A stretch of 64,000 bases of DNA. It comes from Talinum fruticosum (lineage: Eukaryota > Streptophyta > Magnoliopsida > Caryophyllales > Talinaceae). How positions within the stretch are numbered: the stretch's first letter is position 1; each line of letters starts with the position of its first letter. This document shows positions 1 to 64,000 of this stretch, piece by piece. The DNA lies in the NCBI GenBank assembly GCA_021018815.1, contig JAITYX010000003.1, forward strand, positions 13,659,501-13,723,500, given 5' to 3'. The position numbers were made by a program, and so were the translations under genes. The notes below the pieces were generated by a model. The model ran no database searches. It saw nothing but the letters and a program-made list of their open reading frames with translations, and was not told the DNA's origin.

Positions 1-1579
1 ATGTCGGACAAGATGTTTTCGAGTGGGTGACTTGAAGCATATTTGAATGCTCTATATGTTCTTTGGTTCACCAGATTTTTAGGTTGAATTAGCTGATCTT
101 CGAAGTCCGATCAGATTGAGCTTGCTCATCCGATTGACCTTCGGCATTCCGAGCTGACTCTTGAGCTGATTCATTCCGAGTCATGGTATTACGAGTTACC
201 TCATTCCGAGTGACTTTCCCTTGACTCTATCTAGGCTCATCTTTAGCAAGATCATTATCTTGACCGAGCTTCGGATCCGAGAATGTTGACTCACTTGGTT
301 TTCCCCGATCAATCTCATCAAAAATAACATGGATACTTTCTTCCACTTTGTTAGTTTTTTTATTGAAAATGCGATATGCTTTACTATGAGATGAATAACC
401 AAGAAAGATACCTTTATCCGACCGAGCATCAAACTTGGTTAAGTGATCCTTACCGTTGTTGTGAACATAACACTTACATCCAAAGGGTTTGAAGTATGAA
501 ATGTTGCATTTCTTCCCTTTGTAGAGCTAGTATGGAGTTTTCTTCAGGATGGGTTTGATGAGGCATCCGTTCGGAGTGTAGTTTGTCTGTGTTGACTGCC
601 TCGGCCCAAAAATAGTAAAGTAGATCATGTTCAATCATCATTGTCCTTCCTATTCCTTCAAGAGTTCGGTTTTTCTATCCACTACTCCATTCCGTTGAGG
701 AGTTCTTGTGCTTGAGAAGTTGTGGGAGATACCATTCTTATTATAGAACTCTGCAAATTCCGAGTAATTGAACTCCCTTCCATGGTCGAGTTTGAATTCT
801 TTTGATATGAGTCCGAGACTCAACTTGAATTTTCCTGCAGAGCTTGTTAAACTCTTTGAAAGCTTCATTTTTATGCTTAAGAAAACAAACCTAGGTAAAT
901 CGTGAGTAGTCATCAACAATCACAAGTACATATGATTTACCTCCTAGACTCTTGACAGAATTTCACCACATAAGTCCATATGCAACAATTCAAGCACTTT
1001 GGATGTGGAAACAATTTTGAGAGATTTGAAAGATGATATGACCTGTTTTCCTTTTGAGCATGCTTCACAAATTTTATCTTTGTTAAATGCATAGTTAGGC
1101 AAACCTCTGCCTAAACCATGAGATGCAAGCTTTTTAATGGTGTGCATGCCAACATGACCTAGTCTACGATGCCATGTCCAAGAATAATCATATAGAGATG
1201 CTTTTAAACAAGATAAATTCTAGCTTGGGTCGGAGATAGGAATAGTGTAGGTATTATCCGATCTTTTACCTTAAAGCTTAGTCTCCTTGGTAGTTTCATC
1301 GAAATATGGCAATTGGTCCGATTGAATCTTACCTCTTAACCTTTGTCACACAATTGAGAGATGCTGAGTAGATTGTACTTTAATCCCTTGACAAGGTAGA
1401 CTGGGCTGACCAGATTGTCTCCTTTTCCAATCTTGCCTATCCCAACTATCTTGCCCTTGCTATCATCTCCAAAAGTGACTTTCCCTCCCTTGTATTTTTC
1501 TAACTCGGAAAAGAGTCCTAAATCTCCCGACATGTGGCATCGTCATCCACTATCCAGTACAAATGCCCTTTTATTCTTT
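1..1579 (-). pseudogene. protease-integrase part of copia pol, element D
   Basis: Fragments in several frames together show copia integrase. The zinc-binding C-x2-C reads ICEAC near 1070. The first catalytic Asp is in HMDLCGEI near 980, and the core motif DHGREF near 780. The position of the catalytic Glu reads VVDRK instead of the usual VVERK. Integrase C-terminal sequence follows towards position 1. At about 1530-1560 the protease region contains a readable LDSG but is frameshifted immediately after it. At least five frame changes break the gene, so as read it makes no protein. The RT part would lie to the left of the window. Assignment to copia pol is firm; exact ends are not. Confidence 0.8.
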
Positions 1580-3237
1580 TATGAGCTACCTGCAAGTCGA
1601 AACAAACTAACCCTTCTCACTTCATTTAACGAACCCAAGTAACTCCCTTTACTGTGGTCCTTTTCGATGAAAAAGACACTTGGGAACCCATATTTGAATA
1701 ATGTTCGGTCCGGTCCGATTCCGAGTCTTTCTTTTTGAAAACCGAGTCTATGTCTCTTTCCGAAGGGGACACATTGAGACCCTAAGAGCATGTCAAGGTT
1801 TTTCGACCTTGAGTAAACTTTAAAACAAGTTCTTGAGACTCATTGAGCTTTTATTTCGGATGCTCATTTTCTCTTCCGAGTGTCTCATACTCGGTCTCAT
1901 TAGCTTGAGTACTAGTCTTGAGCTCTCTTGGAGTAAGTCTTAGTTTTTCTAATTCATTTTTCAAAGAGATGCTCTTAGAAGTGATAGACTCAAGTTGTTC
2001 TTTAAATTTAGTGGAATCGGAATAGGAATTTTCTTCCAAAGTATAAATATATTTAGATAAATCAACTTTGGAAAACTTGAGAAAATATTCAATTACTTCC
2101 TTAGGATTCGTTTCCTCATTAGGCGAGTGATCGAGTCCGACTCGGATTCAACTTCGAGTCCGATTGAGCCATAAGACACTTTGAGTCGTCCGAGTCTTCA
2201 TCTTCTTCAAATGAGTCTTCATCACTCCATGTGGCCATCATAGCCTTCTTCTTCTTTCCGTCCCACTTTCTCCTTGGATAGTCTTTGACTATGTCATCTT
2301 TGCTCGCCACATTCAAAATAGACAGAGTTCGTAGTTAAAGATAACTTTGAAGGGGAAGAGTGTTTACCTTTTCTATCCTTCTTATCTTTCTTGTAGAACT
2401 CATCTCTTGGCCCTTTCTCCCATCACTTGTGCTTTATCATTCTTTTGAAGCCTCGAGCGATAAGTGCCATGGGATCTTCTTCTTAGTGTGACGAACTCGG
2501 ATTTTCTTCTCTACTTTACGAGGCCTTCGGCGTAATATTCTTTTTAGTGCTGACCTCAGCGTCTTCTTCTTTTAAATGGATCTCATGGGTGAGTAGCTTC
2601 CTTAATTGTTCATCCGGCTTTAATAGAGAGAGGTTATGGGCTTCCTCGATGGCTGTCACCTTGGGACCCTATCTTCTCTTGGGTAGACTTCCTAGAATCT
2701 TTCCGCACATTTCTTTATGGGAAATCTTTCTACCCGGAGATTTGACATTGTTAGTAATCTCGGTGAAGCGGATGAACATCCGAGTGATGTTTTCTTTTGG
2801 CTCCATCTTGAACAACTCATATTTGTGAAGATATTGACTTATCTTCGCTTATCTTCGCTTGTCTTACTTGGCTTGTTCCTTCATATGTGTTGACAATAGT
2901 GTCCCACACTTCCTTTACTCGTGTCACAAGCTGACACTCTGTTGTATTCTTACGAGGTGATGGTGTACATCAAAATGTTCATTACTTTAAAGTTCTTTCC
3001 GAACTTTTTGCCTCCTCGAGTGGTGTACTCGAGCTTTGCTTTAGGCACGAATCCTGTTTCCTCCATCCTCATTGGAATATAATTGCCTTCTCGTATGATG
3101 GTCCATACATCTTCATCATGATCTAGTAGAAAGAATTACATGAGCTTCTTCCAGAGTGTACGAAATTTGATCCTTTAAACTTTGGTGGTACTGTTGGAAG
3201 ATTTTCATTCATCGAACTCTCCATTGTTCCGAGCCAT
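1580..3237 (-). pseudogene. gag of copia element D
   Basis: The start codon is taken at 3237 because the same ATG context follows the primer site in elements A, B and C. The product would be the capsid/nucleocapsid polyprotein of a Ty1/copia element. Sequence near 2850-2950 matches the conserved gag stretch containing VWDTLVNTYEG in the other copies. The nucleocapsid knuckle near 2290 is degraded: the aligned region reads ASKDDIVKDYPRRK, so the His and last Cys of CX2CX4HX4C are lost. A lysine- and serine-rich tail with a helical, leucine-spaced stretch (1851-2039) follows. The frame breaks repeatedly. Pseudogene as read, although some breaks may be sequence errors. Confidence 0.78.
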
Positions 3238-3283
3238 TTTGATCTTTAAACCTTTGGATTGTTAGATCCTTTTTAAATGGCTA

Positions 3284-3295
3284 GGCTCGATACTA
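3284..3295 (-). other. tRNA primer-binding site of element D
   Basis: On the minus strand this reads TAGTATCGAGCC, two bases after the LTR end. It corresponds to the initiator-methionine tRNA site usual in plant copia elements. Compared with that site it has TAG for TGG and lacks one base in the CAGAG part. Confidence 0.75.
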
Positions 3296-3297
3296 AT

Positions 3298-4741
3298 TGA
3301 AGGTTTGCTCTTAGAAAGTCTTAGTCACCCTAGAGGGCGGGGAGGAATAGGGTGATGAGGAAATTTAAATAATAAAGGGAGGGTTAAAGTTTAAATTGAA
3401 TAATCAAGACTGTTTGAGTCTAGATTGGACTCGGAAAAATATGAACTCGAATTACGTGGAAACCCTCCCGGGGCGGAAAACCATGACCAGTGCTAATCCA
3501 AGCACCAAGTCAAATCCACTATTTTGAATCCATAAAATACGATAGACTCGACTCAACTAGAATTGCTCCCTTAGATAATTCCTTACACAGTTTTCCTAGA
3601 CTCGAAGTTCCCTTATCCGATCTAGTACTTTTTAATTGAGGTAACCTTAACGAGTTAGGGACAACGAAGCTGAGTTAACCCTTACAGCTCAGTCAAGGGA
3701 CCTTACTTAGAGAGTAAGAAAGAGTTTGTGACTGATTACAAGACTTTACAACTCAAAAAGTTTTAAGCACGGACTCGGAGTTGTAAGAAGAAGATTGAAA
3801 GAATATTATACAAAGAGATATAATTTTAGCAATTGGTTCAACAATCTTCAAGTCTTTTAATGTGGCTTTTATTTATAGATGACCAAGCTGATTAGCCGTT
3901 GTGACTATCTTCCGAATACAAGTCCTCTCGTGATCGTTTTAACGGTTCTTCGAGTTGCTCGGAAATCCACCGGCGGTGTCCGAAAAGTAGGGTGGAAACT
4001 ACCGTTGAGCTTAGCATTGAATATTTCCAGTTTTGGAAATAAACAATCCCGACATAGTGTCCGGGCCTTGTTCGAAGTAGAAAAGCCTTGTCTGCTGGTC
4101 ATTGACAGCTTTAAGTCGGTTACTTTTGTATTTCAAAAGTAGGATAGCCTCATTTACATAACCTACAAAAGTAAACCAATTTTGCTTCTCAAAGTATAAA
4201 ATACTTTGGTCCAAGATTAGGCACGAGATAATAATTTTATTATGATAATTAAGGCATAATTATCCGAGTCCTAAAAGAGTGAAATTTTCCGAGTCTAATA
4301 TTCATTATACTCAAATTCCATCTCGATCGACCTAGAGAAAGATCAAGTTAGAAAGAGAATAACAAAGTATGCGTACTTGATCTAGACAAATGTATTTCAA
4401 TCAAAACATGTTGACTTAGAAAGTTGAATTAACGCTGTAATTCACTTTAACTTAGAATATGAAATCATAACTTAGTTTGAAAGAGAGAGTGAATGCTTGA
4501 ACATGCGATAAATCTGAGTGATGTCCGAGTGACTTAGAACTATCGAGTGAAATGATGAATAAGAGAGTACTTTCCGAGTCGAGTCATAATTGAACGAAAA
4601 CATATGTAATAGTTTACGTAACACTCGGAAAAGTTTCTATAACACTCATAATGACTTAAAATCAAAACCTAGAAGGGATGAGATTTGTACCGATTCCATG
4701 TTAGTACTCAAAATAATATAAATGCAGAGTCCGAGTCTTCA
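3298..4741 (-). repeat. 5' LTR of element D
   Basis: On the minus strand the LTR starts TGAAGACTCGGACTC at 4741 and ends CCTTCA at 3298, the TG...CA pattern. It aligns along its length with the LTRs of A, B and C. The U3 contains the shared phrase CTTTGGACCAAAG in variant form and a TATA box. The 3' end carries the CACCCTA...TAGGGTGA-type inverted repeat, here degraded. It is 1444 bp, so it has lost about 130 bp relative to the longest family LTRs. Confidence 0.88.
3870..3877 (-). promoter_or_regulatory. TATA box in LTR D
   Basis: Minus-strand TATAAATA in the context CTATAAATAAAAGCCAC. The same box in the same place is found in the other LTRs of the family, so it is the likely core promoter for the genomic RNA. 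Confidence 0.6.
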
Positions 4742-5719
4742 AGTTGTGACCTAACCTTTCCTTAAAAATAGAGAGCTTAGGCTCCCATTTTGAGAACAAC
4801 TCATTTCTTAGCGTCACGCTACTCGAATTCTAAGCTAAAATGGCTCATCCCTTAGCGTTGCGCTGCTGAAACCTAATTAAGAGCTACTGAATGCACTAGC
4901 GTGTATTATGATCTTTTAGTTCCTTTTCAACCAACTTTCATACTTGCGATACTTGATCTCAAATCATTTATCCATCAATTCTTACTTACCCTAAAAAAGC
5001 CGACAAAAAGCCTTTTCAATTCACCAACGTCACATCATTGGATCCCGACTTGAAGATCCGGATCAGCGAGTGGGACAACCTAAGGGTACCAATTCGGCGT
5101 TTGCTATAGTTTATTTATTTTGTGTTTTACTACTATACATATTGTGGATAAAAATGTATCGCATTTAAATTCTACCCCGCCCAATGTAATTTTTTATTTT
5201 TCCGCTTTTGTTTCTTTTCGCTTTACTTTTCTTTCTCAATTCTTTCGTTTATCGCTTTTCACATTTGCTTTTACTGCTTTTGCTAGCATGCTTTGGTTGT
5301 CTTTTTTTTTTCACATCTAATTATGTTGTGTGCCCATTTTTAATATGTTATTTAAATCCACTACTCAAACTAGTAAAGGTCTTCGTTTGACGGGCCGAAC
5401 GGAAGGGCATTTCCATATGTTTTGAACCCTCGCCCTCGAATAAGGATTCTCGGTTCTAGACCGATGGAGTCATTTTTTAACCTCTTCTAAGTTTAGTTTT
5501 CCCATATTAAGATTGGAAGAGTATTTCTTTATTTTATTTTTGTTAGTTTTTATTCCTAGAACTAACTGGCGACTCTCATTTTCGATTTATTTCTTCTAAT
5601 ATACTTCTTAGATTTTTTGACTGGAAATAAAAAAAAAGGGGGTTTGGATCCACCAACCAGGCCGAGGCCGAGGCTGATGACCTCAATCACGGCCCCGACC
5701 GGCGCCGCCGACCACATGG
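4742..5719 (+). mobile_element. Ty3/gypsy (Tat/Ogre-like) LTR remnant, plus orientation
   Basis: Read in plus, this matches the reverse complement of the LTRs of G1 and G2. Shared blocks are the GAGAGCTTAGGCTC segment, the CGTCACGCTA repeats, a T-rich stretch near 5180-5310, ACCGATGGAGTCATTTT near 5460, and ACTGGCGACTCTC near 5570. Element D cut off its upstream end and a solo LTR interrupts it at 5720. No convincing coding sequence: short ORFs over 5120-5390 are low-complexity T-rich translations. Confidence 0.72.
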
Positions 5720-8380
5720 TGTAACGCCCCCAATCACCATTACTTAATAATCCCCTAATTAGAGAATATGAAGTATGGTCGCAGCGGAAGTTAACGACCG
5801 GAGGCGTTACCGCCGTCCTAGAAATAGGACTAGGCTAAATAGAATGTACATAAGGAGGCTTGCTTCAATTACTTACGCTTATACGAGGTCTTGATAAGAG
5901 TAAATATTGGTGTCCCAAAGAGTTAAATTATACCACATCATTAAACCAACTCCCAACATACATTTTTGTCACATTTTATACATTATGCAAACCCCGCAAC
6001 GGACTATCCGAAAATATGCCATATGTAATACCTTCCAAGGGCAAACCCAAAAACCCGATGTGGAGAAAAATCACTTGTGAGCTTCTAGGTCCATCACGGA
6101 TCGGTGATAACGATATTTCCAGCTAAGTTTTGCTTGCGGCGGACCTCCTAGGCAATGAGCTGTTCACACATGCTTTCCCTAAAAACAAAAACAGTGAAAT
6201 ATTTCGAAGAATGAGTCGAAACTCGGTCACGAACATTCCTGCACTGTAAAACAACTTTGAAAATATTTTAATTGAGCGCGCGCATTTCAATTTATTTTAG
6301 TTTGAAATAAGGGGAGAGAATATAAGTAAAATTGCTTGCCGGTTATTATCCGGAAGTGGAACCCCTTGGTAATTGATACGATCGTTGAACAGTGTCACCC
6401 CAGGCCGATCGATAACCCGAGTTGACGCCGCGCGGTATAATTAGCGGGCCTAAGCCCTTGGTGATTGATAATTGGGCGGGGACCACTTAATTAGGTGGCA
6501 AAACTTGCCTTATAAATGATTCATTATTAATTGCATATATGAGAAATGTTGAGATTTGATGAAACATGTGAGTTTTCGAAAGGTACAGGCAATGAACGTA
6601 CTCGAATTGAGAATATTTGTTTCTCCCCTTTGCGAAATTTGAGTCATCGGCTATTCGGCAATGGAAGTGGCCTCGGTTCATGTTTAAGATGGATTTCTAG
6701 GGTTAATAATGTTTTCTTGAGTTTTAATGCTTGAATTTGTATAAGCTTTAACAATTTATTTAATTTCCTATATTCGTATGAAAATCGATTAAGCTAATGT
6801 TTGTATTACTCACCTTTACCACGTTTATTGGATATAATTCATATTAATTAAAGAAGTTGATTAGGCTAACTAAATACCCAATGATGTTGGTGTTATTCGA
6901 TTTGCTAGTTGGCTTGAAAATGGTGTATATATATATACATGCCCAAACACTTATTTTTAATTCATTCCTCACTCCTCCCTTCTCTCGCACTCAAATCCCA
7001 TAGTTACGTAATTAATTAATCCGGTAAATGCCCTTCCATCAGGAGGTTTCACAATTTTGCCGATTCGTCCCAAATTCATATATACATCATTCTAAGTGCC
7101 TAAGCGTTATTTCCTCGACAGAACTCGTATTCATAACCAAATTAAGCCTACCAAGTGTTCAAATGTCCCCCATGCCTCTTACACAATTTGTTATCCGACT
7201 TCATCCTCCCCGCCTATTTTTCTCTTCCTTTGTGTTCAATTCTAGCTATTTACAAAATGTAACAATTCCACCAAATTGTTAAATTCGATAATAAAACATC
7301 CTCAATCTCATTCACTAGTTCATAATTTCCCAAAAGAATCACATTTGTTCATATGCATACACCAATTAATCCATCAACCTCGCCACACCTCAATCGTCCA
7401 CAACAATCCCAATTTTCCCAAATCAATCTTTAAATTCACTCAATAGCATATTTCTAAATCATATGTTTCAGTTTGCAATCACAATTACTTAAATGAATAA
7501 GGAACTTGATAACTTAGGGTTTAGTAATTTACCTTCAAATTCACGAGAGGAGGATTCAAGAAGGACGAACAGGAGCGGTGGCGCGGCGGCTGCGCCGGCG
7601 GCCATTGGACGAGTCGGAAATTGCTCCGGCGAGCTGCTGCGGCTGGGATTGGCTGCTAGGTGGCCGCGGCGGAGGAACCGTGACACGGGGAGCAGAGCGC
7701 AGCAACGAGAGAGGAGGTAGCGTGACGAAGAGGCGCGGAGAGAGACGCCAGGCGTCTTGCGACGATGCCGGCGTCGGCTCCGGCCGCGTCGGTGCCGCTT
7801 GGTGGCCGAGAGCAGGCGGCGAGTGGAGGCAGGGGAGGGAGCGAGAGGCACGCGAGGGACGAGAGAGCAACAGCGTGAGTGAGGGAAAGAGAAGGCCGGT
7901 GGCCTTTGGCGGCGTTAGCGTCGGCTACTGGCGCCGGAGCCGGCGCGGCCAAGTGGAGTCGTGGAGAGGCGGGGAAGGGAAAGGGAAGAGGAAGCAGGGG
8001 AGAGCCAAATGAAAATGACGAGGAAGAAGCCCGATGGGTAATTTAAAGTTGGTTTTTTTTTCTCAAATTCCGAGAAAAATTCGTTTCGGATTTTTCTTTC
8101 AAAAAATCTGAAAATTTTATTTTTATTTATTTATTTTATTTATTTTGTTTTCTTTTATTGTTACTTTTAATTTTATTTTAATAACGATGTTCACAAATTA
8201 TAATCGTATTATGAGATTTTTTTAGGGCCACTTCGTCGCCTTAGCTGCATAACACATGTATAAGGATAATGTAAATACAAAATATTGAATTGAAGTGCAC
8301 GCGCTCAATTATATAAATAGTGTAATTAATAAATAATGTGATTTAAAATAAATAATGTGATTTAGGGTCGGGTTGTTACA
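5720..8380. mobile_element. Solo LTR, 2661 bp
   Basis: The unit begins TGTAACGCCCCC and ends GGGTTGTTACA, the TG...CA ends typical of many plant gypsy LTRs. It is flanked by a perfect 5-bp duplication, CATGG (5715-5719 and 8381-8385). It contains no pol domain and no second LTR, so it is best explained as a solo LTR left by recombination between two LTRs. Inside are an AT-rich first half, a dinucleotide run near 6926, a GC-rich patch at 7555-8010 with long but compositionally biased ORFs on both strands, and two copies of an AATAATGTGATTTA phrase near the end. I do not recognise the family. It is unrelated to the other LTRs in this window. Confidence 0.8.
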
Positions 8381-8385
8381 CATGG

Positions 8386-9500
8386 TGTTGGCTTTCGCCG
8401 GTGCTCGAGTGGTCGGTGGGTGAGGCTTCGATCCAACCCTAACTTTTCTTGTTTTTCGGTTGAGAAATAGTATCTCGGGATTTCGAAAATAATTAATAAA
8501 AACTGCCATTCCACCCTATTTGATGTATTTTAACTTAGTTTGTAGAATTCAAAAATCCTAATAAGAGGTTCATCCCCACTTTCAAAAATCAATCTTCAAA
8601 ACCCTAAATCATTTTCCATCTTCAAAAGGAGAAAATTATAAAGTCGCCAATTCGAGGGAAACTCGGGGCCTCCGAGGATCATGTTTCCTATAGTGGCGAC
8701 TCCGTTGGAGATAATCACTTATTAAGAGGGCGAAACTTGAAAATTTGAGTAATGAGTTTTAATAAAGTATGTGCATTAGGCATCCCACATTTAGGCAAAC
8801 TTGAACATAGTTTTATTTTTGTGTTGTTGGACCATTAGGCTTTACCTTTTAAGAACATCTGTTAGAGGAGGTTCGAAGTGCTAACCAGACGGGTCCAACT
8901 TGGCTTGATTGTTAGGGAAGGCGGTTCCTCTTCCCTCATAGCACACGCTTTTGGCATAAGGTCAAAATGTTACACAATATTAAAACAAAAGCACCCTACA
9001 AGGGATTGACTAATCTTCATCATCGAAGCATCATCAAAGAGATAATTGTCGAAGTCCTCCAAGATAGGCGTGGAAAACCGACCGTCTCCACTACCTTATG
9101 AAGCGCTAGCCATTGTCCCATGATTGAGAAGCTCCATTAGAAGACCCACTATAGGACATCAGCTGGAAAACAATCGAATTTCCATGATGATCAAGTGCTT
9201 AAAGAGGCGGGATGTCCATACACTCTTTAGAAAACCTAGGCCTCGCACCAAAAGAACTAGGCCCTACTTCGAAGCACTCCGATGATGTGAGCGACGTGAA
9301 GAGCGTCGGGATGTGCTCACTCTAGCCATACCACCAGAGGGCATTTGTTGGCTTCTATAAAATGATACAACAATTAGCACATTCACTAAAAGCTCGACAA
9401 TGTTAGCATTTACACTAACTAAAGCTCACCAGGAATGTTTGTATAGTCTTTCCAGTGAATAAGTCCCGGATACCTCTAAGGACATACTGGAACCTGATAG
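8386..9500 (+). mobile_element. Gypsy LTR end, primer site and leader, continuing past the solo LTR
   Basis: Sequence from 8386 to about 8960 matches, in reverse complement, the LTR end and leader of G1 (about 18600-19300). It includes the primer site at 8694 and the leader segment with GGCTTGATTGT and TGAGGGAAGAGG-like blocks. Together with 4742-5719 it makes one plus-strand gypsy remnant interrupted by the solo LTR. From about 8980 to 9500 I see no match to other parts of the window and no coding signal. That part is unassigned and may be leader or an older insertion. Confidence 0.6.
8694..8711 (+). other. Primer-binding site of the plus-strand gypsy remnant
   Basis: Reads TGGCGACTCCGTTGGAGA directly after ...CCTATAG. 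TGGCGACTC is the start of the arginine-tRNA type primer site known from Ogre/Tat elements. The homologous site in G1 reads TGGCGACTCCACTCGGAGA. Confidence 0.55.
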
Positions 9501-10996
9501 ATATGGTTTTGGATAGAAATAAAGCAAAATGAGGAGTCGCCGGTCAGTTTTTAAGAAAGAAAAACTAATAAAAAACAAAATAACAATTTGCTCTTTTAAT
9601 CTTAGTACGGGGAACTAAGACTAAAAGAGGCTAAAATGACTCCATCGGTCTTTGGATAGTGTATTAAAAGAATGTGCGAAAAAAACACAAGCATAAAACA
9701 ACATGCTAAACAAAATTAAAGCAACCAAACATAGTTAAGGAAAGCGAGCTTCGGAACAAAACAAAGCAACTAAACTAAACCCTAAACCCTAAAAATCCTA
9801 AACCCTAAATAGAGAAAAAGATAAACAAAGTAAAAAGAAAAAGGAAAAAATGCGAGAATTAAAGAAATTACATCGGTCGGGAGGTAAATAAAAGCGATAC
9901 AACTCGATCCATAATACGAAAAGCGATAAATAAAACCTAAAATAAATAAGCGTTCGAAGTCCGAATGGTTGCCCTAAGGCTATCCTACCTACTGATTTAG
10001 ATCTCCGTCTTGGATCTCTTGATTCGATGGCGGCGAATCAAAGAAAAGAGCTTGTTTTTTATGAATTTTAAAAAAGGTGAAATTGTAGGGAGTAGGAAAG
10101 ATCGGATGAATGAATGCTAGGAGATTAGAATAATTGAATATTCATTAGCTCTTTGCAAATATTCAGCGGCGGTATTTAGAAAAGAGGAGTGTTTGAGGCT
10201 ACTTTTTAGCACAATAATATTAAGGTATGAATGCTCCGATTAGCTTTCTGCAAGCATTAAGCATAGGAGAAAGCCGTACGGAAATAAGAGCCAAGGCTCT
10301 CTATTTATAGGGAGAGACCTAAGTCATAAATGACCTAGGGTTGCTCTCGCCCTACCATTCAAAACAACAGAAAAACCGGGCCGGAAAATCTTAAGATTGA
10401 ACTAGGTAAGAGGGAATAAAGCCGGATAGATTTCCGGTCGGGCGCCAGCAACCGGGGCATGCCTAGGGTTTCGTGCCCTAGCGTGCTACCAAGGAGTCTC
10501 CTAGCCAAAACGCTGCGCTTCACTTAAAATTCTAGGTAGGGGCACCGGTCACACGACACCTTTTTGGGGAAAGCTCGTAGTCTTCAAGCGGACAATCTTG
10601 GAACTTAAACGCAACACTTTTATACTAGTGATCCCGAAATGCAGTATCTAATGTCATCTTGGATGTCTTCGGTTCGGTGTCCGATTGGACAAAAGTGAAA
10701 TACATGATTTTGAGCCTAGAATTTCCTAGTACGTGCACCGAACTCTGTTGTTTTTGGAGGCTTGGCCCGGCCTTCGATTGTCCTAAAGAAAAAGGGAATT
10801 TATTGATCGACACAAGGTAAAAGGTTATTTATGTGGTGCATGGGGGTTCTTTTTGGTTTCCTAGCTTCCATTACACCGATCAAATAAAGTTCATAATCCA
10901 AATCCTCAAACAGGACTCGGGATTACATCATCGGGCCGACGAGTAAAATACATAATTAAAAGGGGTAAGGGATGAAACTTTTTAGGTGTCTAGTGT
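9500..10996 (-). repeat. 3' LTR of gypsy element G1 (truncated)
   Basis: Matches the G1 5' LTR (19440-20985) and the G2 LTR (45330-46178) in the same orientation. Common blocks are GACTCCATCGGT near 9640, a telomere-like CCCTAAA run near 9778, the GCATTAAGCATAGGAGAAAG segment near 10255 and GAGCCAAGGCTCTCTATTTA near 10290. The last may include a TATA-like core (TATAAATAGAGAG on the minus strand). The join to pol at 10996/10997 is abrupt: minus-strand pol sequence ends and ...AGACACCTAAAAAG begins. The part expected beyond 9500, up to a primer-site border, is absent. Confidence 0.65.
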
Positions 10997-12660
10997 ACCG
11001 TGTGGCCCAACATTGAGTGCTTGAGCTTCTTAGTAGCCCGGACTAAAGCCGGTGATGTCTTCTCTAATGGCATGTACCTAATCTCATAATCTATGAATTT
11101 CTTGCTTAGATAATATACCACATACTATTCCTTTCCATCTTGTTGAGCTAACATGGCTCTCATGGTAGTTTCGTTGTAGTGACGTGTAAGAGTAAAGGCT
11201 TCCCTTATTGGGGTGGAACTAAGACTAGTGGATGGGTGAGATACTCTTTAACCTTCTTTAATGCTTTTCGGCACTTATCATTCCAAATAGGCTTAGACCC
11301 TTTCTTAAGCTTCTTAAAGATGGGCTCACAAACCATAGTTGGTTTTGATATGAAACGGCTAATGTATTCTAAATGTCCCAGGAAACCTCGTATCTCTTTT
11401 TTTGTCATCGGTGGTGGGATCTCTTGGATAGCTTTGATCTTAGATAGATCAACTTCAATTCCTTTAAGACTAATCACATAGCCTAATAATTTTCCAAAGG
11501 TTACCCTAAAGGTACACTTTTTGTGAGTTAAGGTGCATGTTGTACTTTCTTAGTCTTTTGAAGAACTTTATAAGGCTAGGTAAGTGTGTCTGCCTTATCC
11601 TTAGACTTAATGATCATATCGTCCACGTAGACTTTGGCTTCCTTATGTATCATGTCGTGTAGTAATGTTGTGGCTATTCTATTATATATAGCTCCTGTAT
11701 TCTTAAGCCCAAATGGCATCACCACATAGCGATACGTCCCCATTGAGTGATAAAGGTCATCTTCTCCATGTCTTCCTCGACCATCTTCACCTGATTATAC
11801 CCAACATCGCCTTCCATAAACTAAATCAAGGAGTGTCCTATTGTATTATCTACAAGGATGTCGATATGAGGTAGGGGAAAATCATCTTTAGGGCTTGCCT
11901 TGTTCAAATCCCCGAAGTCAACGCACATTCGGACCCTACCATCTTTCTTCGAACTAGAACTATTTTTGCTATCCACAGAGGATAGTGGACCACCTTGATG
12001 AACCCCGCTTCTAACTGCTTTGGAACCTCTTCCTTAATTTGCAGTACCCACTCAGGTTTCATTCTCCCGATGAGCTTTTGCCTAACTAGCTTGGTGTCTT
12101 CGTTAAGTGGAATTCTATGTTCTGCTATACTCGGATCTACCCCAGACATGTCTTTGTAGGAACATGCAAAGACATCTATCAATTCTATAAGGAGCAAAGT
12201 GAATTGCTTCTGCTCTTCTCGATTAAGTGTTATCCCAACTTTGACCTCTTGGGGTTGATAAACTAATCCTAGATTAAATGTTATTGTTTCCTCTATTATT
12301 GGTGAGCAATTTTCATGTTCTTCCATAACCTTTATTAATTCTTTAGGGATTTTTTGTTCATCATTAGATTCAAAACAATTAAAAACAGGAGAAGGCAAAG
12401 AGTAAGCGAAAAGGTTCATTTTATTGAATGAGGAAATGAGTACATCGGACTTAGAGACAAAAATTGCAGAATTGGAAATAACAGAACAAGAAGACGAAGT
12501 AAGAAAATTGGAAACAAAAATAACAAACCTCTTGCTAGACTTGGGAATGGGATACTCTTCTAAGCTGATAGACAACTCATGGCCTTCCTCGGCATCAATC
12601 CAAGTAATATAGTTAGACCCTTCGGCATTGACGAGTGGTGATGAATCCGGCCGGATCAAA
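10997..12660 (-). pseudogene. gypsy reverse transcriptase region of G1
   Basis: The N-terminal part (11904-12659) includes DVFACSYKDMSGVDPSIAEH, then the stretch leading into the RT fingers. The catalytic YVDD is readable near 11610-11640 as AKVYVDDMI, and the connection motif IRGFLGHLEYISRFI is at 11205-11477, followed by the start of RNase H (VVYYLSKKFIDYE) around 11100. Pol then stops at 10997. Function would be copying the element RNA into DNA. Several frameshifts separate these blocks. RT identity is firm; no intact product can be read. Confidence 0.82.
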
Positions 12661-13900
12661 CTAAGGGGGTGACGTGGCTCAAGAAAGTACCAAAACTGAA
12701 TTCCCCTCTATGTTCTTCTCCTATCAGAATAGTAGACCAAAGATATTGCTCCCGAGTAAGATTAGTCTAGTCTTATGTGGACTGTCCTTCTTCGAGGAGG
12801 TAGGGTGCCTCCTTCTCCAAGCACATAGCATTTGTTAAAAACTTCGAACTAGTTACCGAATTGCCTTCTCTTTGAGGTAGTAAGGCTCAAGAAAGTCGCA
12901 GATAGGGTAAGTCATCCCCTTCTTTCAAGAACCGCCTATTTAGAGCACGAGGAAAGGGTTTGATTAAATGAACTATGTATGATGCGAGTCCTCTTAGTTT
13001 GAATTTCCCACTTAGCTTGAGCTATTTCCTTAGCGAGTAGTTGATAGGCCAACCTAAAATTATAATTATTGGTGGCATCAAGGGGTGGAAAGATTGGGTG
13101 GTAAGCCCTCCCACCTGCAACTAGGCCATGAAAATACCCCTTCTTCCTTAGCATCAAGTGGACACTAGGGTTGCTTAGAAGGATTGAAGTTGAGAGGTGC
13201 TTCATCCTTGTCCGTAGTAGTAATGAGTCTCAAACCCGTAAAGCTCTTCATCATCAACATCGTGTTCAATTTCGACGACGGACTCTTTAGAGGTGATGGT
13301 GGCACAAATATTATCTCCATTGACGTTTACAACTTGACCTTTGATGATCATCTTGACTTTCCGATGTAGTGTGAAGGGCACGACTGATGGTCGTGTAACC
13401 AAGGGCATCCTAGAATAAGGTTAAATGTAGCTCGGATGTCTAGAACTTGGAAGTCAATGTTTTCCTCTATCGGTTCAACATTGAATGGCAGAGTCACCGT
13501 TCCCAAAACCATCCTTTTAGAATTATCAAATGCTCGGAGATTAATAGTTTGTTTAGAGAGTTTTTACACCGTAATGCCTACCCTTTTGGCGGTCCTAAGG
13601 ACGAGACATTTAGAGAAGATTTGTTGTCTACTAAGGTTAGAGGGATGAACTTGTTAATGCAAGTTACGAGTTAAGTAAAGGGCATTGTTGTGTGCAATGC
13701 CTTCTTCGAGTAGATCTTGCTTGTCAAACGTGATGGTTCCATGCCCATTATTGACCAATCCTACTACTTCCTTAAGTCTATTATTAGGAGACACCTCAAT
13801 TTTTCTAAGCACGTCAATCAAGGCCTGCCTATGCTTTTGGAAAGCAGATATAAGTTGTGAGATAGAGATATTAGCTTTAAGTTTTTGAAGTTGTTTTAGG
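12661..13900 (-). pseudogene. gypsy protease region of G1
   Basis: Minus-strand fragments include FQVLDIRATFNLILGCPWLH near 13395-13450. This is the C-terminal retropepsin segment usual in gypsy protease (hydrophobic-LGxPWLH), followed by LHRKVKMIIKG. Upstream, towards 13880, fragments match the flap and active-site neighbourhood, but I cannot read a clean DTG/DSG. The same block is better preserved in G2 at 44694-45022. It is broken by frameshifts. Between this and RT lies a poorly conserved linker with no recognised domain. Confidence 0.68.
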
Positions 13901-15146
13901 ATTGGGTCTTCTTCTTTAATAGCTTTAGGTTCTTTTGGGGCTTTCTAAGTCTCATTGCAGAGCCGTGGGTGCATTATGTCGCCTAGATCTAGTAAGGAAT
14001 TAGATTTCGAACTCTTTGGTTGTCCCCAAAAGTTATTTTCTTCTAAGGGTGGTGTGCCCCAAAAGTTGTCATCACTATCATCTTTCGTTTCATATACGTC
14101 TTATTCATCACTTACGTACAATACATGGACTTATGGGTCTAGGGAAGGCACGCTAGCAAGTGGTTTGGACTCATTGGTGTCTTGAATGAAGACGGATTGA
14201 TCCCACCGACTTGGAACAGGCTCGGAGAATATGGCCAAAGTACCGCTGAAGGGATTCTTGTTGTTACTTGGTTTATTGGCAGCCTTAGGGAGAACGAGTT
14301 GACCATTGGGGAACATGCTCTTCGACTTGTTCTTGAATGTCCAACATTGCTCCGTGTCGTGTCCTCGTGCACGATGGTATTTACATAATTTTCCTGCATC
14401 CCAGCTTTTAGACTGTTTCGCGGTTTGTTATGCTGCTCTTATAGGTGGCAATTCTATCTTCCCTTTAGAAAAGAAGCGGTCGGGGTCTTGAGCGTAAGTA
14501 GTATCAATTGGAGTGTAGTCGTTATACTTTTTAAGGGCACCGACATCTGCACCCCTGTTAGTATTGCTTTGATTTGAGGTTTTGATGTCTTTAATTGCTA
14601 GTTACCTCTATATCCAATAACGACTTTTATGGTCGTGGTAGATAACTCTTCTTGTATTAGAATGCCGACATCTCTTAGAGTTGAGAAACTCATGAATGGT
14701 AAGAAGTTGAGGTGTTGATTGTTGGCTTGCTAAAGGTTCTTCACAATGATTCATACTTGATCCTTCTCGGAAGGTCGGTCTACCATTTGGGTAGCCTTTG
14801 CCCTCCATCTAGTGACAAACTTTGTAAAACTTTCTTTCTCACCTTACTTGATCAATTCCAAGTCTCCGAGTGTGACAGGTAGATCGGTGTTATAGGAGTA
14901 TTGGTTTAGGAACTCCTTATAAAAATCATTCCAATTGGTTGCCTTATATGGGTCAACCGCGTTACACCACTTGATTACCTAACTGTCGAAGTGCATAGGA
15001 AGATGATGTGATAGGTGTCTTCAGGTATGTTCTTAAGAGTCATTGCTCCTAAAAAGTTGCGAACATGGTGATGGGGATTCTTGGAACCTTGAAACTTAAT
15101 GTCCGGCATGATGAACTTAAGGGGTAAGCTGTTAAGCTTGTCGTAC
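13901..15146 (-). pseudogene. gypsy gag of G1, C-terminal part
   Basis: At 14344-14385 the minus strand reads CKYHRARGHDTEQC, a knuckle-like C-x2-H-x4-G-H-x4-C motif typical of gag in this gypsy group, followed by a linker to protease. At 14975-15146 the reading LNSLPLKFIMPDIKFQGS is the conserved start of the gag core. Gag would form the particle and bind the RNA. The reading frame enters the insertion at 15147 and resumes on its other side: codons for KLLVKS (about 17285-17302) join YDKLNSLP here once a 3-bp duplication is discounted. Frameshifts remain within the segment. Confidence 0.75.
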
Positions 15147-17281
15147 AGACAACAAATTAAACCACTACTTAAACTTATAATAAACAATATAGCAAGGGCA
15201 AGTAGGGATCGAATCCACGAGGAAAGATATAATAACATGCAAGTTTTAATCTAATTAAATTTACTACTCTTAAAAACAAAATAGAAAATATAAATTAAAA
15301 TCAATAACTAAAATTCATAGAAAATTATCTAATAACTAAATAAATAATTTATACAGAATAATAAAACTACAATAACCCAGAAATATTTTTGTATATTTTT
15401 TAGAATAATTAAAACAGAAAACTAAAGCAGAAAATAAACAAATTCTAAAACAGAAAATTAAATAAGTAAAATTCTGCACTAAAATAATTACGAAAATAAA
15501 TACTAAAATTACCCAGAATAATAATACTAATTTTCTAAACCTAACCAGACCCTAAAAATATAAAAACAAAATTTAAAATCTAATTTACGAATTTATTTTA
15601 TTAAAAACCTGCAGTAATTAAATTCAAGAATTAAATCTGAAAAAATATCAAATTAATTCCAAAAATTCTAAAATTTAATCACAGCAAACTAGGACTCTAT
15701 CTAAACCCTAAAAGAAAATAAAACACGAAAAATAACAAAAGAAACTATTTTAAAAATAATTTCTAACAAACTGACTAAAAAATAATAAAAACTAACAGAG
15801 AATTAAATCTGAAAATTAAAATATGTAAAGACTCAAAATTAAATTAAAATAAAATTACTAAAACTAACCTAAAATACTGATCTTTAGGGGGTTTAATGAA
15901 ATTGATAATAAAAGACTATAACTTTATAAGTAAAAATCAATAAACTCAAGAAAATAACTAAAAGCAAACAAATAATTATCAAAGATAACAAATTTATAAA
16001 AACACTTAGTATAATCTATATCCACCATGCAAATTATTATTTATCATTAACACACAAATTGATCTACCCATGAGCTAAACTGTAGAAGACAACCACTAGC
16101 GGATCTTCCCCGTTTTTCCTTAGTTATTAGTTTACTTAGGCCTAGCCCTAATATAAACCCTACTAATATTGATAACCCTAACACTAGCACTAGAATTTAA
16201 TCAAATCAGAGCATTAAGTATTAGAAAAACATCATCTAGCACCTAATAACCAATCTACTAGCAAATTGATTTAAGAAGGATCTATGATAATTTCCTAATT
16301 AAAAGAGATGGGTATGAGCCATCCATGATTAACTAGGGTGATACTTATGTCTAAAAGATCAAGCAATTACGTACTTAAACCCTCTAAACTATCACATGAA
16401 TTTATATAAAACTAAGTAGCGTGCACTCTAATTAATTAGACATAAATTCATAAACATTAAACACAAATTATCATAGAATCATGGATCGAATCAATAAGAC
16501 AATAAAAATCAAAACTTTGTTTCAAAATAAATAATTTAACATGGCTTCAATGAGATTATACTAAGTATAAGAAAAACTACTCACACATCATGTAATTTAA
16601 AACATGTAAACTAAATAAAACTAGCATCTTTAGTATTAATCTATCAATAAGAACTCAATCTTTTCTAATAAAAATTACAAAGCTAAATTATACTACCGAT
16701 ATTAGTTTCTTTGACCGGGAAGATGAAGAATATGATGATGGATGGTGGCTGGCTGGGCAACGGACAGCGAGTGGTCAGCAAGGTGCAGCAGCAGCAGCAG
16801 CCTGAGTTCGAGCGGCCGGTGCAGCGGCTGGCTGGTGGTGCAGCGGCGGCAGCAGCCAGGTGTAGGCGGCAGCACTGGTGGTGGTCAGGCAGCAGGTGGA
16901 CGTGGACAGCAAGCAGCGAGTGGTGATTGTGTGTGGCTGGCTTCCTAGGTCTCTCTCCATGATGATAATAAGTAGTATATATAGGGTGAAAGAGTTAGGG
17001 TTTATTTCTCTTTCTTCTCTTCTAAGTTTCCCTTTTCTATTCCACTTAGGATTTCCTAAAATATAATATCCTAAAATAAATATTTTATTACATATTATAT
17101 TTATGGACCGACTTCATATATTTTCTTGGATGCTTGTCGGTAGCTAAAAATCCACTTTTAACGACTTTTCTTCTCTTCCCCACTTTATTCGATAATTACC
17201 TATAAATAGACAAAATAGAATAAATTAGATAAAATAAACTATATAATATAAACTCAATAACTACTAAAAATATGTATAAAA
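15147..17281. mobile_element. AT-rich 2.1-kb insertion in G1 gag, family unknown
   Basis: Gag codons are continuous across it. Plus-strand flanks read GTCG-TAC before it and TAC-GACTTAAC after it, giving a 3-bp duplication TAC (15144-15146 and 17282-17284). The insertion is strongly A/T-rich with very short ORFs. It begins AGACAACAAATT and ends ATGTATAAAA. I see no terminal inverted repeat, no LTR and no transposase. A GC-richer patch at 16711-16950 has CAG-type repeats that translate as poly-Q or poly-A in different frames. Possible explanations are a MITE-like or deleted DNA transposon, or a non-LTR fragment whose A-rich end is on the right. I cannot decide. Confidence 0.6.
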
Positions 17282-17284
17282 TAC

Positions 17285-17650
17285 GACTTAACGAGTAACT
17301 TCCCTTGGGAATTGAAATGAATCCTATATGATCAATGTAGAGACTCGCTGAACATGGAACACTTTTTTAACATTTGCCCTATTTGATCTATGTGTGGATC
17401 GGATTTAAGCTTACGTTCAGGATCGCCTTGTGGAGAAGGTTAAGTGGAGGACCTCTTCCTCCTACTTCTTCTTCTTCATATTCTTCTCCGCCATCTTTCT
17501 TATTATCTTGAAGAGTCTTTAGGATGGCTGTAAGAATTTCGGATATGGATTCTATCTTCTTATCCTAAGCCTCGATTTGGGCCCCCATCTTGGTCGACGA
17601 TTCATTGAGCAAGGCAAGCATGGGAGATTGTTTTGGCATTCCGTCCATTG
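17285..17650 (-). pseudogene. gypsy gag of G1, N-terminal part
   Basis: On the minus strand from about 17650 there is a start-like MPKQSPMLALLNESSTKMG, then a glutamate-rich stretch (GGEEYEEEEVGG near 17460-17500). It continues into KLLVKS at the insertion border, where the second gag part takes over. Identity rests on position between leader and gag core and on frame continuity across the insertion; no recognised domain is present. The first Met is plausible but not proven. Confidence 0.5.
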
Positions 17651-18908
17651 GAGGGGAATTCTTTTTGGGTACTGTTCTATGACGGAAATTAGACTAAACC
17701 GATGTTGTATGCACTAGGGTAAATCACACTCGGCATAAGGTGCGAGAGAAAGGGAAAAGGTACTAGACTCCTTACCGAGGTGTTACCTTTCGGAACTCGG
17801 ATTCGACCATACCCAATGGTAGTAGACTTTCCTATTCTGCTTCCCAAAGGGTAATGCTTAGGACCATATGAAGGAACACCAACTTTTAGGAGGAAAGGGC
17901 ATAAGTGCAAGACTCGGAAGAAACCAAGAATGCCCTTTATTTGGACGCACATAAGGAATGCAAGACAAATGAAATGAAATGTAATGATACTCACGACTTA
18001 ATTTGGGATGAATTTATTTTGGCTAATACATAAATGAATACTCCTAATTGAAGATGAATTTGTATTGGCTAGATGGAAATGTAAAATTGGACCTACATAA
18101 TTTGAGATGAAAACATGAAAATGCAAAAATGGACTTACTTAATTTGATATGAATTTATTTTGGCTAATTAAAAAATGGAAATGCGAAATTTGACTCACCT
18201 AATTTGAGATGAATCAATTTTTGGCTAGATAAAAAAATGAAATTGGTAATGCAAAATGGAAAGGAAAAATGCTAAAAAAGTCAAAAGCCTAAACACAAAC
18301 CGACTCGCTGAAGAAGTAGAGGGGTCCCCGCAGGATCCTTCGGGACTGACCGGTGGTGGTCGGTGCCAGCTAAGTCTAGTGACTAGCAGCTATCTGAAAT
18401 CTAGACTGTCTACAATAAGATGAATTTTTATAATGACTCGGAAATGTAATTAATAGACAGACCTAAAAAGGAGAAAGGTAATTTTTGACTTCGGCTAAAA
18501 TGCACTTAATAGATCGACTCGAGGAAATTAATTATGGTATTTTATTCGCAACCATGCAAGGGTTAATTAGCACTCTTAACCTAGGTAGGATACATAGTGT
18601 CTCATAGTTCGAGCATTTAGTCCTCCATAGGGTGCATGATAGGAAAAAGCATGAATCCTCGATGCCTCTAAAGAGAGCACGCTATGAGGAAAAGGTATCA
18701 ACTCCACGACAATCAAGCCTAGTTCGGCCCATCCGGGTTAGTAGCTCGAACCTCTTCCAAAAATTGTTCTTAAAATGTAAAGTCTAAAGGTCAAACAATA
18801 TTAAAAACAACTATGTGTGAGGTAGCCTAAATGCATGATGCCTAATGCAAATACATTACGAAAATTCACAAGTGAAATTTTCAAGTCTCACCCTTTTAAT
18901 AAGTGATA
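17651..18908 (-). other. Leader region of gypsy G1, no gene seen
   Basis: Lies between gag and the primer site. It holds several repeats of a TTTGAGATGAAT/AATTTATTTTGGCTA phrase near 18005-18240. The segment at 18600-18800 also occurs inverted at about 8780-8960. I see no coding sequence with a recognised domain. Confidence 0.55.
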
Positions 18909-18927
18909 TCTCCGAGTGGAGTCGCCA
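18909..18927 (-). other. Primer-binding site of gypsy G1
   Basis: Minus strand reads TGGCGACTCCACTCGGAGA immediately inside the LTR end (...GTATAG). The TGGCGACTC start fits the arginine-tRNA primer of Ogre/Tat elements. The CTCGG looks like CTGG with one extra C. Confidence 0.65.
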
Positions 18928-21470
18928 CTATACGAAGCACGAACCCCGTCCTCTCCATAGACGGAACCAGATTGTGACCGAGTTTCCCCATTAATTGGCA
19001 AGATATTCTCTTCTTTGGAAAATGTAAATGGATTTGATAAAGGGTGATAGTTTTTGAAATTGGGGATGTATCCCTTATTAAAATTCCTGATTTTTATAAT
19101 CCGATTTAGAATAATTTAACCAAAGGTGAGGTGATTTTATTAATCATTTTATTTTAGGAATTATTTTTAGAAACTTCGGGATATTATTTCAAAACTAAAA
19201 ATAAAAAAATCAGAATTAATTTTAGTTTTGTCGAAGGCCTTTTGGTCTAAAATGATGTCAAAACACTAGCTTAGACCGAAGCCCTACTCGTTGACCGTTC
19301 AAGCACCGGCAAGAGCCGGTGTCGTACGATTCACAAGCATCGGCCATGGGCCTAGACCGAGGTGATCGGTCTCGGTCCATGGCCCGACTATCAAATCTAA
19401 AACCCCTTTTTTGTTGTTTTTAGTCGGAAATGCCGAGGAGAAAATTAGGAGAACTAAATAAGAAAACAGAGTCGCCGATCAGTTTTGGAAATAAAAACTA
19501 AGAAAAATAAAATAAAGAAATAGTCTTTCACTCTTAGTATGGGAAACCTAAGCTTGAAAGAGGTTTAAAATTGACTCCATTTGTCTAAAACCAAAAATCC
19601 AAATTCGAGAGTGAAGGTACGAAACGTAGAGATAAGCCCTTTCATTCCACCCGTCAAAAGACGACTATTACTAACTTGAGTGGTGAGTTTAAATAATGCA
19701 CAAAAGACAGTCATACAACATATTAAGATCCAAAATTTAAACAATCAAGGCATGCGAACAAAAGTGATAAAAACATATATGAAAGTAATAAACGAAAGAA
19801 AAGGAAAAGAAAAGGAAAAGAAAACAGAAACGAAATAAAAAGGTTACATCGGGCGAGGAGGAAATAAATGCGATTACATCTTTTCTCCACAATGCTAAAA
19901 AATGATAAATAATGAAATTAAATAAAGCATAATCTGAAGGTCGATTTTTCACCCTCGAGTTGTCCCACCTGCTAATCTGGATTTTGAATCGGATCTTAAA
20001 GTGCAACGGTGGTGAATTGGAATGACTTTTTGTGAACTTTGTTGAGGGTAGGTTGATAGTGATGAAGGATGAAGGATTAGGGATCAAATTTAGGGAGTAC
20101 AATCAGAATAAGCTAAAAAGAAACCAAGAGATCAGAATACAAGAAGGTGTATTTAGTAGCAATTAATTTAGCTTCAAGAACATAACGCATAGGAATGGAG
20201 CCGTATCAGGTTAATATTTAGTAGCGTAATGCATATGAAAAAGCCATACGCAAAATGAGAGCCTAAGCTCTCTAATTATAGGAGAGGATTGGGTCACAAA
20301 TGACCTAGGGTTCCAATTGAAACAACCATCCAAAATAGGCATAAAACCGGGCAGCAAAATCACAAAAATCGGACCAATTCGAGGCTTGGACCGGATCTAG
20401 GGAATAATGTCGTGGTGCGTGGCGCCGGACGAAACAGCGTCGTACGGACTCCAACTTCCTTCCGTGTTGCAGCTAAATTGTGAAACAAAACGCAGCATTT
20501 GGGGCCAAAATCCCATGAAACGCGGTGTCGAGTCATGAGTGTCGTTTTGTGAAAATAAGCTTTGTGTCTCAATTGGACGTTTTGGAGCAAAACGCAGCGT
20601 TTTTGTAATTCTTACCACGAAACGCGACATAGGCCATACGACGTCGTACGAATGAGTTTGGTTCCTTTTCGCGGTTGGACATTGGTGATGAAACACAGCA
20701 TTTTCAGCATCAAAGGGCTATGTGCGCCGCGCCAGCCACGAGTTCACTCTAAAGCGTTGACCCGGCTTCGACCATTCGAAGAAATGGATTTTTGACCAAC
20801 CTAAGGCAAAAAGGTTTTTTTTTTGGTGCTAAAGTGTTTTTGGTGGTTTACTAGTTTCCATCGTGCCAATCGGATAGCGATCATGATCGAAATCCACAAA
20901 TAGGATTGGGATTTCATCCCAGGGCCAACAAGATAAAATACGAAATAAAAGAGATAAGGATGACACGTTTTATGTGTCTACGAGTGTTCTATGAAACGTG
21001 GTGCCAGTCAAAATAGTTTTGTACGAGACGCCTCCGAGTTTCGTGCCTTAGTTGGTAACTAGAGGAACAAAACACAACATTTTTGTAGTGTAAACCATGA
21101 AACGCGGTGCCGATCAAGATGGTGTCATAGGGACACTTGAGCTTAGTGTTACGTTGTGACGTTAAGAGTGAAACTCTACGTTTAGTGCATAGTTTAGCCT
21201 CGGAGCGTGGCGCCGACCTTCTCCTTATTGGGAGCCCGACCCCGGCTTGATTTGGTCGAAATAAAACAGCTTTGTGGGTCGGCCCAAGCAAAAAGGCTAA
21301 TTTTGTTGTGTTGATAGGTACTTTGTGATTTACTCGGCTTCGTCACGCCAATCAAACTCCGACTATAACCCGAGTTCACAAACATGATAGGGATTTCATC
21401 ATCGAGTTGACAAAATAAAATAACAAAACTAAAAGAGATACGGGTGACATGTTTTCGTGTCTATAGTTAG
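18928..21470 (-). repeat. 5' LTR of gypsy G1
   Basis: Runs from the primer site to about 21470, where minus-strand CTATAGACACGAAAAC marks the apparent start. It is about 2.5 kb. It shares blocks with the G1 3' LTR and the G2 LTR, including GAGAGCCTAAGCTCTCT near 20260, next to a short hairpin and a TATA-like AATTATAG. The upstream (U3) part contains a tandem duplication with many AAACGC/GCGTTT motifs. The outer border is not flanked by a duplication I can confirm. Confidence 0.65.
20400..21465. repeat. Imperfect tandem duplication in the G1 LTR, with AAACGC motifs
   Basis: Two units of roughly 480-580 bp (about 20400-20985 and 20986-21465) share the same order of blocks: CGTGGTGCC-type sequence, AAACRCARCATTTT motifs, a CCCGGCTTCGACC-type block, CAAAAAGG, a TTTGTGATTTAC-type block, GGGATTTCATC and GACACGTTTT..GTGTCTA. 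One motif, AAAACGCAGCGTTTT (20588-20604), is a perfect palindrome around a central A. The units are diverged, so the duplication is old. Confidence 0.6.
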
Positions 21471-22208
21471 GCCCCGCTTTGATAAAGAGTAAAAGACGAT
21501 GGATCAAAACAGACACTAAAGGATACTTATCTCCTTTTAGGCATTGCTTTAAATGTCGATCGATTAGAGATGTCTATAATTGATTATTGTTGCTTCGAAT
21601 CCAAACTTTGCTTGATCAAAGTCCCGAAGCTCGATAATTTTTGTTGAATCTTGATCGTCATTTTATCCGAAGCTTGGCTTAATAATTCTACTATACTAGC
21701 ATATTTGTTCGTAGATAATCGTACCCACGAAAGTTTAGTATTTTTACCTAAATAATTTGGTAAAAATGTACTCGAAGAATAAATCGATAAAGCTAAAGTG
21801 GTGTGCTCCAAGGATCCGAGTTGCATGCACAACATCTCAAAAGCATCCAGCCACGCCTGATGGGACACCACACCGACTAGGCCCAGCCTACACCTACAAA
21901 GCTACCATTGAGCCGACTCGATCACGCATCATGGCCAGTGCCTGGTCGGACTTTGGGTAGAGTTATCTCGACTCATGCATTTGGTCCTCCATGGTTGGCC
22001 TCCTTTTTCTTTTTGAGTTTATCTTATGCAATAGTTAAGTTGGCTAAGTTTACCTATACAAGGAAAGCTTTGTGTGTTCATTTTGTAAACTTCACTTACT
22101 CTTCTCCTTGCATCTTCTTACTCGCTCTAGCTTGCTTTAATGTTACTCTAGCTTGCTCTTATGTTGCCTTGAGAAAACTAGATTTTTTTCTTAAAATAAT
22201 CCACAAAC
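21471..22208 (+). other. 5' flank and probable leader of the interrupted PMD gene
   Basis: This stretch matches none of the transposons in the window. It runs into the ATG at 22209. From about 22085 to 22200 it is CT-rich with repeated CTCTAGCTTGC phrases, like a plant 5' untranslated leader. I see no recognised ORF. A promoter cannot be fixed; CTATACAAGG near 22054 is only a weak TATA candidate. Confidence 0.4.
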
Positions 22209-22232
22209 ATGTCTCGTAGACGTGCTCATCCC
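22209..22232 (+). pseudogene. First codons of a PMD-type gene, cut by element C
   Basis: ATG in a good plant context (AAACATGTC) is followed by codons for SRRRAHP, after which element C is inserted. If the element and one copy of ATCCC are discounted, the frame continues at 33128 with IRRTSTKCLTQDNFLERE before a stop. The gene would encode a plant-mobile-domain protein, whose domain is seen at 33443-33920. Linking this ATG to that domain is an inference from frame continuity and from the clean duplication. Confidence 0.5.
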
Positions 22233-23806
22233 CGAAGGTTTGCTCAAGGAGAGTCTCGTGTCACCCTAGAGGGGGTGAATAGGGTGATGGAAGTTTTTCG
22301 TGAAAACGTTAGCTCTTTTACCAAAGAAGAGACAGAGATAGGTTCCGAGTCAATCAGCGAGGTCGAAAAGTATGGACTCGAAATGCTATCACGAATAAGT
22401 AAGCAAGTTAAACAGGAGCTATAAAGCTGCTCGAGTCTATAATGAACTCGGAAAGATAACACTTAGAGATTACGTGGAAACCCTCCTGGGCGAGAAAACC
22501 ACGGACCATGCTAATCCAAGCACGAAGTCAAATCCACTATTTTGAGTCCATAAAATACCGTGAACCGACCGAACCCGAGTTGCTCCCTTAGATAACTCTT
22601 TACAAGTTTTCCTAGACTCGAAATTCCCTTATCTCGATCTAGTACTTCCTAGCCGAGATAACCCTTACAGCTAGGGACAACTAAGCTAAGTTAACCCTTA
22701 CAGCTTAGTGAAGGGACCTTACAGAGAAAGTAAGAAAGTGTTTGTAATCGAGTACAAGACCTTACAACTCGGAAAGTAAAGATTTATAGAGTGGGAGTTG
22801 TAAGTAGAAGATTGAGAATAAATACAATGACTTTGCTCAAGTACGTGTATTAACAATAAGTTCGGCAATCTTCAAGTCTTGTGAGGTGGCTTCTATTTAT
22901 AAATGACCGAGCGAGTCGCCGTTATCTTCATCTCGCTGACCGAGAGTCCTTTGTGACCGTTGACAAGGTCTTTCCGAGTCAATCGAAAGTGTCCGTTGTA
23001 ATGTGAATGTTGGACAGCGGTTTAACTCTCTTGGAAGTCCCAAAACCACCTGGCGAGTGTCTTGAAAGATAAGGTGGAAACCACCGTTAAGCTTAGCATT
23101 CCAGTTTTCTAGATTTGGAAACAGACAACCCCGACACAATCTTCGAGACTCGGAGTAGAGAAGGTGAAAAGCCATGTCTGCTGGTGATTTGACGTTTTGA
23201 AGCCGATTACTTTTGTATTTCGAAAAACGTATCGTCGTTTGAATAACCTATAAAAGTAAATCAATTTTGGCTCTCAAAGTATAAAATACTTTGGTCCAAG
23301 ATTAGACACATATAATAAAATAATTAAGATACATAAACAACTAATTATACGAGTCGAAACGAAATGAAATTTTACGAGTCCAATATCCATGATACTCGGA
23401 ATTCCGTCCGACTTAGTCTAAGCGAAGAATCAAGTTAAGTAAAGAACATCGAGTGATATAACTTGATATAGACTAAGCATGAAACAGACTAGGCGTATTG
23501 ACTTCAACAAGATAGACCTTATAGAAAGGAGTCGGATGTGAGTGGAATACTAGTACTGTTCAGCATGCGATAAATCTAAGTGATGAGGGACTCGAAGTGA
23601 GTGAGATACGCATATCGGTTTTTGAGTCACGCAAGAGATACAAGAAGTAAAAGCTATATCACTTAGAGAAGATGCCATGTCACTCGGAAAAGTTTCTAAG
23701 ATACGAGAGAATGCCTTGGAATCAAAACTCTATAAGTACGAGATTGTTATACCTGATTCCTTTTGTACAACTCGGAAAAGTATTGAGCGAGTGTCTCGAG
23801 TCTTTA
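22233..23806 (-). repeat. 3' LTR of element C
   Basis: Bounded by the target duplication on the left and the polypurine tract on the right. Relative to family ends (TG...CA), the right edge reads ...GTCTTTA, giving TA in place of TG, and the left edge gives CG in place of CA. The CACCCTATTCACCCCCTCTAGGGTGA-type hairpin lies near the left end at about 22261-22287. It aligns with 31546-33122; many differences fall at CCGAGT/ACGAGT/CTCGG-like sites. Confidence 0.9.
22894..22901 (-). promoter_or_regulatory. TATA box in the 3' LTR of element C
   Basis: TATAAATA on the minus strand, in the position shared by family LTRs. In the 5' LTR of the same element the aligned site (about 32209-32217) reads TAAAAATA, so the copy that would drive the element has a changed box. 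Confidence 0.55.
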
Positions 23807-23820
23807 ATCTCCCCTTTTTG
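23807..23820 (-). other. Polypurine tract next to the 3' LTR of element C
   Basis: Minus-strand CAAAAAGGGGAGAT abuts the LTR. This is the usual start site for plus-strand DNA synthesis in LTR elements. Confidence 0.8.
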
Positions 23821-24101
23821 ATGAAAGGCATTCCATACTTAGATAGAAACTTTGTTGGTGAAAAAGATCCGATTCCGAGTAGTTGCACATGAGATGAGAT
23901 GAGTAAGGCATACTTAATGTATTAGAGCATAAAGTAAAGTATGCTTTATCAAGGGATTAATATTAACTCGGAAAAGCATGATAACAATAATGAACTCCGA
24001 AATTAATAATGACATGCATTAGTCCATTAAAGTTAAAAAGAAATATATGCAAAAGGAGGGAAAAACTCCCCTAAACAAGACAACAAGTTTTTCGACTCTA
24101 T

Positions 24102-24120
24102 TTCTCCCCCTTGCCTTTCA
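24102..24120 (-). other. Second, upstream polypurine tract of element C
   Basis: Minus strand reads GAAAGGCAAGGGGGAGAAAT, about 290 bp upstream of the LTR and just past the third ORF. Elements A and B have the same tract in the same place. Multiple tracts are a known trait of Sireviruses. Confidence 0.65.
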
Positions 24121-24169
24121 AAGAAAAACAACAACAAAAAGAAGGGAAGAAAAGAACAATTAGTACAAC

Positions 24170-25871
24170 TTAGATGTCCGGACAAAAGAAAGAAGTAGAA
24201 ATCTCTCGAAAGAAGAAGAATCGGCGAGACTTTGGCATTGTGACACAATGCATGGCACCTACGAGGGAGAGGGGATTTCGAGTGGAAACGGAGGGGTTGG
24301 AGGTACGCCGCGCTGGTAGGATCTTGACGATGTGCTTGAGCACGGCGGAGGAAGAACCAGATATGATCGTCAAGGGCTTAGCTCCGAGTGGCTGACCCGA
24401 ACGAGTGGATCGAGGGGTTCCTCCTTGTGAACCTCGGAAGGCTGGAGGGGCTGGTCCGGCCGACCTGCTGGTGCGGCTAGGTCTTCGACCCACCCAGGCT
24501 CGTCGTCCGAGCTGAGTACTTGCTATTTAAGCTTACGGAGTAGGCTGACCCTCAGCGAGTTCCCACTGCTTCTTGCATGTGTGCCTCCCTTGGCCCGGAG
24601 TGAGCCGCTTCAGCCGTAGGCTCCTCGGTGTCTCGCTGCATCTGCATCTGCAGCTTCTTCTTCTTCCCCGCTGTCCGAGGAGGTCGGACTCGGGCTCGAA
24701 GACACTTCGGACGCATCCGAGTTGCCATGGTCCTGAGCCGCCTTGAACCTTCTCTCTCTGAAGAGCTCGACCAGCTCCTTCGCTCCTTCACTAGCTCCCT
24801 CATCTCAAGAATCGAGTTTGTTGCTCTCGGATTTGGGATTGGGCGGTCTTTTGGTTGATATTCATATTTTGGAGGACAAGTTTGAAAGACCGGAGCGTGT
24901 CCTGGAAAACAAAGGACACAGAGCTGATTTTGTCCATAAAAGCGGGGACAAAAGAGCGAGAGAGAGATTTGGAGGCACCTGAGGTGGAGGCACCAACAGG
25001 TGGAGAGGGGAGAGAGAGACGGGTTGATTTCTTAGTCTAAGGCGGAGAAGGAGGCCTCGGCTCCGAGTTATGCACCCGGACACCGAGGTTCGGTTTCCGG
25101 TATCCGTACCCCGAAGTTCCTTTTTGCCGACAACAACGGCAGCCTCGGCATACGGCGTTGGGGTTTGAGGGAGAGGAACTTGGAATTGTTTGAAAACAAG
25201 GCTGAGAAGAGCACCGAAAGGAAGGGAGGTGTTCTTCTTGGATTGGAGTTGAGCTAGCACGACTGCCATCCGCTCAATTATGGAGGGGAAGAGGTCTACT
25301 TCGTAGCCCTCAAGAATGTCAAAAAGAGCTTTGAGGTGCTTGGACTTGGGGTTCTCCTTGCTAGAATGCTTGAGAGAAAAAATTTCTCATCGGCAGAAAG
25401 CACGAAGGCGTGCTTAACTTCAAGCTGAGTCACCGAAAAGTTTTTCGGGACTTAGGGAACTCTTTAGCGTATTTTTCAAAGAAGTCGTCGGCGACTTCGA
25501 TGAAAGGAATGGGGTTGCTATTCAAGAAGAGAGAGGAGACCTTGAACGAGGCGGTGGAGGAGAGATATGTTGATTCGAACAGTGATGTTACGAACCCGGA
25601 GGTTAGAACATTTTACGAGGAGGTGAGGTGAGTGTAGAACTCGAAACGAGTTCGGGATAGATGAACTCGCTGAAGCACATAAAGTTATATGCGCCGGTGG
25701 TTTGAATGTGAGCCAACCAAGAAAATTTGGTTGTAGGAAAAAATTTGTCGTCCAGCGCAAGGTCTTTGGGTGACAATGGGTTTGGAGGGGTTGAGCTTTA
25801 CGGATTCTTGGTGCGAGGCTTTTGGAAGAGGAAGAGACTTGAAAGTCGGGATGGTTACCTCTTTTAGGCAT
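24170..25871 (-). pseudogene. Third ORF (Sirevirus envelope-like position), element C
   Basis: The start is taken at 25871 (MPKRGNHPDFQ), conserved in A (53433) and B (59374). It ends near 24170, for about 565 codons if the frame were unbroken. It occupies the place of the envelope-like ORF of Sireviruses, between RNase H and the polypurine tracts. Readable parts are a basic/proline-rich N-terminus, a middle section with NSNPIPF and DDFFEKYAKEFP-type sequence, a serine/acidic section, and a proline-rich end with HIVKILPARRTSNP. I see no signal peptide, transmembrane helix or known fusion motif, so a membrane role is unsupported. Several frameshifts are present. Confidence 0.65.
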
Positions 25872-26102
25872 TTTGAGAGGTGAAAGGAAAGATGAAACTT
25901 TTGAAGAAAAGAGAGGAAGAGGTAGATGAGAGCAAACGAAAAAGAGTAGAAGAAAGGAATGAGAGCGAGTCAAACTTACTTGAGATGGCCTTTTTGTCGC
26001 TTGAAGAAGTTCAAAGATCACTGTGTACGTAGAAATCTTCCGCGAAAAGTTTCGTTTGAAAGAGATGAAATGTAGAGTATCGAGATGAAGATAAATAGGC
26101 GC

Positions 26103-26110
26103 TATTTATA
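26103..26110 (-). promoter_or_regulatory. Possible internal promoter (TATA box) upstream of the third ORF, element C
   Basis: TATAAATA on the minus strand, about 230 bp before the ORF start at 25871. The same box stands at 53185 in A, about 240 bp before its ORF; B has TATGTATA there. Conservation between copies suggests a core promoter, unproven. Confidence 0.45.
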
Positions 26111-26479
26111 GAAAAGAAACACGCCCGTCAACTATCCGTTAAGTATAACTCCGTTCTGTACTCGGCTTGTCCATTAGTCATCGAAGACCGGTGTGACGGT
26201 TCTCTTCAATGGTTAAGATTTCAGCGGTTAGAGATTCACGGCTATCGATCGATCACGGCGCTCGAGAGAGAGAGAAAAAGATTTTGAAAATATATTCGAA
26301 ACTCTCCACTACTCTAGAGATGGTTTCAGAAAATTTGAAGTCCAAAATTTTCTCTGCGTCCGAGTGTCACTCAGATTGGGTTCCGAGTGACTCGAAACAA
26401 GAAATAACTACTAACCCGAGTATCACTGAATCAAGCTGAGCTAATGGTTATTGATAATTTGAAAACACATAGCACATAA

Positions 26480-28260
26480 TCATGTATTTAACATACCAAG
26501 CTCATTCCGAATGAAACAAAATTGATCTTCACCGAGAGGCTTAGTAAAGATATCGGCTAATTGAAGATTAGTAGGAATGAACTCAAGTTCAATGTCACCT
26601 TTTCCTAAGTGGTCTCGTAGGAAGTGATATCGACCTCGATATGCTTTGTCTTCGAGTGCTTGGACTGGATTCTTGGTGATGGTGATTGCACTTTGATTGT
26701 CACACTTGATTGGTGCTGATTTGAAGGACAGTCTAAGATCTTTCGAGTGTTGCTTTATCCATAGAATCCGAGCGCAACGAGGCTCCAGCTGCAATATACT
26801 CGGCTTCAGCGAGTTGATAGAGCTACTGAGTTTTGCTTCTTTGAGTGCCAAGATATTAGGGATTGACCTATAAATTGGCAAGCTCCGGAAGTGCTCTTTC
26901 GATCAACTTTGTATCCAACGTAGTCCGCATCCGAGTATCCGGTGAGAGTCGGTTCGAGTTTCTTCAATACCATAGACCTAAGTTACGAGTACCTGCAAGA
27001 TATCTAAAAATTCTCTTCACCGCAGTGAGATGTGATTCCTTTGCATTAGCTTGAAATCTTGCACACAAACACACACTGAACATGATATCGGGCCAGTTGG
27101 AAGTAAGATATAGCAAAGATCCAATCATACCTCGATAGAGTTTCGATCTATTGCTTTACCTTTTTCGTCCGAGTCAAGTTTTATACTCGCTGCTCGATGG
27201 GTGTAGATGCGTGCTTTGCATCTTGAAGTTTGTATTTCTTCAGCAATTCCTTGGTATACTTGGATTGATGAACGTAGATCCCATCTTTGTCTTGTTTGAT
27301 TTGTAAACCAAGGAAGAAATTGAGTTCTCCCATCACACTCATTTGGAACTCTTGACTCATCAACTCGGAAAATTCTCGGCACGAGAAATTCATTAGTAGC
27401 ACCGAAGATAATATCATCAACATATATTTGAACAATAAGGAAATCTTTCCCTTTGGTTTTTATAAAGAGAGTCTTATCGATCTGACCTCTTTTGAAATCA
27501 TTTTGGACCAAGAAGCTACTCGAGTCTTTCATACCAAGCTCGAGGGGCTTGTTTAAGACTATAGAGAGCCTTTTGAAGTTTGAAAACATGATTTGGAAAT
27601 TCCGAGTTTTCAAAACCAGGAGGCTGCTCGACATAGACTTCCTCTTCAATAAAACCATTGAGAAATGCACACTTAACATCCATCCGATATAATTCAATAT
27701 GCATGTTAGATGAAAATGCCAACAGAATTCTAATAGCTTCGATTCAGCAACAGGTGCAAATGTTTCCCCACAATCAATTCCTTTTTCTTGATTGTATCCT
27801 TGAGCCACAAGTCTAGCCTTGTTTCGACTACCACTCCACCCTCATCCAGTTTGTTTTTGAAAAACCATTTGGTTCCTATAAGCTGGGTGGTCGGAAGGTC
27901 GGTTGGTCGAGTCCAAACTTGGTTTCTTTCGAATTGATTGAGTTCCTCTTGCATAGCCTCTACCCATTCAGGTTCATTAAGGGCCTCTAGTGCATTTACA
28001 GGTTCGAGTTAATGAGATGATTGCAGTGAATGCACATAGATTTTGAAGACGAGGAACGCGTTCTTACCCCACTTGTTGATATCATAAATTATATTTTCTA
28101 GTGGATGACTAGAAGTAAACTTGAATGCTTTACCGGTTCTACGATTCCACGAGATTTGTGGGCTGAAGCTGCTTGATCTTCGAAGCTTGTTACGAGTGAT
28201 CTTCTTCATTGGCTTGTTCGTTACGAGCGAGCTCTTGAGTTGTCTCATTCCGAGTCACTT
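26480..28260 (-). pseudogene. reverse transcriptase-RNase H of copia element C
   Basis: RT begins with a QFERNQVW-type start (27730-27954). It then has the MDVKCAFLNGFIEEEVYVEQ block (27600-27700), LYSLKQAPRAWYERL, the catalytic YVDD at 27413-27424, and FFLGLQIKQDKDGIYVHQSK (about 27290). RNase H follows, with the AEYI region at 26790-26815 and the C-terminal ADIFTKPLGEDQFCF. The stop is at 26480-26482. These enzymes copy the RNA and remove the template strand. Catalytic aspartates of RT are present. At least four frame changes occur; several sit at CNG triplets where A or B keep a different base. Confidence 0.87.
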
Positions 28261-29830
28261 CGTTACGAGTGACCTCATTTTGAGCCGGTTGAGTCCGAGT
28301 CTTTGTGGGTTCAGCTTCGTCATCATCTCTACTGAGCTTCAATTCGAGTATGAAGACTCGCTTGGTTTTTCCTATTCAAGCTCATCAAATACAACGTGGA
28401 TGCTCTCTTCCACTTTGTTAGTTTTCTTATTGAAAATACGATAAGCCTTGCTTGTGAGAAGAATAACCCGGAAAAATACCTTCATCCGACCGAGCATCAA
28501 ACTTGGTCGAGTGATCCTTACCATTATTGAGAACGAAGCACTTACATCCAAATGGTCCGAAATAGGAAATATTTGGTTTTTTCCCTTGTAGAGCTCGTAA
28601 GGTGTTTTCTTCAATATGGGTCCGATGAGGCATCTATTCAAAGTATAGTTGGTCTGTGTTGGCTGCCTCGGCCCAGAAATAGTAAGGTAAGTTATGCTCA
28701 ATCATCATAGTCCTTGCTATTTCTTCAAGGGTTCTGTTCTTTCTCTCCACTACTCCATTTTGTTGAGGAGTTCTTGATGCTTGAGAAATTGTGAGAAATG
28801 TCATTTTTATCACAAAACTACGAGAGTTCGAGTAGTCGAACTCCCTTCCATGGTCGGTTCGAATTCTCCGGATCCGAGTCCGAGACTCAACTTGGATTCT
28901 TCTATAGAGCTTGCTTGAACTCTTTGAATGCTTCATTTTTGTGCTTAAGAAAACACACCCAGGTAAATCTAGATAATCATCAATAACAACAAATACATAT
29001 GATTTACCTCAGAGGCTCTTAATGGAGATTTCACCACATAAGTCCATATGCAGTAGCTCAAGCACTTTGGATGTGGAAGCTGTCTTCGAGATATTTGAAT
29101 GAGGATCTAACTTGTTTCCCTCTTGTGCATGCTTCACAAACTTTATCTTTCTCAAAAACACGATTAGGTAAACCCCTAACCGGACCATGAGATGCCAACT
29201 TTTTGATAGTATGCATACTAATCTGGCCTAATCTACGATGCCAAGACCATGATTCATCATGAAGAGATGCTTTTAAGCAAGATAGATTCTCACTCGGGGT
29301 CGGAGAGAGGAATAATATAGGTGTTACCTGATCTTTTACCTGACAGCTTGGTCTCTTTGGTATTGACATCGAAATGTAGCAGTTGGTTTGAGTGAATCTT
29401 ACCTCTTGACCTTTATTACATAGTTCGAGAGATGCTTGAGCGGATTATACTTTAATCCTTTGACAAGGTACACTTGGACTGACCAGATTGCTTCCTTTTC
29501 CAATCTTGCCTCTCCATACTATCTTGCCTTTGCTATCATCTCCAAATGTGACCTTTCCTCCTTTATGTTTTTCCAACTCGGAAAAGAGTCACTGCATCTC
29601 CGACATATGTCGAGAACATTCACTTGTCAAGGTACCGAGTGTCCTTTTGATCTTTTACGAGTGACTCGCAAAACAGAGAGAATCTAACCCTTCTCATTTC
29701 CTCTAACGAACCCAGTAGCATTCTTTACTATGGTTCTTTTCGAGGAAGAAGGTGTTTCGGGACCCAGATTTGAATGACTTTGGGTTTTGTCCGATTCCGA
29801 GTCTTCCTTGCGAGAAGCCGAGTCTATGTC
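28261..29830 (-). pseudogene. protease-integrase of copia element C
   Basis: Integrase zinc domain at about 29100-29240 reads WHRRLGQISMHTIKKL then VCEAC. The second His of the H-H-C-C set is replaced by Gln (GQ for GH). The catalytic core has RTDHGREFDYS (about 28840) and QQNGVVERKNRTLEE (about 28735-28775), retaining the second Asp and the Glu. The first Asp region HMDLCG is near 29040. The protease region near 29610-29630 lacks a readable D-S/T-G: after YLD the frame meets KSTOP. Integrase would insert the cDNA; protease would cut the polyprotein. Confidence 0.83.
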
Positions 29831-31486
29831 TCTTTCTTTTTCAAAACCTTTCCTTTTGAAATAGGAGAGAATGGTTTCTTTTTGTAAACAATTCCGGGCT
29901 TAGTCCTCCCTTCATTTACGTGAATGGGACCATGCTCAGCTTTCCTGAACTTTACGGTTCGGAATCCTTTTGAATAACTCCGAGTAGGAATTGGATTCCT
30001 CCTCTTTGTTGTAACCAAGACCTTCTTTTCGAAAAGAGACACATTGTGATCCTAAGAGCATGTCAAGGTTTTTCGACCTTGAGTGAATTTTAAAATCGAG
30101 TCTTGAGACTCAATGAGCTTACGCTTAAGTTGCTCATTTTCTTTCTGAGTAACTCGGACTCGGTCTCATTAGATTGAGCACTAGTCTTGAGTTCTCCGAG
30201 TGTAAGTCTCGGTTTTCCAATTCATTTTCAAAGATATGCTCTCGGAAGAAATGGACTCAAGTTGTTCTTTGAATCGAGAAGAGTCGAATTGGACTTTTCT
30301 TCCAAAGTGAAAATGTATTTAGCTAGATCGACTTTAGAGAATTTGAGGAAATATTCAATTACCTCTTGAGGATTAGTTTCCTCACTTGTCTAAGTCCGAG
30401 TCGACTCTCTCTCGGCTTACGAGTTAGAGATTGCCATCGGACACTTCGAGTCATCCGAGTCCTCGTCATCTTCCGATGAGTCCTCATCGCTCCATGTTGC
30501 CATCATAGCCTTTTTCTTCTTTCTGTCCCTTTTTCTTTTCGGACAGTCTTTGACTATGTGGTCTTTCCTGCCATACTCAAAACATCCAGAATTCTTAGAT
30601 AAAGATAACTTTGAGGGAGAAGAATACTTACCTTTTCTGTCCCTCTTGTCTTTCTTGTAGAATTCTTCCTTTGGCCTTTTATCCCATCTTTTGTGCTTCA
30701 TCATTCTCTTGAAGCCTCTTGCAATGAGTGCCATGGGATCGCCTTACGAGTCGGAGGAGCTCGGATTTGCTTCTTTGGATTACGAGGCTTTTAGTGCTAA
30801 GTTCCTTTTAGTACTGCCCTCGGCATCCTCCTCTTCTAGATGGATTTCGTGAGAGAGAAGCTTTCCGATGAGCTCGTCTAGCTTTAAGAGTGAGAGGTTA
30901 CGAGCTTCCTCTATGGCGGTCACCTTGGGACCCCATCTTCTCTTGGGTAGACTTCGAGTATCTTTACGCACATTTCCTCGTGGGAAATCTTCTTACCCAG
31001 TGATTTGAGATTGTTGGTAATCTCGAGTAAATCGAATGAACATCCGAGTGATGTTTTCTTCAGCTCCATCTTGAATAGCTCATATTTATGAAGATACTTG
31101 GCTGATTTTTGCTTGTCGACCTGGCTAGTGCCTTCGTAAGTGTTGACAAGGGTGTCCCATACTTCTTTTGCTGAGTCACGAGCGGACACTCGGTTGTATT
31201 CTTCGAGCTAATGGCGCACATCGGAATGTTCATTGCCTTGAAGTTATTTACGAACTTCTACGATTCGCCTGGAGTAAACACGGCCTTTGTTTTGGGAATG
31301 ATTACGAATTCCTCTGTCTTCATTGGAATGTAGTTTCCTTATTGTATGATTTCCCGTACATCTTCATCATGATCCATGAGGAAACATTCCATAAGTTTCT
31401 TCCGAGTGCCCGAAGTTTGATCCTTTGAATATTGGTGGTCTGCTGGAAGATCTTCCTTCGTCGAACTCTCCGTTGTTCTAAGCCAT
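29831..31486 (-). pseudogene. gag of copia element C
   Basis: The start at 31486 follows the primer site by about 45 bp, as in A and B. The conserved gag stretch AKEVWDTLVNTYEGTSQV and ITNNLKSLGKKISHEEMC is at 30920-31189. The nucleocapsid knuckle at 30543-30584 reads CFEYGRKDHIVKDC, so the second Cys of CX2CX4HX4C is Tyr; element A keeps Cys there. A basic stretch (PKRKRDRKKKK) and an acidic tail follow. Second codon onward reads A-stop at the start because CAG appears as TAG (ATGGCTTAG). Role: particle formation and RNA packaging. Confidence 0.83.
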
Positions 31487-31531
31487 TTGATCTTTAGACC
31501 TTTGGATGGTTATATCCTTTACGAAAGGCTA

Positions 31532-31543
31532 GGCTCGATACCA
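31532..31543 (-). other. Primer-binding site of element C
   Basis: Minus strand TGGTATCGAGCC, two bases from the LTR end. It fits the initiator-methionine tRNA site except for one missing base in the CAGAG part. Confidence 0.85.
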
Positions 31544-31545
31544 AT

Positions 31546-33122
31546 TGAAGGTTTTCTCGGGGAGAGTACTGTGTGACCCTAGGGGGTGAATAGGGTGATG
31601 GAAGTTTTTCGTGAAAACGTTAGCTCTTTTGCCAAAGAAGAGATAGAGACGAGGTTACGAGTCAATCGGCAGGGTCGGAAAAGTGTGGACTCGAAATGCT
31701 ATCACGAATAAGTAAGCAAGTTAAGCGGGAGCTATAAAGCTGTCCGAGTCTAGAATGAACTCGGAAAGATAACACTTAAAGATTACGTGGAAACCCTCCT
31801 AGGGCGAGAAAACCACGGACCGTGCTAATCCAAGCACGAAGTCAAATCCACTATTTTGAGTCCACAAAATATCGTGAACTTACTCGAACCCGAGTTGCTC
31901 CCTTAGACAACTCTTTACAAGTTTTCCTAGACTCGGAAATTCCCTTATCCGATCTAGTACTTCCTAGCTGAGATAACCCTTACAGCTAGGGACAACTAAG
32001 CTGAGTTAACCATTACAGACTTAGTCAAGGGACCTTACGAGAGAAAGTAAGAAAGTGTTTGTAATCGAGTACAAGACCTTACAACTCGAAAGTAAAGATT
32101 TACGAGTGGGAGTTGTAAGTAGAAGATTGAGAATAAATACAATGACTTTGCTCAAGTACATGTATTAACAATAAGTTCGACAATCTTCAAGTCTTGTGAG
32201 GTGGCTTTTATTTTTAGATGACCAGGCAGAGTCGCCGTTATCTTCATCTGCTGACCGAGAGTCCTTTGTGATCGTTGACAAGGTCTTTCCGAGTCACTTA
32301 GAAAGTGTCCGTTGTAATGTGAACGTTGGACAACGGTTTAACTCTCTTGGAAGTTCCAAAACCACCGGCGGTGTCTTGAAAGATAAGGTGGAAACCACCG
32401 TTAAGCTTAGCGTTCCAGTTTTCTAGATTTGGAAACAGACAACCCCGACAAAATCTTCCGGGACTAGAGCGAGAGAAGGTGAAAAGCCATATCCGTTGGT
32501 GATTTGACATTTTGAAGCCGGTTACTTTTGTATTTCGAAAAACGTGTCGTCGTTTGAATAACCTACAAAAGTAAATCAATTTTGGTTCTCAAAGTATAAA
32601 ATACTTTGGTCCAAGATTAGACACAGATAATAAAATAATTAAGAAACATAAACAACTAATTATATGAGTCGAAACGAAATGGAATTTTCTGAGTCCAATA
32701 TCCATGATACTCATAATTCAGTCCGACTTAGTCTAAGCGAAGAATCAAGCTAAGTAAAGAACATCGAGTGATATAACTTGATATAGACTAAGCATGAAAC
32801 AGACTGGGAGTATTGACTTCAACAAGATAGACCTTATAGAAAGGAGTCGGATGTGAGCGGAATACTAGTACTGTTCAAGCATGCGATAAATCTAAGTGAT
32901 GAGGGACTCGAAGTGAGTGAGATACGCATATCGGTTTTCCGAGTCACGCAAGAGATACAAGAAGTAAAAGCTATATCACTTAGAGAAGATGCCATATCAC
33001 TCGGAAAAGTTTCTAAGATACGAGAGAATGCCTTGGAATCAAAACTCTATAAGTACGAGATTGTTATACCCGATTCCTTTTATACAACTCGGAAAAGTAT
33101 TGAGCGAGTGTCCGAGTCTTCA
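31546..33122 (-). repeat. 5' LTR of element C
   Basis: Minus strand starts TGAAGACTCGGACAC at 33122 and ends CCTTCA at 31546, with intact TG...CA. It is flanked outside by ATCCC and inside by the primer site. Its TATA position reads TAAAAATA (about 32209-32217), so promoter strength may be reduced. Otherwise it closely matches 22233-23806. Confidence 0.92.
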
Positions 33123-33127
33123 ATCCC

Positions 33128-33920
33128 ATTAGGAGGACAAGCACTAAATGTCTTACCCAAGACAACTTCTTAGAGCGGGAATGGCGACTTCACCATGAAT
33201 GAAACCCTAACAACCTCTTGGTGGAGGCGGAGAGCACTAGCCATATTTCTTCACTTTCCATATCCACTACAAGTAAGTACCTTGACATAAGTTTATCCTT
33301 TTCATGTGTTAATGTGGCATCTTCAATTACGATTTTTGTTGAATTTTCGTTTTATAGAGGGGTACCATTCGGAGTAGTGGTGCTATCACGAGTTTGTTGA
33401 CATCTTCAAGGAGCGAAACTACCACTTGGAATAAATTATAACTTGTGTTGGGTTTGGCCATCTTTGCTTGCCTTAAGCCATATGTGTAACCATAAAGAAC
33501 ATGACCCTATTCGAGCCATTTGTGAACGATTTTGGGACACCACTAATACCTTCCATCTCCCATTTGGAGATATGACTATTACTCCTTTTGACATTCCCGT
33601 TCTTATGGGTTTGGGCTTCTCGAGGGAACCCTTAACTTATGACTGGGATGTGTACAAAAACCATGGCTATTTGCATCACCTCTTTGGTCCCAAAGCTACT
33701 CGATTTACCTCGAGCCAACTACTCCAAGTATTCCATCCTTCGAGGTCTTTGAAAACATTGAGTTGTGGGCTTAACGTAACATGCAACAACAAGTCCGAAT
33801 AATGCTCGCTCTTATTCTATGCACATCCATTTTATCTCGATCAATGGTCCAAAGTCCACTACCTAGTAAATTTAAGGGACTTGGATAAGATTAAAGATCT
33901 CGAATTGCGGCGTGCCGCGT
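33128..33920 (+). pseudogene. Plant-mobile-domain (PMD) gene fragment, 5' part
   Basis: The frame open at 33443-33920 reads RFWDTTNTFHLPFGDMT (33527-33577), then ITPFDIPVLMGLGFS, the signature of the PMD (aminotransferase-like) domain. After a single in-frame TAA at 33800-33802 the same frame continues with DQWSKVHYLVNLRDLDKI (33839-33892), a later PMD motif. PMD proteins such as MAIL1/MAIN act in plant nuclei in silencing and genome stability; many relatives are carried by transposons. An 85-bp stretch at 33273-33357 has GTAAGT and TATAG borders of a plant intron. The CACTA element cuts the exon at 33921. Domain call firm; whether host gene or transposon-borne is open. Confidence 0.72.
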
Positions 33921-33942
33921 CACTACTAAAAAATTGACGAAT

Positions 33943-34250
33943 AGCGACGGATGTAGCGATGGAATATTGTTAAATAGCGACAGATTTCAATTTTTAGCGA
34001 CGGAAAAATTCCGTCGCTAAATCGTGGGTCGCTAAAATTTAACGACGGAAATGGCCAAATCGATTGCTAAATAGCAACGGATCGATGATGGAAACATTTT
34101 TCGTTGCTGATTAGATCGGCGACGGCATTCCGTCGCTAACTAGCGACGGATTAGAGACGGAACGTCATTCCGTCGCTAATTTCAGCGACGTAAATGATGG
34201 TCTTTCCATCGTCTGTTTCGAGTAGATCCGTCGCTGTTCCGTCTCCGTTA
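33943..34250. repeat. Left subterminal repeat array of the CACTA element
   Basis: About a dozen AGCGACGG motifs or close variants in both orientations. Some pair into perfect hairpins, such as TTTAGCGACGGAA with TTCCGTCGCTAAA around 33995-34023. Such arrays bind the TNPA protein in En/Spm elements. Confidence 0.85.
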
Positions 34251-34560
34251 CGTAAAAAATCCAAAATACAATTCTCTAATTATTTGTGACCCCAGTACAA
34301 AAAATTGTGAATGGATATACAAATCCAACATTCACATATGTGGCGCTTACATTTGGCATTTACATTTGCGAGCCACAAAGAACTCATCAAAGTTGGATAG
34401 ACAAATCTAACTTAAATGTTCAAAATCACGAATAATCAAAACATATTTAAAACAAATTCACAAGTTAAAAAAAACCATACAAAAGTTCACAGGAAACCAT
34501 AAACACATCTAAAAAGTTCGTAAAGTGTTCACCAATATACAAAAGTTCACAATGCATTCG

Positions 34561-36460
34561 GGGTCCTCACTCTTCCTCATACTCTTCCCATCCTCTTCCT
34601 CTTCCTCTTCCTCTTCCTCTTCCTCTTGTGGTTGTACGGGTCGACGGTGAGATCCAAATGCTTGCTGAGACTACAGAAATTCATTGAAGCGTGCTATTGG
34701 CTCAGTGAACCTGTCCACCTTTTCTTTAAGCTGCCTATTTTCCAACCCAAGAACCCGAGCATGTTCTATCCATTGATGCAACTCGGAAGATAAATTATGC
34801 ACTCGTTGCTCTCAAATCCGAGTCATCTGCAGTAGAAGCTTTCGGTGATTTGAAGGGCATGATTGGTTTGAAGTTTTTAGCCTCGGATCCAAGTCCATAA
34901 ATGCGACCTTTCTTGTTCGCATTGGCTTTGACCCACAACTCATGTTGTGAAGGGATGGATACTTGATCCTCGGAAGAGTTGGGGTCATTACTAGAAGGTT
35001 GAGTGGGTTGAGTGTTTTGCAACTCTTCCCACTCTTTTTGAAACTTATCTTGAATAAAATATAAATATTTGAGGCATGTAACTATCACAAGTTGTTAACA
35101 AAAACCATAGATTGAAAAATATGAAAATTGCATATTTAAGGTTACTCACATAAATGGCCTTAGATTTTTGTCGACCCATTCGTCCTTTTTTATTTTGTGG
35201 GTACGTGAAAATAGTTGGGTAGGTAGAGGCTGAACTCCTTTAAGCTCCGTCATTTAAAAAAAAATTAGTAGAGAGTCAATTTACTAATATGAACATGTTA
35301 ATAGTTGCATGCGTAATTATTAATAAAGGGGTATGTACCAATCGCCGCTTATGCTCCGTCATGGGGATTGAGCCACAAGTATAGAGCGATGAACCAAGTC
35401 CCCCTTGATCAGCATGGCGGTTTTTCCGAGCTCGCTCACGGAACTTCTTGTAGTCGGCAGTTTCCCAATATTCCGAGCAACTCGCGCCAGTAGTTGTCAC
35501 CCAACCATTTCGGCTTCTTCTTATTTTTCCTCGCCTTCAGCATGAAGTCCTTTAATCGATCACTTCCTTTCTTTTTAAAATTTCTTCTTATTTGGACTTC
35601 ATCGGTTGGAGACCAAGTGAAAAATTTCTATATAAATAAAAAAGTAGTTTATAAGTTATGAAATTATAATATAATGTTCGAACATGCACATTAAGTCATT
35701 ATGTTATCTCAAATTCAGAAAACTAATGATTTGTCATTACCTTAAACTCGAGAAAACCACATATCACGTTCGATCGAAGAACTTTACCCTATGTAGGCCA
35801 AGCTCCGTCAAACTTGCTTTGGAAGATGTGGGAAATCGTTAGTTACCCTATGTAGGCCCACAACTTTGTCAATGCGGAAGAACCTACTCAACAAACATAT
35901 AAAATAGTTAGTTATACTATTAAACTATTAAGCTTAATTTATTTTATTACTTATTATCACACTTACCCTTCACCATTTGGCTTAATTCGAATCTTTTGTC
36001 GGTTGCTAGCACTGCTTGATTCAAGACTAGCATGCTCGTTCCCTGCATTAATTGGCCCATCATTTGTAGGCCTTTGTGGTGGCCTTCATTCGGCACTAAT
36101 GTTGATGGGTGGTACATTATTTGTACCATATTGGTTATATGCATATTCAATGGGCGGGTTTGAGTACATATGGCCGTGCTGAGAATATGGATGGTTTGGG
36201 ATGAAAGACCCACCCATTTGGCTTTGCATGTGTGGGATGTTTGGGGGTTGGAAAAAAGGAGGGTTGGGAATAAAGGACCCCCCATTGGAGTTTGGTTATA
36301 AGGGAGTGTGGAGATAGTGCTCCACCTACAGGAGATTGAAGGTTATGAGGGTTTTGAGAGGGGGTAGAAGTGTTCACATCATTACCTTCCCCATCGGTAG
36401 TGGTGTTTCTAGCCCTTCCCGAGTAGCTGATCTTTTGGACCTGCCTCTACCTCTCTCCAT
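34561..36460 (-). pseudogene. TNPA-like gene of the CACTA element (Ptta/En/Spm family)
   Basis: ATG at 36460 opens MERGRGRSKRSATREG, a basic N-terminus. Then comes a proline- and asparagine-rich part (36147-36377). The family core follows: YWETADYKKFRERARKNR, GGLGSSLYTCGSIPMTEHKR (35276-35500), then FQKEWEELQNTQPTQ and ELWVKANANKKGRIYGLGSE (34795-35088). These match the plant Ptta/En/Spm protein family, which binds subterminal repeats and aids excision. A GAGGAA hexamer array ends the coding part. Gaps at about 35100-35270 and 35520-35940 may be introns or frame breaks. Family firm, gene structure uncertain. Confidence 0.75.
34591..34627. repeat. Hexamer microsatellite (TCTTCC)n
   Basis: About six uninterrupted units. 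On the coding (minus) strand it would extend an acidic or RG-type tail of the TNPA-like protein, depending on frame. Confidence 0.85.
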
Positions 36461-36706
36461 TTTTCCGAACATAAACAACAGAAAACCACTATATTAGTCA
36501 ACATCCAACGATTAAAGTGATTCCTTAGAAACAACATATAAACATTAGTAAACATATACACATGTAAGCGTTAAATATAAATATTCTTCTATGAATAAAT
36601 TACGCTTCAATTGTTTCACCTTCATTACATTAATAAGAATTCATTTGATTACAACATGAATGAAAGTTATTCAATATAAACCAAACCAAAAAAAGAACAT
36701 CATCAA

Positions 36707-37090
36707 CTAGCCATCATCCTCATCATCAGTATCATCATCGTCTTCTTCACTATCCTCTTCAACATCATTGAATAGGATAGGTTCTTCTTTGTCATTGGTG
36801 ATGTTATCATCATCCCATTCACCTTCCTCATCTTCTTCACCATCCTCTTCGTCACTAACATCCTCAATCCCATCTTCTCGGTTTAAAATAACATCATCAA
36901 CTAATTCTTTTGCTGAAATTGAGTTATCAACCAAAGTGTCCGGTAAAGTTTCTATTATAGGATCGATTGTACCCATACTATCCTCTTGGAATGCAAGAGG
37001 AATAGTATAATGATCATCAACTCGGCCCTTGGTTTTGATGCCACTATGACGAACCAATTTGGTTTTTCTCTAGGGACCCCTTACGGATAT
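36707..37090 (-). pseudogene. Remnant of the C-terminus of the large CACTA transposase (TNPD-like)
   Basis: Minus strand reads LVRHSGIKTKGRVDDHYTIP and then a very acidic tail rich in E and D (EEDGEEDEEGEWDDD and onward). This layout resembles the end of TNPD/TNP2-type proteins. No transposase core is present upstream; instead, AT-rich sequence leads to the GC-rich 5' end. It marks the internal deletion that made the element non-autonomous. The assignment rests on position and composition more than on a strong motif. Confidence 0.5.
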
Positions 37091-37424
37091 GACATATAAT
37101 ACACCCGAGTTGCTAATAATACACCCGAGTTGCAGTACTAGCAAATATGAAAGGATCGTACTCCATAAATAACACAATTGCACATTTTTTTTTTAATTCA
37201 TTCACAAACAACATTAATTTCCAACAAGTTACATATATTCATCAATTTGAAGATGCATTTTTAAAAACTCTAAATCTAACTTCAATAACATTTACTCCAT
37301 AAATAACACAATTGCACATTTTCCTTTTCAAATGCATTCACAAACAACATTAATTTCCAACAAATTACATATATTCATCAATTTTTCAAACCCCAAATCT
37401 AATAAAAATCATGAAAACAATACC

Positions 37425-37670
37425 GTTAAAGAAGGGGCGGCACGGGCGGCGCCGGCTGGAGGACAGGGCGGCAACGGCGGGAGAACAGGAGTGCGGCGGC
37501 CGTGGCGACTGCGGCGTCCTCCGGGCGGCGGCAGTGGCGGCACAAGGGTCGGGAGCAGCGACGGCACAAGGGTCGGCAGCAGCGGCGGACGAAGGGCGGC
37601 GGACGGCGAAGGCGACAGCGGGCGAACAGGCTGCGGGTGTGGGGTGGCGGCCGGTGTTGGGCACTAACAC
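37425..37670. other. GC-rich patch in the CACTA 5' end
   Basis: Dense GGCGGC/GGCGAC repeats within an otherwise AT-rich element. Long ORFs on both strands here are compositional. GC-rich 5' ends are known in En/Spm and are targets of methylation control. Confidence 0.6.
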
Positions 37671-37740
37671 TCACAATTGCTCGCTTGGAGTCTCTCTTTG
37701 CTTTGGAATTCGACTCGCCGAAAAGCCGGATCTAAATTTA

Positions 37741-38110
37741 TTCAGATTTAGCGACGGAAAAGTCCGTCGTTGTTCGTCACTAAATAAAAAATTGTACCTA
37801 GCGACGGAATAGCGACGGCCTATTCGAGTTGCTAAGTACTAATTTAATTTAATTAATTTCTTTTTTGGGTTTTCCTACATCCGAAAAATCGATCTAACAT
37901 TAGCGACAGAATATTCCGTCATTGTGTAAATTTGCGACGGATTAGAGACGGAAATTTCCGTCGTTGATTCTAAATTAGCGAAGGATTCCTATTTCCGTCG
38001 CTAATTCCGTTGCTCGTCTCGACGCAGCTTGTCGGTTTTTGCCGAATCCGTCGCTAATTCCGTCGCTATGTGGTGACGGACATGGTTCCATCGCTAATTT
38101 CCGTCGCTAA
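37741..38110. repeat. Right subterminal repeat array of the CACTA element
   Basis: Multiple TAGCGACGGA and TCCGTCGCTA motifs matching the left array, next to the terminal repeat at 38118-38130. Confidence 0.85.
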
Positions 38111-38133
38111 TTAGCACTTTCTTAGTAGTGCGT

Positions 38134-40080
38134 ACACTTGTTTAATGAGGGGCTTACGTGTTCGGACTAGGCGCATCATAGTCGAGAAGGACTCGTAAAA
38201 TTACATGCCCTTGTTCGATTTATGAAAGGTCATCGAGGTATGCTCATCCTTCTTAGTCTCTAAAGTATTTATCTTATGTGGGTAAGATTTTTACTTGTGT
38301 GGTAAATTCGTAGCCAAAGTTTGTACGACTATTTTCCCCAATTTTCAGCTGGTTGAAGGAGTCACCCCTCCTTTCCGGCTTCAATGGCATAAACTAAAGT
38401 TCATCCGTGGTAGCGGAAAGCATTTGGAATTTCCTTCTTGCGATCTGCCGTCAACAAAGTGGCCGCGGTATGTCACTTTGATACCTTAAGATTCGCGATA
38501 GAATAACATAAAATTTTTTTCTACTTTTCAATTCTAGTTACTACCTTAGCCTACGATATGTGGTGGGCTTGTGGCCTTGGCCGTGGTGAGACCAACGCTG
38601 GCCAAACATCATGCTTTGCCGTCCAGCTTTTGTTGGTTTTGCCTTTTTGTTTCATGGGTCTTGTGTGTGCAGGCCAATTTCCACCCTTGGGCACAAAGTC
38701 AGCTCCTTTAATCCTTTTTGGTCGTGATGGAGTCAAGTGAGAGACGGATTTATTTGAGGGTCTGCTTGGTTTTTGTTGGTACCTTGGTGAGCGGATTACG
38801 CCTCACCTTCACTAGAATACCTAGCCACCTTTTGTTCCCCAAGATTCGCCACAAACTCTGTTTTACTTCCGCTCGATAACCCAAGGGGAGCATGAAGAAA
38901 TAACTAATGGGTACCCTTATATGCATTTCTTTGAAGCGAGGCTAATCCTATGCCCAATATTTGGGAGGAGTCATGACCCAATTGGTAAGTATCGGCTTAC
39001 TCATCGGTGTGATTAGATTTCTAGTATGGAATTTAACCTTATCACTATATCTTCTCCCGGGTGATGTCCATACCCAATTCATGAGGTTGACGTGTCATAG
39101 CTTGCAGAACCCCCATGTCTTATTAGAATTCCTAAACTTCCCGAGTCGAATTGTGGGGCATCCGCTGCCAAACAATTGGAAAGGGGTAAGATTATTATGC
39201 TCTTTTACATTTAGTTTAATGGTAAAATGCCTTTCCTAACATAACAAAATTGTAGTATGATCTGGAGTAGTCTTAGAAGATGTCTATGGGATTCCAATAT
39301 GCCCTTCGGGCATTCAAGGATTTATTTACTCATCGGGCGTTCCGATTGTTCCGGGTGAGTCCAATTAGTTAAAGTGCTAAACTATGAGTTCTTAGTATAT
39401 GCGGTACTTAGTTATTTACTCTTGTAGGATCGTTGTTTTAGATCACTTTCTTTGTGAGGTTTTCGTGGCAGCTTTAGGACTCATGCTCATGCTACTAACT
39501 AACAAATGTTGTCTAGTAGTACTTGTTTGAGTCGATACATCATGGCGCTCATTCCGGCATTCTCACTGGTCGGACAGACTTATGAAGCGAGGTCAAGTTC
39601 TTCCGCACCTAGGCCTTGTTGCTCTAGAGCTTAGCCTAATTCTTCTTTGGCTAGTGTGGATGTCATTCCTTTGTAAGCTCTCAACCATTATGACAACCCA
39701 TCCGACTTTCTTCGAATGTCATATAGTGGTCCTTATTATGAGGCCCCACAACCAGCTTAGGAATGTGGGGCTAGCTCTTCATATGCAACGAAAGACAGAG
39801 CTAGTTTCAACATCAATCTTGGTGGATATCGACAATAGTGTCTTTAATTATGTTAATGATTAGGACATTAATGAGGATTCAATAACCACTTGTAGGGTGC
39901 TTAATAGTTTAGCATTTATGTATTTTGTACGTTTGACTCTATGCAATGAGATGAATGCAAGGACTCGATCTAAAAATTCTTTCTTTATTTATATGATGAA
40001 AATTTCGAAGACCAATTCAAAAAATGCACATAGCCCTCATTTCCCCAAAAAGAAGAAAATAACATGGGAAGTGGTAAGTT
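38134..40080 (+). pseudogene. Plant-mobile-domain gene fragment, 3' part
   Basis: Discounting the CACTA element and one CGT, the frame runs from ...ELRRAA into YTCLMRGLRVRTRRIIVEKD before a stop, so the two parts were one exon. Further on, CWYLGERITP (38774-38803) resembles a late PMD segment. Between are stretches with no coding match that could be introns (for example about 38230-38330 and 38490-38560). After about 39500 the similarity is weak. The product would be the C-terminal half of the PMD protein. It carries stops and frame breaks, and the end point is not defined. Confidence 0.5.
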
Positions 40081-41700
40081 AAATGGTCAATAAGTAAATG
40101 GGCTGACATAAATGGGGTAATAGATTTGCAATTATCAAAACTTGCCCACTACGAGACAATGCTCGTAGAGAAATAATAATGAAGGAGCCTAAGAATTTAT
40201 TAATATATAAAAGGAGAGTTAGGTTGAATCTCGTCCCCTTGATTACCATTGATTATTTAATAAAATTTAATCTCATCCGTTAGTTACATTTTGTTGACTC
40301 AGCTTCATTAGTCTCTCTCACTCTCTCTCTCGAGTTGCATTTCCCACCCCCACCCTTTTTCATGCACACTCTACCCCCACCCCATTCTTTCTCTTCGATG
40401 AATCGCCCACCACTACAATTGAACCATCCTACCAGGCCGCCATGGAGAGCCCTATCTATGCGTACATGAGATTCTTTCACAGCTTCGCCTCCACCGTCGA
40501 TTTTGATCGGAGGTTCCCCAACCTAACAACACTGAATAGTCAAAGCAATTTTTCCGTCATCGCAATCTCGTCATCCAATGAATGGTCCATCATCGCTATC
40601 GGCGGAAACCTTCATTCCACCGCCGTCATCGCCATTGCCTTTTGGGTGTTTACTCTCTAAAAAGTCGCCTTGTCCTCTTCTATCTCCTAATTTTCTCTTT
40701 TCACGCGCAGGACTGGACTCCTAGGGTTTCTGCCGCTATCGGTGTCACCGGTGGTGCCTTGCGTCCCAAGCCCTAAATGGATAGACTTGTAATGAGGTTA
40801 AAGGTAATAATTTTTTGGCCATGGCTGGGAATTTGAATTTCTTTAATGATTAAAAAGCAAAAATAAATTCCATACTCAATTTCGAGATATATGAAATAGG
40901 AAATGGGATAAAATAGTTTTAGATCTTTGTGGTTGTTTGTCTAAAACTTGGTTGCTCATATGTGGTTGGCTTATGGTGTACATGATGGCGTCCAAGGGAG
41001 TTAGAAAATGATTTTATAATGTAATTGCTAATGGAAAAAAGAGCTAATTATAGTGTTGAAAGGTGGTGTTATTTTGATTTTGTTAGCCTAAAAATGGAAT
41101 GCACTCGAGCTCTCTTCAATTATGTTTTGATATTGTTTGTCTTTGGACTTTTGCATATACATGTACGGAACTAAAGTTACAGTCTTTGTTTGAAATTCTT
41201 TGATTTTTGATATTTCAACTTCTTGTGAATATAGCCATTTTTAGCCACTTCTTCTTTTTGAAATAGTTTTTGACCAAAAATCAGATGAGCGCTTATCTTA
41301 GCAAAGTGAACACGAGTAGAAAGAGTTGATTTTGGATTGAGTTTTGACCGCACTTAATTTAGCATTAACCGAGCTTGCTCCTTGAGTGAGCTTCTAATTT
41401 ACTTGTATCATTTCCTTCGCTTTTTGAAGCTTATTATCAATGACTCTCTTAACTTTCTCTCTCACTCTCTCATATTTTTATACACAACTTTCTATCTCCC
41501 AACCCTTCCTCTCCACTCTAGTGACATGACCATGAACTTCGCCTAAACTATCACTCTCTCTTACTCTCTTGGCCCTCATTCACTACCCCCGACTATCTCT
41601 CTTCTCCTCCATCTCTCAATCTACTTCAATGGCATCCACAACCAAGTTTGACCGGTCTATGATGCGTTTGCTTCATGTTGGTTGACACAAAGTAAGTTAA
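40081..41700. other. Unassigned sequence, no gene recognised
   Basis: Includes CT-rich stretches (40310-40345 and 41440-41620) like plant 5' leaders. A short ORF at 40442-40660 has no recognised domain and sits next to a TCATCGCAATC-type repetitive phrase. No LTR, terminal repeat or transposase seen. It may be the downstream flank of the PMD gene or an unrecognised element. Confidence 0.4.
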
Positions 41701-42540
41701 TCCTTGTGCTGGTTTTCTTGTACAATTGCCCTTGATTGATGCGGAACCGGGGCTGCCAACACCTCGATGGCTCGTTGGGATCTAGGCGTGGAGTCCAACG
41801 GATACTCTTGCTTATCCAAATATTGATAGATGTCATGATACCAACTAGTGTAGTCGGTATTAGACACTTCTAACGTGTAGATGTGCGCGGTCGACTCGTC
41901 GGTCTATGTTGATAGCCATTGAATGAATACCGTTGGGGAGATTGATCATGGACCCTAATTTGGCTAAAGCATCTCGTGAACTGGTTGTCATCCCTAGGAA
42001 TGTAAGTGAAAGAAATAATTTCGAAATGTGTTGATAATTCAATCGGATGTGCCTGGTGGGGTGCCAAGGCTTCTTTACGTACCTTCCATTTTTGTGAAAT
42101 ATGATTAATAATTAGATTGGAGTCACCGAAAACCTTGATGTTCTTGACCCCGATTACTGCACTAGCTTTAAGTCCTATGATGCACGCTTCATACTCTGCA
42201 GTGTTGTTGGTGACCTTGAAGTCCAATTTAACTTAAATGGGAGTATTTGCTCCCTCCGGTGAGACTAGAAGAATCCTTACTCCAAAGCCCTTCGATTGGA
42301 AGCGTCGTCGAAGTACATTGTCCAAACGTCCACCTGTACTTGTAAGATATTTTCATCTCGCACGGTAAAGGTGTTCAGGTTGCGATTCGGTTATAGGTAG
42401 ATCGGTTAAGAATTTTAACACTACCCTTCCTTTGATCACTTTTTTAGAGACATACATGAGTTCAAATTCTAATAGCATGACGAGTCTATCTTGTTATCTT
42501 GTTGTTGATAGTTGGTTGCTCAAGTATATACTTAATGGGA
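41700..42540 (-). pseudogene. Second (archaeal-type) RNase H of gypsy G2
   Basis: The ORF at 41870-42226 reads FKVTNNTAEYEACIIGLKAS and then VFGDSNLIINHISQKWKVR. TNNxAEYEA and GDSxLxIxxI are the hallmarks of the additional RNase H found in Tat-lineage gypsy elements. A second frame gives NIDRRVDRAHLHVRS near 41880-41930, and linker sequence towards integrase continues to about 41750, where similarity ends. Frame breaks are present. This domain supports the Tat/Ogre placement of both gypsy elements. Confidence 0.7.
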
Positions 42541-44400
42541 TCCATAGGTGCTACCACATGTACCGTGTGAGCCAACATCTAGTGCTTGAGCTTCTTGGTA
42601 GCCCGGACTAATGCTAATGATGTCTTCTCTAATGGCGTGTATCTAGTCTCAAAATCTATGAACTTCTTGCTTAGATAATATATTACGTGCTCTTCCTTTT
42701 TGTCCCGTTGAGCTCGCATGACCCCCATAAATGTCTTTGTCGTGGTGAGGTACAAAAGTAATGGTTTCCCTAATTGGGGTGGAACTAGAACTGGAGGGTT
42801 AGCTAAGTATTCCTTAACCTTTTGAATGCTTGTTGGAACTCGGTATCCCAAACGGGCTCGGACCCTTTCTTTAACTTCTTGAAAATGGGTTCATAAACCA
42901 TAGTCGGTTTTGATATGAAATTACTAATGTACTCGTAAACGTGTTAGGAAACCCCGTATCTCCTTCTCTCGTCTTCGGCTGCAGAATCTCCTGAATAGCT
43001 TTGATCTTGGATGGATTAACTTCAATTCCTCTAAGGCTGATAACATAACCTAACAGTTTGCTCGAGGTTACCCTAAAGGCACACTTTTGAGGATTAAGGC
43101 GCATGTTTTATTTTCTTGGTCTCTGGAAGAATTTTCTAAGGCTGAGTATGTGCCCGACCCTATCCGTGGACTTTATGATCATGTCATCCACATAGACCTT
43201 GGCTTCTTTGTGGATCATGTCATACAATAGCATTGTAGCCGTCCTTTGGTATGTTGCGCCGGCGTTCTTGAGCCCAAATGGCATCACCACATAATAATAC
43301 GTCCCCAAGTATGTGATGAAGGTCGTCTTCTTCCATGCCTTCTTCAGCCATCTTCACCTGATTGTACCCGAATAGCCATCCATGAACAAAAGTAAAGCAT
43401 GACCCCTATGTTATCTACAAGGATGTTGATACGGTGTAGTGGGAAATCGTCTTTAGGACTTGCCTTATTCGGATCTCTCGAAGTCGACACACATCCAAAC
43501 CGTGCCGTGCTTCTTTGGAATCGGTACTATATTTGCTACTCACTAAGGATAGTGAACTACCTTGATGAACCCAACCTATAATTGCTTCCGAACCTCTTCC
43601 TTAATCTTTAATGCCCACTCATGTTTCATCCTTCTCGAGTTCTCGCTTAACCGACTTGGCGTCTTCATAAAGTGAAATTTTATGTTTCGATATACTTGGA
43701 TCTATCCTCGAAATGTTTTTGTAGGACAATTCAAAGACATCTATGAACTCTATAAGGAGCGAACTAAATTGCTTCTACTCTTCGAATTCGAGTGTTTTCC
43801 CGATCTTAACCTCTTGGGGTTGAACAACTTATCCTAAATTAATTATTATTGTTTCCTCTATTATTGGTGAGCGATTTCATGATCTTCCATAGCTTTTATT
43901 AATTCTTTAGGGATTTCTTGTTCATCATTAGAGGCAAAACAATTGAAAACATTAGGAGGCAAAGAGTAAGCAAAAGGGTTCACTTTATTAAATTAAGAAA
44001 TGAGTATATCGGATATAGAAACAAAAGATGTAGAATTAGAAGCAATAGAATTAGAAAAAGAACTAGAAGAAACAGGAGGAGAAATAAAAGCCCTAGTACT
44101 ATTAGACTCGAAAGGGAATGTGCTCCTAAGTTAACGACGAATTCTTGGCCCTCCTTGGCATGAATCCAAGTAATGTGCTTGGACCCTTCATTGTTTGGTC
44201 AATGATGAATTTAGACGGATCGAACTATGGGTGTGACATGGCTTGTGATAGTACCAAGACCGAATTCCCCTCTAAGTTCTTCTCTTGTCCGAATAAAAGG
44301 TCGAAGATATTATTCCCAACCAGGTTGGTCGAGCCTGATATGGACTATACCTATTTGAGAAGGTAGAATGCCTCCTTTTCTAATATACAGCAGTCTTTGA
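42541..44400 (-). pseudogene. Reverse transcriptase and first RNase H of gypsy G2
   Basis: From upstream: an RT N-terminal region with heavy frame damage (43400-44000), GTYYYVVMPFGLKNAGATYQ and AKVYVDDMIIKS (43108-43308) with the catalytic YVDD, LNPQKCAFRV and GYVISLRGIEVNPSKIKAIQ (42871-43104). RNase H follows, with LVPPQLGKPLLLYL and YYLSKKFIDFETRYTPLEK (42579-42851). The order is that of gypsy pol. At least five frame changes. It aligns to G1 at 11000-12660. Confidence 0.82.
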
Positions 44401-45022
44401 ACATTTCTAAGTCAGTACCCGAATTCCCTCTTCTTTAAGATAGTAGGGCTCACGAAAACCATAATAGGAGAAGTCATCCCCTTTTTTAGGAACCGCCCAT
44501 TTAAAGTATTAGGAGAGGGCTTAATGGAGCGGATTGTGTGAGGTGCAGTCCTCTTAGTCCGAATTTCCCTCTTGACTTGGGCTATCTCCTTAGCAGTAGG
44601 TTGATAGCCTAGCCTCGAATCATAGTTGTTGGTGGGCTCAAGGGGTGGAAAGATAGAGTGGTCCGCCCTTCGACTCGCAACTAGGCCTGAAAATTACCCC
44701 TTCTTCCTAAGCATCAAGTGGATGCTAGGGTTGGGATAAGGATTAAAGTTAAGAGGTGCTTCATCCTTATCTAAGGCAGCAACTGTCTCAGCTCCATAAA
44801 GTTGTTCATCGTTGGCATCGTGCTCCATCTCAACCACATATTCTTTGGAGGTGATAGTAGCACAAAGATTATCCCCGTTGATGGTTACAACATAACCTTT
44901 GATGATCATCTTAACTTTCCGATGTAGTGTAGAGGGCATTGCTTGATGATCATGCAACCAAGGGCATCCTAGGAGTAGATTGAATATAGTTGGGATATCT
45001 AGGACTTGGAATTCAATGTTCC
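44401..45022 (-). pseudogene. Protease region of gypsy G2
   Basis: Reads IEFQVLDIPTIFNLLLGCPW, then LHDHQAMPSTLHRKVKMIIK, the C-terminal retropepsin block, better kept than in G1. At 45022/45023 it joins directly to LTR-type sequence (ATTATTTTGAGAAACCCCGG), marking a deletion of gag, leader and primer site. The active-site half of the protease is therefore missing. Confidence 0.68.
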
Positions 45023-46178
45023 TTTTTATTTTAATAATTATTTTGAGAAACCCCGGGATATTATTTCTTAACCGAACGATAAATAAAGTTAGGGTTTTGA
45101 ATCTGTCGCGAGGCTTTAAGGTCGAATAAATGTAAAAACACCAATCTGGATCGAAGCCCCACTCGCTAACTACTTGGTGCAAGTGGCGACTTGCACCCAG
45201 TAGTGGACGACACCGGCCGGAGGCCACAGTGAGGAGATCGGCCTAAGCCTCCGCCCTATTTGGCGGATCCGAATCCCTTCTTTCTTTTATCCTACGGTGA
45301 GAAAAACCAAGATGCAATGCAATAGAAATAAAGCAAAAGAGGAGTCACCAGTTAGCTTTTAGGAAAGAAAAACTAACAAAAACAAAAGTAAAAATTTGCT
45401 CTCCTAATCTTAGTATGGGAAAACTAAGACAAGAAGAGGATACAAACGACTCCATCGGTTTTGAACCGAGAATCGGATTCGGGGCGAGGGTACAAAACGT
45501 ACGGATAAACCCTTCCGTTCCACCCATTCGAAGATAGCCATTACTATTTCGAGTAGTGAATTACAATAATGAGAAAAACACAAGCATACAACATTCGAAA
45601 AAGGATTAAAACAACCAACACATAATTAAGGAAAGCGATAAAGGTAGAAATAAAGAAAGAAATAACAAAAAGAAAGGCAAAAGGAAAACGAAAAGAAAGT
45701 GCAAACCGAAAAGAAAAGAAAGCAGAAAACTAAAAGATTACATTGGGCGAGGAGGAATTAAAAGTGATACATTGTTTGTCCACAATATGGAAAGCAATAA
45801 GGAAAGCATATAAATAAAATAAACCGTTGTGAAAACTGGATCTGTGGCCTCGGGTTTTCCCACTCGCTGATCCGGATCTCGCATCCGGACCTCTTCATGT
45901 AACAATGGCGAATGAGAGGGGCTTTTTGTGAGTTTTTGGTGTAGGTAGGTAGGCAGATATGTGATTGATGGAGTTTAGGTATCAAATGTATCGAGTTTGA
46001 TGGAAGTAGAGAAAGAATAGGCTGAAAAGGGACCAAGAGATCATAATACGGATGAGAGTATTCGGTAGCTCTTAGGCGAGTTTCGATGAGTGTGATGCTA
46101 AGGCAGGAAGCCAGTATGGGAATGAGAACCAAGGCTCTCTATTTAGAGGAAGAGGCTAGGTCAAGGAATAACCTAAGG
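45023..46178 (-). repeat. LTR of gypsy G2, interrupted by element A
   Basis: Matches the G1 5' LTR from about 19140 upwards: CGGGATATTATTTC, GACTCCATCGGTTTTGA, the GATTACATYGGGCGAGGAGG block and ACCAAGGCTCTCTATTT near 46130. The remaining U3 should follow element A beyond the window. Confidence 0.7.
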
Positions 46179-47068
46179 TGAAGACTCGGACAACGCTCAA
46201 AACTTTTTTGAGTTATGTAAAAGGAATCAGCTATAACAATTTCATACATATACAGTTTTGATTCCAAGGCATTCTCGGTATCGCGAAACTTCTTTGAGGA
46301 AAATAGTATCTTCTCCGAGTAATACGGTTTTCACTTAATGCATTCATTGCATTTCCGTAGCGACTCGTAAAACTGGTTCTTTGTTCCGAGTTCATCTTCA
46401 CTCGGATTTATCACGTTTTGAATATCCCGAATCCGACTTGTGGTTATACGTTCTATTTTGTTATAGTCGGTATCCTTAGTTCATTTCATGCTTAGTCTAT
46501 ACCAAGTTATCTCACTCTGATATTCCTTATGGAACTTGCTCTATTGCTTAGACTAAGTCGGATGGAATTCCGAGTATCATGGATATTGGACTCGTAAAAT
46601 TCCATTTCTTTTTGACTCGGATAATCGGTTGCTTAATTATCATAATTATTTTATTATCTCGTGTCTAACCTTGGACCAAAGTATTTTATACTTTGAGAAC
46701 CAAAGTTGATTTACTTTTGTAGGTTATTCATTCAAGGATACACCTTTTTCAAACCACAAAAGTAACGAGCTTGTAACGTCAAATCACCAGCAGACATGGC
46801 TTTTCACCTTCCCCGCTCCAGTCCCGGAAGATTGTGTCGAAGTCGCTCGGTTTCCATATCTGGAAAACTGGAACACCAAGCTTAACGGTGGTTTCCACCT
46901 CATTTTTCAAGACACTACCAATGGTTTTGGGACTTCCAAGAGAGTTAAACCGTTGTCCAACGTTCATATTTCAACGGATACTTTCTGAGTGACTCGAAAG
47001 CCTCTATCAAAGGTCACGAAGACTCTTGGTCAGCGAGATGAAGATAATGGCTACTCTGTCCGGTTATC

Positions 47069-47076
47069 TATAAATA
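47069..47076 (+). promoter_or_regulatory. TATA box in LTR A
   Basis: TATAAATA in TATCTATAAATAGAAGCCAC, at the same LTR position as in B (55346 and 62305). Transcription would begin about 30 bp downstream. Confidence 0.65.
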
Positions 47077-47674
47077 GAAGCCACTTCACAAGACTTGAAG
47101 ATTGCCGAATCTATTGTTAATACACATACTTGAGAAAAGTCATTGTATTTACTTTCAATCTTCAACTTACAACTCCCACTCTGTAATTCATTACTTTACG
47201 AGTTGTAAGGTCTTGTACTCGATTACAAACTCTTTCTTACATTCTTTGTAAGGTCCCTTGACTAAGCTGTAAGGGTTAACTCGACTTAGTTGTCCCTAGC
47301 TGTAAGGGTTATTTCAGCTAGGAAGTACTAGATCGGATAAGGGAATTTCGAGTCTAGGAAAACTTGTATAGAGTTGTCTAAGGGAGCAACTCGGGTTCGA
47401 TCGGTTCACGGTATTTTGTGGACTCAAAATAGTGGATTTGACTTCATGTCCGGATTGACACGGGCCGTGGTTTTCTACCCCGGGAGGGTTTCCACGTAAA
47501 ATCTAAGTGTTATCTTTCCGAGTTCATTCTAGACTCAGACAGCCTTACTCGCTCTTGTTCTTTTTGATTGATTGCTTTACGAGTCCAAGCTTTTCCGATC
47601 CAGTTTATAGATTCAAAATCCATCTTCCCTTCTACCTCTGCGCAAAAGAGTGTGATTTCGTAGAAAATTTCCTA

Positions 47675-47701
47675 TCACCCTATTCACCCCCTCTAGGGTG
47701 A
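47675..47701 (+). repeat. Inverted repeat near the LTR 3' end
   Basis: TCACCCTA (47675-47682) pairs with TAGGGTGA (47694-47701) around a C-rich loop. The same hairpin is in B (55949-55980, longer loop; 62912-62939) and in C, so it is a fixed family feature near the end of U5. Confidence 0.75.
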
Positions 47702-47731
47702 CTCGAGACTCTCCCCAAGCAAACCTTCAAT

Positions 47732-47743
47732 TGGTATCGAGCC
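47732..47743 (+). other. Primer-binding site of element A
   Basis: TGGTATCGAGCC, two bases after the LTR. It fits initiator-methionine tRNA except for one missing base. Confidence 0.85.
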
Positions 47744-47788
47744 TAGCCTTTAAGAAAGGATCTAACAATCCAAAGGTTTAAAGATCGG

Positions 47789-49600
47789 ATGGCTCGAACA
47801 CCGGAGAGTTCGACGAAGGAAGATCTTCCAACGAGGCCACCCAAATTCAAAGGTTCAAACTTTGGGCACTAGAAGAAGCTCATGGAATGTTTCCTCATGG
47901 ATCATGATGAAGAGGTATGGGAAATCATACAACAAGGAAACTACATTCCAACAAAGACAGATGAATTCAGAATTCTTCCCAAGACAAAGGCTGAGTTCAC
48001 ACCAGCGAGGCGAGAAGTTCGAAAGAATTTCAAAGCCATGAACATCCTTATGTGCGCCATAAGCTCGGAAGAATACAACCGAGTGTCTACCTGTGATTCA
48101 GCAAAAGAAGTGTGGGACACCCTTGTCAACACTTATGAAGGCACAAGTCAGGTCGGACAAGCAAAGATAAGTCAATATCTTCACAAATACGAGCTTTTCA
48201 AAATGGAGCCGAGAGGAGAACATCACCGAGATGTTCATTCGGTTCACCGAGATTACAAACAATCTCAAATCACTGGGAAAGAAGATCTCCCACGAAGAAA
48301 TGTGCCGGAAAATTCTCGAAGCCTACCCAAGAAAAGATGGGGTCCCAAAGTGACCGCCATAGAGGAAGCTCGGAACCTCTCTCTTAAAGCCGGACGAGCT
48401 CATTGGAAAGCTTCTAACAAATGAAATCCATCTAGAGGAGGAGGATGCTGAGGGTAGTACCAAAAGGAACATTACACTTAAAGCCTCGGAATCCAAGGAA
48501 GCAAATCCGAGCTCCTCCGACTCGAAGACGATCCCATGGCACTTATTGCAAGAGGCTTCAGGAGAATGATGAAGCACAAAAGATGGGACAAAAGGCCAAA
48601 AGAAGAGTTCTACAAGAAAGATAAGAGAGATAGAAAAGGTAAGTTTTCTTCTCCTTCAAAGTTATCTTTATCTAAGAATTCCGGATGTTTTGAATGTGGC
48701 AGCAAAGACCACATAGTCAAGGACTGTCCAAAACGGAAAAGGGACAGAAAGAAAAAAAGGCAATGATGGCAACATGGCGCGATGAGGACTCATCGGAAGA
48801 TGACAAGGACTCGAGATGACTCAAAGTGCTTGATGGCAATCTCGACTCGGAAGCTGAAAGAGAGTCGGACTTAGACTCGGACAATGAGGAAACCGATCCT
48901 CAAGAGGTAATAAACTACTTCCTTAAATTCTCCAAAGTTGATTTAGCTAAATACATTTTTACTTTGGAAGAAAAGTCCAATTCGATTCTTCTCAATTCAA
49001 AGAGCAACTTGAGTCAATCACTTGTGAGAGCACTTCTTTGAAAAACGAATTGGAAAAATTAAGACTCACACTCGAGAGAACTCAAGACTAGTGCTCAAGC
49101 TAATGAGACTGAGTCCGAGTTACTCAAGAAAGCAAATGAGCGACTAAAACGAAGCTCACCGAGTCCGAAGATCCGATTTTAAAGTTTACTCAAGGTCGAA
49201 GAACCTTGACATGCTCTTAGGATCACGAGTGTGTCTCTTTTCGAAAAGAAGGTCTTGGTTTCAACAAAGAGGAAGAATCTAATTCCTACTCGGAATTGTT
49301 CAAAAGGATTCCGAAGCTGTAAAGTTCGGGAAAGCTGAGCACGGTCCCATTCATAGAAATGAAAGGAGGACTAAGCCCAGAGCTATTTACAAAAAGAAAC
49401 CATTTTCTTCTGTTTCAAAAGGAAAAGTTTTCAAAAAGAAAGAGACACAAACTCGGTTCTCGAGAGGAAGACTCGAGAATCGGACAAAACCCAAAGTCAT
49501 TCAAATCCGGGTTCCGAAACACCTTCTTCCTCGAAAAGGACCACGAGTAAGGAATGTTACTTGGGTTCGTTAGAGGAAGTGAGAAGGGTTAGATTCTCTT
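47789..49600 (+). pseudogene. gag of copia element A
   Basis: Starts at ATG 47789 after the primer site. Readable in order: a segment with MECFLMDHDEEVWEII (47882), AKEVWDTLVNTYEGTSQV (about 48103-48156), the MALIARGF stretch (48536), and a complete zinc knuckle CFECGSKDHIVKDC at 48686-48727 (CX2CX4HX4C), followed by PKRKRDRKKK. A coiled, lysine- and glutamate-rich region and a basic tail lead to protease. This is the best-preserved nucleocapsid in the window. Frameshifts occur at 48210 (GAGCCGAGAGGAG), 48360-48420 and elsewhere. It binds the element RNA and forms the particle. Confidence 0.85.
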
Positions 49601-51110
49601 TGTTTTGCGGGTCACTCGAAGAGATCAAAAGGACACTGGTACCTTAACGGTGGATGCTCACGCCATATGTCGGGAGATGCGGGACTCTTTTACGAGTTGA
49701 GCAGGACATAAAGAAGGAAAAGTCACTTTTGGAGATGACAGCAAGGGCAAGATCGTGGGGATTGGCAAGATTGGAAAAGGAGGCAATCTAGTCGATCCAA
49801 GTATATCTTGTCAAGGGATTGAAATATAATCTGCTCAGCATTTCTCAACTATGTGACAAAGGTTAAGAGGTAAGATTCACTCGGACAAATTGCACTATTT
49901 CCGATGTCTCTACTAAAGAGATCAAGCTTTCGGGTAAGAGATCGGGTAATACATACATCATCCCTCTTTCGACCCAAGTCGAACTTATCTTATTTAAAGG
50001 CATCTCTCCATGATGACTCTTGGACTTGGCATCGTAGATTAGGCCATATCAGCATGCATACTATCAAGAAATTGGCATCTAATGGTTTAGTTAGGGGTTT
50101 ACCTAACTGTGTTTTTGAGAAAGACAAAGTATGTGAAGCATGCACCGAGAGGAAACAAGTCGGATCTTCTTTCAAATCTCGAAGACAGTTTCCACATCCA
50201 AAGTACTTGAATTACTGCATATGGACTTATGTGGTGAAATCCTCGTGAAGAGTCTCGGAGGTAAATCTTACATACTTGTCATTATTGATGATTTTTCACG
50301 ATTTACCGGGTGTGTTTTCTTAAGCACAAAAATGAAGCCTTCAAGGAGTTCAGCAAGCTCTGCTGAAAGATTCAAGTTGAGTCTCGGACTCGGATCCAAA
50401 GGATTAGAACCGACCATGGAAGGGAGTTCGACTACTCGGAGTTCTCGGAGTTTTGTGACAAAAATGGAATCTCTCACAACTTCTCGGCACCCAGAACTCC
50501 TCAACAGAATGGAGTAGTAGAGAGAAAGAACAGAACCCTTGAAGAAATAGCAAGGACGATGATGATTGAACACAACTTGCCTTATTATTTCTAGGCGGAG
50601 GTAGTGAACACAGCCAACTACACTCTAAATAGATGCCTCATCGGACCCATTCGAAGAAAACACCCTATGAGCTCTACAAAGGAAAGAAGCCATATTTCAG
50701 ACCTTTCGGATGTAAATGCTTCGTCCATAACAATGGTAAGGATCATCCGACCAAGTTTGATGCTCGGTCGAGACGAAGGTATTTTTCTAGGTTACTCCTC
50801 TCATAGCAAAGCTTATCGCATTTTCAATAATCGTACTAACAAAGTGGAAGAAAGCATCCACGTAGTATTTGATGAGCTCGAACAGGAGAAACCAAGTGAG
50901 TCTTCATACTCGAAGCTGAAGCTCGGAAAGGATGATGACGAAGTTGAGCCTACAAAGACTCGGACCCAACATGCTCGGAATAAAGTCACTCGAACGAGGA
51001 AACTCAAAATGAGACAGGTTCAAGAGCTCGCTCGAACGAACAAGTTAATGAAGAGGATCACTCGGAACAAGCTTCCGAAGATCAAGCGGTTCAGCCCACA
51101 AACCTGGTGA
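49601..51110 (+). pseudogene. protease-integrase of copia element A
   Basis: The protease neighbourhood near 49645-49680 reads YLNGGCSRHMSGD. The expected catalytic D-S/T-G is NGG, so the Asp is missing as read. GAG-pre-integrase and the zinc domain are good: WHRRLGHISMHTIKKL and VCEAC (50030-50143), with H-H-C-C complete. The core has HMDLCGEI (about 50220), TDHGREFD (50410) and NGVVERKNRT (about 50505), so all three catalytic acids (D, D, E) are readable, though in different frames. A TAG at 50592-50594 replaces the Trp of YYFWAE. Integrase C-terminal sequence ends near 51110. Confidence 0.84.
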
Positions 51111-51119
51111 ATCAAAGAA

Positions 51120-52796
51120 CCGGTAAAGCATTCAAATTTACTTCCAGTCATCCCCAAGAAAACATCATTTCGATATCAGCAGTGGGGTAAGAACTCGTTC
51201 TTCTTTACACAATCTATGTGCATTCACTGCATTCATTTCATTAACTCGAACCCAAAAATGCACTAGAGGCCCTTAATGAACCTGAATGGGTAGAGGCCAT
51301 GCAAGAAGAACTTAATCAATTCGAGAGAAACCAAGTCCGGACTCGACAAACCGACCTTCGACCACCCAATTATAGGAACCAAATGGGTTTTCAAAAACAA
51401 AGCTGGATGAGGGTGGAGTAGTAGTCGAAACAAGGCTAGACTTGTGGCTCAAGGTTACAATCAAGAAGAAGGAATTGATTGTGGGGAAACCTTTGCACCT
51501 GTAGCCAAAATTGAGGCCATTAGAATACTTGTTGGCATTTGCATCTAGCATGCATATTAAATTATATCAAATGGATGTTAAGTGTGCTTTTCTCAATGGT
51601 TTTATTTGTGCTTTTCTCAATGGTTTTATTGAAGAAGAAGTTTATGTCGAGCAGACCTCCTGGTTTTGAAAACTCAGAATTTCCAAATCATGTTTTCAAA
51701 CTTCAAAAGGCTCTCTATGGTCTTAAGCAAGCACCTCGAGCTTGGTATGAAAGACTGAGTAGCTTCCTGGTTCAAAATGATTTCAAAAGAGGTCGGATCG
51801 ACAAGACTCTCTTCATAAAGACCAAAGGGAAAGATTTTCTTATTGTTCAAATTTATGTTGATGATATTATTTTCGGTGCTACTAATGAATTTACGTGCAG
51901 AGAATTTTCCGAGTTGATGAGTCAAGAATTTCAAATGAGTATGATGGGAGAACTCAATTTCTTCCTTGGGCTGCAAATCAAACAAGACAAAGATGGAATC
52001 TTTGTTCATCAATCAAAATACACCAAGGAACTACTGAAGAAATACAAACTTCAAGATGCAAAGCACGCATCTACTCCCATGAGCGACGAGTATAAAGCTT
52101 TACTCGGACGAAAAGGTAAAGCAATAGATCGAAACTCTATCGAGGTATGATTGGATCTTTGCTATATCTTACTTCAAGCGAGCCGGATATAATGTTCGGT
52201 GTTTGTTTATGCGCAAGATTTCAAGCTAATCCAAAAGAATCACATCTCACTCGCGGTGAAGAGAATATTTAGATATCTTGCAAGTACTCAAAATTTAGGT
52301 CTATGGTACTCCGGAGACTCGAAGCCGACTCGACCGGGTACTCGAGACGCGGACTACGCAGGATACAAAGTTGATCGAAAGAGCACATCTGGAGCTTGCC
52401 AATTTCGGGTCAATCCCTAATATCTTGGCACTCAAAGAAGCGGAACTCGGTAGCTCTATCGATTGCGGAAGCTGAATATATTGCTCGCTGGAGCTTGTTG
52501 CGCTCAGATTCTTTGGATAAAACAACACTTGAAGGATCTTGGACTATTTCTCAACTCGGTTCCAATCAAGTGTGACAACCAAAGCACAATCGGTATCACT
52601 AAGAATCCTGTCCGAGCACTCAAAAACAAAGCATATTGAGGCCAGGTATCACTTCTTACGCGATCACTCGGAAAAGGGTGATATTGCACTTGAGTTCATT
52701 CCTACTAATCTTTAATTAGCTGATATCTTTACTAAGCCTCTTGGTGAAGATAAGTTTTGTTTTATTCGGAATGAGCTTGGTATGTTAAATGCTTAA
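51120..52796 (+). pseudogene. reverse transcriptase-RNase H of copia element A
   Basis: RT begins near 51280 (EPEWVEAMQEELNQFERNQV) and has AFLNGF, FKLQKALYGLKQAPRAWYER (about 51695-51755), catalytic YVDD at 51854-51865, and FFLGLQIKQDKDGIFVHQSK (about 51958). RNase H has DADYAG at 52346-52363, STSGACQF, and a damaged AEYI segment at 52470-52490, ending with a TAA at 52794-52796. The ORF at 51539-52150 is the longest unbroken RT piece. A 24-bp in-frame tandem duplication lies at 51583-51630. Several breaks are at CNG triplets. Confidence 0.88.
51583..51630 (+). repeat. 24-bp tandem duplication inside the RT of element A
   Basis: TGTGCTTTTCTCAATGG... occurs twice in perfect succession (51583-51606 and 51607-51630), adding eight codons in frame to the CAFLNGFI segment. 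Elements B and C have one copy. It lies in the RT fingers region and would probably disturb folding. Confidence 0.92.
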
Positions 52797-53184
52797 TGAT
52801 GTGCTACTCTGTTGCATAATTCTATGCTATGTGCTTTCTTTGTTAATAACAATTAGTTCGATTGATTCGGTGATACTTGGGCTAATAGTTATTTCGTGTT
52901 TCGAGTCACTCGAAACCTTTACGAGTCAAACTCGGACGTAGAAAAATTTGGACATCAAATTTTCTGAAACTATCTCTAGAATAGTGGAGAGTTTCAGATT
53001 ATATTTTCAAAATCTTTTTCTCTCTCTTTCTCGAGCGCTGCGATCGGATTTTAGCCGTGGAATTCTAACCGCTGGTATCTCAACCGTTGAAGAAGAACCG
53101 TCACACCGGTTTTTGGTGACTGATGGACAAGTCGAGTCGAACGGAGTTATACTTAAGGGATAGTTGACGGGCGCGCTTATTTTC

Positions 53185-53192
53185 TATAAATA
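53185..53192 (+). promoter_or_regulatory. Possible internal promoter (TATA box) upstream of the third ORF, element A
   Basis: TATAAATA in TTTTCTATAAATAACGACTA, about 240 bp upstream of the ORF start at 53433 and about 390 bp after the end of pol. The same box stands in C at 26103. The 53193-53432 leader is CT-rich. Confidence 0.45.
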
Positions 53193-53432
53193 ACGACTAT
53201 CCATCCTCATCTCGGTATTCTAAACTCCATCTCTCTCAAAAGAAACTTCTCGCGGAAGATTACTACCTGAACAGTCACTCTTGATCGTCTGCAAGCATCG
53301 AAGAAGCTCTCTCTCTCTCTCTTAAGTTTCGACTGATCTCGACTCTTTCTTCTACATTTTCATTTTCTTCTCTTCTACACCTCCTTCTCTCTTCTACTCG
53401 AAAAGTTTCATCTCTTCTCTCCTTCTCTCACA

Positions 53433-54430
53433 ATGCCTAAACGAGGAAACCATCCCGACTTCCAGGCTTCTCCCTCTTCCAAAAGCCTCGCACCAATAAG
53501 CAAGAAAGCTCAACCCCTTCCAAACCCGTTGTCACCCGAGCATCTTGCGTCTGGATGACAAATTCTTTCCAACAACCCAATTTTCTTGGTTGTCCAACAT
53601 CCAAACCACGGGATTATACTACTTCCTGTGTTTCAGCGAGTTCATCTATCTTGAACTCGTTTCGAGTTCTATGCTCACCTCACTCACTCCGAAAATGTTC
53701 TAACCTCTAGGGTTCGAACATTACTCGTTTGCATCAACACCTCTCTCCTCCACCGCCTGTTCAAAGTTTCTTCTCTTTTCTTGAACAGCAATCCTATCCT
53801 TTCACTCGAAGTCGCCGACGACTTCTTTGAAAAATACGCCAAAGAATTCCCCGGGTCCAGGAAAAACTTTTCGTGACTCGGTTGAAGTCGAAGCTCGCCT
53901 TCAGTGCTTTCTGCCGATGAGAACCTTCTTCTCACGAGCATTCCAGCAAGGAGAACCCCAACTCCAAGCACCTAAAAGCTCTCTTTGACATCCTTGAGGG
54001 ATACGAAGTAGACCTCTTCTCCTCCATCATTGAGCGGATGGCAGCTGTGCCGGCTCAACTCCAATCCAAGAAGAACACCTCTCTTCCTTTCGGTGCTCTT
54101 CGACCCTTGTCTTCAAACAATTTCAAGTTCCTCTTCCCTCGGACCCAAATGCGGTGTCCGAGGCTGCCATCGTGCTAGGCAAGAAGGAACTCCAGGGTAC
54201 GGATACCGGAAACCGACCCTAGTGTCCGGGTTCACAACTCGGAGCCGAGGCCTCCCTCTCCTCCTCGGACTCATAAATCAACCCCTCTTTCTCTTCCCTC
54301 TTCATCTCGCTGGAACCTCCACCTCGAGTGCCGCAAAATCTCTCTCTGCTCTCTTGTCCCCTGTTTTCATGGACAAGATCAACTCTGTCTCTTCGATTTC
54401 GGAGACATGCTCCAAGGTTTCAAATCTGTC
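53433..54430 (+). pseudogene. Third ORF (Sirevirus envelope-like position) of element A, first part
   Basis: Starts ATG 53433, MPKRGNHPDFQ, as in B and C. It continues with the middle block containing DDFFEKYAKEFPG (about 53815-53855) and breaks off at ...AAATCTGTC, where element B is inserted with CTGTC duplicated. The rest resumes at 62967. No membrane segment is visible. Function unknown: in Sireviruses this position is called envelope-like from early cases, but not all carry fusion features. Frameshifts occur in addition to the insertion. Confidence 0.7.
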
Positions 54431-56007
54431 CGAAGACTCGGACAATGCTCAATACTTTTCCGAGTTATGTAAAAGGAATCAGGTATGACAATCCCATGCA
54501 TATAGAGTTTTGATTCCAAGGCATTCTCGGTATCGCGAAACTTCTTTGAGTAAAATAGTATCTTCTCCGAGTAATACGGTTTTCACTTGTTGCATTTAGT
54601 GCGTTTCCATAAGCGACTCGAAAACCGGTTCTTATTTTCTAAGTTCATCTTCACTCGGATTAATCGCATTTTGAGTATACCATTATTCCACTTGTTTCTC
54701 ACTCGGAATCGACTTTTGGGTATACGTTCTATTCCGTTGTAGTCAGTATTCTTAGTTCATTTCATGCTTAGCCTATATCAAGTTAATCCTCTCTAATATC
54801 CTTTATCGAACTTGATTCTTCCCTTAGACTAAGTCGGATGGAATTACGAGTATCATGGATATTGGACTCGTAAAATTCCATTTTGTTTCGACTCGGATAA
54901 TCGGTTGCTTAATTATTATAATTATTTTATTATCTTTGTCTAATCTTGGGCCAAAGTATTCTATACTTTGAGAACCAAAATTAATTTACTTTTGTAGGTT
55001 ATTCATTCGAGGATACACCTTTTTCAAACCACAAAAGTAACCGGCTTCGTAACGTCAAATCACCAGTAGACATGGCTCTTCACCTTCCCTGCTCCAGTCC
55101 CGGAAGATTGTGTTAGAAGCCATGCGCTTCCATATCCGGAAAACTGGAACGCCAAGTTTAACGGTGGTTTCCACCTCATTTTTCGAGAGACTACCGATGG
55201 CTTTGGAACTTGCAAGAGAGTTAAACCGTTGTCCAACGTTCATATTTCAATGGATACTTTACGAGTGACTCGGAAAGCCTCTATCAACGGTCACGAAGAC
55301 CCTTGGTCAGCGAGATGAAGATAACGGCTACTCGTCTCGGTTATGTATAAATAGAAGCCACTTCACAAGACTTGAAGATTGCCGAATCTATTGTTAATAC
55401 ACATACTTGAGAAAAGTCATTCTATTTACTTTCAATCTTCAACTTACAACTCCCACTATGTAATTCATTACTTTACGAGTTGTAACGTCTTGTACTTAGT
55501 TACAAACTCTTCTTACATTCTTTGTAAGGTCCCTTGACTAAGTTGTAAAGGTTAACTCGGCTTAGTTGTCCCTAGCTGTAAGGGTTATCTCAGCTAGGAA
55601 GTACTAGATCGGATAAGGGAACTTCGAGTCTAGGAAAACTTGTATAGAGTTGTATAAGGGAGCAACTCGGGTTCGGTTAGTTCACGGTATTTTGTGGACT
55701 CAAAATAGTGGATTTGACTTCGTGTCCGGAATGACACGAGCCGTGGTTTTCTGCCCCAGGAGGGTTTCCACGTAAAACCTTAGTGTTATCTTTCCGAGTT
55801 CATTCTAGACTCGGACAGACTTTACTACTCTTGTTCCTTCGATTCATTGCTTTCGAGTCCAATCTTTTCGACCTCGTTGATAGACTCGGAATCTGTCTTT
55901 GTCTCTTTTCCGCGCAAAAGTGTGTGTGTTTTCAGTAAGAATTTTCTATCACCCTATTCACCCCCTCCCCTCTAGGGTGACTCGGACTCTCCCCGAGCAA
56001 ACCTTCA
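54431..56007 (+). repeat. 5' LTR of element B
   Basis: 1577 bp, begins CGAAGACTCGG (CG instead of TG) and ends CCTTCA. TATA box at 55346-55353. Near-identical to the 3' LTR at 61387. In the first 300 bp about ten differences are visible, and at least seven of them fall in C-N-G triplets. Confidence 0.92.
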
Positions 56008-56009
56008 AT

Positions 56010-56021
56010 TGGTATCGAGCC
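56010..56021 (+). other. Primer-binding site of element B
   Basis: TGGTATCGAGCC, identical to those of A and C, with the same missing base. Confidence 0.85.
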
Positions 56022-56066
56022 TAGCCTTTCGGAAAGGATCTAACAATCCAAAGGTTTAAAGATCGG

Positions 56067-56920
56067 ATGGCTCGAGAACACCGGAGAGTTCGACGAAGGA
56101 AGATCTTCCAACGAGGCCACCAAAATTCAAAGGTTCAAGCTTTGGGCACTGGAAGAAGCTTATGGAATGTTTCCTCATGGATCATGATGAAGAAGTATGG
56201 GAAATCATACAACAAGGAAACTACATTTCAACGAAGACAGATGAATTCGAATCCTTCCCAAGACAAAGGCCGAGTTCACACCAGCAAAAGCAGAGAAGTT
56301 CGGAAAGAATTTCAAAGCCATGAACATCCTTATGTGTGCCATAAGCTCGGAAGAATACAATCGAGTCTCTTCCTGTGACTCTGCTAAAGAGGTGTGGGAT
56401 ACTCTGGTCAACACATACGAAGGTACGAGTCGGGTGAGACAAGCAAAGATAAGTCAATATCTTCACAAATACGAGCTTTTCAAAATGGAGCCGAGAGGAG
56501 AACATCACTCGAGATGTTCATTCGGTTCACCGAGATTACAAACAATCTCAAATCACTGGGAAAGAAGATCTCCCATGAAGAAATGTGCCGGAAAATTCTC
56601 GAAGCCTACCCAAGAAAAGATGGGGTCCTAAGGTGACTCGCCATAGAAGAGGCTCGGAACCTTTCACTCTTGAAGCCAGACGAGCTCATCGGAAAGCTTC
56701 TAACGTATGAGATACATCCGGAAGAAGAAGATGTTGAGGGTACTACCAAAAGGAACATTGCGCTTAAAGCCTCGGAATCCAAAGAAGCAAGTCCGAGCTC
56801 TTCGACTCGAAGACGATCCCATGGCACTCATTGCAAGAGGCTTCAAGAGAATGATGAAGCATAAAAGATGGGACAAAAGACCAAAAGAGGAATTCTACAA
56901 GAAAGACAAGAGAGATAGAA
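56067..56920 (+). pseudogene. gag of element B, truncated
   Basis: Starts at ATG 56067 with the same first codons as A, with one extra base (GCTCGAGAAC) shifting the frame. It contains AKEVWDTLVNTYEGTSRV (56383-56436), TNNLKSLGKKISHEEMC and MALIARGFKRMMKHKRWDKR (56821), then reads KKDKRDR and jumps at about 56920 into the region ahead of RT. The zinc knuckle is deleted, so RNA binding would be impaired. Confidence 0.83.
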
Positions 56921-58736
56921 GTCACTCGGACCCAACATGCTCGGATTGAAGTCACTCGGAACGAGGAAACTCGGAATGAAACAGGTTCAAGAGCTAACTC
57001 GGAAAGAACAAGTGAATGAAGAGGATCACTCGGAACAAGCTTCGAAGATCAAGCAATTCAGCTCACAAACCTGGTGAATCAAAGAACTGGTAAAGCATTC
57101 AAATTCATTTCCAGTCATCCCCAAGAAAACATCATTTCGATATCAACGAGTGGGGTAAGAACTCGTTCCTCTTTACACAATCTATGTGCATTCACTGCAT
57201 TCATTTCATTAATCGAACCCAAAAATGCACTAGAGGCCCTTAATGAACCTGAATGGGTAGAGGCCATGCAAGAGGAACTTAATCAATTCGAGAGAAACCA
57301 AGTCCGGACTCGACCAACCGACCTTCGACCACCCAGTTATAGGAACCAAATGGGTTTTCAAAAACAAAGCTGGATGAGGGTGGAGTAGTAGTCGAAACAA
57401 GGCTAGAATTGTGGCTCAAGGTTACAATCAAGAAGAAGGAATTGATTGTGGGGAAACCTTCGCACCAGTAGCTGAATTGAGGCCATTAGAATACTCGTTG
57501 GCATTTGCATCCAGCATGCATATTAAATTATATCAAATGGATGTTAAGTGTGCCTTTCTCAATGGTTTTATTGAAGAGGAAGTTTATGTCGAGCGAGCCT
57601 CCTGGTTTTGAAAACTCAGAATTTCCAAATCATGTTTTCAAACTTCAAAAGGCTCTCTATGGTCTTAAGCAAGCACCTCGAGCTTAGTATGAAAGACCGA
57701 GTAGCTTCTTGGTTCAAAATGATTTCAAAAGAGGTCGGATCGACAAGACTCTATTCATAAAGACCAAAGAGAAAGATTTTCTTATTGGTCAAATCTATGT
57801 TGATGATATTATTTTCGGTGCTACTAATGAATTTCTATGCGAGAATTTTACTGAGTTGATGAGTCAAGAATTTCAAATGAGTATGATGGGAGAACTCAAT
57901 TTCTTCCTTGGATTACAAATCAAACAAGACAAAGATGGAATCGTTGTTCATCAATCAAAATACACCAAGGAACTGCTGAAGAAATATAAACTTCAAGATG
58001 CAAAGCACGCATCTACACCCATGAGCAACGAGCATAAAACTTGACTCGGACGAGAAAGGTAAAGCAATAGATCGAAACTCTATCGAGGTATGATTGGATC
58101 TTTGCTATATCTCACTTCAAGTAGACCGGATATAATGTTCGAGTGTTTGTTTATGCACAAGATTTCAAGCTAATCCAAAAGAATCACATCTCACTGCGGT
58201 GAAGAGAATATTTAGATATCTTGCAGGTACTCGGAATTTGGGTATATGGTATTCCGGAGACTCGGAATTGACTCGACTGGGTACTCGGACGCGGACTACG
58301 CAGGATACAAAGTTGACCGAAAGAGCACTTCTGGAGCTTGCCAATTTCGGGTCAATCCCTAATATCTTAGCACTTAAAGAACCAGAACTCGGTAACTCTA
58401 TCGACTACGGAAGCTGAATATATTGCCGCGAGAGCTTGTTGCGCTCGGATTCTTTGGATAAAACAACACTTGAAGGATCTTGGACTATTTCTCAACTCGG
58501 TTCCAATCAAGTGTAACAACCAAAGCGCAATTAGTATCACTAAGAATCCTGTCCAGCACTCAAAAACAAAGCATATTGAGGTCATGTATCACTTCTTACG
58601 CGATCACTCGGAAAAGGGTGATATTGCACTTGAGTTCATTCCTACTAATCTTCAATTAGCTGATATCTTTACTAAGCCTCTTGGTGAAGATCGGTTTTGT
58701 TTTATTCGGAATGAGCTTGGTATGTTAAATGCTTAA
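56921..58736 (+). pseudogene. integrase tail, reverse transcriptase and RNase H of element B
   Basis: After the deletion junction there is the integrase-RT linker (SHSDPTCSD), then RT: EPEWVEAMQEELNQFERNQV (57244), [20 protein letters not shown] (57411), LYQMDVKCAFLNGF, FKLQKALYGLKQAPRA before a TAG at 57685-57687 where A has Trp, YVDD at 57796-57807, and FFLGLQIKQDKDGIVVHQSK. RNase H is damaged at 58420-58440. The end is PLGEDRFCFIRNELGMLNA at 58736, an unbroken 88-codon stretch. Catalytic aspartates of RT are intact. Confidence 0.86.
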
Positions 58737-59373
58737 TTATGTGGTGCTCTCGTTGCATAATTACGTGCTGTGTGCTTTCTCTGTTAATAATCATTAGTTC
58801 GGTTGATTCGGTGATACTTGGGCTAATAGTTATTTTGTGTTTACGAGTCACTCGAAACCTTTACGAGTTAAACTCGGGCGTAGAAAAATTTGGACATCAA
58901 ATTTTCTGAAACTATCTCTAGAATAGTGGAGAGTTTCGGATTATATTTTCAAAATCTTTTTCTCTCTCTTTCTCGAGCGCTGCGATCAGATCTTAGCCAT
59001 GGATTTCAAACCACTGGTATCTCAACCGTTGAAGAAGAACCGTCACACCGGTCTTTGATGGCTGATGGACAAGCCGAGTCGAACGGAGTTACTTAACGGA
59101 TAGTGGACGGGCGCGCTTATTTTCTATGTATAGCGTCTATCCATCTTCATCTCGGTATTCTAAACTCCATCTCTTTCAAAAGAAACTTCTCGCGGAAGAT
59201 TACTGCGTGAACAGTCGCTCTTGATCGTCCGCAAGCATCGAAGAAGCTCTCTCTCTCTCTCGTAAGTTTCGATTGCTCTCATCTCTTTCTATCTGCATTT
59301 TCTTTTTCTTCTCTTCTACACCTCCTTCTCTCTTTCATTCGAAAAGTTTCATCTTTTCTCTCCTTCTCTCACA

Positions 59374-61045
59374 ATGCCTAAACGAGGAAACCATCCCGAC
59401 TTCCGGGTTTCCCCCTCCTCCAAAAAGCCTCGCACCAACAACCCGAAAGCTCAACCCCTTCCAAACCCGTTATCACCTAGCATCTTGCGCTGGATGACAA
59501 ATTCTTTCCAACAACCAAATTTTCTTGGTTGTCCAACATCCAAGCCACGGGAGTATACTACTTCCTGTGTTTCAGCGAGTTCATCTATCCCGAACTCGTT
59601 TCGAGTTCTATGCTCACCTCACCCACTCCGAAAATGTTCTAACCTCTAGGGTTCGAACATTACTCGTTCGCATCAACACCTCTCTCCTCCACCGCCTGTT
59701 CAAAGTCTCTTCTCTTTTCTTGAACAGTAATCCTATCCCTTTCACTGAAGTCGCCGACGACTTCTTTGAAAAATACGCTAAAGAATTCCCTGGATCAAGG
59801 AAAAACTTTTCTATGACTCGGTTGAAGTCGAAGCTCGGCTTTTGTGCTTTCTGCGATGAGAACCTTCTTCTCACAGCATTCCAGCAAGGAGAACCCCAAC
59901 TCCAAGCACCTCAAAGCTCTCTTCGACATCCTCGAGGGATACGAAGTAGACCTCTTCCCTCCATCATTGAGCGGATGGCAGTTGTGCCGGCTCAACTTTA
60001 ATCCAAGAAGAACACCTCCCTTTCTTTCGGTGCTCTTCGACCCTTGTCTTCAAACAATTTCAAGTTCCTCTTCCCTCGACCCAAACGCGGTGTCCGAGGC
60101 GGCCATTGTGGTCGGCAAGAAGGAACTCCGAGGTACGGATACCAGAAGCCGACCACGGTGTGCGGGTTCACAACTTCGAGCCGAGGCCTCCTTCTCCACC
60201 TCGGACTCGAAATCAACCCCTCTTCGTCTTCCCTCTACACCTGGTGGGGCCTCCACCTCGAGTCCCTCCAAATCTCTCTCTGCCCTCTTGTCCCCTGCTT
60301 TCATGGACAAGATCGGCTCCGTGTCTTCGAACTCGGAGACATGCTCGGGGCTTTCAAATCTGTCCTCCAAGGTCCGACCATCAACCAAAAGATCGAGTCG
60401 AGTCCCAAATCCGAGAGCGAGCAGTCTCTCGTTCTTGAGATAAGGGAGCTGGTCCGGGAGCGAAGGAGCTGGTCGAGCTCCTCAAAGAGCGACGGTCCAA
60501 GGCGGCTCGGGACCGGGATGACTCGGATGCGTCCGAAGCGTCTTCGAGTCCAGGTCGACCTCCTCGGACAACGAGGAAGCCGAGGAAGAAGAGGAAGAAG
60601 CTACGGATGCAGCAGAAGATGCTTGAGGAACCTGCGGGCTGAGGCAGGCCCTTCCGGGCAAAGGGAAGAAGAGGCCGTGGCAACTGCTGAGGGTCGGACT
60701 ACTCCCCAAGCTCAAATCGCGAGTACTCGGCTCGGACAGTGAGTCCGAGTGGGTCGAAGACCTCGCTCCTCCAGGCAGGTCGAGATAAAGCAGCCCCCTC
60801 CAGCCACCGAGGTCCCAAGGGAAGAACCCCTCGATCCACTCTCTCCGGGTCGGCCGCTCGGAGCCGAGCCCCGAGGACAATCCTGGTTCTCCCTTCGCCG
60901 TGCTCAAGCACATCGTCAAGATCATACCAGCGCCGGCGCACCTCCGCCTCCACTCGAAATCCCCTCCCTCGTAGGAGCCATGCACTCGGGTCACAATTCC
61001 TCGGTGTCTCCAAATTTATTTTTTTTTTTTTGTCCGGACAACTAA
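59374..61045 (+). pseudogene. Third ORF (Sirevirus envelope-like position) of element B
   Basis: The only copy of this ORF spanned without an insertion on the plus strand. It starts MPKRGNHPDFR at 59374 and ends about 61045, near 557 codons. Segments: basic N-terminus, a central part with NSNPIPFTEVADDFFEKYAK (59719-59775), a heptad-like E/R-rich stretch (LEIRELVRERRS, about 60425-60465), a serine/acidic patch, and a proline-rich C-terminus. The frame changes at least four times. No signal peptide or transmembrane segment is apparent. Start and end are supported by A and C. Confidence 0.7.
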
Positions 61046-61106
61046 CTTGTATTACTTGTTCTTTTCTCCCTTGTTCTTTTTTTGTGTTAATTTTTTTTTT
61101 TTGCTG

Positions 61107-61123
61107 AAAGGCAAAGGGGAGAA
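61107..61123 (+). other. Upstream polypurine tract of element B
   Basis: AAAGGCAAAGGGGAGAA, about 265 bp before the LTR-adjacent tract. The same arrangement is seen in A and C. Confidence 0.65.
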
Positions 61124-61373
61124 ATGTAATCGAAATCTTGTTGTCTTGTTTAGGGGAGTTTTTCCGCCCTTTTGACTTTTAATGGATTAATGCATGTCAT
61201 TATTTCGAGTTTATTATTTTCCGACTTATTGTTAAAAGCATACTTTATTTTGCTTTGCTACGATATATTAGATATTGCTCGAACTATTGAATATGTTTTA
61301 CTCATGCGCAAATCACTCGGAATCGATTTTTTTTCTAACAAAGTTTCTGTTTAAGTATGGAATGCCTTTCATC

Positions 61374-61386
61374 AAAAAGGGGAGAT
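61374..61386 (+). other. Polypurine tract next to the 3' LTR of element B
   Basis: AAAAAGGGGAGAT directly before the LTR. Confidence 0.85.
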
Positions 61387-62966
61387 TGAAGACTCGGACA
61401 ATGCTCAATACTTTTACGAGTTATGTAAAAGGAATCGAGTATGACAATCCCATGCATATAGAGTTTTGATTCCAAGGCATTCTCGATATCGCGAAACTTC
61501 TTTGAGTAAAATAGTATCTTCTCACGAGTAATACGGTTTTCACTTATTGCATTTAGTGCGTTTCCATAAGCGACTCGAAAAGCTGGTTCTTATTTTCCGA
61601 GTTCATCTTCACTCGGATTAATCGCATTTTGAGTATACCATTATTCCATCTGTTTCTTACTCGGAATCCGACTTTTGGGTATACGTTCTATTCCGTTGTA
61701 GTCGGTATTCTTAGTTCATTTCATGCTTAGTCTATATCAAGTTAATCCTCTCTAATATCCTTTATCGAACTTGATTCATCCCTTATACTAAGTCGGATGG
61801 AATTCCGAGTATCATGGATATTGGACTCGGAAAATTCCATTTCGTTTCGACTCAGATTATCGGTTGCTTAATTATTATAATTATTTTATTATCTTTGTCT
61901 AATCTTGGGCCAAAGTATTCTATACTTTGAGAACCAAAATTAATTTGCTTTTGTAGGTTATTCATTCGAGGATACACCTTTTTCAAACCACAAAAGTAAC
62001 CGGCTTCGAACGTCAAATCACCAGCGAGACATGGCTCTTCACCTTCCCTGCTTCGGTCCCGGAAGATTGTGTCGAAGATGTCCGCTTCCATATCCGGAAA
62101 ACTGGAACGCTAAGCTTAACGGTGGTTTCCACCTCATTTTTCGAGACACTACCGATGGCTTTGGAACTTACAAGAGAGTTAAACCGTTGTCCAACGTTCA
62201 TATTTCAACGGATACTTTCCGAGTGACTCGGAAAGCCTCTATCAACGGTCACAAAAGACCCTTGGTCAGCGAGATGAAGATAACGGCTACTCTGTCCGGT
62301 TATCTATAAATAGAAGCCACTTCACAAGAATTGAAGATTGCTGAATCTATTGTTAATACACATACTTGAGAAAAGTCATTATATTTACTTTCAATCTTCA
62401 ACTTACAACTCCCACTCTGTAATTCATTACTTTACGAGTTGTAAGGTCTTGTACTTAGTTACAAACTCTTCTTACATTCTTTGTAAGGTCCCTTGACTAA
62501 GTTGTAAAGGTTAACTCGAGCTTAGTTGTCCCTAGCTATAAGGGTTATCTCAGCTAGGAAGTACTAGATCGAGATAAGGGAACTTCGAGTCTAGGAAAAC
62601 TTGTATAGAGTTGTCTAAGGGAGCAACTTGGGTTCGGTCAGTTCACGGTATTTTGTGGACTCAAAATAGTGGATTTGACTTCGTGTCCGGATTGACACGG
62701 GCCGTGGTTTTCTGCCCCAGGAGGGTTTCCACGTAAAACCTAAGTGTTATCTTTCCGAGTTCATTCTAGACTCGGACATGCCTTCTATCGCTCCTGTTCC
62801 TTCGATTCATTGCTTTCGAGTCCAATCTTTTCGACCCCGTTGATAGACTCGGAATCTCTCTTTGTCTCTTTTCCGCATAAAAGTGTGTGTGTTTTCACTA
62901 AGAATTTTCTATCACCCTATTCAGCCCCCTCTAGGGTGACTCGGACTCTCCCAGAGCAAACCTTCA
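61387..62966 (+). repeat. 3' LTR of element B
   Basis: 1580 bp, TGAAGACTCGG...CCTTCA, TATA box at 62305-62312, hairpin at 62912-62939. It is followed by CCTGTC, where the third ORF of A resumes. Confidence 0.93.
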
Positions 62967-63645
62967 CCTGTCCTCCAAGGTCCGACTATCAACCAAAAGA
63001 CTGGTCGAGTCCCAAATCCGAGAGCAGCGAGTCTCTAGTCCTTGAGATGAGGGAGCTGGTCCAGGAGCGAAGGAGCTGGTCGAGCTCCTTAGAGAGAGAC
63101 GGTCCAAGGCGGCTCGGGACCGGGATGACTCGGATGCGTCCGAAGCGTCTTCGAGCCCGAGTCGACCTCCTCGGACAGCGGGGATGAGGAAGAAGAGGAA
63201 AAAGCTGCAGATGCGACGAGAAGATGCTTGAGGAACTTGCGGGCGAGGCAGGCCCTTCCGGGTAAAGGGAAGAAGAGGTCATGGCAACTGCTGAGGGTCG
63301 AGCTGCTCCCAAGCTCAAATCGCGAGTACTCGGATCGGACGGCAGTCCGAGTGGGTCGAAGACCTTGCTCCTCCAGCGGGTCGGACAAAGCAGCCCCTCC
63401 AGCCATTGAGGTCCCAAGGGAAGAACCTCGATCCACTCTCTCCGGGTCGGCCGCTCGGAGCCGAGCCCCGAGGACAATCCCAGTTCTCCCTTCGCCGCGC
63501 TCAAGCACATCGTCAAGATCATATCGGCGCCGGCGCACCTCCGCCTCCACTCGAAATCCCCCTCCCTCGTAGGAGCCATGCACCGAGTCACAATTCCTCG
63601 GTGTCTCCGAATTTTCCTCTGTCTCGATTTTTTTGTTTTGTCTAG
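62967..63645 (+). pseudogene. Third ORF of element A, second part
   Basis: Continues the ORF broken at 54430. The sequence from CTGTCCTCCAAGGTCCG onward matches element B from 60360 to its ORF end. It carries the E/R-rich stretch (LEMRELVQERRS, about 63040) and the proline-rich C-terminus ending near 63645. Frameshifts are present. Confidence 0.75.
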
Positions 63646-63710
63646 ACAACTAACTTGTTTTACTTGTTCTTTTCTCCCTTCTTTTTTTTGTTGTTAATTT
63701 TTTTTTTGCT

Positions 63711-63727
63711 GAAAGGCAAGGGGGAGA
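63711..63727 (+). other. Upstream polypurine tract of element A
   Basis: GAAAGGCAAGGGGGAGA, the counterpart of 61107-61123 in B and 24102-24120 in C. Confidence 0.65.
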
Positions 63728-63973
63728 AATGTAGTCAGAAAACTTGTTGTCTTGTTTAGGGGAGTCTTTCCGCCCTTTTTGAATTTTAATGGATTAATGC
63801 ATTTACGAGTTCATTTATTTTTCGAGTTAATGTTAAAGCATACTTTATTTGTTTTTGCTCGATATATTATATATTGCTCCGAACTATTAAGTATATCTTA
63901 CTCATGCGCAAACCACTCAGAATCAATTTCTTTTCTAACAAAGTTTACGTTTAAGTATGGAATGCCTTTCATC

Positions 63974-63987
63974 AAAAAGGAGGAGAT
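63974..63987 (+). other. Polypurine tract next to the 3' LTR of element A
   Basis: AAAAAGGAGGAGAT, directly before the LTR start. Confidence 0.8.
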
Positions 63988-64000
63988 TGAAGACTCAAAC
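63988..64000 (+). repeat. Start of the 3' LTR of element A
   Basis: TGAAGACTCAAAC, the first 13 bases of the LTR; the rest is outside the window. Confidence 0.85.

What the first reader, a model, noticed from the sequence alone, without database searches (positions are those of the whole stretch)
46179..62966. Copies differ mainly at C-N-G triplets: possible methylation-linked sequence errors
Aligned LTR sites read CTGAGT (46985, A), ACGAGT (55261, B 5') and CCGAGT (62219, B 3'). In the first 300 bp of the two B LTRs at least seven of about ten differences are at C-N-G, for example CAGG versus CGAG, CCG versus ACG, CTCCG versus CTCACG, and ACCGG versus AGCTGG. Coding examples: the RNase H segment reads TTGCTCGCTG in A (52481) and TTGCCGCGAG in B (58422). 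CHG is the plant-specific methylation context and is dense in transposons. One-base insertions at CNG are not explained by deamination, but would fit consensus errors in long reads from methylated DNA. It would also explain the high count of CCGAGT/ACTCGG/ACGAGT in the window.
Basis: partly seen in the sequence, partly recalled or inferred. Interest (0 to 1): 0.75.

Follow-up and report, generated by a model that had tools for sequence, protein, structure and literature searches.

The report
Methylation-site sequencing errors in plant DNA
Many of the differences between these transposon copies look like sequencing mistakes at CAG/CTG-type sites, where plants methylate their DNA: even the plant's nearly unchanging 5S ribosomal RNA genes are scrambled at such sites and almost nowhere else, so ages and broken genes read from this assembly cannot be taken at face value.

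Summary
In the young LTR pair of element B, 33 of 63 differences overlap C-N-G (14.7 expected); in element C, 42 of 83 (18.6). Between the older relatives A and B the LTR excess is weak (38 of 129 against 30.9). The decisive test lies outside the window. The same 620-Mb genome holds a 5S rDNA array. Of 85 full 5S copies, 80 are letter-identical outside five CHG sites, yet 79 are altered at one or more of them: CAG reads CGG, CGAG, CGA or CTGA; CTG reads TG, CG, TCG, ATG or ACG. No altered state is a plain C>T or G>A. An eIF-4B exon elsewhere keeps its CAG/CTG (33, against 4 CCG/CGG), whereas in the window CAG:CGG is 737:1277. Best explanation: consensus errors at methylated CHG, most likely nanopore, from a basecaller that handles methylated CpG but not CHG. 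Reads, platform and methylation data were not available, and uneven polishing is not excluded. LTR divergence is inflated roughly 1.3-1.7-fold. The class of artefact is known; nine literature searches listed no paper recognisably describing this CHG pattern in plant assemblies.

The parts
46179..47729 (+). 5' LTR of element A (Ty1/copia)
   Evidence: self-alignment; starts TGAAGA and ends CTTCA
47730..54430 (+). internal part of element A up to the insertion of B; gag, GAG-pre-integrase, SH3 and RVT_2 matches in separate open pieces; continues after B at 62967
   Evidence: PF14223 E 3.4e-15, PF13976 E 1.7e-17, PF25597 E 1.3e-12, PF07727 E 2.4e-38; rve PF00665 below its cut-off
54431..62966 (+). 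element B, nested in A; a 5-base target duplication CTGTC is seen by comparison with an uninterrupted paralog of the site inside B, and each junction departs by one base from the expected pattern, both at CTG
   Evidence: PF07727 E 1.5e-19 at 57688-58041
54432..56007 (+). B 5' LTR
   Evidence: 33 of 63 differences from the 3' LTR overlap CNG
61388..62966 (+). B 3' LTR
62967..64000 (+). continuation of A after B (runs off the window)
   Evidence: matches B 60360-61395; empty-site comparison
31547..33123 (-). 5' LTR of element C
   Evidence: 42 of 83 differences from its 3' LTR overlap CNG
22234..23804 (-). 3' LTR of element C
15001..17000 (.). island with intact CAG/CTG inside the window (contrast region)
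   Evidence: CAG:CGG 46:15 against 691:1262 in the rest of the window; 24 of the 46 lie in a CAG-rich stretch at 16751-17000

Best explanation
The C-N-G differences are to a large part consensus sequencing errors. Plants methylate cytosine in CHG (CAG, CTG, CCG) in transposons and rDNA (established knowledge). A long-read basecaller, most likely nanopore, that copes with methylated CpG but was not trained on methylated CHG misreads the signal there: CAG comes out as CGG, CGAG or CGA; CTG as CG, TCG, ACG, ATG or TG. The consensus keeps the error because the reads agree on a wrong reading. Shown here: errors in 5S genes with a known answer, their confinement to CHG, their non-deamination kind, and the absence of the signature from gene exons of the same assembly. 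Inferred: the methylation state, the platform, the basecaller's training.
For: 5S: 80 of 85 copies identical outside five CHG sites, 79 of 85 altered at one or more of them; 205 of 212 differing letters within one base of CHG (29 of 119 columns); 176 of 421 readable site-copies altered, none a plain C>T or G>A (counted). The copies with all five sites intact score best of the 47 scored against Rfam 5S (113.9 bits). Nine LTRs: differences per column and copy 0.189 at CAG/CTG, 0.091 at CCG/CGG, 0.065 at CG-only, 0.0185 elsewhere; CG-only mostly C>T/G>A (24 of 36), CAG/CTG mixed (29 C>T/G>A, 37 A>G/T>C, 18 transversions, 28 indels of 112). Compartments: eIF-4B exon 33 CAG+CTG against 4 CCG+CGG, WG-repeat exon 84 against 8; CAG/CTG and CG o/e correlate at -0.62 over 70 bins; TCAGA:TCGGA 86:21 in four gene-type stretches, 37:317 in the window, 23:143 in three transposon stretches. 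[quoted passage not shown] modification-mediated nanopore errors at GCAGC and GCTGG in Listeria (PMC10687267, passages).
Against: No reads, platform or methylation data. The excess is weak in A-against-B LTR comparisons and in one internal piece. CCG sites in 5S are mostly stable (79 of 85). The 5S spacer also carries real variation: of 5 unit columns with minor frequency over 0.25 only 1 is CHG. Two of the four gene-type stretches (L040, L041) were chosen by composition or open frames, not by a significant family match, so that pooled contrast is partly circular. An old, genome-unique segment could not separate error from decay.
Confidence: 0.88

Rival explanations
1. The errors at CAG/CTG arise everywhere regardless of methylation, and short-read polishing removed them only in unique gene DNA, leaving them in repeats.
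For: 5S arrays and young LTRs are repeats where short reads map poorly; no unmethylated multi-copy control was obtained (actin-family search unanswered).
Against: A segment whose best other match in the genome is 82-87% (40301-41100), so mappable, lies in DNA as poor in CAG/CTG (o/e 0.36 and 0.22 per kb) as the young copies, though old age alone may explain that. CpG is spared in 5S, which points to modification rather than letters. No known unmethylated-DNA error of nanopore is confined to CHG (recalled).
Confidence: 0.09
2. Real mutation: methylated cytosines at CG and CHG deaminate to T, so old copies differ at these sites.
For: CG-only columns of nine LTRs show 24 of 36 C>T/G>A, and 29 of 112 differences at CAG/CTG are of that kind, so part of the LTR divergence is of this kind; a methylated mitochondrial insert of Arabidopsis shows 175 of 235 C>T changes at CpG or CHG (PMC9071559, passages).
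Against: 83 of 112 changes at CAG/CTG in LTRs are something else; no altered 5S site is a plain deamination product; a functional array would not vary only there.
Confidence: 0.02
3. Enzymatic A-to-I-like editing of the retroelement RNA (CAG to CGG).
For: A>G and T>C are frequent at CAG/CTG among LTRs (37 of 112).
Against: Both strands are hit, with insertions and transversions, and 5S genes, which are not retroelements, show the same products.
Confidence: 0.01

Closest known systems
Modification-mediated errors in nanopore assemblies of bacteria (Chiou et al. 2023, PMC10687267; abstract and passages seen)
   Same: Consensus errors at the motif of a DNA modification that the basecaller was not trained on; motifs there were GCAGC and GCTGG, which contain CAG and CTG.
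   Different: There proved with whole-genome amplification and related genomes in Listeria; here a plant, CHG context, inferred from letters alone with 5S rDNA as yardstick.
Poor basecalling of native plant DNA (review PMC7501810, section 10 read)
   Different: The section gives no CHG-specific error pattern or read-free diagnostic.
Methylation-driven C>T decay of silenced DNA (Arabidopsis mitochondrial insert, PMC9071559; passages)
   Same: Excess of changes at CpG and CHG in methylated nuclear DNA.
   Different: That spectrum is dominated by C>T; the CAG/CTG spectrum here is mostly A>G/T>C, indels and transversions.
Ty1/copia LTR retrotransposons
   Same: Elements A and B: copia-type gag and RVT_2 matches, long LTRs, 5-base target duplication for B.
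   Different: Nothing unusual found in the elements themselves.

Membership tests
Modification-mediated long-read consensus errors | Errors sit at the recognition context of a DNA modification | tested here: met
   205 of 212 differing 5S letters within one base of CHG; LTR excess at CNG. That the context is methylated here is inferred.
Modification-mediated long-read consensus errors | Wrong letters are of several kinds, indels included, in sequence whose true letters are known | tested here: met
   5S states at CAG15, CAG39, CAG49 and CTG95
Modification-mediated long-read consensus errors | Unmodified DNA with the same words is read correctly | tested here: inconclusive
   Gene exons keep CAG/CTG, but their methylation and any polishing are unknown
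Modification-mediated long-read consensus errors | Errors vanish in amplified DNA or accurate reads | not testable with these tools
   No reads held
Modification-mediated long-read consensus errors | Assembly made from nanopore reads | not testable with these tools
   Genome unnamed, platform unknown
Methylation-driven deamination | Changes are C>T or G>A | tested here: not met
   At CAG/CTG 29 of 112 in LTRs, none as a plain change in 5S; met at CG-only columns (24 of 36)
Ty1/copia LTR retrotransposon (elements A and B) | Copia-type gag and RVT_2 domains | tested here: met
   Both in A; RVT_2 in B
Ty1/copia LTR retrotransposon (elements A and B) | LTRs bounded by TG...CA and a short target duplication | tested here: met
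   TG...CA at the A 5' LTR; 5-base duplication for B, its 5' TG blurred by one base at a CTG

The most novel reading that the evidence does not exclude
The finished letters are an accidental methylation map. Because the misreading happens only where CHG is methylated, the local ratio of CAG to its error products (CGG, CGAG, CGA) reads out CHG methylation at kilobase scale, without signal or bisulfite data: it separates gene stretches from transposons, picks out an island at 15001-17000 in this window, and gives site-specific degrees in 5S (CAG49 altered in 75 of 85 copies, CAG39 in 12 of 85).
Probability: 0.35. Interest if true: 0.65.

Novelty: new member of a known kind. Interest (0 to 1): 0.5.

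Why it matters
If such assemblies are public, transposon ages, frame integrity, rDNA variants and CpG content read from them are biased. Substitution divergence of the B LTR pair falls from 4.46% to 2.63% when CNG columns are left out, and of the C pair from 5.69% to 3.37%; leaving out G-N-C columns as a control moves them to 3.48% and 4.91%, so the inflation is between about 1.3-fold (against the control) and 1.7-fold. 5S rRNA genes give a quick test that needs no reads: variants confined to CAG/CTG sites mark an affected assembly.

Tried and rejected
Deamination as main cause, editing and chance were rejected on the 5S and LTR spectra. Organelle control: the bacterial SSU model found two nuclear 18S-like copies (L069, L071) and short bacterial-type fragments (L070, L072, L073) on large contigs, no organelle contig. 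The 18S-like copies are diverged (145 difference events between the two; 76 flagged near CNG by a loose rule without a null) and serve only as illustration: the conserved 5.8S word UUGCAGAA reads TTGCGGAA in L069 and TTGTAGAA in L071, one error-like and one deamination-like. An old segment without close relatives in the genome could not separate error from decay: its CAG/CTG changed in 80% but control triplets in 37-67%. Starts of 20 small contigs held no Rfam match. No tRNA in the window. The organism was not identified. One search aligned four loci in the wrong orientation and was discarded; one search repeats it correctly. Of 101 5S hits 16 were left out of the 85: 14 are cut by the ends of the fetched pieces and 2 differ at the ends of the gene; all 16 were inspected.
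Full report
What was claimed. The quoted letters are in place, one coordinate being off by one base.

What the elements are. The window carries related long-terminal-repeat elements: A from 46179, interrupted by B (to 62966) and resuming at 62967, and C on the minus strand (22234-33123). A and B have Ty1/copia-type domains (C was not scanned). B's insertion into A is shown by an uninterrupted paralog of the site inside B; it reveals a 5-base duplication whose two junctions each depart by one base from the expected pattern, both at a CTG. The LTR family has at least 40 places at 93% identity or more in the genome (40 of 4995 candidates were scored).

Is the excess at CNG real? Against events of the same kind placed at random, CNG overlap is 33 of 63 (expected 14.7) for the B LTR pair and 42 of 83 (18.6) for the C pair; the mirror control G-N-C shows no excess. 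Between A and B, older relatives, the excess is weak in LTRs (38 of 129 against 30.9; 38 of 130 against 29.0) and in one internal piece (30 of 80 against 22.3), but clear in the larger internal piece (76 of 201 against 48.0) and in its indels (16 of 27 against 6.0). Overlap with CG is in excess too in the C pair, the two A/B LTR comparisons and the larger internal piece (z 3.9-4.5), not in the B pair (z 1.1). A fixed load of errors diluted by real old mutation would look like this.

What kind of change? In nine related LTRs (B5, B3, L002-L008, the best-scoring matches to B5), differences per column and copy are 0.189 at CAG/CTG (66 columns), 0.091 at CCG/CGG (128), 0.065 at CG-only (62) and 0.0185 elsewhere (1313). 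CG-only sites show mostly C>T/G>A (24 of 36), as methylation-driven mutation should. CAG/CTG sites do not: 29 C>T/G>A, 37 A>G/T>C, 18 transversions, 28 indels, of 112; CCG/CGG sites are intermediate (56 of 105 C>T/G>A). CAG/CTG occurrences are changed in 55%, 58% and 43% in three pairs, CCG/CGG in 30%, 49% and 35%, and six other triplets in 8-36%. For contrast, a methylated mitochondrial insert in Arabidopsis is dominated by C>T, 175 of 235 at CpG or CHG (PMC9071559, passages).

The yardstick. The window's genome (G000, 620,015,648 bases in 264 contigs) has a 5S rDNA array on contig C6 (47 of 19311 candidates scored). Thirty overlapping loci give 47,717 bases with 101 5S hits, of which 85 full-length copies were kept; the other 16 were inspected. 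Outside five CHG sites 80 of 85 copies are letter-identical, and 79 of 85 are altered at one or more of the five. Of 212 differing letters 205 lie within one base of a CHG triplet, 29 of 119 columns. States: CAG15 reads CGG in 50 of 85 and is kept in 31; CAG49 reads CGAG in 54, CGA in 8, CTGA in 5, CGG in 4, and is kept in 10; CAG39 is kept in 73; CCGG28 in 79; CTG95 in 52, the rest being TG, TCG, CG, ATG, ACG, TGA or ACAG. Leaving out 4 site-copies whose flank differs, 176 of 421 are altered; none is a plain C>T or G>A. The six copies with all five sites intact score best of those scored against Rfam 5S (113.9 bits). A near-invariant transcribed gene should not really vary like this. Over 84 whole units with spacer, mean minor frequency is 0.029 in CHG columns, 0.008 in CG-only and 0.010 elsewhere; but of the 5 columns above 0.25 only 1 is CHG, so real variants exist in the spacer.

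Compartments. Ten arbitrarily chosen 10-kb stretches range from CAG/CTG o/e 0.43 to 1.31. L046 (an eIF-4B exon, PF06273 E 1.5e-54) has 1.06 and CG o/e 0.37; L044 (a 505-residue WG-repeat open frame) has 1.31 and 0.34. L045 has copia domains and 0.51 with CG 0.90; L047 (zinc knuckle just under cut-off) 0.44 with 0.86; L039, L043 and L048 are unclassified (0.65, 0.71, 0.43). Pooled with L040 and L041, which were added on composition or open frames without a significant family match, the gene-type stretches have median CAG/CTG o/e 1.14 and CG o/e 0.40 in 20 bins; 17 bins homologous to the window have 0.49 and 0.80; 47 bins without homology 0.75 and 0.49. Over all 70 bins the two ratios correlate at -0.62. 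CAG:CGG is 990:258 in the four gene-type stretches, 737:1277 in the window, 343:522 in L042/L045/L047; TCAGA:TCGGA is 86:21, 37:317 and 23:143. The eIF-4B exon has 33 CAG+CTG and 4 CCG+CGG, the WG-repeat exon 84 and 8.

Reading. Words that are kept in gene exons are garbled in 5S and in transposons, CpG is spared in 5S, and the wrong letters are of many kinds. That is how a basecaller behaves that knows methylated CpG but not methylated CHG. The mechanism in general is in print: PMC7501810 (section 10 read; passages) and PMC10687267 (passages). Nine library searches (three of them empty) listed no title that I recognised as describing this CHG pattern in plant assemblies; passages of PMC10027222, PMC11971355 and PMC11022628 did not describe it. 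Most listed papers were not opened, one list was cut at 25 of 50, and the library lacks preprints and most subscription journals.

Limits. Platform, polishing and methylation are inferred. The polishing rival is not excluded, because no unmethylated multi-copy control was obtained. The word CCGAGT is over-represented partly because the elements are rich in the underlying word.

Verdict. It is an artefact of a known class, not new biology, but a large one with a clean, read-free diagnostic, and it may double as a crude methylation map.

Noticed in passing
15001-17000: Island of normal CAG/CTG content in a window otherwise depleted of it (CAG:CGG 46:15 against 691:1262), partly a CAG-rich stretch at 16751-17000; possibly unmethylated or genic.
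   Followed up: partly
L044:7743-9257 (minus strand): Open frame of 505 residues rich in WG repeats, no Pfam match; it recalls (from memory, no call) the tail of the Pol V subunit of RNA-directed DNA methylation.
   Followed up: no
L069 and L071: Isolated, diverged 18S-5.8S copies on contigs C24 and C5 showing both deamination-like and error-like changes at conserved CAG/CTG.
   Followed up: partly
54431-62966: Relative to A, B lacks about 2.3 kb of the internal region (B 56920/56924 joins the equivalents of A 48635 and 50958).
   Followed up: no
whole window: Transposon DNA here has twice the CG o/e of the gene-type stretches (0.80 against 0.40), the reverse of what methylated repeats would be expected to show; error products that contain CG would explain it.
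   Followed up: partly
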